A stretch of DNA of 64,000 nucleotides from Zygnema cylindricum. Lineage: Eukaryota > Streptophyta > Zygnematophyceae > Zygnematales > Zygnemataceae. The notes beneath the pieces were generated by a model. It was not told the origin of the DNA. It was given only the letters and a program-made list of their open reading frames with translations, and made no database searches. This document shows positions 1 through 64,000 of the stretch, one piece after another; position 1 is the first letter of the stretch; every line of letters begins with the position of its first letter. The DNA is taken from assembly GCA_037447655.1 (NCBI GenBank), contig JBBHKE010000060.1, positions 235,292-299,291 on the forward strand, in the 5' to 3' direction. The position numbers and the translations under genes were made by a program.

Positions 1-2
1 AT

Positions 3-1175
3 ACTAACGTAGGCATCTACAAAGGAACCCCCTTTCGAATAAATTTAATGAACGAGACGTCGACTGTTTGGCAGAAGCAGTACCCTCTCACTTTCAAGGA
101 AAATGAGTTCATCACGGCAAAGGTACAAACTCTGGTGGAAGCAGGATTGGTGCAGGAAAGTACTGGACTCCATGGATTTGCGTCCCCAACTGTTCTCCCA
201 CCCAAGAAGGATTCTTCTGGGAAAACGATAGACTTTCGGATGTGTGGAGACTACCGGATGCTGAACACGGCCACAGTACTTGACTGATACCCAATACCTA
301 CCCCTGAAGAGATTTTTGACTCACTGGCCGGGGCCACCATTTACTCCACCCTGGACATGAAAAATGGGTTCCACCAGAACTCTATAGAGCCAAAGCACTG
401 GGAAAGAACAGCTTTTTGGGCAGGATTCCGGTTGTACGAATGGCTGTACATGCCTTTCGGGCTGAAGAATGCGCCAGCCAAATTCCAACGTGCCATGGAC
501 GAGGCGCTCCGAGGGATTGATTGTGCACGGTGCTACATCGATGATGTAATTTTTTTCTCAAAGAATTTTGAGGAACACCTGGAGCACATACAGATTGTAC
601 TCCAAGCTCTCCAAGCAGCGGGCTTGAAATGTCACCCGGGTAAGGGAATTTTTGGGGTGCAGAAAATTATTTACCAGGGACACGAAGTTACCCCCGGGAG
701 AGTGGGTCCCCATATGGTCAAGGTTGCAGCCCTTGATGCCCTTCCCCCTCCTCAAGACCTCGCTGCACTCTGCACCTTTTTAGGCCTGGCTAACTATTAC
801 TGGAGATTCATCCCTGAATTTAGCAGCCACGCTCAGCCTCTGAACCAGTTGCTGCAGAAGGACCAGGAGTGGAAGTGGACGGAGGAGCAACAGATTGCCT
901 TCCAGTTCCTCAAGAATTCCCTGAAACAACACCCCGTGCTCCGAATGCCTGATCACCAGAGACCCTTCCTCCTTTACACTGATTGGAGCAGGTTTGGATT
1001 GGGAGCTGTTTTAGCCCAACTAGATGATGCTACGGCCGAATATGTGGTAGCCTACACCAATAGGAGTAACAACCGAGCGGATGGAAATTATAGCAGCTAT
1101 CACGGGGAATTACTGGCGGCGGTCTGGGCCATCCAACACTTCAGAACATACCTATACGCAGTCATTTCACGCTGA
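3..1175 (+). pseudogene. gypsy reverse transcriptase and start of RNase H (copy A)
   Basis: One frame runs from the window edge to 1175 with a single in-frame TGA at 285-287. Typical gypsy RT blocks are visible: the VQ.STGLHGFASPTVL region, LDMKNGFHQ, the catalytic box YIDDVIFFS near 535-555 (Ile replaces the more common Val), and LGLANYYWRFIPEFS. RNase H begins at FLLYTDWSRFGLGAVLAQ and continues to the block containing YHGELLAAVWAIQHF. The frame is then lost near 1160-1175, and the expected continuation (ITDHQPLKWIME) is in another frame. The enzyme would copy element RNA to DNA and degrade the RNA strand. It is inactive here. Confidence 0.9.
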
Positions 1176-2484
1176 TTACTGATCACCAACCTCTCAAGTG
1201 GATTATGGAGAAAAGCAAGCTAACTGGCAAGCTCGCCAGGAGGGTGTTGATACTACAGGAATATGATTTTGACATAATCCACTGGTCCGGAGAGATTCAT
1301 GGAAATGCCGACGGACTTAGCAGAAATCCTGATCCTTCCACCAGAGATTCCACCGGGGCCCGCCATGATGAGGATCCTGAAATCAGTTTGGGACTAATCC
1401 GAGCTTCCTTTGCATTTATTTGGCTTCCTCAATCCGGGGGGGGGAGGCCAGCTTTCTGTGCAGACGTGGAGGGTCAAGCTTCTACAGGGGCCGGGCGAAA
1501 AGACATATGGAATGACCCTGATGCGCTTCAATCTATCCTACAAGGTTCCCCTCTTCCCCATTTGTCTGGGGTGCAACTATCACGGGTGTTGACTCGAATG
1601 ACTGCATATGAATGGGAAAGGGGTATTTTTATCGGCAAATGGGTTGACGGGACGATGAAAGTGGTTCATCCACTGTCTGACCAGGAGACTCTGATTTTTC
1701 GTCTTTACCAGCAATTTGGCCATTTTGGGCAAAAACGGACCACCTCCTTGGTCGCAGGATCGTACTGGTTTCACAGGTTGCGGACCCAAGTCAAACGGAT
1801 TGTGCAGACGTGTTCCTCCTGTGACCGAGTCAAAGCAGCTTTCGACAAAAAGGGAGGAGCTCAGCTTCATTCCCTTCCCATCAAGGGGATGTTTTATCGG
1901 TGGTCTTTGGATCTGCTGGGTCCTCTCCCCACTAGCATACGAGGGAACCGCTTTGTGTTGGTAATGATAGAGCATTTTTCTAAGTGGATCGAATTGGTGG
2001 TCTTACCCAAGAAGGAGTCCAAGGCGATTGCAGACGCATTCTTGGAAAGAGTGCTTTCCCAATTTGGGGCCCCAACCAAAGTTCTGACGAACCAGGGCTT
2101 AGAATTTACGGGATAATTCTCCAACTTGTTGGAATTGTGCCTCATCGACCACCGGTTGACCAGCCGAGACCACCCACAAGCCGACGGTTTGGCCGAAAGG
2201 TGCGTGCAGACAGTGAAGCGGTCACTGCGTAAATATGCTGTGGAAGAGGATCTACGAGAGTGGGATAGAAGGGTGCCTTGGATCGCCATGGGGTACTGAT
2301 TCAGCCGGCAAGCATCCCTCCACTCTTACAATCTATATTTCATTTTGTTCGGACGGCATCTCAACCTCCCCGGCGCTGCCTCGGCCCAAGCAATGGTCCT
2401 CCCGGAGATGGACAGCAAGGGAACGGTCGAAAAATTGAATGCCGACAGGGCCACGGTATTTCACCGGGAAATGCCTCTGGCCAT
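1176..2484 (+). pseudogene. gypsy RNase H end and integrase (copy A), broken
   Basis: The frame 1205-2116 carries the RNase H end, the HHCC zinc region (GHFGQKRT to CSSCDRVK) and the start of the integrase core with the first catalytic Asp in WSLDLLGPLP. The second catalytic Asp, expected in VLTDQGSEF as in copy B, reads VLTNQGLEF, so it has changed to Asn. A stop follows at 2114-2116. After it the core continues in the same style (HPQADGLAERCVQTVKRS, with the catalytic Glu) up to another stop in the IAMGY region near 2298. Integrase would insert the cDNA into the host chromosome. This copy has lost both frame and catalytic residue. Confidence 0.88.
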
Positions 2485-2636
2485 GGGGAATTAACAAGCA
2501 GCTCAGCACCGAGATCAACTCTGGTATTCGCAACGCCGGAGCGGGAATTTTGTCCCGCGGCAACGGCGATTTCTACCCGGGGATATCGTGTATCGGATGC
2601 AACAGATAAGACAATCTGGACATTTCAGTAGGGAGG

Positions 2637-2960
2637 GTGATTTTGAAGGTAGTGGAAGTCTCCAATAAGGGGGTCTTGACACTTGAAGGGAAGGATGGGC
2701 GGAGGATCAAGGAAAATCAGATCAATGTGGCTCCTTGTCACCTCCGGGGATTGGAAGACGAACCTACTTTCCACCTTACCTATTTTGTTGATCCCCCTTT
2801 GTGTTCCTCAGACTGCCTCTCTTCTTCCTCCCAGAATTCTGTACTGATCAGTGATCGATGGGACCAGTGTGGGCATCAGTCTTGCCTCCGCTCCTCTGGG
2901 GAACCTCGTCTTAAACCCTCGGCACTCTGGTTTTGCGCGAACTGTGAATTGGGAAGGTAA
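2637..2960 (+). pseudogene. gypsy integrase C-terminal tail with decayed PHD-like finger (copy A)
   Basis: This tail resembles the copy B tail at 17530-17919. It starts with a GPY/F-like module (VLTLEGKDGRRIKENQINVAP) and ends in a cysteine-rich segment. In copy B the finger shows paired cysteines (VCEHCHKGWHDCC ... WFCGDC). Here the first pair is altered (ISDRWDQCGHQSC) while WFCANC at the end is kept, so metal binding is probably lost. The role in the live element is inferred to be target or chromatin recognition. Confidence 0.7.
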
Positions 2961-2971
2961 ACATTTAAAAG

Positions 2972-3000
2972 TCTTAGTCACCGTTGACTAAGAGGGGGGG
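2972..3000 (+). promoter_or_regulatory. Hairpin plus polypurine tract of gypsy copy A
   Basis: The inverted pair CTTAGTCA / TGACTAAG (2972-2992) runs into AGAGGGGGGG (2991-3000). The same arrangement recurs at 17932-17963 in copy B, with CTTAGTC / GACTAAG and a longer G tract. A polypurine tract primes plus-strand DNA synthesis in LTR retrotransposons. The preserved hairpin beside it is an observation, not a known feature. Confidence 0.65.
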
Positions 3001-3272
3001 AAATCAAGGAAACGGCTCCACCTCTAAGGATTTTATCCTTTCCCCCCCGGCCTGGGGGGGGAAGGAGAGGGGGGAGGGGATATCTTTTTGCCCTTCCCAA
3101 ACACTCATCCCCACCTTTGCATGCATGCTCACAGGGGCGATAAAGGTAGCTGTGGGCATAGGCATTGTGGTGGGAAGCATTCGCATTCTGGTGGGGGTTG
3201 CTTGCAGGACTCTGATGCCTATCACCCGGGCATTGGGCCCTCCTCTCATGTTTTCCGGCACGCTCGACACTT

Positions 3273-3846
3273 GTAGCGCTCGATTGTGTTATCTCGGTTC
3301 AGTTTTAATTTGAAAACCCACTTACAACCGATTGATTTTTGGTTAGGTGGACAATACACCAGCTCCCAAGTATCGGTTACCATAATTAAAGCCATCTTCT
3401 CATTGATGGCTGTCTTCCACCGATTTCTTTCTGGACAAGTCATCGCCTCTCCATAAGTTTGAGGTTCATCTTGATGAGATAGTTTAGTTAGCTTGTTATT
3501 AACCTGTTTTTCTTGCAATCTTTTGCTACTTCTCCTTCCCCCTTCAAAATCTGAGGCCGGAATAGATGGTTCTCGTGGATTCTTTTAAACAATCTCGGCT
3601 TCTCCCATATCCCTTGATTCCGAATCAATTTCCACCACGTCTTCCGCTTCGGGTAGAGTTGTTACTACAGTTTCCACAACCGAGTCTTTTTCGGTCTGAT
3701 TTGTACCTGCAAGAATGTCATCTTCTCTAAAACCTGGATAGTTTGAAAGCTCAAAGTCATCGGAATTTTTTGACTCAAATCTGATTTTTACTGACTTTGT
3801 ATACTTGAAGGGATCCACATACTTTCCTTCATCCATAACTACTACT
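3273..3846 (-). pseudogene. Ty1/copia fragment (linker and start of RT)
   Basis: The minus strand reads closely like the intact copia polyprotein at about 23612-24192. It runs from the segment following VVMDEGK through the FELPNYPGFREDDILAGTN linker to GCKWVFKLKLN and IERYKCRA. The reading frame is broken near 3580. The fragment abuts gypsy copy A terminal sequence at 3272 and unrelated sequence at 3847. No LTR or target duplication is visible, so it is a truncated scrap. Confidence 0.88.
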
Positions 3847-4611
3847 TGGGGCCGAAGGAGACAGGTTGCTTTTTCAGTACTGTCTCCTGAGAAAACCCCC
3901 AGAGAATTAAATCAATCTTTTTGTTGGAGAACGGTTGCATTGTGTCGTGGACTCTATTGCCATCTTTGTTTTGGATTGTCTTTTGTGGAGACTGTAGCAC
4001 GGGTGGGTAGTTAGCACTATCTCCTCTTTGGGCGGTTTGGACTTTCGCTGTTTGAAACTAAGAAGAGTTTTGTCGGATCCTTGCGGTGGAACCGGGAGGG
4101 GTGAGGGAGACTCATACCTGTCTTCGGGGCCATTGGGAGAGGATTTCTTCTGCTGAGTTTGGTCATCGTTGCACTCCGGGTATGTGAATTCGCTTCACCA
4201 TTATCATTGATTTCTATCTTTAATTCCATTCTCTAGGGCAAGGTGATATTGTTTAATCTGAAAAAGCCGATATTTGTTATTTCTATATTTCTACGTGGGA
4301 GTTATTTGCACACTCTTGTGGTCATCTTTGGGTTTGTCCGCAGTTTTTGCGGAAAGGATCGGACGACTCTCATTTCCTTCCTATTCTTTGAAGAGTAGCT
4401 GGGAGTGTGGCATTTAGTGGGCCTCCAGCGGAGTAGCACAGTACTGAAAAAGAAACCTGTCTCTTTAGGTTAAAAAGGATAGGTGCTCAGATCGGAGTAC
4501 ATTTATATAAGGGGATTTAGATCTTCTTCTCCAGTCAGCTATGGGGGGAGGAGAAGTTCAGGATAAGGATCTTCCAAGTGTCAGATCGGAAGAGCGAAGA
4601 GGCAAAAAGCC
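3847..4611 (+). other. Presumed 5' LTR / leader of gypsy copy B
   Basis: No coding signal is recognised here. A TATATAAG box at about 4504-4511, followed by a pyrimidine-rich stretch, would suit a retrotransposon promoter ahead of the first Gag frame. I could not match this stretch to the 3' terminal sequence after 17964, so LTR identity is inferred from position only. Confidence 0.35.
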
Positions 4612-5358
4612 GTGGCCCAAGAGGAAGAGTCTCAGATGCCTGAGGAAGCACCCCCCTTTGGCTCCCCTTTACACGTAGAGCGGTTTCTTAGGGGAGAGAT
4701 GCCTCCGGAGGTTGCAGTCAAAACTCCTCCAACGCAGCCACAGAGGCGACCCTCTCCTCCACCTCCACCTGTCTTTTCCCCCGAGAACTTTCCAACTCTG
4801 TCCGAGTCAGCCCGAGCTTGGGCAGGGGAGAGGGCGGAGAGGCCGCCCGTTTCTCCTAAAAGCCGTAGAAAGTGGTTGGCACACAAGGAAGCGATACCTG
4901 GTCCCCTTCCCGAAATTGGTCGCTTTACAAGGTCCAAGGCACTGATAGCAGAGATATACATAGATCTAGAGATTCTGTCTGATCCTAACCGGCTAGGTCG
5001 CAAGGAAATCTTAGCTTTTCATAATCTCCATGAATTGAAGGTTAAAACAAAGTTGGTGCAGCGAGTGGCCAGGTCAGACCGAGCCAAGGTGGTACGCCCA
5101 GTGGGAGGTGTAGTAGAGTTACTGAGTAGTTCGTCGGAGAGCGGATCCCCAACCTCAGCACCGGAGCAACAGGGAGGACCATCAACTTACTACCCGCAAC
5201 CCACTCAGTCTCAAGAAACTGCTACCAGTAGACCTTCTAGGGCAGAGCAACTTCTCGGGGCCGGATCAGGGAAGGGAGTAGTAAGCGGAAGTTACCTGAG
5301 CCTAAAAGAGATTTCCGGTTCAACCATCGGGACAGCAAAGGTCGATTTGCTCCCCTAG
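4612..5358 (+). pseudogene. Gag N-terminal region of gypsy copy B, proline-rich
   Basis: This 248-codon frame begins at GTG, and the true start is uncertain. It is rich in Pro, Ser and charged residues (a run of five prolines near residue 50, then FSPENFPTLSESARAWAG). It ends at a TAG stop at 5356-5358. I recognise no domain. The position directly upstream of the Gag core suggests an extended N-terminal Gag segment. The next frames in the same direction (5484-6089 and 6258-6614) look like its continuation after frameshifts. Confidence 0.5.
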
Positions 5359-5367
5359 TCAAAGAAG

Positions 5368-6614
5368 AGCCGTTCTTTCCTTCTGCCTCAATTTCCCCAC
5401 GTTCTATGTCTCCTTGCGCACCAGTTGTCCGACCATCCGAATGACTATGGCGTTAAAGGCATACGGACCCCGAGGTACCCGACTTGGGGATTGCGGATCT
5501 CTCGGGTGTGGTGAGCAGCACCCAGAAATTGGTTGAGATTTTGCGATCGCAGGATAAGGCTACAGCGGGGGCCGGACCCGTCACAATAGATTGGGATGCC
5601 CTTGAAGAGGAAAGGAAGAGAGCATTGGAACAGGAGCTGATCCTGATACGGGAGGCTAGACGGAGATCTGGGGGAATCCTTAGTGGACAGGTAGCACCTC
5701 CCCGTAGAACAGGTCCCGCGACAGAAGTACAACCTCTGGATCAGGCAACTCCCCCTGTCACGCGAGATCCCCGGACTTCACCAAAACCGAGACCAGAAAC
5801 TCTTATTCAGCGGGAAGGGGAGGAAACAACAGGGCCTAACAAAAAAGGGTTGGGTGCAGATTTGCCGAGTAATGCGGTAGCTGCGGCTACAAATCTCCCT
5901 ACCATTGTCTCGCTCGAGGGATCTTCTACCGTGGAGGCCGTGGTGCAGCTACAACGAGACCAAAGACTACACATTTCCCTCGGACTTACTACTCCTCCTC
6001 CATCGCCACCTCAGGCATCCTCTCCTTCTCCTTCTGTTTGTCCGGCCGCTGCAGTCCGTGGGTCACCAGGACCACCCGTCTTACCGTAGAAGTACGACGT
6101 TTGTGCTTATTCTCCTCCTCACCGACGTTCTCCCGAATCTTGCGAAGGAACTCCTCCACCAGAAACCTCCAAATGGCGTACACGGAAACAAACACCTTTC
6201 CCTCGTAGTCCTCCGTCTTCTCCATCCCCTGCTCCACCAATCCCTCAAGTACCACCGGTGATTAAACCTATTCTCCACATTCCCTCGGTGGAAACACTTC
6301 ACCGGGAGGAACGGGCCTCTTCTGGGTATAGAGGAGCAGGACTTCGGGCAACTTTTCCTAAACAGATAAGCTCCTCGTTTTCCAAGGGCCAACTCAAGGG
6401 AGATACAGGTCCTCTCACCATCTCACCAGTAATCGGAACCTCCTCAGTGGGGGGGAGTGCCATCTCTCGTCAGACTGCTCTCTCTACCGGAGAAGGAGGC
6501 GAGCTCGAGCCAGAAGACGCAGATCCAGGGCAATTTCACCGGCTTAGTTTGTTAGCCCAACCGGACCATCCTCTTCACAGTTCACCAACCTTGCAGAGGA
6601 GGAAAAAGAAATAG
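5368..6614 (+). pseudogene. Gag middle region of gypsy copy B, frameshifted
   Basis: Coding-like sequence lies in at least two frames. At 5484-6089 there is a probable coiled-coil stretch (WDALEEERKRALEQELILIREARRR) followed by Pro/Thr-rich linker. At 6258-6614 it is Ser/Gly-rich. The overlapping +1 frame at 5905-6261 reads PPSPP-type low complexity. No enzyme motif is present. It is assigned to Gag only because it lies between two Gag-like segments on the same strand. Confidence 0.45.
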
Positions 6615-6753
6615 GGGACGTAAGGATCTTTACAGGAGATAGCTCCGGAATCGCTTTCTCTAATTTCAAACTGCTGTGGAAGTTGTTCACCCAATCTGAA
6701 ATCAACAAATACAGGGGAGGGGCCATTCCATCAGATTTTGAAATAACCCTGTT

Positions 6754-7514
6754 TTGGATGATGGTAAATTATTAACCGGAGGAGCTTTGGCCGATTACAA
6801 GGAGCTTCAACCTTTGTTGATGGCCCCCAGTATCAAAATATCGGATCCAACTCTGGACGACAAGGCTCTTCAGGCAGCAGCCGACCTGACTGCCGCAGCC
6901 GCAGCTCCTCTCACCCCCAATTTCACCATCGATATGAAACTTCAGGCCCAAGGCAGGGCCTATGTCAACCACCTTCAAGCTGTACATGCAGCCGAAGCAG
7001 CCACCCGGATGGTTGCCAATCCTAATCCATGTACCACTCTTCTGGACGCTTGGAGACTCCTTTACACAGAAAAGAACGAAACTACCATCAAGGAGTTCAC
7101 AGACTTCCGCTGTTTGAAGAATGAAACTCCTTAGACGTTGTTCAACCGCCTCTCCAGCCTCTGCCAGAAGACCAAACTGTCCACCATCGATACACCGGCT
7201 ATGGCCACCAAATATTATGTCGACGTTCGAAATTCCTTCGGGCCAACGGGACAGGCAGCTCTGCACAATTGGAGTGCCACTTAAGCTATACACGATCGGA
7301 ATCCCACAGCTCAAGAAATTTCATTGGCTGCTATGAAATCGTATGATCATTTTGTTAATAGCAAGGCATGAGAAAAGGTTGTTACCGCGAAATCCAGAGC
7401 CAACTTTGCAGGTTTCGCCGTGGAAACATCGCTCAGCCACGCCAAACAGACAGAACTGCAAGCTTTGCGGAAGCTTAAGGGAAACAGGAAGCGGATGCCC
7501 GACCAGAACCTGCA
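6754..7514 (+). pseudogene. Gag capsid-like region of gypsy copy B, frameshifted
   Basis: The frame 6754-7134 is Ala-rich and helical (ALQAAADLTAAAAAP, then AYVNHLQAVHAAEAATRMV, then TTLLDAWRLLYTEKNETTIKEF). After the stop at 7132-7134 a similar reading continues in another frame (FNRLSSLCQKTKLSTIDTP, then YYVDVRNSFGPTGQAALHNW). The pattern of a helical core just before the zinc knuckles fits a capsid domain. This is inference from position and composition. Confidence 0.5.
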
Positions 7515-8849
7515 ATGGGTGGGGATGAAAAAGTTTTTCTTTACAACTGCCTGAACTGTAACCAGCCCGGTCACGGATGGAAGAGGTGCCCTCGAAAGCT
7601 CAAACCAAAACTCGCCATCAAGCAGAAGGAGTTTGAGAGGGAGCGTGCGAAAAGAACAAGGAAACAGCAAGAATGCAAGCAAGGAAGCGGAGGAGGAGAC
7701 CGAACCCTGGTCACTAAGGAAACCTATAAACCTACTCCTCGCTCTAAAACCGCCAAAGTGTCTCAATCCCAGTTGAGACAAATCCGACTTCCGAAATTCG
7801 ATGAGGCTCAAATCTCTAATGAGCTAATGGGGAAGTATACTACTGAAGGGTCAAAATGTGAAGCTTGTGGGTTCATGGGCCACAAAGAAGGGCAATGCTT
7901 TCGAAAAAATGGGGTTCCGAAGAAGATGATGCAATATGCTTTGTTTACAAGCGAAGGGGAAACTGCCGTTAATCCTCTGCCACTGCAACTTTTGTATCCC
8001 TGGGGACAATCTCCAAATGAACCGGGCCCCAGCAGACTAACACCGGAACATATCATTCAGGAACAGAGCACTCAGTTGGCCACTTTGGCAACAGAACTGG
8101 CCGCTCTCCGACTGAGATCCTCTGCCCGCACTCCTCAACCTCTTACGCCGGCTCAGAAACTGCAGAAACAAAAACAAGAACTGCTACAAAAGCTAGCGGA
8201 GCTGGAGCAGCAGACCACGTTGGGTGGAGATGATGATGACCTGATGGGTTGGGATATGGAGCCTCCAAAGGCTCAGCATGCTAGGACATTTCTGTCCGGA
8301 GCATGGAACGTTGGTGTAGGGGACAGTCGCAGGCAACTGCGCTCTACAACGTCATCCCAAAGAAAAGACAAACAACCGATGGAACAAAAGGACCACAGTC
8401 GCAAAGCCACCGGCCCCTTATCCTTTACCCCGCGAGCAGTCCTTCTAAACAGTAACATTGGACTGGGACTGAAGCCAACTAACCCGCCTCCTCCGGCTCC
8501 GAAGAAACTTCCTCCCGGTTTTGAAGATTACAAGAAGACACAGCCGAAAGAAAATACTTCAACCACTGAAACAGATCAGGAGTGGTTCGACAGATACATG
8601 GCTGAGAGACCGTCCACAGATCCGCCAATTACACCTCCTACGGGAAATTCTGACGCAGAAAGTGAGGAAGCAGGGGGGGGGGAACAGGAGAAATCGGAAG
8701 ACGAGGACTCACCCATTTCATCGCCCAAAGCTCTCCCTCCTTCCTCCAAACCGGCAGTTATGCTAGTACGACACTTAATGCCCTACGCCTTGACGCATGT
8801 CAAAACGCTGGCTTCCTCCCACAATATGCCTGAAAAAACCCTCATTTAG
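7515..8849 (+). pseudogene. Gag nucleocapsid with two CCHC zinc knuckles (copy B)
   Basis: A 444-codon frame contains two CX2CX4HX4C knuckles: CLNCNQPGHGWKRC near residue 12 and CEACGFMGHKEGQC near residue 113. A coiled-coil-like Gln/Leu-rich segment (LQKQKQELLQKLAELEQQ) and an acidic tail follow. Knuckles of this type bind element RNA for packaging. The frame ends in TAG (8847-8849), but the same frame continues open into the protease region, so the stop is either a mutation or a readthrough site. The listed start is arbitrary, because upstream Gag is in another frame. Confidence 0.75.
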
Positions 8850-9049
8850 GCATTAGGGGAAGAAATTCACACTAGGAGGAAAAGGGTCACGTTGGCAGAA
8901 CCGCCCAAGACAGTCTTCATGTCGGCAAAACAAATAACCTTTATGGTAGATAACGATTATAAGGCCCTTTCGGTGGCTCTTATTCTCAACAGGACGGGAA
9001 ATTTTAAACTTAATGGATACGCCGGGTACCAGGATGCAGTGGTGGATAC
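8850..9049 (+). pseudogene. Aspartic protease, N-terminal part (copy B), cut by insertion
   Basis: The frame continues from the nucleocapsid and ends ...YQDAVVDT at the left target duplication (9045-9049). The catalytic motif of retroelement proteases is D-T/S-G. Its Asp-Thr codons are here and its Gly codon lies on the other side of the family-C insertion, at 12890 onward. The protease would cut the Gag-Pol polyprotein. Confidence 0.75.
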
Positions 9050-10505
9050 TGTTGTTTTTGAAGATTTAGTTTCGTGCGTACATGAAATTTGGTGCACACG
9101 CGACGTTTCGTGCGTATACATTTATGTGATATACTGTGGTGGTTCGAATGGATTTGTGGATTGGGGGGTAATTGTACGGATGAATTTAAAGTGACGTAAA
9201 TGACAAATTAAGTGGCGCGGAATGCGTAATAGAAATGGACGGCGGATCGCGAAGCGATCCGACTTTGAAATATTCGAAGTGTTTGAAAATGTACGTTGGT
9301 CGTACGAAATATAATGCAACAGGCACATTAATGAAAAGGACGCCGCCGGTACGGCGTATCAATTTTGGACAGTTGTACTTTTATTTGGTCAGCGGCATTT
9401 ATGGCGAAGTACGTAGTAACGGTACGGACTAATTTGGATGGTTTGACGAGGTTTCGACAAGTGGATTTTCATGACCACGCGGCGCGACATCAAGGGTGCC
9501 GATTAACAGCGACGGACGGCGGATATAGGCCGCCGAGATTTTTTATGAAGTGGTGACGCGAAATCGCGTCAATCACACGATATTTATATTTGGACGTTCC
9601 GGATTGTTTGACAAGTGATTCGTGGTACACGTGGAAGGCGGATGGCGTCCGCCGATATTTTCAAGGGATCTCATTATCTTTAATGACGTATTATTAGGTG
9701 GACCGTACATATGCGATGTCGGTTCACTACGTGGAATTATCTACGAGTGACTAAGCGAGTTGTCGCTTATGACGCGTATTTTGCGGACGCGTCGGTGAAA
9801 ATATTTGAAATAACATTGTTTTGTCGTATGTGTAATAATTATTTAGTATTGATTATGACAGTTTTTATTTAGATGATCATTTAGGGTTTTGGCAGTTTAA
9901 TTTGTGTGTTGTCGTACTTGCCGACAAGTGTACGCTTATGATTGGTTGACTTTCAGGTGTACACTTACAGTTAGGATTATTTGTCGTAATAGGTTCTCAT
10001 GATATAATACTACTTAGTGGAAGGTACGTTGGCTATTTTGTCATGTAGCAATTCGTTCACAGCTCACAAGTGTATATATAGGAATGAGCTTTGTTAGGAA
10101 TAAATAATCAATGCTGGTTAGTAAAGTGGGGACCAAAGATGTAGTATTTTAGGGTTGTCGATTAGGTCATGCACTTTTGAATGATATAATGATTATACCT
10201 TGATTATACTCTTGTTTATGTGTGATGCATTTGTTTTTATTATTTATGTTATTTTATATATGTTTTGCATTGTTAATGCATTTGTCCTAGGGTTTGTTTA
10301 TGTCGATTATTCCATCAAACCTTAGATGATGTCATAGGGTTTATTTATGTTGATTATTCCATGAAACCCTAAATGTTGTTTGTTGCGTCTGTGTACGCAT
10401 ATGGAGGATGCATTTCATATGATTGTTCGTCGACCTATTTTTGCTTAGCTTTTTGCATGATAGTTTGGGTGGCTTCTGCGGTCTATTTTAGACCAAAGAA
10501 CAACA
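9050..10505 (+). repeat. 5' LTR, family C
   Basis: Repeated at 11434-12889. Contains many GTAC cores and TATATATAGG near 10074-10083 as a promoter candidate. Small open frames inside it are identical in both LTRs and are not genes. Confidence 0.93.
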
Positions 10506-10520
10506 GGTTATGGGCCCACG
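10506..10520 (+). promoter_or_regulatory. Primer-binding site, half-tRNA type (family C)
   Basis: GGTTATGGGCCCA starts at the first base after the LTR. It is complementary to the anticodon arm (around the CAU anticodon) of initiator tRNA-Met as I recall it, rather than to a tRNA 3' end. Drosophila copia is the known precedent for this kind of priming. Confidence 0.75.
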
Positions 10521-11433
10521 CCCCATCTATCATATGTTAGGTTAAGTCGAGATAGGATTGTGTCACACGCATTGTAGCGGGTTAATTTTGTTCTTGCTGG
10601 TTGTATTGCAGTAATGGTGTCTGTGTACCCATGAGATCAGCCTTATCATAGTGTTGGTATGTGCCGAGTTTAATCTTGCATCGCCCCAAGGGTTAACTTA
10701 GTGACAGTGCCGAAATGTCTACCCTCAATGAAAATGATTTATTTTGAGAAATGATATTTTATTTTTGGAAAAATACATGTTTATTTTTGAAGAAGCATTT
10801 CGAAATGTGGAGATTTGACGTTTTAAGGAGAGATGTGGAAGGTGGAGATTCGACGTTTGGGGGAGAGAGATCCGGAAGGTGGAGTTGTGACATGTGGTGG
10901 AGAGATCCAAATTTTGTGGATCGATGATTGTTGAAAATTGGATTTGTAATGTAGATTTTGAGTTGTTGGAATTTTTTGCGAAATGTGACATTATTAGAAT
11001 TTTTTTGGAAAATACTATTTTGTATATGAATTTTTATTGGAAATTTTGGGATTTGATAGTTTATGAAAAGAAAAATATTGAAATCTATATTTGTTTTAGT
11101 TAAGGTAGAAGTTACTTAAGTGGGGATATTTTGTTAGTGTGATCTTTTGGCTTTAATTATTTAGTTGATTTGTGATAGAATTTTGGGAATGTAAATCCGG
11201 ATTTAGATATTGGAAGGAATTATTTTTGTTGTAATCGGAAGATGAAATCATATATATATTGTGTATTATGAAATCTGGATGGTATGTGGAGGAAGCGGAA
11301 GCGATGGTGGAACAAGTGAGAAAATTCCGGCGGAGGCATTTGGCGGATTCAGATGGAGGAGACATCAGGAGGTGACAGTGTGACAGCTGATGACGTGGCA
11401 TAATGGATGCACAAAACTAAATTTTCGGGGGAG
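10521..11433 (+). other. Internal region of family-C element, non-coding
   Basis: AT-rich sequence with no recognisable gag or pol. The last bases, 11427-11433 (GGGGGAG), are a short polypurine tract next to the 3' LTR. Tandem-like purine phrases (GGAGATTCGACG, GGTGGAGATTC) occur near 10800-10890. Confidence 0.7.
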
Positions 11434-12889
11434 TGTTGTTTTTGAAGATTTAGTTTCGTGCGTACATGAAATTTGGTGCACACGCGACGTTTCGTGCGTA
11501 TACATTTATGTGATATACTGTGGTGGTTCGAATGGATTTGTGGATTGGGGGGTAATTGTACGGATGAATTTAAAGTGACGTAAATGACAAATTAAGTGGC
11601 GCGGAATGCGTAATAGAAATGGACGGCGGATCGCGAAGCGATCCGACTTTGAAATATTCGAAGTGTTTGAAAATGTACGTTGGTCGTACGAAATATAATG
11701 CGACAGGCACATTAATGAAAAGGACGCCGCCGGTACGGCGTATCAATTTTGGACAGTTGTACTTTTATTTGGTCAGCGGCATTTATGGCGAAGTACGTAG
11801 TAACGGTACGGACTAATTTGGATGGTTTGACGAGGTTTCGACAAGTGGATTTTCATGACCACGCGGCGCGACATCAAGGGTGCCGATTAACAGCGACGGA
11901 CGGCGGATATAGGCCGCCGAGATTTTTTATGAAGTGGTGACGCGAAATCGCGTCAATCACACGATATTTATATTTGGACGTTCCGGATTGTTTGACAAGT
12001 GATTCGTGGTACACGTGGAAGGCGGATGGCGTCCGCCGATATTTTCAAGGGATCTCATTATCTTTAATGACGTATTATTAGGTGGACCGTACATATGCGA
12101 TGTCGGTTCACTACGTGGAATTATCTACGAGTGACTAAGCGAGTTGTCGCTTATGACGCGTATTTTGCGGACGCGTCGGTGAAAATATTTGAAATAACAT
12201 TGTTTTGTCGTATGTGTAATAATTATTTAGTATTGATTATGACAGTTTTTATTTAGATGATCATTTAGGGTTTTGGCAGTTTAATTTGTGTGTTGTCGTA
12301 CTTGCCGACAAGTGTACGCTTATGATTGGTTGACTTTCAGGTGTACACTTACAGTTAGGATTATTTGTCGTAATAGGTTCTCATGATATAATACTACTTA
12401 GTGGAAGGTACGTTGGCTATTTTGTCATGTAGCAATTCGTTCACAGCTCACAAGTGTATATATAGGAATGAGCTTTGTTAGGAATAAATAATCAATGCTG
12501 GTTAGTAAAGTGGGGACCAAAGATGTAGTATTTTAGGGTTGTCGATTAGGTCATGCACTTTTGAATGATATAATGATTATACCTTGATTATACTCTTGTT
12601 TATGTGTGATGCATTTGTTTTTATTATTTATGTTATTTTATATATGTTTTGCATTGTTAATGCATTTGTCCTAGGGTTTGTTTATGTCGATTATTCCATC
12701 AAACCTTAGATGATGTCATAGGGTTTATTTATGTTGATTATTCCATGAAACCCTAAATGTTGTTTGTTGCGTCTGTGTACGCATATGGAGGATGCATTTC
12801 ATATGATTGTTCGTCGACCTATTTTTGCTTAGCTTTTTGCATGATAGTTTGGGTGGCTTCTGCGGTCTATTTTAGACCAAAGAACAACA
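11434..12889 (+). repeat. 3' LTR, family C
   Basis: Same length and practically the same sequence as 9050-10505. It ends in AACAACA directly before the right copy of the GATAC target duplication. Confidence 0.93.
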
Positions 12890-13324
12890 GATACCGGAGC
12901 TCTTCCAAACTTAATAACTACATCAGCGTTACAACAAATGCCCGAGGAACTCCGGCCAAAAATCAGTCCAAGTGACATATGCTTGAGCACAATCAGCAGT
13001 GGCAGCCAACCAGTACATGGGATCATAAAAGCCATGGAAATCGAATTTGCTGACGACGAAGGCCAGCACGTGCATATTCGGCTACCCTTCCTAGTGGTGG
13101 AAGGTAAGCAATTTGAAATTTTGCTGGGTATGGCTACGTGGACAAGGTTGAACATGGAGTTGAGCGTATTGAGGGAACAAGTTATAGTCTCAGACCATGA
13201 TGATCCGGAAGGAACAAAAGTGGTGGTCCCCTTGGATTTGTGGAACCGGGGAAAAACGGCTGTTCCGATGTGTGGATGCTATCCCGTCTACTCTGCCTCA
13301 ACCCCCTCGAAGCCGTTCAAATAA
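12890..13324 (+). pseudogene. Aspartic protease, C-terminal part (copy B)
   Basis: The sequence resumes with the Asp-Thr-Gly codons (the GATAC duplication is the first part) and reads through ALPNLITTSALQQMPEEL. It reaches the second conserved protease block FEILLGMATWTRLNMEL, which corresponds to the ILG(M/R)DW-type block of gypsy proteases. A stop lies at 13322-13324. The reading frame of 8850-9049 would be restored only without the 3845-bp insertion plus duplication. Confidence 0.75.
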
Positions 13325-13396
13325 TTTAACGATATCGCTGATTCTATCTAGCAATTCCCTATTTCTAAGCGGTGGGAAAAGGAGTATCAGAACCGA

Positions 13397-14491
13397 TTGG
13401 TACAGATGGCCACACTTCGGCGGGAAGTGGACAGGAGTTTGGCTGCAATATCACCCGGAGCAGCAAAAGTCCCCCGGTCAAAACTTCCAACGGTTCCTAA
13501 CAAAGGGAAAGACTTTAATCGACAAGTGGTGTCACTACAAATCCCGCTTTCAAAACTTAGGATTCTATCCCTATTTTCTGGCATTAGTTCCGATCTGGAA
13601 GCCGTCCTGAAAGCTGGATACCAAATAGAAACTTACTCGGCAGTAGAGATTGACCCGGACGCCCGTGCAGTCAGTGAGTACCGCCTGCAACAGCTGCACC
13701 AACTTTACCCACAGCAACTTCTGGTGTCCGCCATGTTCAACTCTCACCGCACGCTTCCCCAGAATGTGGACGGTATCACGGATTCCCATTTGGAAAAGCT
13801 CGGAAGGGTAGACCTTGTGGTCGCTGGATGGCCATGCCAGGGGTATTCGCTAGCAGGACAGGGCCAGGGACACCAGGACGTCCGTAGCAGAAAATTCTTT
13901 CAAATGACCAGACTAATAACAGGGTTACAGGAACGCCAGGACACACCATTAGGGTACGTCTTGGAGAACGTTCACCCCACAGATGATAAGAGAAAACAGG
14001 TGGTCAACAGCTGGAACCAAGTGACCAAGGTTATAGGGACTCTTATAGTTTTTGATGCAGCTCAGATCGGATCGAGAGCCCAGAGAGTTCGGGCATATTG
14101 GACCAACTTGGTTCCCCTTCCAATCCTCCAACAGCTGTTGAGAACACAGGTTTCGGATCCTAACATCACGGTTTAACAGATCCTTAGACCGGGGCGAATA
14201 GCCACACCGGTGATCACAGCTGACAAAGCACCCTTCTTCTGTTGTAATAAGCCTGGATATCCACGGAAGGCCCTACCAACTCTGGTATCTTTTCCTAACA
14301 GCCATGCTTACCGGAAGGGTGCACCACGAATGATCTTTGACAGTACAACCGCCACGTGGACAGTGCCAAATATTACAGAACGGCAACTAGCAATGGGGTT
14401 TCAACAGGGAACCACAGCTGCGCCAGGGGTATCAGCCTCAAAAAGGTGCAGTTTAATCGGACAAAGCATGGATTTAAATGCAATTTCCTAG
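13397..14491 (+). pseudogene. DNMT3-like cytosine-C5 DNA methyltransferase inside gypsy pol (copy B)
   Basis: One frame with a single TAA at 14174-14176 (codon 260) carries the ordered motifs of C5 methyltransferases. Motif I LSLFSGISSDLEAVL is near residue 55, where S-adenosylmethionine binds. A motif II-like YSAVEIDPDA follows. Motif IV GWPCQGYS has the catalytic Cys at about residue 147 (13835-13837). Motif VI ENV is at 190-192, and motif VIII GSRAQRVR includes Gln229 and Arg232. After the stop come a motif IX/X-like ERQLAMGF and a closing SLIGQSMD. Motif spacing and the late RIAT...T segment resemble DNMT3-type enzymes; the subtype is inferred. It lies between protease and RT on the element's strand, so it is an element gene rather than a host gene. 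The start is uncertain (TTG at 13397 or ATG at 13406), and it may be part of a longer Pol. Only the stop breaks the domain; visible catalytic residues are kept. Confidence 0.88.
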
Positions 14492-14819
14492 GTGCTGCAA
14501 CATTCTCTTGCATTCTCAAGCCTTCAGTCTCCCAAATCACGGAGAACATACCTTCAAGCTCCACAGTTGTTGGCCATGCAAGCAACTCTACAGCTCCAGG
14601 GGGGGAGAGAGACAAGGAGGGAAAAATTCACATTCACAAAATTCCCAGGAACTTCCTCAGTGGGGGGGAGCAATGCCACACTAGACCCAGGAGTTTCCCT
14701 ATTGGGGGGGGGGCGGAGTCTTAGAACAGGACAGCTTAGAGGAAGTTGTCAGCAGCAGCGTTTTAACAGCCGAACAAGGGACCGACCCACAGGAAGAGCT
14801 GACCTTCGACATCTCTCTC
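14492..14819 (+). other. Linker between methyltransferase and RT (copy B)
   Basis: Low-complexity coding-like sequence rich in Gln, Ser and Gly, in shifting frames. A G run near 14704-14714 coincides with a frame change into the frame that leads to RT. No motif is recognised. Confidence 0.4.
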
Positions 14820-16160
14820 TTGGGTAGGCCACCGGAAGCATTGGCGGCAGTGGAACCCGGGAAGATGGACTGGACTCTAGGTGAACAGCTAGATCCACAA
14901 CAGATGACCCGACTCTCCAAGCTGTTAGAAGAGAACGGGCAGGTGTTCGCCTGGTCTGACACCGATGTAGGGATCTATAAAGGGACTCCTTTTCGGATTG
15001 ACTTGATCGACGAGACAGCTACTATTTGGCAGAAACAGTACCCTCTCAGTTTCAAGGAGAAGGAGTTCATCACTTCAAAGGTGCAGACTTTGGTGGAAGC
15101 TCGGCTGGTTCAGGAGAGTACAGGACTACATGGGTTTGCCTCACCAACCGTGCTCCCGCCAAAGAAAGACTCCTCCGGAAAAACTGTAGATTTCCGGATG
15201 TGTGGGGACTATCACATGCTCAACGCGGCAACTGTCTCCGACCGTTATCCTATGCCTACCCCGGAAGAGATCTTCGACTCTCTTGCTGGGGCCACCATTT
15301 TTCCACTTTGGATATGAAAAATGGATTCCACCAGATTGCAATGGAGCCGAAACACCGAGAGAGGACTGCTTTTTGGGACGGATCCAGGCTATATGAATGG
15401 GTGTACATTCCATTTGGCCTCAAGAGTGCACCTGCCAAATTCCAACGGGCCATGGACGAGGCTTTCCGAGGAATTGATTTCGCACGGTGTTATATCGACG
15501 ATGTTATCATTTTCTCCAAGACATTCGAAGAACACTTGAGCACATACAGATCGTTCTCCGGGCACTCCAAGCAGCGGGCTTGAAGTGTCACCCGGGGAAG
15601 GGCATCTTTGGGGTGCAGAAAATTATTTATTTGGGTCATGAGGTGACTCTTGGGACACTGGGTCCCCACATGGTTAAGGTGGCAGCCCTAGATGCTCTTC
15701 CACCCCCGCAGGACATTTCTGCTCTTCGTACTTTCCTGGGCCTTGCCAACTATTACCGGCGGTTTATTCCTGAATTTAGTAGCCACGCTCAGCCATTGAA
15801 CTAATTGTTGCGAAAGGACCAGGAGTGGCTGTGGAAGGAAGAACAGCAGATAGCGTTCCAATTCCTGAAGGATTCCCTCAAACAACATTCTGTGCTCCGA
15901 ATGCCCGATCACCAGCGGCCTTTTCTCCTTTATATAGATTGGAGCAGGTTCGGCTTGGGAGCAGTTTTAGCTCAATTGGACGATGCAGGGGCTGAGTATG
16001 TAGTGGCCTACGCAAGCCGGAGTAATAACAGAGCCGAGGGGAATTACATCTGTTACCATGGGGAATAACTCTCCGCGGTTTGGGCCATCCAGCACTTCCG
16101 GCCTTACCTCTACGGAGTACACTTCACCCTTATTACAGATCACCAGCCCCTCAAATGGAT
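14820..16160 (+). pseudogene. gypsy reverse transcriptase and RNase H (copy B)
   Basis: RT starts upstream of VGIYKGTPFRIDLIDETATIW and keeps the blocks LHGFASPTVLPPKKD, MKNGFHQIAMEP, the catalytic YIDDVIIFS near 15490-15516, and FLGLANYYRRFIPEFS. RNase H has FLLYIDWSRFGLGAVLAQ. Breaks against copy A: a one-base loss in a T run near 15300, another near 15537, TAA at 15802-15804 (CAA or CAG in the parent), and TAA at 16066-16068 where copy A has a Leu codon. Neighbouring domains agree with a single ancestral pol. Confidence 0.9.
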
Positions 16161-17454
16161 CATGGAGAACAGTAAGTTGACTGGAAAGCTAGCCAAATGG
16201 GTTCTCATCTTGCAGGAATATGATTTCAGCATCATCCATAGAGCCGGGGAGATTCATGGGAATGCCGACGGACTCAGCAAGAATCCGGACCCTTCCACCA
16301 AAGACTCTACTGGGGCGCGACATGACGAAGACCTTGAGCTCAGCCTGGGACTTATCTGGGCTTCCTCTGCTTTTATTTGGCTGCCTCGGGCCGAAGGAGG
16401 ACTGTCAACTTTTGCTGCAGATGTAGAGGGGCAGGCCCCCATTGGAGCCGGCCGGAAAGATATATGGAATGAGCGATTCCCTCCAATCTATCCAGAAGAG
16501 CTCTCCTCTATCCCACCTTGCCGGAAGTAAATTGTCCCGTGTTTAGAACTGAATGACGGCTTATGAATGGGACCGAGGCATCCTTCTCCGGAAATGGGCC
16601 GATGGGACGAGGAAAAATGTTCCTCCTCCAACAGATCTGGAAACGCTCATTGTTCCGCTTCACCAGCAATGCGGGCACTTCGGACAGAAACGAACCACCT
16701 CGCTAGTCATAGGGTCGTATTGGTGGTATGGGTTGCGCGGGCCCAGGTCAATCGTGTGGTGCAAACGTGCCCTTCTTGTGACCGGGTAAAAGCAGCTTTT
16801 GACAAAAAGGGTGGAACTGAGCTTCACTCCCTCCCCATCCGGGGGATGTTTTACAGATGGTCACTAGATCTGCTAGGACCACTTCCCACTAGCCAGAGGG
16901 GGGACCGTTTTGTTCTGGTCATGATTGAACACTTCTCTAAGTGGATTAAATTGGTGGTTCTTTCTCGAAAGGAGTCCAATGCAATCGCGGACGCATTCTT
17001 GCAGAGAGTGTTGTCTCAATTTGGAGCACCAGCCAAAGTTCTGACGGATCAGGGGTCCGAGTTTGCCGGAGAATTTTCTAACCTTCTGGAGAAGTGCCTC
17101 ATTGACCACATGTTAACCAGCCGAGACCACCCCCAAGCCGACGGCTTGGCCGAGAGGTGCGTAGAGACAGTGAAGCGGTCCCTACGAAAATATGCGGTTG
17201 AAGAGGATTTGGGGGAGTGGGACACACGGGTGCCTTGGATTGCCATGGGGTACAGGTTCAACAAGCAGGCATCTCTCCACTCCTATAGCCTTTACGTCAT
17301 TCTCTTTGGCCGACATCTCATCCTACCAGGGGCTGCGTCGGCTCAGGCGGTTGTTCTTCCGGAGATGGACAACCGGGGTACTGTAGAAAAACTGATTGCC
17401 GACCGGGCTAAGGTATTTCAGCGGGAAATACCTCTGGCCATGAGCAATTTATAG
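16161..17454 (+). pseudogene. gypsy integrase core (copy B)
   Basis: After the RNase H end (KLTGKLAKWVLILQEYDF), sequence near 16470-16545 is damaged. Integrase then shows its HHCC zinc region (HQQCGHFGQKR ... CPSCDRVK), split by a frameshift near 16735. The catalytic triad is intact: Asp in WSLDLLGPLP, Asp in VLTDQGSEF, and Glu in HPQADGLAERCVETVKRS. A TAG at 17452-17454 separates this from the tail. Copy A has lost the second Asp, so copy B is the better reference. Confidence 0.88.
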
Positions 17455-17919
17455 GATGCTCAGCACAGAGATCAACTCTGGTATTCCCAACGACGGAGCG
17501 GCAATTATATCCCCCAGCAACGTCGATTTGTGCCCGGGGATTTAATGTATCGCATGCAACAGAAGAAGGATACTTTGGACATTTCGGCCGGACGCGTGAT
17601 TCTGAAAGTTGTGGAGGTCTCAAACAAAGGGGTTCTTACCTTGGAGGGGAAGGATGGCCGCAAAATTAAAAAAAAACAGATCAATGTGGCCCCTTGCCAT
17701 GTGCGAGGGTTAGAAGATGAACCCACTTTCCACCTCCCTTATTTTGCAGACCCTCCAGCCTGTTCCTCTGCCTGCCATGTGTCCTCCGCACCCAACCTCC
17801 TGTTGGTGTGTGAACACTGTCACAAGGGGTGGCATGACTGCTGCCTACCTCTGAATTGGGAGCCCCGCTCTCAACTTGCAAATCCGTGGTTCTGTGGGGA
17901 CTGCGAGTTTGGCGGCTAA
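17455..17919 (+). pseudogene. Integrase tail with GPY/F-like module and PHD-like zinc finger (copy B)
   Basis: The sequence reads RRFVPGDLMYRM, then a GPY/F-like module (KVVEVSNKGVLTLEGKDG), then CSSAC, LLLVCEHCHKGWHDCCL and PWFCGDC before TAA at 17917-17919. The Cys/His spacing (C-C, C-C, H-C, W-C-C) is that of a PHD finger. Many plant gypsy elements carry a chromodomain at this place instead. PHD fingers bind histone tails in host proteins; a targeting role here is inference. Confidence 0.75.
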
Positions 17920-17931
17920 TGTGTCTAATCC

Positions 17932-17963
17932 TCTTAGTCACGTGGGACTAAGAGGGGGGGGGG
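17932..17963 (+). promoter_or_regulatory. Hairpin plus polypurine tract of gypsy copy B
   Basis: CTTAGTC / GACTAAG flank a short loop that contains CACGTG-like sequence. AGAG followed by a G tract (17951-17963) comes next. It matches the copy A arrangement at 2972-3000. Confidence 0.65.
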
Positions 17964-18534
17964 AAATCTAGGGGGGGTTACAGGGCACCTTTCTTTTCCA
18001 CTCCATTCCTCCTTACTATCGATGCATTTCCCTGGGGGGGGGGTAATGAACAGAGATGGGCATTATCACGGATCCAAGGGAGCATCAGCATTTGGGGTGG
18101 ATTGCAGGTTTCTCATACACACCTCCTTGAACATATAACCTGGACCTCCTGGTTACCAGGCACGCTCGACAGGGAGTGGGTCATACCCAAAGAAGACCAT
18201 TGAAAATTCAATGGAGGCTTTATATACAAAGGAGAATTTTGTGATCGAATGGGGGCGTAGATTTAGAGTCCTTCGCATAAACGGTTGACACCGAGCTTTA
18301 GTCTCAAGAGCCCGGCTCACCCCCCTCCTCGTTGGCAAAACCAAAACCCAAAGTGGGATAGAAAAGTAAGTGCCACGTTGCGACATCGGTGATGTCGTTG
18401 GCTAGTAAAGCCAAGGGAGTTGAAGAGCCGCTTGGACAGATTCACGAAGATGGTTCGCATTACGAGTGTAGAGTCGAGGCTGAGGATAACCCAAGTGGTA
18501 ACACCCTAGGACATCTAACCATAGAACATAGTTC
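17964..18534 (+). other. 3' terminal sequence of gypsy copy B and unresolved flank
   Basis: Up to the phrase GCACGCTCGACA near 18160-18171 this parallels copy A (3001-3272) and is probably 3' LTR or untranslated sequence. From 18173 to 18534 I recognise no gene. A TTTATATACAAAG box lies near 18218-18230. The stretch ends at the start of a copia LTR. Confidence 0.4.
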
Positions 18535-19640
18535 TGTTGAAATGTGTGTATTTTCTAGGTCTAAGTAAAGGAAAATCAATAAGAAGAAATGAGCAAAGGC
18601 AGCCTGCTTCTCGCTCCACTCTCCAAACCCCCACACTTGTTGGAGTCACTGAAGGTTGGAGAGGAAGCCTGAGCCATGGCTGTCCATGCTGCTCACAGAG
18701 AGAGATAGGCTGTAGTAGTAGGTAGGTTTACCAAAAGTGTCTTTAAAGGACCCAGGATATGATCCTGGTACCTGCCGTCCGTCAAGATTCTCATAGCCGG
18801 TAGCTTTATTCTATAGTCTAAGATCAGTGCTAGACAATATGGGGTACGATAATTATATAAACCTAAACGCGCAATATGTTTCATTAAACTAGTTACGGGA
18901 CGGTCTGTACATAAAAACGCATTAGATCGCACGAATTTCGGACCGCACGGAATTAACGAAACGATATTTTATTTAGACGACCAATATGAAATGTCAATCT
19001 TTATCGAACGGCCGTGGTGCGAGCCGGTTTTCCGGAGTGGACGACTTGGTGTTTCGGGCACCGCCACTTCGGATGACACGTGGCAGGATCCAAGAGGATT
19101 GCGAGATTTCCAGAACGCAAAATGATAATTCCGGATGTGACAAATGTCACATTTTGGCGATGTCGTACATCGACCATACAGAAAGTACGACGGGACTTGT
19201 CCTTTTTTGTACGGTACAGTCTTACGATTAGACTGTACCTCAATAATACGGAGCTTAGAGAGGGGTTTTAGGACTTAGAATAATTCTGGTAGGTAGCCAC
19301 CTCTCTTCGGAGAGCATATATATAAATAGGCAAACTTTGCCATTTAATTACAACTCACTCAGTAGACCATTTTAAGTAATTTTTTTTCCTACAGACTTGA
19401 GGAGTCCAGGCTACACATGGGTGTAGTCGGTCAGATTTTTTACTTGCCAAGGTGGTTCCATTTTTAAAGGAAAGTGAAAGTGTGAAATGTTATCCAAAAC
19501 TCATATTCTAACTTTGCATTCTGAGGTGAAACTGAGCACACATAAAGTCTTTTTTCACTGCGGTGAAGCTGTAATGGGGTTCTAATTGTCAAGGGGTCAA
19601 TCATTTGGGTTTATATAAACTTGGAGCCGGCACTATCTAG
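18535..19640 (+). repeat. Copia-family LTR, solo or truncated
   Basis: Begins TGTTGAAATGTGTGTATTTTCTAGGTCT and follows the same layout as the LTRs at 34149 and 40167: the GTCACTGAAGG phrase, then AGCCATGGCT, then GTAC-rich sequence, a CATATATATAAATAGG promoter-like box near 19315-19330, and AGTGTGAAA to CACTATCTAGATAAGC. The 3' end is diverged, so the limit near 19640 is approximate and no target duplication was found. Confidence 0.8.
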
Positions 19641-21164
19641 ATAAGCTTCCTTGGACCTGCGAATTTTGTGGGGGAATAGACCCCATAGAATTACAAGTCC
19701 TAATCAGTAGCAGAGGGTTGTTGGTGGAAACTTGAGGAACGAGGATGGCCTTTGGTGAGGGACACAATTCCTTTCGGGGTGGGAGTACATGACTTCAAAT
19801 GCCGTGACAACCCTCCCCCTCTCCTTGCAACATACAACTTTCCACACTAAGGGCACGACACCCTAAGAGGGCTAGGATTTTATGGGGGAGTCAAAGCGGG
19901 ATCAGTGAGTGAATGAGCCACAAGAGATACGATAGGGGCTGGTGGGTGAATATAGGAGTGTGTATGCAAATGTTGAGAATGCTCCCCAAAATGGGGGGGG
20001 ACGGTAAGGAAGAACAAGATTAGGGGGAGGCTCTGGGCATGAAGATGGGGATAGAATAGGGTTCGTTGGAGTTAGGAAGGGCACATGCTCATTCGGATGT
20101 TCTTCCCCACATGGATTTGTGTAAGGGTTTGTAGTTGTGGGTAGACGGGTGCATGCGGGTAAAGGTAAGGTGGGGAGGGGGAGAGTGATGGCCTGGGAGG
20201 TGTGTTGTAGAAGGGTAAGGGTCTCATTTGAAATTTCAAAAATGAGGCCGAGCACATTCCGAAAAAGATGGTGACAGGGAGCACGACGCGCGCCACTTGT
20301 GAGGGGCCAAAGTAGAAAAGAGGTAGGGGATGTCGAGCGTGCGTGCTCTCTTGCTCTACGTAAGGGCAAAATTTGCCCAAAAAACTCCTTTAGGTGGATC
20401 AGATTTGGTGAGAAAAAAGTGGAATAAAATAGGCTATTTGAATGCCAGTAGGAAGGTAGTCAGAAAACCTGAAAGCCGGCGACAAGCACACGGAATTTGA
20501 ATTTGGAAAGTGCGAAGAAAACTGGAAAAAACGAATCAAGGCGGCTGATCTCTTGCAATTACCGTGGGCGCCATTGATAAAAGGAGAGTACACTAGCTGA
20601 TTTGTAAGGAAGAATACAGGTTGTGCTGAAAATTGGTGGTTGAACGCGTAATTTGGCGCCAGGTAGGAGTTGGGATTGGGAAAGTTAAAAAACCCTAGCG
20701 GGAAGCCATGGCCAAAGCTTCTAGAATGTAGACGCCTAAAAAGAAATTCCCTGAAAGACGAGTTGATCTTGACTTAAGAAAGTAGTAATTGAAAAAATAT
20801 AGACTAATGGCACGCCAAATTGAGGGGCCAAGATGGTAAGAGATGGCCACAAAAGGTAAGATGGAAATCGACCGAAACTGGTAGACCTTGTTAATAGAAA
20901 ACGAGATAGCGGATGGGGCTGATTTTCCCACCAATATAAAGGCTTTTAAAAATATGTTTTTTAGAGTACACGCATGCCAAATTTGACGCCGGATAAATGA
21001 AAAGACGGTAAAAAAACCCTAGCAAGAAGAAATGGCCGAAGCTTCTAGAGGGCCGCCGTCGAAAAAGTAGATGATACGGAGGTAAAAACGATAAGTGCGT
21101 GTCTTTTATAAAACAAATACGGACTTGTGCGACTGTGAACTTTTGTACCTAACTATTAAACGTA
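19641..21164. other. Intergenic sequence with a degenerate duplication
   Basis: No gene is recognised. A phrase containing GGCGCC, AAAAAACCCTAGC, then CATGGCC-AAGCTTCTAGA occurs at about 20655-20730 and in diverged form at about 20975-21050, roughly 320 bp apart. A 155-codon minus-strand frame at 19902-20369 has no recognisable domain and is not called as a gene. Confidence 0.5.
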
Positions 21165-21169
21165 CTGTA
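21165..21169. repeat. Target site duplication CTGTA (left) of intact copia
   Basis: CTGTA directly left of the LTR equals CTGTA at 27604-27608 directly right of the other LTR. Confidence 0.9.
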
Positions 21170-22210
21170 TGAAACTCTGAGACCTCCATAAGTCCTCAGA
21201 GTGGACAGCTTCCAAGAAGCCTCTAGGATAATCCTGACCCCTTTGTGTTTAAGCAAAAATAACTGCCACCCTGGCAGGCAAAAACTCTGACCAACTTCAC
21301 CCCTGTGAAGACAAGACTCCCCTGAGTCGATAGCAAAAAGAATCTCTGAATTTGCTCCCCTGAGCAGTAAGTTATGGAGGGTCAAAGTTGACCTTTTGTA
21401 CAGAAGCTCTCTGGGAGAGAGGGTCCTATCTTCTAATTTTTCTAAGTCCTATCTCTCTCACAGACTCTATCTACTGATGTACGGAACCAATCAGAATTGA
21501 GTTCCGTACGTAAAAGTACAGCCGCCGGTGTACTTTCAGTACGGACATTGTACGACATGGCCTAAATGTCGACACATGTCAAATCCGGATTCGGTGCCAT
21601 AATCTCCGGAGATTCTACAATCCAACGGAATTTCGCCACGCGTCATCCGATGTGGCGATGGCCACAAACCGCCGAAATCTTCCTCCGCGATCTCGGCGCT
21701 AATTCCGGCCGTCCGATTAAATTAAGATTTAATCGTAGCCGTAATAAATACATGCGCGGTATTTATTTCACTTCCGAAACAAATGCGCGGTATTGATTCG
21801 TAATCCGTACCGGCATCCGTACCGGATCTATGTATCCCGTAACCCGTAACAGTTAAATGAATTTATCGTACGTATACATCTTTAAATCATTATCAAACTA
21901 TATAGTACATATCACGATAGCTAGACCTAACGGCTAAGGCTACCGGCTAATCCCTATCTGCCGGCCGGTAGGTACAGAGATCAATTCCTGCCGCCGGCGC
22001 TTAACTTTTAATTAAATAAATAAACCCTAGGATTAAATTCCCGTAAACTTCAGGATAGCCAAGGTAGCCATGGCTCTAGCTTCCTCTTCAACTTCTCAGT
22101 GACTGCAACAAGTTTGAGAGTTGGAGAGAGAAGTTAGAGATAGACTGCCTCGGCTTCTTTCTATTTCTATTTAGACCTAGAAAATACTAATAAATCCATT
22201 AGTTTCTACA
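21170..22210 (-). repeat. 3' LTR of intact copia
   Basis: Identical by eye to 26563-27603. Ends are TG...CA on the element strand. Confidence 0.95.
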
Positions 22211-22223
22211 CTCCCCTTATTTT
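22211..22223 (-). promoter_or_regulatory. Polypurine tract of intact copia
   Basis: On the minus strand AAAATAAGGGGAG lies immediately before the 3' LTR. It would prime plus-strand synthesis. Confidence 0.8.
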
Positions 22224-25200
22224 CTAGTCAATCTTTAATTTCAGACCACACTTCTCCCTGCAAAAAATTAGCTTAGGGGAAGGCACAGGTTTGGTCATCA
22301 TATCTGCTACCATCTCACTATCTGGTCTATACTCTAAACTGATTATTTTGTTTTCTACTTTCTCTCTAACAAAGCTGAGTCTGATGTCCATGTGTTTGGC
22401 TTTAAAATGGTGTTTAGGATTGGCAGAAATAGCGATTGCTGCCTGATTATCACAAAATATTTTCTGCACACCACTCTTAAGGTGACCAAGCTCACCAAGC
22501 AAAGACTTGACCCACATCAATTCTTTTACAGCAGAGCAAGAGGCCATATACTCAGCCTCCATGGTGGACTGAGCAATAACCTTTTGCTGTTTGCTACTCC
22601 AACAGCAAGCCCCATCACCCACATATAATACATATCCAGAAGTACATCTCCTCATCGGAGCATCACCATAACTGGCATCACTCCAAGTAGTGATGTCAGT
22701 ATTCTCCCCACCCAAATGCAACCATAGATCTCTAGTTCCTACCAAATATCTAAGGACTCTCTTAGCTGCCTCCCAATCCCTTTTAGTGGGAGCATTTAGA
22801 CTTCTACTCAGCACTCCTACAGCTGCAGCTAAATCCGGCCGGGTACAATTCATAAAATAGATTAGACTTCCCACTACTTGCCTGTAAGGAATAGTCTGCA
22901 TGAACTTCTGTTCATCAGGAGATAATTCCTCGTCTAAAACTATGACTCCTTCTTCCTCACTCCCCTCACTTCCCTTCTTCAACTCCATTGGAGTTGTACA
23001 ACTATTAGCTTTATCCATTTGAAATTTTTCAAGCATGTTCCCTATTGCTTCCTTTTGAGTCAGTTTTATAATTTTCCTTTTCCGGTCTCTCTCTACTTGA
23101 ATTCCCAAAATATATCTTGCTTCTCCCATATCCTTCATTTCAAATCTCCCCTTAAGATCGGTTTTCAGTTTGTTGATTTTTTCCATTGATTTACTTAATA
23201 CAAGCAAATCATCAACATAAATTGCAATAAATATCAAACCTTCCTCATCTTCAAAAACATAGATTGAGTGATCTGAGCTGATCCGAATATATCCCAGACC
23301 GGTAAGAAACTCATCAAGCTTCTTATTCCATTGTCGAGGTGCCTGTTTCAAACCATAAAGAGATTTAATCAGCCGGCATACCTTACTCTCCTCTCCTTCC
23401 TCCACAAAACCTTCGGGTTGTCGCATGAAGATCTCCTCTTCCAATTCTCCATGCAGAAAGGCTGTCTTGATGTCCATCTGATGCACTTCCATGTCTTCCG
23501 CCGCTGCTAAACTGAGAAGTATGCGGACGGAGGGAAATCTGACCACCGGGGCAAAGGTTTCCTCGTAGTCAATTCCTTCCTTTTGTGTAAATCCCTTTGC
23601 CACTAATCTGGCCTTGTAGCGTTCGATTGTGTTATCTGGGTTCAGTTTTAATTTGAAGACCCACTTACAACCAATTGGTTTTCGGTTAGGTGGACAGTCC
23701 ACCAGCTCCCAAGTATCGGCTGCCATGATTGAAGCCATCTCCTCATTGATGGCTGTCTTCCACCGGTTTCTTTCTGGACAAGTCATCGCCTCTCTATAAG
23801 ATTGAGGTTCATCTTGATGAGATAGTTTAGTTACCTTGTTGTTAACCTGTTTTTCTTGCAGTCTTTTGCTACTTCTCCTCCCCCCCTCAAAATCTGAGGC
23901 CGGAATAGATGGTTCTCGTGGATTCTTTCGAACAAACTCGTCTTCTCCCCTATCCCTTGATCCCGAATCAATTTCCACCACGTCTTCCGCTTCGAGTAGA
24001 GTTGTCACTGGAGTTTCCACAGCCGAGTCCTTTTCGGTCTGATTTGTTCCTGCAAGAATGTCATCTTCTCTAAAACCTGGATAGTTAGGAAGCTCAAAGT
24101 CATCGGAATTTTCTGACTCAAATCTGATTTTTACTGGCTTCGTATATTTGAAGGGATCCACAGATTTTCCTTCATCCATAACTACTAGATGCTTTACTAA
24201 GATTATATCTTCCCTTTTTAGATCATAAACTCTATATCCTTTAACATCCTCATCATATCCTAATAAGTATCCCGGTTTTCCTTTAGGATCTAGCTTCCAA
24301 TTGGACCGATCAGTATCTAGACTGAATACTTGACTGCCGAAAACCTTTAAGTGAGATATGTCTGGTTTCCGGCCTGTCCATCTCTCATAAGGTGTTTGAT
24401 CTTTTATAGCTGAAGTAAGAACTCTATTCTTGAGGTAATTAGCACAGTTCATTGCTTCCGCCCAAAACCTTTTTCCTATCTTTTTATCCGACAACATACT
24501 TCTAGCACTATCACTTAGTGTTCTATTTAACCTTTCAGCTACCCCATTCTGTTCAGGATTTTCTGGAACTGTCTTTTGGTGTTGGACCCCATCTTCCCTC
24601 AGAAAATCCTCAAACTGGTTAGAAGTATACTCTCCACCATTGTCACTCCTTACTCTCTTGATTGGAGTTTCATGGAGTTTTTCGCTCCATGCTTTATATT
24701 GTCTAAAACAATCCTCAGCTTCGGACTTGTTTTTCAAAAAATATACCCGGGAATACCGAGACCAATCATCAGTTATAGTCATCATAAATCTCTTCCCCCC
24801 CGGTGAGGGCACTTTAGCCGGTCCCCAAATATCTGTGTGTACTAGATCTAGAAGTTTTTCTCCCTTATAGGTGGCTGATTTAGGAAAGGGTAATCTGTGT
24901 GCTTTACCTTGAGCACATCCACTACAATCACTTATATCATCACTTTCACTGAACTGAATCCCTTCCACCACTCCCATCTTTTTCATCTCTCTTAACTTAT
25001 CTAGATTCACATGCCCAAGCCTCTTATGCCACATTGTAATATCATGAACACCAGCATAATAAAGTTTCTTCTTTTCATTACTTAAGATCAGCCTAAACAT
25101 CCCATGGCTACCTTTCTCAGCAATAAAATAGACATCCTCCTCAAAACTAGCAGTAAAGACTCCTTCCCTAGTGCTAGTGAAAAAACCCTTATCATCTAAT

Positions 25201-26582
25201 ACTGATGTAGAGATAAGGTTTTTGTTCAGCTCCGGAATAAACAATACATCGGAGAATGTTAATATGGATGTCTTTCCTTTTACTAACACTTTCAAATCTA
25301 CCGATCCTACAAGAGTAGTGGTGACTATCCTCCCATCCCCGTACTCTATCTCTACGGTGGGAATCTTTCTTATCTTAGTGAACAGGTGTCTATCCTTACA
25401 CATGTGCATGGAGGCACCTGAATCTACAATCCAGCCTGCTTCACCTTTCAATCCACCGTAAGCACATTTCTGCCTTCGTGGAATTTCGACCTCATTTTTC
25501 GCCTCCAACTCCTCATCCAAAAGGAGCTCATCGTCCTCGTCCTCGTATTCCGCCTCAAGTACCTGTGTGACAAGGGCCTTTTTCTTTCCTCTCGGGGTAC
25601 CACCGGTCTGCCCCTCCTTTAACCGAAGCTCGGTTAGCTTAGTGCACTCTGCCATATAGTGCCCCGGTTTCTTACAAAAATGACATAAACCTTTGGGAGC
25701 CCTTGGTTCGAACTCGTCGGCCTGTTTTTTCTGCTCCCTACCCCCATAGTTTCCGACCGGTTTTCGGGAATCCTTGTTCCTCCAATCAGTCGCTGTTGCC
25801 AAGGCTTGGCCACTCTTTCCTCCCCTTCGGATCTCAATTGTATTCTCTTGAACGAGAATCATCCCTACCACTGAGTTCCATATCCACCTTGAGTCAGGCA
25901 AGTCCTGCACACGGTAAACTATGTTCACGAACTCATCAGGTAACTTCATCAGTAAACAGTTAACCTTTTCTTTTTCACTAAAATCTTTTCCCGCACTCTC
26001 TAGCTCCATGAAGAGTGTAGCAAGCTCATTGCAAAAATCCAACATATTTCCCCCTTTGTATACATACTCCTTAACTTTCTGATCAGCCAACTGTTGTTGC
26101 TGAATCGTACCACTTCGGTACATCTCTATGAGAGCCATCCAAAGATCGGATGCCCTTTCTACCTGCAAATGAGGACATGCAAGTCCTTGAGTGAGATGGC
26201 GTAGGATGAAGTGCTTTGCCGCCATATTGTTGAAGTCCCAGGTTTCAGTATCATTCTCCTCGTTCCTCGGAATAGGTGACATGAATGCTAAACCAGTTGC
26301 TATTGGTGTGGTCGCCTCCTTCTCCTTTCCTTTGTCCACCACCTCTCCTTCCTTTGTTTCCTCCGTTGAAGGTGAATCCTCTTTCCTGGTGAATCTACTT
26401 CCTCCAAACCCTGGAGGAATTCCAAGACTTGATGGACGCCCCAATCGTCCACTCACTATTCCCCAAAACCTTTTTTCGCATAGAGCTCCTATCATCATAC
26501 TTTCCCAGTATATGAAGCCAGTTCCATTAAAGATTGGTACCCTAGAGGGTGGGCCCATAACCTGAAACTCTGAGACCTCCAT
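22224..26582 (-). CDS. Ty1/copia Gag-Pol polyprotein, 1452 codons
   Basis: A single frame encodes all proteins in copia order (protease, integrase, RT, RNase H). A Gag helical region is followed by one CCHC knuckle (CHFCKKPGHYMAEC, about residue 300). The protease has GWIVDSGASMHMC (catalytic Asp about 387). Pre-integrase MWHKRLGHVNLDKL leads to the CSGCAQGK zinc region. The integrase core has Asp about 583 (HTDIWGP), Asp about 646 (RSDNGGEY) and Glu about 681 (GVAERLNRT), the D-D-35-E spacing. RT has QMDIKTAFLHGELEEEIFM and YVDDLLVLS (about 1120). RNase H has TWSDASYGD and STMEAEYMA. The first ATG (26582) lies inside the 5' LTR. A second ATG (26556-26558) lies inside the primer-binding site and gives a start at MGPPSRV. 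Which is used is unknown; genomic RNA starting further upstream in the LTR would carry both. No stop or frameshift is seen. Confidence 0.95.
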   Translation of the reverse strand: MEVSEFQVMGPPSRVPIFNGTGFIYWESMMIGALCEKRFWGIVSGRLGRPSSLGIPPGFGGSRFTRKEDSPSTEETKEGEVVDKGKEKEATTPIATGLAFMSPIPRNEENDTETWDFNNMAAKHFILRHLTQGLACPHLQVERASDLWMALIEMYRSGTIQQQQLADQKVKEYVYKGGNMLDFCNELATLFMELESAGKDFSEKEKVNCLLMKLPDEFVNIVYRVQDLPDSRWIWNSVVGMILVQENTIEIRRGGKSGQALATATDWRNKDSRKPVGNYGGREQKKQADEFEPRAPKGLCHFCKKPGHYMAECTKLTELRLKEGQTGGTPRGKKKALVTQVLEAEYEDEDDELLLDEELEAKNEVEIPRRQKCAYGGLKGEAGWIVDSGASMHMCKDRHLFTKIRKIPTVEIEYGDGRIVTTTLVGSVDLKVLVKGKTSILTFSDVLFIPELNKNLISTSVLDDKGFFTSTREGVFTASFEEDVYFIAEKGSHGMFRLILSNEKKKLYYAGVHDITMWHKRLGHVNLDKLREMKKMGVVEGIQFSESDDISDCSGCAQGKAHRLPFPKSATYKGEKLLDLVHTDIWGPAKVPSPGGKRFMMTITDDWSRYSRVYFLKNKSEAEDCFRQYKAWSEKLHETPIKRVRSDNGGEYTSNQFEDFLREDGVQHQKTVPENPEQNGVAERLNRTLSDSARSMLSDKKIGKRFWAEAMNCANYLKNRVLTSAIKDQTPYERWTGRKPDISHLKVFGSQVFSLDTDRSNWKLDPKGKPGYLLGYDEDVKGYRVYDLKREDIILVKHLVVMDEGKSVDPFKYTKPVKIRFESENSDDFELPNYPGFREDDILAGTNQTEKDSAVETPVTTLLEAEDVVEIDSGSRDRGEDEFVRKNPREPSIPASDFEGGRRSSKRLQEKQVNNKVTKLSHQDEPQSYREAMTCPERNRWKTAINEEMASIMAADTWELVDCPPNRKPIGCKWVFKLKLNPDNTIERYKARLVAKGFTQKEGIDYEETFAPVVRFPSVRILLSLAAAEDMEVHQMDIKTAFLHGELEEEIFMRQPEGFVEEGEESKVCRLIKSLYGLKQAPRQWNKKLDEFLTGLGYIRISSDHSIYVFEDEEGLIFIAIYVDDLLVLSKSMEKINKLKTDLKGRFEMKDMGEARYILGIQVERDRKRKIIKLTQKEAIGNMLEKFQMDKANSCTTPMELKKGSEGSEEEGVIVLDEELSPDEQKFMQTIPYRQVVGSLIYFMNCTRPDLAAAVGVLSRSLNAPTKRDWEAAKRVLRYLVGTRDLWLHLGGENTDITTWSDASYGDAPMRRCTSGYVLYVGDGACCWSSKQQKVIAQSTMEAEYMASCSAVKELMWVKSLLGELGHLKSGVQKIFCDNQAAIAISANPKHHFKAKHMDIRLSFVREKVENKIISLEYRPDSEMVADMMTKPVPSPKLIFCREKCGLKLKID
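26548..26562 (-). promoter_or_regulatory. Primer-binding site, half-tRNA type (copia)
   Basis: The minus strand reads GGTTATGGGCCCACC immediately after the 5' LTR. Fifteen bases are complementary to the anticodon arm of plant initiator tRNA-Met as I recall it (GGUGGGCCCAUAACC), not to a tRNA 3' end. The site contains an ATG in the Gag frame. Confidence 0.8.
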
Positions 26583-27603
26583 AAGTCCTCAGAGTGGACA
26601 GCTTCCAAGAAGCCTCTAGGATAATCCTGACCCCTTTGTGTTTAAGCAAAAATAACTGCCACCCTGGCAGGCAAAAACTCTGACCAACTTCACCCCTGTG
26701 AAGACAAGACTCCCCTGAGTCGATAGCAAAAAGAATCTCTGAATTTGCTCCCCTGAGCAGTAAGTTATGGAGGGTCAAAGTTGACCTTTTGTACAGAAGC
26801 TCTCTGGGAGAGAGGGTCCTATCTTCTAATTTTTCTAAGTCCTATCTCTCTCACAGACTCTATCTACTGATGTACGGAACCAATCAGAATTGAGTTCCGT
26901 ACGTAAAAGTACAGCCGCCGGTGTACTTTCAGTACGGACATTGTACGACATGGCCTAAATGTCGACACATGTCAAATCCGGATTCGGTGCCATAATCTCC
27001 GGAGATTCTACAATCCAACGGAATTTCGCCACGCGTCATCCGATGTGGCGATGGCCACAAACCGCCGAAATCTTCCTCCGCGATCTCGGCGCTAATTCCG
27101 GCCGTCCGATTAAATTAAGATTTAATCGTAGCCGTAATAAATACATGCGCGGTATTTATTTCACTTCCGAAACAAATGCGCGGTATTGATTCGTAATCCG
27201 TACCGGCATCCGTACCGGATCTATGTATCCCGTAACCCGTAACAGTTAAATGAATTTATCGTACGTATACATCTTTAAATCATTATCAAACTATATAGTA
27301 CATATCACGATAGCTAGACCTAACGGCTAAGGCTACCGGCTAATCCCTATCTGCCGGCCGGTAGGTACAGAGATCAATTCCTGCCGCCGGCGCTTAACTT
27401 TTAATTAAATAAATAAACCCTAGGATTAAATTCCCGTAAACTTCAGGATAGCCAAGGTAGCCATGGCTCTAGCTTCCTCTTCAACTTCTCAGTGACTGCA
27501 ACAAGTTTGAGAGTTGGAGAGAGAAGTTAGAGATAGACTGCCTCGGCTTCTTTCTATTTCTATTTAGACCTAGAAAATACTAATAAATCCATTAGTTTCT
27601 ACA
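26563..27603 (-). repeat. 5' LTR of intact copia
   Basis: Same as 21170-22210. Six GTAC cores cluster at about 26871-26949 on the + strand coordinates, upstream of the start of Gag on the element strand. Confidence 0.95.
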
Positions 27604-27608
27604 CTGTA
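27604..27608. repeat. Target site duplication CTGTA (right)
   Basis: Matches 21165-21169. Confidence 0.9.
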
Positions 27609-27699
27609 CTGAATCTTACATATTGTAATATACTAAATCTTACGTACTGTATTGTACTGAATCTTACGTACTGTGCTGAATGTCTGAATCTTACGCAGT

Positions 27700-28214
27700 G
27701 TACACCGCGAATTGTAACTAGAGTTATGTACGCTAATCCCATCACTCCAAATTTTGACTCAATCAACGTAAATAGAGTACAATATTCTAAATTATTATAT
27801 ACATTATTTAAGGTACTTATTGAATGAGTGTTAATAATTCTAATACAGTGCCGTTTTAAATAGTTTTCGTACGGTCGGTGTCTGACAGTGAAAAAATGTA
27901 CTTTATTAAGTAAAAAAGTACAAATAATGATTTAATACAAGACGTTATCATGTAACTGCGTTTTCACAAACTGCGTAGTGCAAACGTCATAATGACGTGA
28001 AACTGTACGTTTTGTCGAATTTTGTAAGTGTACTTAATTTACAGTAGATATAATCACCACCCAAATTTACGCCCAAATTAGAGTATTATAAATTGGAGTA
28101 ATTTTTTTTTCGAAAAGGGTTGATTACCCAAAATACGGTTAATAACTCTAATTATATTTTTTTCGTTTTTGTACTCTAATTATTTTTCTACTCTAATTAC
28201 GATTCGTGGTGTGC
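27700..28214. mobile_element. MITE, TACACCG-terminus family, diverged copy
   Basis: The left end GTACACCGCGAATTGTAACTAG and the right end CTAATTACGATTCGTGGTGTGC are imperfect inverted copies. Internal phrases (TACGCTAAT, AGTGCCGTTTTAAATAG) recur in the copy at 62796-63302. No coding capacity. Confidence 0.65.
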
Positions 28215-29146
28215 TATGTTGAATCTTACGTACTGTACCAACCTCCATTTTTAGGTGTGTTAGATCACTTGTGAGATCTCCATGTCACCCCACCTCCCAT
28301 TTAGCTTTATGACGCGTCGCGCCGCGCAGCGCGTCGTTATGTATAAAGATGTTTAGGGCTTTTTATCATTTGTGTTTTTTTTATATAAAAATAACACAAC
28401 CAATAAAAAACCCTAAACATATAACCATAGATGTCCAATTTGTACGGATTTGGACATCTTTCAAATTTTTACGTAGTATTCGCGACTTCTTAATTTTTCG
28501 TAAAATTCGTATAGATTTCTCTATACGGACATGTACGAAAATGTACGGAAAGCAAAATCCTAGAAAATCCTTAAAAATCTTTAAAATTACGAATAACATA
28601 CACAAATGTACGCATTGTACAGAAAGTGTACCCTATTATACCTAGTAATACGACAAATCTTTGTCAACTATACTGAAATATAAAGAAGCGTACGACAATG
28701 TACCCTATAAACCCTAAAATCCCCCTTTTAGTAACCCTAAGAAGTACTGATATGTACAAACATTGTAAGTAAATGTACGAAAAATCTAACGCAGCTGTAC
28801 TAAAATATACGGGAATGTACGGCGATCTACCCTACAAACCCTAAAATAAATAACCCTAACAAGTACGAAAAATACGGCCACTGTATGTACTTGTATAAAA
28901 AGTGTGCGGCAGTTATATTGAACTATACGAAATTTAAAGAAATGTACTCTAAAACCCTAAAATCCCTATATGTAACCCTAAGAAAATACGAACTTATACG
29001 GACACTGTAGATAACACTACGAAAAATGTACGGATGCAATGCAAAGTAGGCATTTTACAATTTTTTTAACATCGTAAAATGCGTATTGTGCATAGTATTA
29101 ACGAGTTCATTTCGTTCGTATTATGCGAATTGGACATTGTAATTAT
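28215..29146. repeat. AT-rich degenerate tandem repeat with telobox and GTAC motifs
   Basis: A unit of roughly 115-130 bp containing ACCCTAAAATCCC, then GTAACCCTAAGAA, then GTACGAAAAAT is seen near 28690, 28830 and 28950. AAACCCTAAA-type motifs appear several times. No gene is recognised. Confidence 0.6.
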
Positions 29147-29294
29147 GAGACCTCCATTCGTACTCAAAATAGGTAGCTCACCAGAAGCCTCTAAGATAGC
29201 TTAAACCCTTAGACTTTGATCAAATGGGACTGCCACCCTGATAGACAATTGACCGATCTGACTTCACCCTTGTAAAGGCAAGTCTCCCATGAGT
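29147..29294 (-). repeat. Copia LTR fragment (3' end, reverse orientation)
   Basis: The + strand starts TGAGACCTCCATTCGTACTC and follows the end of the intact LTR (TGAGACCTCCATAAG ... GACTCCCCTGAGT) with point changes. It is interrupted at 29295 by another LTR, and related sequence seems to resume after about 30447 (CCTCTAAAAATATCTAAGTC). Confidence 0.75.
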
Positions 29295-30447
29295 TGTTGA
29301 TATTTATGTATTTTCTAGGTCTGTTTTAGGATAGAAAAGTAGCAGAGGCAGTCTGCCTCTAACCTCCTTCTCCAAGCCCCCACACTTGTTGTAGTCACTG
29401 AAGGCTTGATAGGGAGCTAGAGCCATGGCTGCCTAAGCTCACTAGAGAAGACAGGGGGTGGATTAGATAGATTTACCAAAAGTTACTTGACGGACCCAAG
29501 AATTGATCCTGGTACCTGCCGTCCGTCAAGTTCCAATAGCCGTTAGCTCTAACCGTTAAGTCTAGGACACATACTACGATATATAAGGTTCGATAAATAT
29601 ATAAATCTTAACATGTAGATTAATTCATTAACCAACGAATAGATACTTAGTGCATAGATACAGTATGATTTAGTACGGAAAACGGTATGGGGATGGAACG
29701 GATACCGGGCATTTGTTTCGATAGCGAAACAAATACCGCGCGTCGAATTTCAGAGGCTAGGATTATAGCCGGTTTTGATCGGACGGCCGCGATCACAAAA
29801 AAGGCACTTTTGGCGTTTTACGGTCTTTGCCACGTCAGATGACACGTGGCGTGATAACATTGGATTAAGGGGATTTCGGAGATTACAGGAACTAATCTTG
29901 ATTTGACACGTGTCACATTTTGGCCATGTCGTACAATGGCCGTACAGAAAGTACACCGGCACCTGTACTTTTATGTACGACACACTAATTTGATTGGTGC
30001 CGTTCTTCACTAGATAGAGTTTTAGAGGGGAAATAGGACTTAGAAAATTTTGGGTAGGTAGTTGCCTCTCCCAAAGAGCACCTTGTATAAATGGCAAACT
30101 TTGGCCAGCCATTACAATCAATTTACTTGGCCATTTTCAGTGATTCTTTTTACTGCGGACTCAAGGGAGTTCAGGCTACACAGCGGTGTAGTCGGTCAGA
30201 GTTTTTTGCCGGCCAAGGTGGCTGCATTTCTAAGGGAAAGTCAAAGTGGGTGAATGTGTCCAAAACTCATATTCTAACTTTTCATTCTGTGGTGGAATTG
30301 AGCACACTGAAAGTCTTATTTCACAGGGGTGAAGCTATAATGGGTTTGTGATTGTCAAGGGTTGATCATTTGGTTTATATCAACTTGGGTCGGCACTATC
30401 TAGATAAGCTGGATACGTTTCTATGGGCAATGGACCACCGAGTTTCG
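29295..30447 (+). repeat. Copia-family LTR nested in an older LTR
   Basis: Starts TGTTGATATTTATGTATTTTCTAGGTCTG and has the family layout, including the GTAC cluster at 29929-29990, TTGTATAAATGG near 30082, and CACTATCTAGATAAGC near 30396. The right end near GAGTTTCG is approximate, and a target duplication was not clear. Confidence 0.75.
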
Positions 30448-31134
30448 TGCCTACAAAAGAATGGGGCAATTTATCCGGGTTTGTGAATGGCCAAAATTGG
30501 CCTATAAATACTGATGCCCCTTAGAGAGAGACGATTACCTCTAAAAATATCTAAGTCTTAAATCCCTCTCTAAACCCCATTCTACAAAAGTATGGTACCA
30601 ATCAAAAAATTGTGCAGTACAGAAAAGTACAGGTGCAGAGTATTGAAAAGTAAGCTTTAGTATGTCTTAGAAATTTGATTATAGGACTTAGAATATTTTG
30701 GACCACCAACTATTCATTATTAACTATATTTAGTCTAGGTTTTTAGTATCTACTCGAGTAGTTATCTTTAAGTAAATAAGAGTGTACAACCGCCTATAAA
30801 TACATACGTGAAAGATATCCCTCAAAGCTTTAGGGTGTATATGTTGTTACTTGACAATTCAAGTCCAAGTACTTCGATTTTTGTTAGTACATATTCAAGT
30901 GAACCCTGTACATACGTTTTAGATGTTTTTTAGATCTTTTTTGTATTTAGTTCAATTAGGAACAATCCGTTTGAGGCAGAATGTACATTCAGAGTTAAGG
31001 AAATGAAAGCACTAACAGCAGTTTAAGGTGTTTTGTGTCTATTGTCTTTGATTTGCTTGTAGTATATGTTTGTCTGGTTGAAAGACCTCTTTCATTTGAG
31101 GTTAAATATCTTACAGTATTGATCTAGTCTGCTA
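30448..31134. other. Remnant LTR sequence then unassigned flank
   Basis: Roughly 30500-30650 matches the U3-like part of the reverse copia LTR. From 30660 to 31129 I recognise no gene or repeat. TGCTA at 31130-31134 is the left target duplication of the next element. Confidence 0.5.
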
Positions 31135-32060
31135 TGACAGGATCTTTACAAAATAAAAAAAATTTGAGTGCAAATGCAAGCGGAAGCATAAACGAGAAAA
31201 CACACACAAGAGAAAGATAACCCCACGGAAGCCAATATATTCCACGAATAACTTTTCTTACATAATTTCCTCACACCCTCAAAAACACTCTCGCTTCTAT
31301 CTCCTCCAACTCCCCAAACTTACTAAGCTTATCAAATTCCTTCCATTCCTCTAACTCCTTGATCATCTACAAGGAGGACCAATAGAAAGTCATTTGATTG
31401 ATAAATACCTCTAACTCCCTACGCTTCAATATACTCCTCTATAATGTCACGTAACAACAACAAACCAACCGTACACTTAATACGCACTAAGCGTCTACCA
31501 ATGAAACTACATCAATACGCGTAAGAACGAAGTACATGAAAATACACTTCAAATATATTCAACCTGTAGATTTGACCGACGACAAAGTAAAACGATGTCG
31601 GCCGTACAAATGTACGCCGCAACCGAAAGTACGAAACTCCATATTGAACCGAAATAGAACCGTGCGTCGCGAAGCGAAACATGCGGACGCTCGATTCTCC
31701 AATGAAACGTCATAGTACCTTAATCCTCAAATGCACTGACAAGTACCGAAGTACAAATAAACCAATCAACCGCGGCGCGCGAAACGTGCGCCGGCAACGT
31801 ACTACGACAAAGTATTACCACAGAACCAAAGACCACTATGAGCACTAAGACACAAAACCGTACAGTGACCAAACAATAACTGAACCTGGTCGTCGCAAGA
31901 CCGAATCTATGCGAGACCAACAATCTACAAAACGTAGAACAAGACAAAATTAGGACCACACGCTTAACGAAAAGACAACTAGCCGTACAAGCACTTTAAT
32001 AATTCAAGAAACAAATAACATCGACACACAAATACAAATCCCACAATGTAAAACCTAACA
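31135..32060 (-). repeat. 3' LTR, family D
   Basis: 926 bp, similar to 33861-35984 with the nested solo LTR removed. Substitutions and small differences show an older insertion than the intact copia. Confidence 0.9.
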
Positions 32061-33860
32061 ATCCCCCTCTCAATGTGGGAATTGTCGAACTGCCACCTCA
32101 ACTCCAAAATAACGTAAATCAACTTACACGAAACAACAAAAGACAAACTAGACGGCCTCGCGATAAACACGCGACGGCCAATTACAAATTTGAATCTACC
32201 CACTCAAACTTGTAATCATTACATCTGTCACAATTTAAGACATCCCCTCTGTAAAACACCATGAGATATACTAAAAACGACAAATTAAACGTACGAAACA
32301 AAACAACAAATGTCCGACGTACGAAACAATAATTCCTCCATGCGATTTTGCCATAAATGCCAAAACGAATAATCCCCCAACAGAATCTTCGAAAACTCCA
32401 ATCAGCTCCAAATGTCGTAGCTCCCTCTCCAACGAAACAAAGGAAAAATGCATCCGTAACTTCGCGCGTCAAAATTCACGCATACGCCACATGGCGCTTC
32501 CCCATTTGTACTAAGAATCTCATAAAAAGACAAAACAGCCGCTCCAAACGAAAAATGTAACCGGACGGTGAATTTTCGAAATCAAAAAACGAAAGTTCAC
32601 CCTGCAAATTCACGTCACCTCCTCCATTATAATAAAATTGTTAAATAATATATTCGTTGAGCGAAACCAAAGTAACGTCTACTCTTTACCAATAAGGTAC
32701 GAAAATATCCATGTATACGGATTTTTAATAACTCTGCGACCGACAACATCTGACGACAACAAAAACCAGCCGCCAAAATATCCTGCAAAGAAATATACCG
32801 CAAACTTCAAAGTACAAGAGGCATTAATAACGTGTACAAAATGATCACTCCTCTTTCGACAGATACGTCACAATCAAATTTTGTACAGTCAACTTCAGAT
32901 CTCAACGACCAATAATATTTCACGTAACGATTTAGGTAACCGTTGCACCAATAAGAGTCCACAAAGCGATTTAGGTAACCGTTGCACCAGTAATACTCCA
33001 CATGACGATTTAGGTAACTGCCGCACCAATAAGCATCCACCAAGCAATTTAGGTAACCGACGCACCACATCAAGCTTCACTGTAACAATAGAACAGTCTG
33101 CCATACAATACTTCATTTCACTATTACACCACCTTCCAATATTGAACCAGAAAGGTACCAACGGAATAAAAAAAATATAACGACAACACAAAAGTTTGGC
33201 GTTTGACAATGTCAAAAAGCGACCGAAACAGCTTGTGAAAATACTGGTCTCGTTCCAACACGAAACGTCACTTGTTCCTCCTCCTCTTTGTCATAAAATG
33301 ACCAAAATAGCCGGTAAATATACCGCTCTTGTTCCAACAAGGAACTCCTCCTCTTCTTCCTCTAAACATGGAAACATTAAAATTTAAAGTCACCAAAATT
33401 CACAACTTTAGTCATCCTGGACAAGAATCAAATAAACCTGTACACATCCGAAATGCAAAAAAAAAATTGAAAAATGCCAAACTTGAATGACGCTTTCTCT
33501 TCTTCACCTTCTTCGACTTCTTAGACTACTTCGAATTCTTCTTTTTCGACTTCAAAATAATAATTGACTCCATCCAGATTGAGATCTGGTTCACTCTTCA
33601 AAGGACAAAAGCCCTTTCTTCCTCCCATCTCAATCTGAGTTTTCATATCGACATAATGGGTAAACTTGTAGAACAAGTCACACAACACCTCCTCCGAACA
33701 ACTTTCACCTCCGAATCTATCTCGGCCAAAAGGACGAGTAGGAAGGGCATCCTCATATTGAGCCCCACTAAGCTTTAATGACAATATATCCTCCTTCCTT
33801 TCTTCCATCTCTCCACCATCCTAACACTCATGGAGCACTACATCCCGCTCCGATACCACT
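32061..33860 (-). other. Interior of family D element with 39-bp minisatellite
   Basis: Four 39-bp units lie at about 32922-33077, each with TTTAGGTAAC and GCACCA. On the minus strand they give an open 13-residue repeat (pattern WC..YLNR.V..Y). Another minus-strand frame, 33521-33808 (95 codons, acidic: SCSEEVLCDLFYKFTHYVD), is not recognised. The primer-binding site is at about 33843-33858 and the polypurine tract at 32061-32072. Confidence 0.7.
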
Positions 33861-35984
33861 TGATAGGATCTTTACAAAATAAAAATAAAACTGAGTGCAA
33901 ATGCAAGCGGAAGCATAAACGAGAAAACACACACAAGAGAAAGATAACCCCACGGAAACCAATATATTCCACGGAGAACTTTTCTTACATAATTTCCTCA
34001 CACCCTCAAAACACTCTCACTTCTATCTCCTCCAATTCCCCAAACTTACTAAGCTTATCAAATTCCTTCCATTCCTCTAACTCCTTGATCATCTACAAGG
34101 AGGACCATTACAAAGTCATTTGATTGATAAAAGCCTCTAACTCCCTACTGTTGAAATTTAAGTATTTTCTAGGTCTAGAGATTGTAAAATAAAAAGGCAA
34201 AAAGGGGACACTGACAACCTACCTCTAACTCTTCACTCAAGTCCCCACACTTGTCGCAGTCACAGAAGACTTGAAGAGGAGTTAGATCCATGGCTGCCTA
34301 GGCTGTCCAAAGTGGACAGGAAGGCAATTCTTAATAGAGTTATCTAAAAGGTGTGACGGACCCTGGATTTGATCTTGGTACCTGGCGTCTGGCAAACTAG
34401 CCGTTCGCTTTAACCAACAATTCTAAATACAGTGCTAGAGTACAATAGGTTTGACAAATATTTATATTTGTACACGTAGACTAGTTCGTCTAACGGGAAT
34501 AGATACGTAATGCATAGATACAGTTTTGTATAGTACGGAGTACGATTTAATGTATTTTATGAAACGGATACAGCGCATTTGTTTCGAACGCGAAACAAAT
34601 ATCGCACGTATATTTTCAACGGCTACAATTGTATACGGTTTGATCGGACGGCCACGATAGGCGCCGCGATCACGGATTATGTACTTTTGGTGTTTTTCAG
34701 TCATCGCCACGTCATGTGACACGTGGCGCGACAATGTTGGATTGCGGCGACTCCGGAGATTGCGGTAACAAATCCGGCTATGACACGTGTCGACATTTTG
34801 GCCATGTTGTACAATGGCCGTACAGAAAGTACACCGGCACCTGTACTTTTCTGTACGACACACTAATTTGATTGGTGCCGTACTTCAGTAGATAGAGTTT
34901 TAGAGAGGGAATAGGACTTAGAAAATTTTGGGTAAGTAGCTGCCTCTCCCATAGAGCACCTTGTATAAATGGCAAACTTTGGCCAGCCATAACTATCAAT
35001 TTACTTGATCATTTTCAGTGATTCTTTTTGCTGCGGACTCACGCGAGTCTAGGCTACACAGGGGTATAGTCAGTTAGAGTTTTTTGTCTGCCAGGGTGGC
35101 GATATTTCTAAGGGAAAGTCAAAGTGGGTGAATGTGTCCAAAACTCATATTCTAACTTTGCATTCTGTGGTGGAACTGACCACACAGAAAGTGTTATTTC
35201 ACTGGGGTGAATCTATATTTGGGTTCTGATTGTCAAGGGGTCAATCATTTGGGTTTATATCAATTTGGAGTCGGCACTATCTAGATAAGCTTCTTTTTGG
35301 ATTTGCTTACTCTGAGGGCCAATGGAGGTCTCAGAGTTTCACCAACGCTTCAATATACTCCTCTAAAACATCACGTAACAACAACAAACCAATCGTACAC
35401 TTAATACTCACCAAGCGTCTACCAATGAAACTATAAAAATACGCGAAATAACGAAGTACATGAAAATACACTTCAAATATATTCAACTTGTAGATTTGAC
35501 CGACGACAAAGTAAAACGATGTCGGCCATACAAATGTACGCCGCAACCGAAAGGACAAAACTCCATATTGAACCGAAATAGAACCGTGCATCGCGAAGTG
35601 AAACATGCGGACGCCTAAGTCTCTAATGACACGTCAGAGTACCTCAATCCTCAAATGAACCGACAAGTACCAAATTACAAATAAATCTATCAACCGCGGC
35701 GCTTGAAACGCGCGCCGGCAACGTACTACGACAAAGTACTACCACAGAACAAAAGACCACTATGATCACTATGATACAAAACCGTACAGCGACTAAACAA
35801 TAACTGAACCTAGTCGTCGCAAGACTGAATCTATGCGAGACATGGAATCTACGAAACATACAACAAGAAAAAATCAGGACCACAAGCTTGACCAAAAGAC
35901 AACTAGCCGTACAAACACTTTAATAAGATAAATAACAAATAACATCGACACACAAATACAAATCCCACAATGTAAAACTTAACA
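33861..35984 (-). repeat. 5' LTR, family D, interrupted
   Basis: Parts 33861-34148 and 35342-35984 match the other LTR across the insertion point (CTCCCTAC | GCTTCAATATACTCC). Confidence 0.88.
34149..35341 (+). repeat. Copia-family solo LTR inside a family D LTR
   Basis: Begins TGTTGAAATTTAAG and ends GGAGGTCTCAGAGTTTCA. Flanked by CCTAC (34144-34148) and CCAAC (35342-35346). The uninterrupted family D LTR has CCTACGCTTC here, so the right duplication has one substitution. TTGTATAAATGG near 34970 is a promoter candidate, with six GTAC cores shortly upstream. Confidence 0.9.
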
Positions 35985-36010
35985 TGCTAGGTATTCCTCT
36001 TTCGGTTTGC

Positions 36011-36130
36011 TTATTCTAAGATGTCTAACAATGGCTGAACTATTGGTGTAAGTGCTTTTATTGGCCCTATTGCTCCACCCACTCCTCCAAGGATAAATAT
36101 ACCACCTGGTGCAAAAGGATCGCACGCGAG
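36011..36130 (-). other. Short open frame, possible gene remnant
   Basis: The minus strand reads CDPFAPGGIFILGGVGGAIG then PIKALTPIVQPLLDILE and a TAA at 36011-36013. Upstream it meets a stop at 36131-36133 and then copia LTR sequence. About 40 codons of plausible composition, but I recognise no family and chance is not excluded. Confidence 0.2.
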
Positions 36131-36159
36131 TCATTATGCCTATGACCTGCAACATGAAG

Positions 36160-36807
36160 TACTTTTTGTACGACCATTGTACGACATGGCTATAAAGGTG
36201 ACACCTGTCACATCCAGACTTGTTGTGATGCTCCCTGGAGATTCAACAAGTTACTCTGATGTTACCACGTGTTACCTTGTGTGATTGTGACCGGAAACGC
36301 CCAAAGCGACCATTCCTCGATGTCCGCTCGCACCATGGCCGTTCGATCCGAAGTCGGATTTTGATACACGCCGTCGAAACAAATGCCGTATCATTTGTTT
36401 CGTCAAGTACATAAAGTTCAACTGAATCTATGCCCTAAATACCATTCATCTAGTTAAATGGTGTTTCCTACGTGCACATATTTAAATAGTTATTACATCC
36501 TATATATCCCAACATAGTTCCTAGACTATAGGACAACGCTAACGGCTACTTTCACGGACAGCAGATACCAAGATCAAATCCTGGGTTAGTGAAACCTTAT
36601 TGGTAAATCTAATACCTTCTCCTTCCTTTCTCCTTCCGACAACATAAACAACCATGGCTCTACCTCCCTCTCAAGTCTTTAGTGACTACGACAAGTGTGG
36701 GGGCTGGAGAGAGGAGTTAAAGGCAGACTGTCTATGCCTCTTTTCTTTATTTTATTCTACATCCTGCAGACCTAGAAAATACAATACACAAACCTCTAAT
36801 TTCTACA
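36160..36807 (-). repeat. Copia 3' LTR, truncated
   Basis: The + strand ends CAAACCTCTAATTTCTACA followed by TCCCATTATTTTCTAG, matching the LTR/polypurine junction at 22210. It is truncated on its left side near 36160. Confidence 0.8.
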
Positions 36808-39800
36808 CTCCCATTATTTTCTAGTCATTTTTCAGTTTAAGACCACACTTTTCTCTACAATAATTTAATTAAGGGGATGGTACAGGCTTGGTCATCATGT
36901 CTTCTACTATTTCATTTTCTGGTCAGTACTTTAAACTAATGATTTTATCCTCTACTTTTTTTCTAACAAAACTAAGTCTAATATCCATGTGTTTGGCTTT
37001 AAAGTGGTGTTTGGGATTAGCAACAATGGCAATGGCTGCTTGATTATTACAAAAGATTTTTTTCATACCACTTCTAAAATGACCAAGCTCTCCAAACAAA
37101 GACTTCACCCACATCAATTCTTTTACAACAGAGCAAAAGGCCATGTGCTTAGCCTCCAAAGTGGACTGAGCAATAACCTTTTGGTGTTTGCTGCTCTAGC
37201 AGCTAGCCCCATCACCCACATATAATACATATCTAGAAGAACACCTCCTCATATGAGCATCCCCATTACTAGCATCACTCCAAGTGGTGATGTCAGTATT
37301 GTCCCTACCCAAATGAAAACATAGATCCCTAGTCCGTAACAGATATCTCTAAGCTGCCTCCCTGTCTTTCTTAGTGGGAGCATTCTGACTCTTACTCAAC
37401 ACTCCTACAGTTGTCAATATATCCGGCCGAGTACAATTCATAAAATATATTAAACTCCACACTACTTGTCTTTACGTAACATTCTGCATGAACTTCCTCT
37501 CTTCGGGACCTAGTTCATCATCTAAAATTATGACTCCTTCTTCCACACTCCCTTCACTTCCCTTATTTAATTGCATGGGAGTTGTACAACTGTTGGCCTT
37601 ATCTATCTGAAATTTTTCCTACATGTTCCCAATGGCCTCCTTCTAAGTTAATCGAATTTTCTTTCTCTATCTCTCTCCACTTGAATTCCCAAAATATATC
37701 TTGCCTTTCCGATGTCCTTTTTAATTTACTAATTTTGTCCATTAATTTACTCAAAACAAGGAAATCATCAACATAAATTGCAAAAAAAATAACACCTTTC
37801 TCATCTTCAAATACCTAGATTCAGTGATCGGAACTGATCTGGATATATCTAAGACTAGTAAGAAACTCATCAAGCTTTTTATTCCACTGCTGGGGCGCTT
37901 GTTTCAAACCACAAGAAGATTTAATCAGCTGGCATACCTTACTCTCCTCTCCTTGCTCCACAAATCGTTTGTGTTCTCGCATGAAGATCTCCTCTTCCAG
38001 CTCTCAATGCTAAAAGGTTGTCTTGATGTCTAACTCGTGCATCTCCATGTCTTCAGCTGCCGCTAGATTAAGAAGTATTCGGACTGAGGGAAACTTTACG
38101 ACCAGAGCAAATGTCTTTTTGTAGTCTATTCCCTCTTTCTGTGTAAATCCTTTTGCCACTAACCAGGCCTTGTAGCACTTAATGTTGTTATCTAAGTTCA
38201 GTTTCAACTTGAATACCCATTTGCATCCTATTGGCTTTAAGTTAGGTTGAGAGTCCACCAACTCCCAAGTATTGGCGCCATGATTGTGTCCATTTCCTCG
38301 TTGATGGCTGTTTTTTCTCTCTGGACAGTTCATTGCCTCTTTGTAAGTTTGAGGTTCATCTGTATGAGATAATCTGGTTACCTTGTTGTTGGCTTGTTTT
38401 TCTTGCATCCTTTTGCTGCTCCTCTTTCCTCCCTCAAAGTCTACCGCCGATATAGATGGCTCTCTTAGGTTCCGTCTAACAGTTTGAACTTCTCCCCTCT
38501 CCCTTGTTTCCGGTTCTATTTCCACCACGTCTTGCGCTTCTAGTGTCTCTTGAGGTATTACTATTTGCTCTTTTTCGGTCTAGTTTGAATCTGCAAGATC
38601 ATCATCTTCTCAGAAACGTGGATAATTAGGAAGGTCAAAGTCATCTGAATTTTTTGACTCAAATCCAATTTTGACTAACTTTGTATACTTAAAGGGATCT
38701 ATAGACTTCCCTTCATGCATCACCAGTAGATGTTTCACTAGAATTACATCTTGAATCTGAAGATCACACACTCTATACCCCTTTACATCTTCATCATATC
38801 CTAGAAGATATCATTGTTTTCCTTTTAAATCTAATTTCCAATTTCTCCGATCTGTGTCTAGACTGAACATAAGGCTAGCGAAAACCTTGAAGTGAGAAAC
38901 ATCTAGTTTTCTGCCGGTCCATCTCTCATAAGGTGTTTAGCTTTTAACTGCCAAAGTAAGGACTCTATTTTTGAGATAATTTGCACAATTCATTGCTTCA
39001 GCCCAAAATCTCTTTTGTATCTTCTTGTCCGACAACATACTCCTGACACTATCACTTAGTGTCCTATTTAACCTCTCGGCTATACCATTATACTGAAGAT
39101 TTTCAAGGACTATCTTTTGGTGTTGCACTCGATCATCTCTCAGAAAATCCTCAAACTGATTTGATGTGTACTCCCCTTTATTATCACTCCTTACTCTCTT
39201 AAAAGGGGGTTTAATGGAGTTTTTCACTCCATTCTTTAAACTACTTAAAAATGTGTGAAGCCTCAAATTTATTTTAAAGAAAATACACTTTTGAATACCG
39301 AGACCAATCATCGATGATAGTCATCATAAACCTCTTACCTCCGGGTGAGGGCACTTTAACCAGTCCCCATATATCATTGTGTACCAGATCTAACACTTTT
39401 TCCCCTTTATAAGTGGCTACCTTTAGAAAGGGTAACCTGTGTGCCTTCCTTTGAACATACCCACTACAGTCACTTAGATTTTCATTTCCTCCAAAATGAA
39501 TCCCTTCCACTACCCCCATCTTTTTATTTCTTTTAACTTATCTAAATGCACATGTCCAAGTTTTTTATGCTATAATATAATGTCATGAACACTAGCATAA
39601 TAAAGTTTCTTCTTTTCATTACTTAAGATCAACCTAAACATCCCTTCGTTACCCTTTTCAGCAATGAAATACACTTCCTCCTCAAAACTATCAGTAAAGA
39701 TTCCCTTTCTAGTGCTAGTGTCAAAACCCTTATCATTTAACAAAGATGTTGAGATGAGGTTGTTGTCGAATTCAGGAATAAACAACATATTAGAGAATGT

Positions 39801-40150
39801 ATCTATGGATGTCTCTCCTTCCACTAATACTTTTAGATCTACTGATCTTACAAAAGTAGTAGTGACTACCCTCCCATCCCCGTACTCTATCTCTACTGTG
39901 GGAATCTTTCTTAATTTTGTAAACATGTGTTTGTCCCTTCACATGTGCATAGAGGCACCTAAATCCACAATCCAACCTGCTTCACCTTTTAATCCAGCGT
40001 ACGCACATTTATACTTTCGTGGAATTTCGACCTCAATTTTCGCCTCTAACTCCTCATCCATTAAGAGCTCATCCTCCTCGTCCTCGGATTCCTCGTCATG
40101 TACCTGCGTCACAAGGGTTTTTTTCATTCCTCTTGGAGGTCCACCAGTGT
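36808..40150 (-). pseudogene. Copia polyprotein relic (protease to RNase H)
   Basis: Minus-strand blocks in many frames match the intact copia at 22224-26582: RNase H at 36923-37159 (FVRKKVEDKIISLKY), RT at 38010-38528 (GCKWVFKLKLN, ALVVKFPSVRILL), integrase at 38937-39519 (FKRVRSDNKGEYTSNQFEDF, GIAERLNRTLSDS), and protease at 39939-40166 (GWIVDLGASMHM, with the active-site Ser changed to Leu). Stops and frameshifts are numerous. The 5' end is cut at about 40150, where a separate LTR on the other strand begins. Confidence 0.9.
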
Positions 40151-40166
40151 AAAAGGGGTAAAACAA

Positions 40167-41221
40167 TGTAGAAATTAATGGATCTTTTTAGTATTTTCTA
40201 GGTCTAAAATTAATTGCAGAAAAGAAGCCGAGGCTATCTGCCTTTAACTCCTCTCTTTAGCTCCTACACTTGTCGCAGTCATTGAAGGTTGAAGAGGGAG
40301 ATAGAGCCATGGCTGTCTGTGCCATCTAGAGAAAGACAGCTATCGAGAGAGAGAGAAGCATATGTTTTAGTAGATTTACTAAAAGGGTATCTGACAGATC
40401 CAAGATTTGATCATAGTACCTGTCTTATGTCAAGCTAGCCGGTAGCGGTTAGCTTTAACCTACAAGTTTAGGATTGGTGTTAACACATATAGGGTTTGAC
40501 AAATATATAAATTGTAAAGCGTGAACTAATTCATTTAAGTGAAAATGTAGACGTCGCACATGGATACAGTTAAGTAAAGTAAGGAATACGGTACCGTTGC
40601 GAAACGGATACCGCGCATTTTGTTTTGACAACAAAACAAATATTGCGCAACGATTCATGACGGCTACAATTAAAACCCGGTTTTGATCGGACGGCCGCGA
40701 AGAATGCCGAGAACGCAAAATAAGATTTGGCAATTTTCGGTCACTGCCACATCGACTGACACGTGGCACGACCACATTGGATTACGTCATCCCCAGGGAT
40801 TGTAGGAACAAATCCAGAAATGACATGACTGTTTGGCTATGTCGTACAATGGCCGTACAGAAAGTACACCAGCACCTGTACCTTTTTGTACGACAAAATA
40901 TTTGGATTGGTGCCGTACTTCAGTAGATAGAGTTTTAGAGAGAGATAGGATTTAGGAAAATTTGGTAGATAGGACCCTCTCTCTAAGAGAGCTTAAGGTC
41001 AACTTTGACTGTCAATAACTTACTGCTCAGGGTAACAAATTCAGATATTCTTTTTGATATAGACTCAAGGAAGTCTTGCCTTCAGAAGGGTGAAGGTGGT
41101 CAAAGTTTTTGTCTGGCAGGGTGGCAATTATTCTTGCTGAAACACAAAAGGGTCAGGGTTAATCCTGAAAGCTTTGTGTGAGCTGCCTACATTAAGGACC
41201 TATGTAGGTCTCACAGTTCCA
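40167..41221 (+). repeat. Copia 5' LTR of a truncated element
   Basis: Starts TGTAGAAATTAATGG and ends GTAGGTCTCACAGTTCCA. It is colinear with the intact LTR and includes the GTAC cluster at about 40842-40915. Degraded primer-site sequence (ATGGGCCTACCC) follows. Confidence 0.85.
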
Positions 41222-42469
41222 CGATATGGGCCTACCCTCTAGGGTGCCCATATTTTATGGAATTGGCTTCATATATTGGGAGAGTATGATGACAAGAGCT
41301 CTATGTGAGAAAAGGTTTTGCGGAATAGTGAGTGGATGAGTGAGGCGTCCATCTAGTCTTGGCATCCCTATAGGGTTTGGAGGAAGCAGATTCACCAGAG
41401 GTGCAGATCAATCTCGGAGGAGACAAAAGAAGGGGATGTGGTGGACAAAGGAAAGGAGAAAGAGACGATCGCACCGATAGCAATCGGTTTGGCTTTCGTG
41501 TCACCTGTTCTAAGGAACAAGGAGAATGATATCTATACTTGGGACTACAACTATATGGCGGCAAAGACACGTGTCCGCCATCTTATTGAAGGGCTTGCAT
41601 CTTCTTATTTGCAGGTAGAGAGGGCATCCGATATTTGGGTGGCTCTCATAGAGATGTACCGAAGTGGTACGATTAAACAACAACAGTTGGCTGTTCAGAA
41701 AATTAACGCATATCTATACAAGAGAGGGAAGATGTTTGATTTTTGTAATGTGGTTGCAACACTTTTCATGGAGCTAGAGAGTGTTAGACAGGTTGAAACT
41801 GAAAAGATGAAGGTTAACTGCTTGCTAATGAAGTTACGAGATGAGTTCGAGAACATAGTCAACCATGTGCAAGACTTGAGAGACTTAAGGTGGATATGGA
41901 ATTCACTGGTAGGGATGATTCTTGTTCAGGAGAACACGATTGAGTACGGAAGGGGAGGAAAGAGTGGGTAAGCCATGGCAGGTGGGACGGATTGGAGGAA
42001 CAACGATTCTAGGAAACGGGTCGGAAATTATAGAGGGGGGGGAGGCAAAAAAAAAGGTTTGTGTCATTTTTGTAAAAAACCAGGTCACTATATGGCGGAG
42101 TGCACTAGGCTAACCGAACTTTGGTTAAAGGAGGGGCAGATCGGTCAACCTCCAAGAGGGAAGAAAAAGGCTCTTGTGACTCAAGTACACGAGGAGGAAT
42201 CCAAGGACGAGGACGGTGAACTCTTGCTGGATAAGGAGTTGGAGGCACAGAGGTTGAATTCCTCGAAAGCACAGGTGTGCAGGTTTGAAAGGTGAAGGAG
42301 GTTGGATTGTGGATTCCGGTGCCTCCATGCACATGTGTAAGGATAAAGACTTATTCACTAAGATGAGAAAGATACCCACCGTAGAGATAGAGTATAGGGA
42401 TGGGAGGGTAGTCACTACTACTATGGTAGGATCGATAGATCTGAAAGTCTTAGTGGAGGGAAAGACTAT
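41222..42469 (+). pseudogene. Copia Gag and protease relic
   Basis: Reads from MGPPSRV-like sequence through Gag (41438-41971: LIEMYRSGTIKQQQLAVQKI), the CCHC knuckle CHFCKKPGHYMAEC (41975-42295) and the protease VDSGASMHMCKDKDLF (42285 on). Frameshifts separate the three parts. It is cut off at about 42470 by a family-C LTR. Confidence 0.88.
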
Positions 42470-43668
42470 TGTTTTGAAATGTTAGATTCGTGTGTACGCC
42501 ACACTTTGTGCGCACGCGACGTTTCGTGCGTAGATTATTACCGAAAATAATTTGGTGGTACGAATGGAGGTTCGACTGAAATTGTGGATTGGGGGAGTAA
42601 TTGAACGATTGGAATTAAAGGGACGTGAGGGAGTAATTGAGTGGCTCGGAATACGTTTGTAATTGGACGGCGAATCCCGAAGCGATCCTATGTGAAATGT
42701 ACAAAATGTTGAATATGTACGCCGCCGGTACGGAGCGTCTTGTTTAGACAGGTGTACTTCATTTGCGACAGGCTCATTTATTGCAAAAGACGCATGTTCA
42801 GTACGGAAAATATTTTGAAGGTACGGTTTAATTTCGGCAAGTGGGTCATGGTACATTTGGAGGGCGGACGGCGTCCGCCGATATTTTCAAAGGATCCCAA
42901 TTTTGATGACGTGGTATCAAGGACCGTATGATGTGATGTCGATTCACTAGTGGTTTCGGCCCACAAGTGAATAATCAAGCTGATACTAATACATTACTTT
43001 ATGGGCGGGCTGTAAATATTTTGATTTAACTTTTTTTGCTTTGCATTAATTATTAGTGTATAATTACATTTTCCGACATACCTAATTATTCAGGTATACT
43101 CACATTAATTTAAGTAGATGGTAAATTACATACGGCTGGTATGCCTCCGTACATTTAGTGGTAGGCATGAGTGTATATATTGTAGAACTTAGTCATTTCA
43201 GAACATAGGAACTTTCTGTACCAAAAACTGTTTATGATCATTTTTGGTAATGTTGTCTGAGTATTGCTCTCAGATCTGATGTGAGAATTATCTGAAATTC
43301 TGTATGTGTGTTCCTCTTTATATTTTTAATATTTTCACATATTTTCAGGCCTATTGTGTTCCTGGTCTGTGTTTTACTTCATTGTGAAGTTAGTCTGTTT
43401 TATCAAAGTTCTGGCAAACTGTTTTTCTGCAACTTTGACTAGATGATGTGATCACACTGTTTATTATTTTTGTTTGAAACATTGTTAGGTTATTCTATAG
43501 CCTAGATAATATCTTTTGATGTAGTTTCAGCTTGTTTTGTTAATTTTGTTGAATTCTGTGTGTATCCAAAGTAGGCTGTTTTTGGGGTAGTCTGTGGTGC
43601 TTCCGAGGGTGAATCCATGGTTAGAAATGGCTATGGACAACAAAGACATCCATAGTGACATTCTCTGA
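42470..43668 (+). repeat. Family-C LTR relic, forward
   Basis: Starts TGTTTTGAAATGTTAG and has the family-C phrases GCACACTTTGTGCGCACGCGACGTTTCGTGCG and GGACGGCGAATCCCGAAGCGATCC, in diverged form. The right end is unclear. Confidence 0.7.
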
Positions 43669-44901
43669 TGTGTTGTTTGTTGTTCTTTCGTCTAAATAGA
43701 CCGCAGAAGCCACCCAAACTATCATGCAAAAAGCTAAGCGAAGCTAAGCCAATGAACAATCATTTGAAATGCATCCTCCATTTAACATACATGCATGCAC
43801 AGATGCAATCATTCATCCGCACACAGGCAGAGCAATCATCCATACACAGACGGAGCAAAATGCATGCACCGATGCATTAAAAAACAAGCTGAAACTCATA
43901 AAATAATCAACATAAATAAATCCTATAACAACAACTAAGGTTTGATGGAATAATCAACATAAACAAACCTTAAGACAAATGCATTAATAATGCATAACAA
44001 ACAAGCATATAAATAATAACACATGAATGCATGACACATAAACAAATGTATAATCAAATAATCAATTTATCACTCAAAGTGCATGACCTTATCTACAACC
44101 CTAAAGTACTACATCTTTGGTCCCCACTTTTCTAACGAGCATTGATGATTAATTCCTAGCAAAGCTCACTATATATACACTTGTGAGCTGTCAACGAATC
44201 ACTAAGTGTCAAAATAACCAACGTAAATTACGTAACTGTCACTAAATCAAACTAATCGTAAGCGTACACCTGAGAGTCAAGCAATCGTAAGCGTACACTT
44301 GTCTACAAGTACGATATTTTTCACACACAAATTAAACTGTCGAAACCCTAATTAACCACTTAAATATTTACGTCATAATCAACACTAATTTAATAATACA
44401 AATAAGACAAAGCATTGTTGTTCCAAATATTTTCAAGTACACACAATCTCACAAAATCGTATACTGAGTCATGCTGAGTCAGTCAACGAAACTCGAATTT
44501 CGTAAAACAATCCGGGACGTCCAAAATAAACATCGTGTGATTGACGCGATTTCGCGTCACCACTACTTGAAAAAATAACGGCGGCCTATATCCACCGTAC
44601 GTCACTCTTATTTGGCACCCTCGATGTCGAGCCACGTGCCACTTCCATCCACTTGACGAAATGTTATTTTACCATCCAAATCTGTACCGTATCGCAACCA
44701 CGTACTTCGTCATAAATGTCGCCTGCCAAAATAAAGGTACACTTGTCCAAAATAGATTCTACGTACCAGCGGCGTCCTTTTTCATAAATGCCGCCTGTCG
44801 CACATTATGTTCCGTACGATCGACGCACACTTTCAACATTTCGTATATGAAACGTCGATTATCTCACGTCGGATCGCTTCGCGATCTGCCGTCCATTTCC
44901 C
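43669..44901 (-). repeat. Family-C LTR relic, reverse, cut by the assembly gap
   Basis: The + strand near 43677 reads TGTTGTTCTTTCGTC then TAGACCGCAGAAGCCACCC, the reverse complement of the family-C LTR end. It proceeds backward through the LTR to the GGATCGCTTCGCGATC region before the N run. Together with 42470-43668 it makes a tail-to-tail pair. Confidence 0.8.
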
Positions 44902-44911
44902 NNNNNNNNNN
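44902..44911. other. Assembly gap (10 N)
   Basis: A run of unknown bases lies between a reverse family-C LTR and a GAGAGG microsatellite. The two sides may not be truly adjacent. Confidence 0.99.
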
Positions 44912-46610
44912 TTTATAATTTCGTGAGAGGGAGAGGGAGAGGGAGAGGGAGAGGAAGGGGGAGAGGGAGATCTTAAATCTTTTAAGTTTTTTAAACATTT
45001 AAGATGAAGGTTTTTCATTTTATGTCCTCATTTGTGTTTTTTTTTGGTTTGTTTCGTCCTTTTTTTCATTTTTCTCTTTCGTGTTTTGTTTTCCCTGTAC
45101 TTGAACAATTTTCAATTGTGCTTTAATATTTCATATATATATAAAAAAAAAACTGTTTTTTTTTTGGTGACTTCCGTTGTGGCGAACACCATCTTTTCCA
45201 TATAAACTTTTCTTTTTGACTTTGTTGGCGGTCTTTTTTCCTTTCAAGGCTTGGAGCACAATTGTTCTTGCCGTGACTTGATGAATGGATTTATTTTATT
45301 AGGGCTTGAAATATTTTTTACTGTTTGGGAGAGTTTCTGAATGACTTCCCTCGTGTTCGTTGGACGTGTTCATCGGGGGGGTGGGGAACTTCCACTCCCC
45401 CAGTGGTCTCGACGAATGAAAGGGGAGCTTTCTCCTCGTTTTCCAATTTAAGTTTTTGTAGGTTGTTAAAGAGGGTGATGATGTTTTAGATATCCATGTA
45501 TTATTGATTAGTTTGCTTCCCTTAGCTTTCATTGGTTTGATTCTGGTTGTTTTGTGTCTTCTATTCACGCTTTTTGTTTTGCTCACTGGTCATTTTTTTT
45601 TTTTTTTTTTTTTTACTTTTTTTTTTTTTTTGTTTTTATTTTATTCATCTTTATTTTTTTTTATTTTTTATTTTTTTTTTTGTTTTTTTTTGTTTTTTTT
45701 ATACATATGTTCCCTGGTTTTCTCTGGTCTTTGTTGGTTTCCCCACATGTCTTATTTTGACATCATTATTTGTTTTTTTGCCAACCCTGTATTGTGGTGG
45801 TTTGTTATCAGGCAGTTTCTAAAAAAGGTTATTACTTAAAGCACACAACGGCAACAATGACTGGTTTTAACATGTTTAAAAGTTCATGATCCCTTCGTCT
45901 TTCATCTATAACCTCAATTTCGTATGACAATTTATACAGTCCCAGTGGACGGATGTTAAACCACTTTTTTAGGCGATAATTTTACCTAAATTCCCAAGTC
46001 ACTGAATAAACAAACATGTGATGTTACAACAGTCAAACATGGCTCATCTCTCATCATCATAAGCTCCACCAATCGCGATTTTTATTACCGATGATCAAAG
46101 AGTACGTCAAAGTGGCACTCACACATCGGTTCGGGCTAAAACTCACTTAAAAAACACTTTTGGAGCTAGAAAAGCATCTCGCACTCTCCGTTAATAAAGG
46201 TCCAAAATAACGTCACCTTAACACAATTTTTTCTAAATAATTAGAAACTCTATTTGAACAGAAACTCCCATACAAAACCTGTACGCTCATGTAATCTCGA
46301 GACATTAAGCTATTCCCACATCCAATTACCCAAATCGGGCTCTTCTTTTATGCCTCTCATCATTATCACTTTCAACATAACAAAACTCTTTCAACTTCCT
46401 ACGAATATTTCGACAGAAACCGTCGACAAAAAGACTTACGATTTCCATGTGGATAACGACAGTAGCAAAAAATGTTAACGAAAAACACCACAAAAAAAAA
46501 AATTAAAGAGAGAAAATCTCCTGTCAAAATTTTATCTTATTACAGATTATGGTCTCCTGAAACAAAAACTGGTGAAAAGGAAAGTACGGTGTCCATGACA
46601 AAAACTAACC
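44912..46610. other. Downstream flank of the protease gene: microsatellite and T-rich DNA
   Basis: A GAGAGG-type purine repeat lies at about 44924-44970 and a T-dominated tract at about 45593-45702. No gene is recognised. Phe-rich frames over the T tract and a 95-codon minus frame (45299-45586) lack recognisable motifs. The 3' untranslated region of the protease gene should extend leftward from 46610. Confidence 0.5.
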
Positions 46611-49600
46611 TCAAGGAGCCCTTATAGGATTTGGTCCAGAAATCCCACAACACTTCTTCCACTTTTTTCCTGACCCACAATTACAGAATTCATTCCTCCC
46701 TTGTTTTCCCTTCGAAACAACCGAATTCTCCTCCTTTCCACTCCGATCAAAACTTAACTTCCTTCCTGACCCTCTCTCTCCCTCCTGCTTTCGACCAGTT
46801 GTACCGTTCTCTTTTTTTCCGTGAGGCAAAAACCCCAAATCTTCATTTTTTTTCCCTGGAATCACTTTTTCCTCGGGGTTCGTTTTCTTAAAACTGGATT
46901 TCATAGACACTAGTTTTTGTGCGATGGCCCCAATTTCCTTATCTCCGACAAGATTCGCCTCTCCCTCCTCTCTCCCCCTCTCTCTCCCACCCTCCCTCTC
47001 TCTCTCCAAGTCCCCACTCGCAACTTCCTCAGGAAATTCCCAAATGTTACCATTTCCTTTCATTACTGACCCATTTCCCACTGCCTTACTATCACTCTTT
47101 TCTGAACCCAAAACCTTAATTTTTTTCAAGAATGAGGTATGTTCCAAATTATCCTCCAAACAAACTCCTCCTCCTCCTCCCTCTCTTAAGAGTCCCTTTA
47201 CCTCTCCTGACTTGGAAATCCCATTAACTGCAATTTTCCCATCAGTTCTGTGGTCCTCTATATAGTTATGATTGGGAGATTTATTAATACAGGTTTGAGA
47301 ATCCCCATTTTTTGACCCTTTCGGAGAAGGTTTAGCTACTTGTCTGTTTAAAAAACCTGGAGAAAAAGCTGGTTTAAGACTTGTTGTTTTCACATTGGAT
47401 TGAATTAGAGTTGACTTCAGAGTTGGTTTTAAAGGAGAGACGGTTTTAGGTTCTTGAGGAGTTGACGAGGAGGCAAGAGGAGAGGAGAGTGGAATTTCCG
47501 AAACGGGGGATGTTACATCTTTTTGTAAAAAAATTCTTCCTTTAAGTGTCTGTTCGATCGGTTCTGAAACAACGGAATGATTTTGACAATTTATTTTGTC
47601 CAATGAGATGAAAAGGTCGTCTTCCCTATTTTTGGGATCAAAAATCACTCTAGGAGGTTCTAAACTGTTTTCATTTCTCTCTTCTTGAATGTGATTTGGG
47701 CCGATAAAACCTCCACTTACATGATTTTTGTCTCTTATCCCATGCTCACATTCCCATAGTAACTGTCCTCCTCCTCCTCCTCCTCCTCCTCCTCCTCCTC
47801 CTCCTCCTCCTCCTCCTCCTCCTCCTCCTCCTCACTTCCAGAGGAAAAACTCTAGGGAAAGTCTCTATTCCAGAATCTCCCTCACCAGTTGTCTCCCTCT
47901 CCTTCTCCCTCTCTCTCTCCCCTCTGCTTTCACTCATCATTTCCTCTCCACTCCACTCTGCTTGTTCCACTTCCCTAAGCTTAAGCTCAACGTCTTTCCC
48001 GGACTCTAATCTCTCATATGTTTCCTTCACCTTTTCTTTTAAACCAGGAAGAGATTTTGTCTTCCCCTCACACTCCATTGGACACGTTTTTGCCTCTTTA
48101 ATAACTGATCCAGAAATGTCACAATTTTCAACACACATTCCTTCTTTTACCCCCATAACAGAATCCAACCTCTCCCTTTCCCTAAGTTCCTGAATTTCAA
48201 AACTTTCTTCTCCAATTGAGTTTTCCATTGTGTTTTCTTTTTCGCCATCGACTTCAGAACTCACGAAAACATCCGAGTGCTTAAATACAGGACTTTCACC
48301 TTCTATTTTTGAAAAAAAGGGTCCATTATTACTTATTAAACCATCCATTTCGAACATCTCATCTTGACTCCTCTCTGAATTTCTCGATTTATTTAGTAAG
48401 GTAGTGCCGTTTACTCCATCAAAAAAGCCATTTTTTTCTAAATTTGTGTTTGATTCCAAAATTTTATCTTCACTCTCTTTGATCGCAGAAATAGGAGCCG
48501 GTCTAGGATCTCTCCTGAAATTACCCATACCCATTTGTAAAATAGTTAGGTGATATATAAACCTAATATTTAATCAAGTCGCCTTTCGATAGCAACCATC
48601 GAAAATTTCCATCGTTTGCAAATGAATAACACAAAACAGAAGTTATCACGGTACTGATAGTAAACATGCATTTTTGTGAATGTTTTGTGAATGGAAAAAC
48701 AGTAAGAGTAAAGGTACATTTACTAGAAATAAGGAGAATAAATACCGGCAATGTAATTTCTTATCACTGTTTCTACAAAAATTTACTGATTCTTTTATAA
48801 AAAGTAATGGATGTACCTATTTTAATTTACTCACATATGCAAAAATCTGAAAGCAATCGCCAAAAACTCTCACTAACGCCTTTGTTCAAGACGAAAAAGG
48901 ACAAGGAACATCAGATACGGAAATCGCTCATCATAAAACGATGAAATGAAAAGAAAAGAAAGGAAAAGACAAAAAAAACAAAACAAACCTTAGAAGCCCT
49001 AAAATTCCTAAATCTCACCTGGCATAAAAAAGGAGATAAGCGCGCTGTTCCAATACTGTCTCCAAATCTGTCTCCGATACCTGAAAAACCTCAAAGAGAC
49101 TTCTTAACTTAGTATCTAAGTAAAAATGGACGACAAACATTGTACCTACGTAATGGACGACAAAAAAGGACAAAAAAAAACTGCCAATCACAACTCCATA
49201 CAAACCTGCATTCGCCTATACAGTGCATCAACGATTAAACAGCCAACAATTCTTGTTTCCCAATAATTAAAAAAAACAAAAACACGAGAAATCAAATCAA
49301 ATTTCCCACACTCACCTGACAATCATCTACTTTAAACCACCTTCCGAGAGAATCTTGCACAAAACAAACATAATGTCCAAAAAACGACGAATTAAACATG
49401 TCCAAATGTACTATTATTGCATAAAGATCATAAACTGGAGAATTTCCGGGCTCGGATTCTTTGCTCATATATGGAGAAATATGGAGCTCCGAAGGAAAAG
49501 AAACCCTCTTGTTTAGTTTTCCAAATCTCCCAGCCTGCATTCAAAACGAATAATCAGATTTGAAGGAGAAATTGAATGAAATAAAAGATACTTTTGAAGT

Positions 49601-52600
49601 TTTAAAATTTTTAAGTTTAAAACTACAAAAGCGGTTAGAAATGCAGCAACCTCCCATGTAGAGTCAATAATAAACAAAGCAGTTGGTGATATGGAAGGAA
49701 AACGGAGAAGAGAAAGAGAAATTAAAAGAAAAGGGATAGAAGAGAAAAGGATAAAATGAGAGCTGGTTGAGAGGGAGCGATCGAAAAAGAGAGCTGAAGA
49801 AAGGGAGAGAGAGGAGTGAGACAAGTGAGAGAAAAAAGACAGAGAAAACGTGCATATTGAAAATTCAACAAGAAAGAAAATAACAAACCAGCTGAAAGAA
49901 TGAAAATTTAAAATTGAACTTCACAAATATACCAACATGCATCAGTACATCAGTACATATGGATCCAAATATAAAAGATAATATGTAAATGGAAAATAAA
50001 AAATTATCCTTTATATTTAGTACTGAGAAAATTGCATGTCCTGTATAAACAAATGAAACATGTTCGAATTCATAAATATATAAAAAAAGAACTTATCAAT
50101 ATTATTACCTGAAAACGTTTCAAAGCAATTATTAAAATATTCGGACCAACTTCAATGGCCAGCCTCTTCCCGGCTCGAACATAACCTTTACACCTGACGG
50201 TGATAAAAACCCAAAAAATAAAAAAATAAGTTGCTCTAGGTTAGTCTGTTCCAAAGAAAACAAATGTCAGCTTCTCGTGTTTTCTATTCTTCAAATATAT
50301 TTGTTTCAAACCTTAATTCCCTGTTTCTCAATTCAATTTCCATAATAGGTACTCTAATTTCTGAGACAAATATTTGAAGAAAAGCGTCGACATTTATAAA
50401 CTTTACCTATCACATTTATACTTATTATCGCCGTCGAGCCACTCAGGAGAAGTAAATTGCTCGAGTCCTTCCTCCAATGATTGAATGGAGCCCTCTACCT
50501 CCACCGCTAAATCCAAAACACTCTCATATCGAGCCGACTCGTGATGACAAACCAGACATTGGACCTGTTTGTATACCAATCTCCAACCCAAAAAACAAAG
50601 GAAAAGACAAAAATCCCCTCACAGGACATTTCAACAAAGGAAAAAAAAACTTTCCGTTTTACTTCGTTGTTTGAAAGAAACAGGGGAAATATTTTTATCG
50701 AATCTTCAATGGAAGAAATAGAGGAAAAAAGCGCTACAAAGGTCTCAAAAAGTTCGGAAACAGAAAGAGGAATTTTCAAGATTTTCTCAGAGGAGTTTGC
50801 AAAGGAAATCAAGGCAATTTTCATTTAATTGGGACATTAGGAAACTTGCTAGAGTTTTTTCTACAAAAATACAGTCTAAGTGCGCAAAAAAATAATTTGC
50901 TGAGCTCAAAAGACGAAAGAAAAAAGAGTCAAATATTGCGGTTGGATAAAAACAGAAAGTTCCAAACTTTGCCACTCAAGTAAATGAACCTAGAAAAATG
51001 AAAACAACACCACGACTAATAGTGTGGGTAGTGTTTGCAAGTTCAATATTATGATATCGTTGAAAATCCACAGTATCTGCGGTACAATTTCCCCATACGT
51101 AAGTGCATCTAGAGTACTTCCACTTGCGGTTTTCCCATTTGGGAAATTTTTGAAAATAGATTATTATGGAAGATTATGCCAGTATATCCAAAGTTCCGTA
51201 CACATCCTAGACTCGTGACCAGATGTCGCCCATCACGTAGGTGTCAAAACGACATTCGTAATTGACCTGCTCCGGTTTAATTGCCACAGTCGACCATTCT
51301 TTTTCGGTACTGTACCAAAAGACCTAAAAAGGTTCCGTTTGGTGAGGACAGAGGTCGAGTTACAAAACCAACTTTTGTAACCCACGCACTTGGCTTTCCT
51401 AGGCATATTCTCACTCACCTTTTTCTGGTCATGTTTCAATCATCTTTTGATCATGCTAACGCAGTATTTGGTCAAATACCGGGAAACATGACCAAAAGAT
51501 GACTGAAACATGACCAAAAAAAGTATGAGTGAGAACATGCCTACCGAATTTACCGTAACTTGAGTGTTGCTGATGTCAGCGGCAACAAGGAATGGCATTT
51601 TTCCTTTACAAATCCTGCGTTTAAGCATTCTACAAAACATATTTTGTACAGACGGCGTTAAACAACGGTGAGCCATGAAAAAGTTTACACAAACGAGGTT
51701 TTTTGCCTAACTCAGAAAGAAAACCATAGGTGGGAGTACACCTACATTGATTCATCTAATATATTAGACAGTTGAGCTAATTCACCTAAGAAAACCATCA
51801 ATAGCATCCGTTCAATAATGGTGTGAACCACACTAACCTTTCACCTTCATAAAAGCTACAATCCATCACTCTTTACCTGTGTGTTTCTTTTTCGATGGAA
51901 AACTAGGACATCGTCTTAGCGTTACTAGTTAAAGGAGCGACAAAATGTCACCCAACACCAAACTAGCATTGCTGATTTTGATTCCATTATTAATAACAGT
52001 TATTTTACTCATAACCGCCACGAACAGTTTTCTTAACAAATTCTCCTCACCTTTGCTGAACAAGTTTCCTCCTTGTCCTATGTGTGTCTCCATGTTAGAG
52101 AGCTTCCGGAAAGAGAGTTTACCTGAGATTTCAAAACACCCCCAAAAATATGATGGATAAGACTCGTTTCTTGTGTGGCCAAGTCCAAATTTTTTTCTCC
52201 CCCGGATTCCGCCAAGCATACAGCTTGCATGGCATCCACTACAAACCTGGAAAAGAAACGAATAACAACGTGGGACAAGAATAAAACAAATATATACATA
52301 GTAAGGAAAAATAGCAATATCAGATGCCATCCACGAGAAATCTAATAAAAAACAAACAAAAACATGGAACAAGAATAACAATAAAAATAAAAACGAGATT
52401 AAAAATGATAAATAGAATTGAAAAGATAATAAAACGATTAAAACCAGAATGGGCAATCAGATCGAAGCATTGATTATTGGGAAGCCGTTAAACTACACAT
52501 CAATTTCTGGATAATTGCTACCAATGTAAATATCCACAAAAAATCCAAAAGCAACCAAAATAAAAAAAACTGGAAAACTAAGCTAAACCAGCAATGACCT

Positions 52601-55600
52601 ACAATGCAGTTTGTTTCTTGAACTAACAACAAGTATAAAAAATGAATGGCTTGAGCTTGACTAAATCCTGTTTCATATGCTTCAGAGAGAGAGGGAGAGA
52701 GAGAGAAGGAGAAGGGGAGGGGGAGGGAACGGGAGAGGGAGAGAGATGGAGAGGGAGAGGGAGAGAAAGGGGGAGAGAGAGAGGGAGAGAAAGAGGGAGA
52801 GAGAAAGAGAGAGTAAACCAATTCTACTCAAAAGTCATCTTCTCTGATAAACATCTCTTTGTCACAAATTCATGAATTTTCAGTATCTCTAAAGTGAAAA
52901 AAAATCAACAACTCATTCCATCTCCACAGCCTTAGTTGCAAAAACTTAATACAAAAAAGGAATACAAACTGTGCACATGGACATCCCCCAAAACAACCTA
53001 TAAGCTCTAAAACCAGTAATTCACAAACGTTCTCATGCCTGTCTCTAAGAAGACATTTCTTTATCTATCAATTGTCTACGTCATTTAATGTGTAATTTAC
53101 CTCATGAACTCATGAGCATCTTCTTGTTGTCCGTTTCCAAGACCATTTCCCCATGTCTGTAGGCCCTGGAGAACCGGTCGGGCCGAAAAAAGAGCTCCAC
53201 TTCCTCCTCCTCCTCTTCTTACTCGCTTCAAATGGACCTCCAGTTCACATAAAATACATGAGCTTCGTTTCTCACCTGTTTCCGCAAATATTCATAATTT
53301 ACATTTAGCATCACCTCCCTCCCATCACTAAAGCTGGGAAAAAATCAGGGTAAGTGATGCGAAAATATGCGACTACTTTTATAAGTACAGCGTGTATCGC
53401 TATTAGTTTTAACATTTTTTGCTCCACTTAAAACATCTTTTCTCCGCGCACACATGTCGGACTTTCGATGGGAGACCGCCAATCGGAAGGTGAGAATCTT
53501 ATCGTTCAATCGCAACCGTCGGATTAACAATCTGACGACTGTGCAAGGAAAAAAGATGTTTTAAGTTGAAAAAAAAACATTAACACTAATAGCGATACAC
53601 GGTGTACTGTCCCATGTCACTTGAAATTTCTATCGCATTCACACCCCAAGTTTCACATGTATTAAAAAATGTGTCAACTAAAAAAACGTGTAAGGTTTTG
53701 AATTAACAGTCCTCTTTAGTCAATGTATTTTACTTAGCATACAGCGTTTTCAATTACCGTTTTTTGAAAGTTGAGCATTTAGACTTCAAACCTACAGCAT
53801 TTTTGAAAAAAGGCCTTCAGGATAAAGAAAATAGACTTACAAAATCTGGAATGTGTTCCCTCCAATAGGAAAGCTGCCAAAGGTCGAGTATAAGTAAAAC
53901 ATTGGAGCACTGCATTAGCAAAACAGCTGAAAAAAAATCACACACAAAAACAGAAAAATGTAAAAACCATCGTCCTAACAATAAATGATTAGACAGTTGA
54001 ATGTAAAGTTTCTAGTTTCTTTTGCCCAAAGATAGTTAGACAGACAATATTTCCTTCAAAAGGGTAGAGATGTTACTATAGATTTTACTCCTTCACTAAA
54101 CATATAACCGCAAAACTGGCAAGTCGATGCTCATCATACGCTTGTAAAACAGAGAGAGAGAGAGAGAGGGGAGAGAGAGGAGAGAGGGAGAGAAGAGAGA
54201 GGGGGGGAGAGAGAGGAGGGAGAGGGAGAGAGAGGGAGAGAGAGGGAGAAAGGGAGAGAGGACGAGGGAGAGAGAGGAGGGAGAGGGAGAGAAGAGAGAG
54301 GGGGGAGAAACGGAGAGAGAGGAAGAGGGAGAGAGAGAGGCTTGCTTCAATGGTAATTTGATTTTTCTGTCCAATAAACTTGAACATAGATGCCTGATCA
54401 AACATACTGTTGTTATATAGCAACAAATTTCATGTTTCTTGCTACTACAAAATAACAATATATAGAAACCAGCATTCGACATGGGGTTTAAAAGAGGGTC
54501 CAAATGATCTCAAACATATGTGGGGGAGAAAGTTCAGTAAAAACGGTATTCTTTGGTACTTAACAAAGAAAATTGCAGTTCAAACAAAGTGCTCCTTGCT
54601 TTCTACTTTTTCATCTATTGAAAAAGTAGAAAGGCCCATCTATTGTCATGAAAATTACCGTAAACGCATACAACCCCCATGGACAGGGATTCATAACAAG
54701 GTGGCAAATCTGCCCCCCTCTATACTGATCTCTCCCTCTCTTTCCCCCCTCTATACTGATCTCTCCCTCTCTTTCCCTGTCACAACCGCAAATACTCTAA
54801 TTTGACCACGGTTTTGCTTATATGCAAGGTAGTCGGCACAAAAAATGCCACGAGCATCTCTTCCTCTCCCTTTCTCTCACGTTGTATGCATATATGGTAC
54901 AAGAAGCCAAGAGAAGATTGTCATTGAGAACTCTTAATTGTGGAAGGAAATAGGGAAACCACAATCTATGGAAGAGCAAAGATAAACCATGTAGTCAATG
55001 GTCGATTTGCCCGGTCAAAGCTCTCGTGACATGTGATGTAAGACAAAAAAAATCAAAATTTTGAGAGGGGCCACTATCATTCTTGAGGTTTTGTTGGCAA
55101 GAAAGAATGTGAAGGTTTTGGGCCGACTCCCGTAATAGTTCTGCTATCACAAATCTAAATAAGCTCCAATGAATCCAATCCAAGTCATGCAGACAAGGTG
55201 CAAGGACAATGAGATGCTAATACATGGTTATATTAAATATATGATGTATACATATATGTATATATGTATATATGTGTATATGTGTCTATGTGTCTATGTG
55301 TATATGTGTATATGTGTATATGTGTATATGTGTATGTGTATATATGTATATGTGTATATACATATATGTGTATATATGTACAATATGTATAATCTGTATA
55401 CATACAATATATATGTGCATACATATTTTATATGCATATATATGTATATATATGCATAAACGTAGATATGCATATATGTATAAATCCAGATATGTACATA
55501 GTATACATAATTCCCCCCTCCTCTCACCTGTTTCCAGTGTTGATAAGCCCTGTAGGACGTTGGTCCAGCTTATCCCACTGGCAAAATTCCAAAAACTTGT

Positions 55601-57565
55601 CATATGGAAACAGAATCTGTTCCACAAATGCAACCAGAGGTTCATCTGTTTAAATAAGGAAAATTTGATTCATATTTGAACACTTGAGGATTCGGCCGAT
55701 GATTTCAGTTCAATCAACCAAAAAGGAACTGCCACTAAAAATTATCACTTCAAACCTTCACAAATGAAAAAAAGGAAAGACCTAACATTGAAGATCATAA
55801 TCACTGAGTAACAAACGTTTCACAGACTGCTGAAGAGAAAAATTGGAGTCACTGTTTCCATAAATGATTTCCACACTAATCAATAAAATGTGAAGTAATG
55901 ATATGGACCTTCTTTTATCCTAATTCATGTGTTGAGTACAATTTGAACTGGTGTAAATCCCAGATATATTAGACATTTGAAAAAAAACCCATATGATTGA
56001 CCCAATGACAACTACGATTCAATAATCACGATAATAAGAATACTAATTTTGATGATAACGACAACAGTCACAACATTTACAAAAATTATTAAAGAACAAT
56101 AATAGGAAAAATAAAATAATCATATTTAATGTATCAACAATAGTGTTCTACTACATGTTGACAATTGTCAACAGGTAGTCAATTCAAAACTAAAATTGAA
56201 GCACGGTTACACTAACTTTGTTATGAAATTACATTTCAATCTTACAACTGCTAGCAAATAGTGATTTTGTTTTGCTTTTTTTAATAATATTAGTACTGAT
56301 AATAAAATAATAATAATAAAAATAACAATTATAACAACAAAACATTGCACCACCAAAAGAGCACAAAAAATAATAAGAATACTGACAATAACAAAAATTT
56401 AAGCATAATGTAGGTGGGTAAAATAACGTACCTTCTTTGGTATAGCAATGGATCCTTCCGATGTCAATGCCGGTCGAAGCTGTTGAGACGCTAAATTCAC
56501 ATTTCCAAATCGTTTATTTCCAGTTCTAGATCTCAATGTTGTGGAACTCTTTTTGGGAACACACTCTTTTTTGTGACCATCAGACCAATGTTTTCGCTGA
56601 CATATGTCTGAACTGAAATTGCAAAAAAGGTAAAGAAAAGAGAGACAACATGGAGAGGAATGAAAAGAAAAAGTGAATGAGAGGAAGAGGAGAAGAGAGG
56701 CGGAAAGGGGGAGGGTGGGAGAGACTAGATCCCTACCAACTGACGATAACGGACTTTAAGACCTTAACTTTTCGTCAACTTTTTTGTTGGCTGATTAGGT
56801 AAAAATGTAAAATGAAAAAATAAGAATCTAGGTCTTGATTCTGTGTGCGTGGATAAGTTAACAGAGCACAGATGTCTCAAAAATTGCGTAATCTCAAAAG
56901 GAATACATTATAGTTCAAATGTCCAAGAACAATTGAAAACACTAAATGCGGTTACCTCATACTATACGTGTATTATAATGTATGCATTTAGCATGAGGTA
57001 TGCACATTAAATTTAGCACATTTGGACTATATTCCTTTTCTTTTCTTGCAATAATGCAATTTTTGAAGATATCTATGCTCTGATAATTTATCCACAAACT
57101 GAAACACTATCTGTGGTTACCTCATACAATACGAGTACTGTACGCATATAGTATGGGATAGCCACATAGAGTTTCCAATTGTTTCAACGCATTTTAATTA
57201 AGGAATACATAAAGAAAAGAGGAAACTCACCAGTAACTTACGGACTTGCAACGAGAACACCGCAGTGTTGTCGCTCCTTTACAAATAAAACAATCACCGA
57301 TTCCAGAAAGAGATTCTTCAGAGACATTACTGTTTCCAAAGGATTTTGAAACACAGGAAATGCCAACTTCCATCATTGTCCTAAACCTAATTATGTAGAA
57401 ACGTAAGTTTTGTCGAGAAAACGAAGGAAAAAAAGATTTAAAGAATGGAAGGAGACAGTAGACTATGTAAAGGATGAGAAGGAAAACTGTGACGAAAAAA
57501 CAACCATTTGAAAACGAAGGAAAAGAGGAAAAAAAAAGAGACGAAAAAAAATCAAAGAAGTGCAT
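46611..57565 (-). CDS. Ubiquitin-specific protease with membrane anchor, MYND finger and SEC-C motif (about 12 exons)
   Basis: Exons inferred by eye with GT-AG borders and matching phases: 57231-57565, 56432-56612, 55528-55616, 53841-53926, 53101-53275, 52123-52246, 50407-50564, 50109-50193, 49316-49534, 49019-49080, 47836-48514, 46611-47762. They give 1114 residues. A hydrophobic helix (21-42) would anchor the N terminus. A MYND zinc finger spans 92-129 ([12 protein letters not shown] ... [14 protein letters not shown]). The USP domain has the Cys box [17 protein letters not shown] (catalytic Cys203), the QQEDAHEF block, ALKRFQ, and the His box GHYVCF (His465) with WFKVDD (Asp481 or 482). 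It should remove ubiquitin from proteins. The order anchor-MYND-USP is that of the plant UBP15/16 group. A long low-complexity C terminus ends in the SEC-C motif [14 protein letters not shown] (from 1091), a zinc-binding motif I do not associate with that group. Alternative starts are Met64/65. The acceptor of exon 3 and the 47763-47835 intron are the least certain joins. Confidence 0.85.
47763..47835 (-). repeat. GGA/CCT trinucleotide microsatellite, probable 73-bp intron
   Basis: On the minus strand GTGAGGAGG... runs through more than 20 GGA units to ...GACAG. Removing it joins ...PLE to LLWECEH in frame and keeps the downstream exon with the SEC-C motif. Reading through gives poly-Arg and an early stop (at 47746). 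Confidence 0.65.
51395..51550. repeat. Foldback element in an intron of the protease gene
   Basis: Arms of about 48 bp: CTCACTCACCTTTTTCTGGTC to CATCTTTTG on the left, and its near reverse complement on the right (CAAAAGATGACTGAAACATG to GAGTGAGAAC). No coding capacity. Confidence 0.7.
52683..52815 (+). repeat. Purine (GA-rich) microsatellite in intron
   Basis: An almost pure A/G strand of GAGAGG, GGGAGAGA and similar units, in the intron between exons 5 and 6 of the protease gene. Confidence 0.9.
53385..53607. mobile_element. MITE, TACACCG-terminus family (intronic)
   Basis: The left end GTACAGCGTGTATCGCTATTAG and the right end CTAATAGCGATACACGGTGTAC are inverted copies. The inverted similarity continues inward (AAAACATCTTTTCTCC versus AAAAAAGATGTTTT). 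223 bp, in the intron between exons 4 and 5. Confidence 0.85.
54151..54341 (+). repeat. Purine (GA-rich) microsatellite in intron
   Basis: About 190 bp of nearly uninterrupted purines (GAGAGAGG, GGGAGAGA and variants, with one CGGAG and one GACGAG break) in the intron between exons 3 and 4. Spurious Leu/Ser-rich frames on the other strand come from it. Confidence 0.92.
55235..55500 (+). repeat. TATATG/TGTATA microsatellite in intron edge
   Basis: Alternating TATATGTG and TATGTATA units next to exon 3 of the protease gene (exon ends at 55528). Tyr/Ile-rich frames over it are artefacts. Confidence 0.9.
56853..57090. repeat. Foldback element in intron 1 of the protease gene
   Basis: The left arm (ACAGAGCACAGATGTCTCAA to TTATAGTTCAAATGTCC) and the right arm (GGACTATATTCC to AGATATCTATGCTCTG) are imperfect reverse complements. 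Inner inverted repeats include CTCATACTATACG. Confidence 0.6.
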
Positions 57566-58115
57566 TCGAACGCGGAGGAGAGAAAAGGAAACTGAATTGG
57601 AGCGAAAAAGACATGTGAAAATAACAGCAGGAAAACCCTAAAATAAACAAAATTCTTTTGCTTTCGACAAGTGGCGGTTTTACTTATTCGTCATTCGCTT
57701 ACATGCTGGAAGAGAAAGAAAGACGGGAAAAAGATTCGAAAAAAAATAACAAAATCTTGACGCGAAACATTGTATCCATGGCTCATGACTGAATCAAATG
57801 TCTTGGAAAGAATGGATAAGACTACACTCCACTTTAGGAAATAGCGTGGACCACTCTAAGTCCAGTGAAGATTTTTTAGCTGTTAGATTTGAAGTCTACA
57901 GTTCCACAGTTTCACTTGCATATCGAGCATAGCGATTGGAAACCAGGTACGGTCAGATGTGAACTGGTACCTAACAGGTGAATCGGAATCGTTGAATGTT
58001 TTACACGACGGTAAAGATTCCAGTATAGCACAGATACTGTAGTTGCTGCTATCGTGCAGTTTCCGTACACTTTACTGGTGATACAAGGAAATAGCAGAAC
58101 TACGGAAGTTACAAA
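57566..58115 (-). promoter_or_regulatory. Upstream region of the protease gene with telobox
   Basis: On the + strand AAAACCCTAAAATAAAC occurs at about 57632-57648, some 70 bases upstream of the predicted start codon. AAACCCTAA is a plant telobox motif. No clear TATA box was identified. Confidence 0.4.
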
Positions 58116-58390
58116 GTACACCGCGCATCGTTATTAGTGTCACGGTCACTAATTTGGGTTCTTAAAATTTTGATTTTTTTCCAAAAATAGTATACGTGAT
58201 TTTAATTTTTCCTTGACGTTAATTGAGGTTCCGTACAAATGTTTTTTCTGCCACTAAAAACATCTTTTCTCCGTACACACAGGTCAGGACCATAATCTGC
58301 CACGTCTCTTGGCACTAAATTATAATGAATGACGCTAATTTTTTCTATACACTAATAAGTTATATACGCTAATAACGATTCAAGGTGTAG
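58116..58390. mobile_element. MITE, TACACCG-terminus family
   Basis: Ends GTACACCGCGCATCGTTATTAG and CTAATAACGATTCAAGGTGTA are inverted copies. The right half (CCATAATCTGCCACGTCTCTTGG on) is shared with the next MITE. Confidence 0.85.
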
Positions 58391-58660
58391 TTGGTGGTTC
58401 GTACCGAATTGCATCATACTGTACGGACGCGAAGCTTCTATTGAACAACAGTACGACTATTTGAGATTTTGAGTTGTTGAAGTAGAATGGCAGGAACGGC
58501 GGAACGAAATTATTTCTTCCTACCGCGCGGTTATTCGTACTTTGGCCCTAGTTCCATCGGGAGGTTTATGTGTACGGAAAGCAGTACTGGCTGCGATACT
58601 TAGGACTTGCAGCTGGTTGGCTGTCATATTAAGGACTTGGGGCTTGTACTGTCCAGCACA
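58391..58660. other. Spacer between two MITEs
   Basis: No gene or repeat is recognised. Confidence 0.5.
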
Positions 58661-58865
58661 GTACACCGTGAATCGTTATTAGCCTTATGTACGCTATATC
58701 GGCACCCCAAAATTTTGGCATTGATACCTACAATATAATAAATTACACTATTTAAGGACGTGGACCATAATCTGCCACGTCTCTTGGAACTAAATTAGAA
58801 TGAATGACGCTAATTTTTTCTTTACACTAATAATTTCTATACGCTAATAACGATTCAAGGTGTAC
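58661..58865. mobile_element. MITE, TACACCG-terminus family
   Basis: 205 bp with ends GTACACCGTGAATCGTTATTAG and CTAATAACGATTCAAGGTGTAC. It shares about 90 bp of interior with the copy at 58116-58390. It directly abuts the large inverted repeat. Confidence 0.88.
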
Positions 58866-59256
58866 TTTTTAAATATAATACTTTATAAAATATGTTATTT
58901 TATCGAAAACGAAAAATTGTCTGATACGCCACATACAACGTGAATTTTGTTCCGTTACATCAAAGGTAGACGCCGCAAAATGTAACTGTAGAAAAATTAC
59001 TTCATATAATTACTTATTTAGTACGTATAGAACAATTTTTCAAACGAAAAGCTACCACTAATTTAGTCAAATGATGATATGATAAAAAAAAATTTGCAAA
59101 CACCATGAATACTTACCAACAACCAGCCAGGAATACTTACCAATAGCATTACATTGATGCTTATCCATTTTTAGCAATTAGTATTATAGAAAGGTTACAT
59201 TTTTAGCTTTCTCCATGGATTCCCAGAAGATAGGAAGAAGCATGGAAAGTGTAGAG

Positions 59257-59842
59257 GTAGATGACACTCAGGGACATGGAAAATTCATTAGAAATTGCAG
59301 GTCAGTTTAGGGATGCGAAAAAGGTCATTCCCAATGGGGAAAGTTCTAAAGTTTGGGATCACTTTAAAATCCTACATGATGGGAAGCATCTAGACCAGAC
59401 TTTTTGCAATCGTTGTTATATACTTGTGGTGAGAGGGAAGTCGATGAGTCCTACTAATTTACTATCTCACTTAAGGGTTCATCATAAAAAGTTATTTGCA
59501 GGTGATAGATTGAAAGAAATAGAGAAAAGCCGAGAGCTTGGGAGGATTTCGTACAAAGAGGAGCGGCAACATCATTCAAAGACGGGCTCACTCGGTGGAT
59601 CGTGTTGGACTACCACCCACTTAGTGTCGTGGAGAGCCCATAATTTCAAGAAATGGTGATGGGCTTGGCGCCGAAGGTGGTGATTCCATATCGGCGTGGA
59701 CTAATTTCTAGAATGGAGGAAATCGAAATGAAAGTCCGTCTAAGTTTAGGGAAGCTTGTGGAAGGTGAAACTTTGAGCATTACTATGGACCCATGGACAT
59801 CCTTGTAAAATGAATCCTTCTAAACCATGACGTCTCACTTAA
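59257..59842 (+). pseudogene. BED-finger / hAT transposase 5' fragment (left arm)
   Basis: The frame 59261-59659 contains KVWDHFKILHDGK, then CNRCY, then SPTNLLSHLRVHH, the C2H2 pattern of a BED zinc finger as found at the N terminus of hAT transposases. It ends after a frameshift (HNFKKW). Similar code continues to a sequence like TMDPWTS with stops. No transposase core follows in this arm. Confidence 0.75.
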
Positions 59843-59870
59843 AAGAATCCCACAAGATTACGTGCACTTT

Positions 59871-61560
59871 TCAAATGTGATGCAACACTAGGACCATTAA
59901 AGAACTTTCCAGTGAATAGCTCAAACAAATGGTCCATGCAACCATGCCAATCACAAGACATAGATTTTCCTGCTTTCTTCTTAGCAGCCGCTGTATCTTC
60001 CTAGCAGCCGCTGCATCTGTGACACGAACTGCCACTGATTTTTCGGAAATGACATATCCTCCCAACATTTCCTTAAACTTTTCACTAATCGTTTCTGTTG
60101 TATGGCTACCAAGAAAAAGAAAACACCCTAAAAAAGCATTATGAATATCCCATTCAGAGTAGATGAAGTGAGCCGTCATAGAACAAAAGGATTCATTTGA
60201 CAAGGATGTCATGTGTCCATAGTAATGCTCAAAGTTTCACCTTCCACAAGCTTCCCTAAACTTAAATGGACCTTCATTTCGATTTCCTCCATTCTGGAAA
60301 TTAGTCCACGCCGATCTGGAATCACCACCTTCGGCGCCAAGCCCATCACCATTTCTCAAAATTATGGGCTCTCCACGACACTTAGTGGGTGGTAGTCCAA
60401 CACGAGCCACCGAATGAGCCTTCTTTTTAATGATGTTGCCGCTCCTCTCGGTACGAAATCCTCCAAAGCTCCTGGCTTTTCTTCTATTTCTTTCAATCTA
60501 TCACCTGCAAATAACTGTTTATGATGAACCTTTAAGTGAGATAGTAAATTTGTAGGACTCATTGACTTCCCCCTCGCCACATGTATATAACAATGATTGC
60601 AAAAAGTAGTGTTGTGTATCGGTATGGATTTGCCGATAAGCGATATGGGCCTTTTTTCGGGTAGCCGACAATTGAGATATTGGTACGATCCATCATTATC
60701 GGTGTTATCGCCAAATAACAACCGATAAACCTCCGATATATAACCGATATTTATCGATTATTATTGGCGATAACACCGATATCGATAGCTATCGGCGATA
60801 TCTGTGCGGACCGTATAGATAATTGTACGGCCAGGAGACTCAACTGTACGCGTTATTCCCCGGACCCGCCACAGACCCCCTTTCCCCCGATTTTGGTAAA
60901 AAATCGCAATGAATAAATATATATTTTTACTATTTTATAAAAAGCTAATATTTCTTCAAATAAGTGCCCTTTATATCGTCAAAAGTTGGTGGCAGTAGGC
61001 TGTAGTAAATGGGGCAATCTACCAGATGTGCTCGTTTGATCTGTTCGTCTGTACGTATGTTTTTCGAAAAAGTTTGATTTAAAATTTTACATTGAAATTT
61101 AATTTGTTCGTTTCAATACTATAGTTTTAAAACTATAAAGTATTGTTTTAAATTTATTGACATTTATGTGCTACGTTGTCCGTAATTGATTTTAGTTAAA
61201 CAGATACAGAACAGATACATTATACGGCATACCACGCTATATAAAGTAAATAATATAATAGAGTATGTTATATAGTACTATTGTATGCATAGTATATTTT
61301 TTTAAAGTTGTCGCCGATATAGAATTTGTTGGTCTTTGACCGATATATCGGGACCTCTGACCGTTAGATAACTAATAACTATCGGTATCGGTGTTATCAC
61401 GATAAATTTTTAACCGATACACAACACAAGCAAAAAGCCTTGTCTAGAAACTTTAAAATTTACCCTTTTGGGAATGACCTTTCTCGCATCCCTAAACGGA
61501 CCTGCTGAATTTTCCATGTCCACTGTTTCCATATCTAGAAGCAGTTGGGTGTCATCTTCC
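59871..61560 (-). pseudogene. BED-finger / hAT transposase fragment (right arm), interrupted
   Basis: The minus strand carries the BED finger (FCNHCYIHVARGKSMSPTNLL to HLKVHH) at about 60500-60600, with its upstream part beyond the insertion (61438 on). Further transposase code lies at 59871-60212 (SNESFCSMTAHFIYSEWD, LGSHTTETISEKFKEML), which resembles the T.HFID.EW / SHT.E.I region of hAT transposases. It is truncated before the catalytic end. Confidence 0.72.
60607..61429. mobile_element. Non-autonomous hAT-like element with 8-bp target duplication
   Basis: Inverted ends TAGTGTTGTGTATCGGTA (left) and TTGTGTTGTGTATCGGTT (right, reverse complement) flank 823 bp rich in CGATAT-type palindromes. 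GCAAAAAG is present at 60599-60606 and 61430-61437, and once only in the uninterrupted left arm (reverse complement near 59400). Eight-base duplications are typical of hAT elements. No transposase. Confidence 0.85.
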
Positions 61561-61945
61561 TCTACACCTCCCATGCTGCCTCCTAACTTCTGGGAATCTA
61601 TGGAGAAAGCTAAAAATGTAACATATCTATCATACTAATTGCTAAAAATAGATAAGCATCAATGTAATGCTTCCTGCTTGCAGATTGGTAAGTATTCCTG
61701 GGTGAAATTAATAGTCTGCAATTTTTTTTTTATTAGATCATCATTTGACTAAATTATTGAGCTTTAGTTTGAAAATTAGTTCCTGTCAAATAGCATTTTT
61801 ATGAAGTAGTATTTTTCTTCGGTTACATTTTGCGGTGTCTACCCTCAAAGTAATAGAACAAAATACACGTCTTACGTGGCGTTTCAGACAATTTTTCGTT
61901 TTTGATAAAATAACATACTATATAAAGGATTATATTTAAAAATTA

Positions 61946-62795
61946 CTATATATCGCGAGATATATTGCGATAATTGTTGTTGGTCACGGTATGATATATC
62001 AAAGAGTCTGATAGATCGATAATCGATGTATCGAATATCGAGATTATCGCGATATGATTTTACCAAATACCCAACACTAATAATTTGGACATGTCGGATT
62101 TTGAAACCTTTGCGAGTTTGAATTTTTTTCATTTTGGGATTTAGATTTGGAATTTAATGTGGCAATATGGGTTACTTGTGGCCACAAATTGATTTCAGAA
62201 GTCGGTTGGAATTTTGTTGCATTTAAAAGAAGTGTAAAAAATGTGAATTTTATTATTATTGTTGTTACAATTTGTGAATTGTAATTTATAGCACTAATAC
62301 TGGCGTAACTGCAGCACTAGTACCAGCAGCGCACTAATGCTAAAGCAGTAGTGTTACAGTTGCTAACACTAGTACTAGCAGCAGCAACAAAACTAAAACT
62401 AGCAGCAGCAGTATTACTAGTACCAGCAGCAGCAGCAACATAAAGATAATACAGCACTACTAACTCAGCGCAACATCACTAATTAGCAAAGTACTAGGTA
62501 CAAACTTTTAGCTTTTAGCATCTTTCAAAAATCATTTTCGCTACGTAACGTGAGAGAAAAATACAGAAATAAATCTAAAACCAGCAAATAAAATCTGGAG
62601 CCGTAGGACACAAAACACCTACCAGATAGTTATAAAACCAAGAAAACCGATATATCGGTGATATATTATATCGGCATTTCGCCTCGATATAACGCAAAAT
62701 ATCGCTGATATAGTATATCAGGCCGATATATCGCGATTATCGATCTAAATTTCGATACATATCGAATATCTAAAGTGGTCTTCGATACCCAACAC
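61946..62795. other. AT-rich flank with CGATATAT palindromes and AGC/ACT repeat
   Basis: Sequences ending CCCAACACTA at 62083-62092 and 62787-62796 resemble one end of a hAT-like family, but no matching left end was found. A degenerate AGCAGC/ACTAGT trinucleotide stretch lies at about 62296-62470. No gene is recognised. Confidence 0.45.
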
Positions 62796-63302
62796 TACAC
62801 CGAGTATCGCTATTAGCGTGTTGAACGCTAATTGAGGTACCCTATTTTTTTTGGCAAATTCTCAAATAGAATTAAACATTCTAAATGTTTCTACACGTTA
62901 TTTGAGGTAGCCCATTAAATAGGATTCATGACTCTAATATAGTGCCATTATCAATAGTGTGGTGTACGGTCTGTTAGAGCCGTACTTTTTTGTACTTTTT
63001 CAAGTAGAAAAGTACAGAAAAGATATTCACGCTAACATGTAATTGCGTAAATATTTTCCGGCATTCGCGGATGTCAAAAAAACGCGACGGCGTACGATTT
63101 GAACAATTTGGTACATTCACATATTTTAGTGTGGAGATATTCTTCACCGAAAATTTTTACAAAGCAGTTTACAAATTAGAGTGTAGGAAAAATTAGAATA
63201 AAATTTATTTCCAAAAAAAACGACAATCCCAATTAGCGTAAATAACGCTAATTGTTTCATTACGCTATCTATTTCATTACGCTAGTAGCGATTCACGGTG
63301 TA
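62796..63302. mobile_element. MITE, TACACCG-terminus family (long copy)
   Basis: Ends TACACCGAGTATCGCTATTAGCGT and ACGCTAGTAGCGATTCACGGTGTA are inverted copies. 507 bp, comparable in length and interior phrases to 27700-28214. Confidence 0.85.
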
Positions 63303-64000
63303 GTTGTACATATCATAGTTCAAAAGTAGGTGAAAGTAGGCCCATACAATATGCCTATTGTATGCAAAGCATACAATATGACCTTAAGACCCATTGTATT
63401 CGGACTTATTCAGACCAATTAAAACATTCGGACCAAAATAATTTGTTTACACCGTCAGATTCAGACGATAGGACGCTCGCTGATCAAAGTAGCGATCTAA
63501 GAAGATCACATGAAAAGCCCATAACACAACTTAAGATACAGGCGCCGACCAAAGGCCTACCATAAAAACGCCTACTTTTGAACAATGGTACATATCTGTC
63601 AGAATTTGACGGCCAACCGCCTTGACTGGCCTTGACTATTGACAATGTGGCTCGTGACCGTCTAACGTTTTGCGTCTGTAACGGACGTCCGCGATGGAAT
63701 TTCAGGGCTTAACCTGCCCGTCCAAATGTTTCCACATGCAAACCGAAACGAGTATATACTATATCGAAATAAGTCGTGTTGGGTAGAAGTCTAGAAGACT
63801 ATCCTGGTCCGCACGGAACTGTAACTTCATTAAATGCCTCTCCTCAGATTTCAACACTATAAAATGTGCTTCTCCCTTCTAACTGTTAGGTTTCTATTTG
63901 GATGTTTGCAATATCATTGTTTCTCTCTTGTTCCATTTGCCATTTTTACTAATTGTATCTCTAATATATCTTTTAAATGGTCCCTCTCTTTAATTTTAAC
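63303..64000. other. Right flank, nothing recognised
   Basis: A 67-codon frame at 63362-63565 has no recognisable motif. Sequence near 63860-64000 is T-rich. No gene is called. Confidence 0.5.

What the first reader, a model, noticed from the sequence alone, without database searches (positions are those of the whole stretch)
13397..14491. A Ty3/gypsy retrotransposon that encodes its own cytosine DNA methyltransferase
Seen: motifs I, IV (catalytic Cys), VI, VIII and the closing IX/X-like block lie in order in one frame, on the element's strand, between protease and RT. Known: C5 methyltransferases of this type are host chromatin enzymes, and their capture by retrotransposons has been reported in charophytes and dinoflagellates. 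Inferred: the element could methylate its own DNA or copies, changing how the host silences or tolerates it. Only one nonsense codon breaks the domain, so sister copies may be active.
Basis: partly seen in the sequence, partly recalled or inferred. Interest (0 to 1): 0.9.

Follow-up and report, generated by a model that had tools for sequence, protein, structure and literature searches.

The report
Retrotransposon carrying a DNA methylation enzyme

Summary
Window 13397-14491 encodes a C5 cytosine methyltransferase (MT) closest to DNMT3, motifs in normal order, between protease and RT of a decayed gypsy-type element. It is not a one-off: a genome search scored 141 of 1572 candidate places and all 141 match. 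Of 61 protease-RT pairs within 6 kb, 56 have an MT-sized gap and one is shorter, so MT looks fixed in the family. A UAG just before MT is kept in 23 of 23 copies covering it; the stop inside MT belongs to this copy. MT variants shared between copies are depleted of amino-acid changes relative to singletons (p 0.0011). Pol ends in a PHD-like finger; B-A-B split repeats follow in 14 of 26 stretches. This is the kind described as KnitGypsy-Dnmt3 in Klebsormidium (PMC5890265). Added here: relatives in Closterium and, as Gag-like proteins, in Marchantia; one MT clade (100/95); a second location, RNaseH-MT-integrase-PHD. Best mechanism, inferred only: de novo self-methylation of new copies.

The parts
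3844..4439 (+). 3' part of repeat A (A1); its 5' part is replaced by a Copia fragment
   Evidence: 93.8% identical to A positions 591-1180 of another copy; Copia match 3270-3844
4567..8849 (+). gag region, frame-broken; two CCHC knuckles, the first at 7548-7589
   Evidence: ORFs; CCHC motifs read by eye; no Pfam gag match
8850..9049 (+). 5' part of aspartic protease, ending inside the DTG codons
   Evidence: sequence; junction
9050..12889 (+). nested LTR element without long frames (LARD-like) splitting the protease; duplication GATAC at 9045-9049 and 12890-12894
   Evidence: LTRs 99.93% identical; junctions
12890..13321 (+). rest of aspartic protease
   Evidence: Asp_protease_2 E 0.014, below cut-off; the same protease stretch of another copy matches 150 of 150 scored genome places, 816 candidates, this one at 87%
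13349..13351 (+). UAG stop between protease and methyltransferase, conserved across copies
   Evidence: TAG in 23 of 23 copies that cover the site; CAATTC follows in 22 of 23
13397..14491 (+). DNMT3-type C5 cytosine methyltransferase domain; copy-specific stop at 14174-14176
   Evidence: PF00145 E 5.5e-13; DNMT3A nearest
14967..15804 (+). reverse transcriptase, frame-broken
   Evidence: RVT_1 E 2.3e-16
15804..16530 (+). RNase H
   Evidence: RT_RNaseH E 3.4e-16
16567..17454 (+). DDE-type integrase
   Evidence: rve E 1.4e-11
17770..17904 (+). PHD-like finger at the C-terminus of pol; C4HC3 ligands present by eye
   Evidence: PF00628 20.1 bits, below cut-off 24; 39.2 bits in relative P0017
17968..18171 (+). 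repeat B, after a purine tract; the internal A and second B are missing in this copy
   Evidence: 95.6% identical to B of another copy; B-A-B in 14 of 26 stretches
1..2960 (+). 3' part (RT to PHD-like end) of a second, older copy of the family
   Evidence: 77.6% identical to 14967-17746; its protease lies 1608 bp before its RT, outside the window; its MT was not read

Best explanation
This is a high-copy retroelement with a gypsy-type Pol that carries a built-in DNMT3-type methyltransferase: gag-PR | UAG | MT-RT-RNaseH-IN-PHD, with DIRS-like split repeats A...B-A-B. Shown: anatomy, presence throughout the copies examined, constraint on MT, conserved UAG. Inferred: MT is made only when the UAG is read through (or by restart), so in small Pol-like amounts inside the particle. 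It travels with RT and integrase, methylates the newly made element DNA before or just after integration, and the PHD finger ties the integration/methylation complex to a chosen histone state. A pre-methylated insertion enters the genome already in a tolerated, low-expression state, which lowers harm to the host and helps high copy numbers persist; bursts start from copies that escape the mark.
For: 141 of 141 scored places (1572 candidates) match MT. 56 of 61 PR-RT pairs have an MT-sized gap, none under 1000 bp; 35 PR-MT-RT triples were scored in all three searches. MT polymorphisms shared by 3 or more copies are 37 synonymous:28 nonsynonymous against 101:196 for singletons, p 0.0011. The Cys-Gln of motif IV, Glu-Asn of VI and the two Arg of VIII are invariant in nine aligned relatives at 36-50% identity to the first. 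The MT and RT trees both recover the RNaseH-MT-IN-PHD group at 100/99. UAG kept 23 of 23. DNMT3 is the closest solved family; related SymbioDIRS-Dnmt3 domains methylate CG in yeast (PMC5890265). B1 and B2 of one copy are 96.8% alike on average, 90.3% between copies, so the B repeats appear to be renewed at each round.
Against: No activity, expression or methylome data. The KnitGypsy-Dnmt3 domain showed no methylation in yeast (inconclusive). CG depletion (observed/expected 0.62) is weaker than in neighbouring Copia elements without MT (0.48-0.49), so nothing points to extra methylation of this family. The constraint test is not significant for PHD (p 0.46) and RNase H (p 0.095), both small, nor for the two RT rows, whose frame is mixed. 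MT is the fastest-diverging of three domains compared (mean aa identity PR 77.8, MT 63.6, RT 89.0 in 16 divergent triples). Three of the nine aligned relatives have ECQ in motif IV and one lacks the LF of motif I; another relative, P0012, has Y for the catalytic Cys.
Confidence: 0.5

Rival explanations
1. Shield or weapon: the MT marks the element's DNA so that host nucleases, sensors or rival elements spare it, or it acts on invading DNA; silencing is a side effect.
For: An anti-viral role of retrotransposon methylases has been proposed (PMC6338049, passages, there as speculation). Fast MT divergence against RT fits an arms race.
Against: No nuclease partner appears among the Pfam matches of the two long open pol frames scanned; no data on such sensing in these hosts.
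Confidence: 0.2
2. The MT domain is kept mainly as a nucleic-acid-binding or structural part of Pol, or acts on RNA, with DNA methylation of little account.
For: The KnitGypsy-Dnmt3 domain was inactive in yeast (inconclusive). Some relatives carry changed motif I or IV residues.
Against: Cys-Gln of motif IV, Glu-Asn of motif VI and two motif VIII arginines are invariant in the nine aligned relatives; the nearest solved family is the DNA enzyme DNMT3, with DNMT2 far weaker.
Confidence: 0.2
3. Passenger: a chance host-gene capture amplified with the element, without function.
For: This copy and most scored places are broken (113 of 141 with a stop).
Against: Among 61 PR-RT pairs only one has a gap too short for a whole MT (1057 bp); constraint on shared variants; relatives with MT before RT elsewhere, Klebsormidium included.
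Confidence: 0.05
4. Host-directed effector: Pol-borne MT alters methylation of host loci in trans, for example under PHD targeting.
For: Copy number is high; de Mendoza et al. raise accidental action of the enzymes on the host methylome for Symbiodinium (passages).
Against: K. nitens, with fewer copies than Symbiodinium, has an ordinary plant-like methylome; no data for this host.
Confidence: 0.05

Closest known systems
KnitGypsy-Dnmt3 of Klebsormidium nitens (de Mendoza et al. 2018, PMC5890265)
   Same: DNMT3-type domain inside a Gypsy Pol, DIRS-like repeat structure with Gypsy domains, purifying selection on the domain. The K. nitens protein P0040 has MT before RT.
   Different: Different genome (353 Mb assembly); domain only 37% identical to P0040. 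PHD-like finger here; none found by Pfam in P0040, which is marked partial, and the word PHD is absent from the paper's main text. Conserved UAG before MT here; not examined there.
SymbioDIRS-Dnmt3 (Symbiodinium; same paper)
   Same: DNMT3-type domain in a retroelement Pol; DIRS repeat order A-coding-B-A-B.
   Different: Tyrosine recombinase there; rve-type integrase here.
Gag-like MT proteins of Marchantia polymorpha (P0009 Mp_4g09160, P0013, P0020, P0024) and MT proteins of Closterium (P0055, P0059, P0063, P0068 and three shorter)
   Same: Same MT clade as the window element. CCHC and D(T/S)G motifs before MT in the four Marchantia proteins by pattern match; RVT_1 beside MT in Closterium P0068.
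   Different: In Marchantia the listed frame ends after MT and no RT was seen. Pfam finds only the methylase in P0009 and P0013, and this element's protease does not match them, so their being retroelement parts is inferred.
PAT-like DIRS elements (A1-B1-A2-B2 split direct repeats; PMC4157794, passages)
   Same: Repeat order A-coding-B-A-B.
   Different: DIRS have a tyrosine recombinase; here a DDE-type integrase, TG...CA ends and, in one of two copies testable, a 4-bp AATT duplication.
DNMT3A/DNMT3B
   Same: Closest solved catalytic domains, same motif order.
   Different: No ADD or PWWP match beside the domain; the PHD-like finger sits at the far end of Pol.

Membership tests
C5 cytosine methyltransferase | PF00145 above curated cut-off | tested here: met
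   49.5 bits against 22
C5 cytosine methyltransferase | catalytic PCQ, ENV and motif VIII arginines in order | tested here: met
   window ORF; invariant columns
DNMT3 family | closer to DNMT3 than to DNMT1, DNMT2 or DRM | tested here: met
   ranking; no plant DNMT3 was available for the trees, only a DNMT3A fragment
DRM | rearranged motif order (VI-X before I-V; recalled) | tested here: not met
   motifs run I, IV, VI, VIII, IX, X
DNMT3 family | de novo DNA methylation activity | not testable with these tools
   needs a bench assay
Ty3/gypsy | order PR-RT-RNaseH-IN with rve integrase | tested here: met
   no RT tree against other retroelement families was made
Ty3/gypsy | two identical terminal LTRs | tested here: not met
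   A...B-A-B instead; no B found before the 5' A in the two copies with both ends read. Hence 'gypsy-type Pol', not a plain LTR element
DIRS | tyrosine recombinase instead of DDE integrase | tested here: not met
   rve and Integrase_H2C2 matches, no phage-integrase match in the two long frames scanned
KnitGypsy-Dnmt3 kind | DNMT3 domain in Gypsy Pol plus DIRS-like repeats | tested here: met
   against the legend read; the figure itself is not held
KnitGypsy-Dnmt3 kind | common descent of MT and RT with the K. nitens element | tested here: inconclusive
   same MT clade and same side of the RT tree, but no plant DNMT3 and no MT-free retroelement RT was included
PHD finger | PF00628 above cut-off | tested here: inconclusive
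   20.1 bits (window), 21.5 and 17.5 (two copies) against 24; C4HC3 present by eye; P0017 above cut-off

The most novel reading that the evidence does not exclude
One ancient capture of a DNMT3 gene founded a lineage of green-plant retroelements that pair a DNA-methylation writer with a PHD chromatin reader, replicate with DIRS-like split repeats yet integrate with a DDE integrase, moved the writer once within Pol (PR-MT-RT against RNaseH-MT-IN), and still live in a land plant (Marchantia), against the published view of a separate acquisition in the Klebsormidium lineage and absence from land plants.
Probability: 0.4. Interest if true: 0.8.

Novelty: new variant of a known kind. Interest (0 to 1): 0.62.

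Why it matters
DNA methylation is how plants silence transposons, so an element that brings its own DNMT3-type enzyme reverses the usual arms-race picture. A family with more than a hundred places in one genome, some with open frames, would let a methylome test directly whether elements methylate themselves. The relatives in Closterium, Klebsormidium and probably Marchantia would make this an old, retained strategy rather than a curiosity of one alga, and Marchantia is a tractable laboratory plant.

Tried and rejected
Rejected: single-locus capture. Rejected: DRM, DNMT1/CMT or DNMT2 origin (motif order). Rejected: the UAG before MT as plain decay (23 of 23 copies). Considered and dropped: exchange of MT modules between subfamilies, suggested by RT 82-94% but MT under 70% alike in 32 pairs. 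The protease is intermediate (77.8%), and the RT of the old copy is 90% alike in protein while its DNA from RT to IN is 77.6% alike, so faster MT evolution is enough. Led nowhere: IMG/VR scan (one distant hit, 28%); tRNA scan (none); host identity (not settled: an unnamed assembly of 352.8 Mb in 2689 contigs). The second MT placement did not show up as a closer set in this genome (P0017 domain: 119 of 119 scored places, 1677 candidates, 38-47% alike). Not used: the two RT rows (frame mixed) and the IN row (wrong frame, redone). Target duplication: AATT in one copy, none clear in the second copy with both ends read. In that second copy the two A repeats are only 83% alike, against 96% in the first. 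No primer-binding site was recognised by eye.

Full report
What is there. The ORF 13352-14176 and its in-frame continuation 14177-14491 encode a C5 cytosine methyltransferase (MT). Pfam PF00145 scores 49.5 bits against a cut-off of 22. The best solved structures are DNMT3A chains. With a profile of nine relatives the order is DNMT3A (1.2e-24), DNMT3B/3C, then much weaker 4onj/4onq (recalled as tobacco DRM), DRM2, HhaI and DNMT2; DNMT1 is not among the 60 listed. The motif order is the normal one, which separates it from the rearranged DRM enzymes (motif names and the DRM order recalled). The domain sits between an aspartic protease and RT-RNaseH-integrase on the same strand.

The element around it. 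The protease motif DTG is split by a nested LTR element without long frames at 9050-12889, with 99.93% identical LTRs and a GATAC duplication on both sides. Pol ends in a PHD-like finger (20.1 bits, below the Pfam cut-off of 24). All C4HC3 ligands are visible by eye, and the relative P0017 passes the cut-off (39.2 bits). Two copies in the same genome have MT, RT, RNase H, H2C2 and rve integrase and the PHD-like finger in one open frame.

How common. The window lies in an unnamed 352.8 Mb assembly. A DNA search with 901 bases found 495 candidates, of which 40 were scored and all matched at 85-100%. A protein search with the 274 residues before the window's own stop found 1572 candidates, 141 scored, all matching at 56-100% identity; 28 of 141 hold no stop over that length. 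Only the best candidates are scored, so counts are lower bounds and lean to close copies. I fetched the 3' side of 25 copies and mapped them with the window copy, 26 stretches in all. MT is followed by RT on the same strand in 25 of 26, twice with a Copia insertion between or inside, and a PHD-like end is seen in 19 of 26. Joining the scored hits of protease (150 of 816 candidates), MT (141) and RT (139 of 3631 candidates) gives 35 PR-MT-RT triples. It also gives 61 PR-RT pairs within 6 kb, of which 56 have gaps of 1500-1800 bp, one 1057, and four 2422-5800. An MT-less form did not show in these capped lists.

Decay and constraint. The stops at 13322 and 14174 belong to the window copy: 15 of 15 other copies covering 13322 have a sense codon there, and open copies run through 14174. 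Of 26 MT stretches, 10 have neither stop nor frameshift in the aligned part, one of these being split by a Copia insertion. Variants seen in one copy only are 101 synonymous and 196 nonsynonymous; variants shared by three or more copies are 37 and 28 (p 0.0011). Integrase gives 36:13 against 90:173 (p 4.2e-7). RNase H (13:8 against 49:72, p 0.095) and PHD (4:4 against 22:39, p 0.46) are not significant; the RT rows mix frames and are not used. So MT appears to have been under purifying selection while the family moved, and decays after insertion. The test is simple and rests on copies of one subfamily. MT is nonetheless the fastest of three domains: mean identity 77.8% (PR), 63.6% (MT) and 89.0% (RT) in 16 divergent triples.

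The UAG. A TAG codon ending 45 bases before the stated feature is kept in 23 of 23 copies that cover it (27 stretches given), followed by CAATTC in 22 and TAATTC in 1. A UAG followed by CAAUUA is a known leaky stop of tobamoviruses (recalled, not tested); here the last base differs. I read this as the gag-PR / MT-RT-RNaseH-IN-PHD boundary, crossed by read-through or restart. That is inference.

Repeats. Two copies were read at both ends. One has repeat A (1.18 kb) before the coding region and B (205 bp)-A-B after it, its two A repeats 96% alike. The other has the same order with a shortened internal A, only 83% like its 5' A. B-A-B order occurs in 14 of 26 stretches. In 13 of these 14 the internal A begins TGTCAAGC, and B ends CGACA in 14 of 14 at the outer end. 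In 11 of the 13, B and A meet as GACA-two bases-TGTC, like a closed circle junction; in two the B side reads AACA. B1 and B2 of the same copy are 96.8% alike on average against 90.3% between copies, and the own partner ranks first in 10 of 14, so the B repeats appear to be renewed from one template at each round. This is the arrangement of PAT-like DIRS elements (passages of PMC4157794), yet the integrase is of DDE type. The outer ends are TG...CA, and one of the two copies has an AATT duplication. The window copy keeps only part of A1 and one B.

Relatives. A search with the MT part of an open frame gave 44 proteins from 4970 candidates at E<=1e-5. Among them are four Marchantia polymorpha proteins and one of Klebsormidium nitens. 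A profile search gave 32 at E<=1e-8 (7994 candidates scored), seven of them named Closterium. Domain order in the 44: 7 have MT before RT as here, 11 end with MT as the last domain found (9 of these with a D(T/S)G motif before it), and 26 fit RNaseH-MT-IN-PHD (16 complete, 10 partial). The Marchantia proteins belong to the 11; Pfam sees only the methylase in the two scanned, and this element's protease does not match them. In MT trees all these form one clade apart from a DNMT3A fragment and five short unnamed methylases that look bacterial (99/98, 100/95), and the RNaseH-MT-IN-PHD set is one clade (100/99). The RT tree of 26 rows also gives that set at 100/99. So MT and RT have largely travelled together, and one move inside Pol is the simplest reading. 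Limits: four short rows were left out of the MT trees (P0001, P0047, P0049, P0050) and eight shorter rows, three Closterium rows among them; no plant DNMT3 gene and no MT-free gypsy RT were available; three rows have long branches.

What is known. De Mendoza et al. 2018 (PMC5890265; seen: text parts 1 and 3 of 7, and passages) describe KnitGypsy-Dnmt3 in Klebsormidium nitens. It has a DNMT3 domain in a Gypsy Pol, with the repeat structure of a DIRS element and domains typical of Gypsy, under purifying selection, not shown active in yeast (inconclusive), while SymbioDIRS-Dnmt3 domains methylate CG. They take it as an independent acquisition in the K. nitens lineage. Morozov et al. 2019 (PMC6338049; [quoted passage not shown] The window element is of the same kind as KnitGypsy-Dnmt3. 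Literature searches were few. One search (DNMT3, retrotransposon, Marchantia, Gypsy and Klebsormidium together) found no paper. In one search (four of five terms, Closterium among them) none of the 10 papers listed of 135 holds Closterium. One search (Gypsy, PHD finger and others) listed 8 papers, none evidently on this. Searches were listings; searches failed. No search was made for the UAG or the second placement, and the library lacks most subscription journals, so novelty in print is not established.

Mechanism. Shown: domain, order, presence across copies, constraint, repeats, UAG. Inferred: Pol-linked low production, methylation of new element DNA, PHD targeting, and benefit through tolerated, pre-silenced insertions. 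Against it: no activity data, and CG observed/expected of this pol (0.62; mean 0.63, range 0.51-1.03, in 20 copies) is higher, not lower, than in the Copia elements beside it (0.48-0.49). Rivals are a shielding role, a structural role, trans effects on the host, and a passenger, the last disfavoured.

Verdict. A real, high-copy family with a gypsy-type Pol bearing a DNMT3-type enzyme: a new variant of a kind reported in Klebsormidium, with evidence that the kind is older and wider than reported.

Noticed in passing
21170-27605: Complete Copia element on the minus strand: LTRs of 1043 bp 100% identical, one 1454-aa open frame; a very recent insertion.
   Followed up: no
36652-42466: Older, broken and rearranged Copia relative, about 80% identical to the one above.
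   Followed up: no
9050-12889: The nested LARD-like element is rich in CG (observed/expected 1.56 against 0.48-0.83 in the other stretches computed) and nearly new; relatives of its LTR lie at 42.6-44.8 kb, mostly reversed.
   Followed up: partly
4583-4595: A 13-base match to a common sequencing-adapter sequence (recalled) in the gag leader, absent from the 5' pieces of four other copies; chance or assembly trace.
   Followed up: partly
46611-47831 and 56399-57637 (minus strand): Pieces that look like host genes: a C-terminal SEC-C-like motif with a long glycine run, and a MYND-like finger split over two exons (names recalled, read by eye).
   Followed up: no
59261-60757: Repeated BED-like zinc-finger frames in both orientations, perhaps hAT-like (by eye).
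   Followed up: no
about 44900: A short run of N in the window (X residues in an ORF).
   Followed up: no
own genome, e.g. contigs C1344, C1407, C449: Further PF00145 places with long open frames (up to 2395 aa) that are not among the 141 and match P0017 at 38-41%: perhaps a second MT-bearing family; not read.
   Followed up: partly
P0012: A close relative of the Klebsormidium MT has Y in place of the catalytic Cys, so some MTs in this lineage may be inactive.
   Followed up: no
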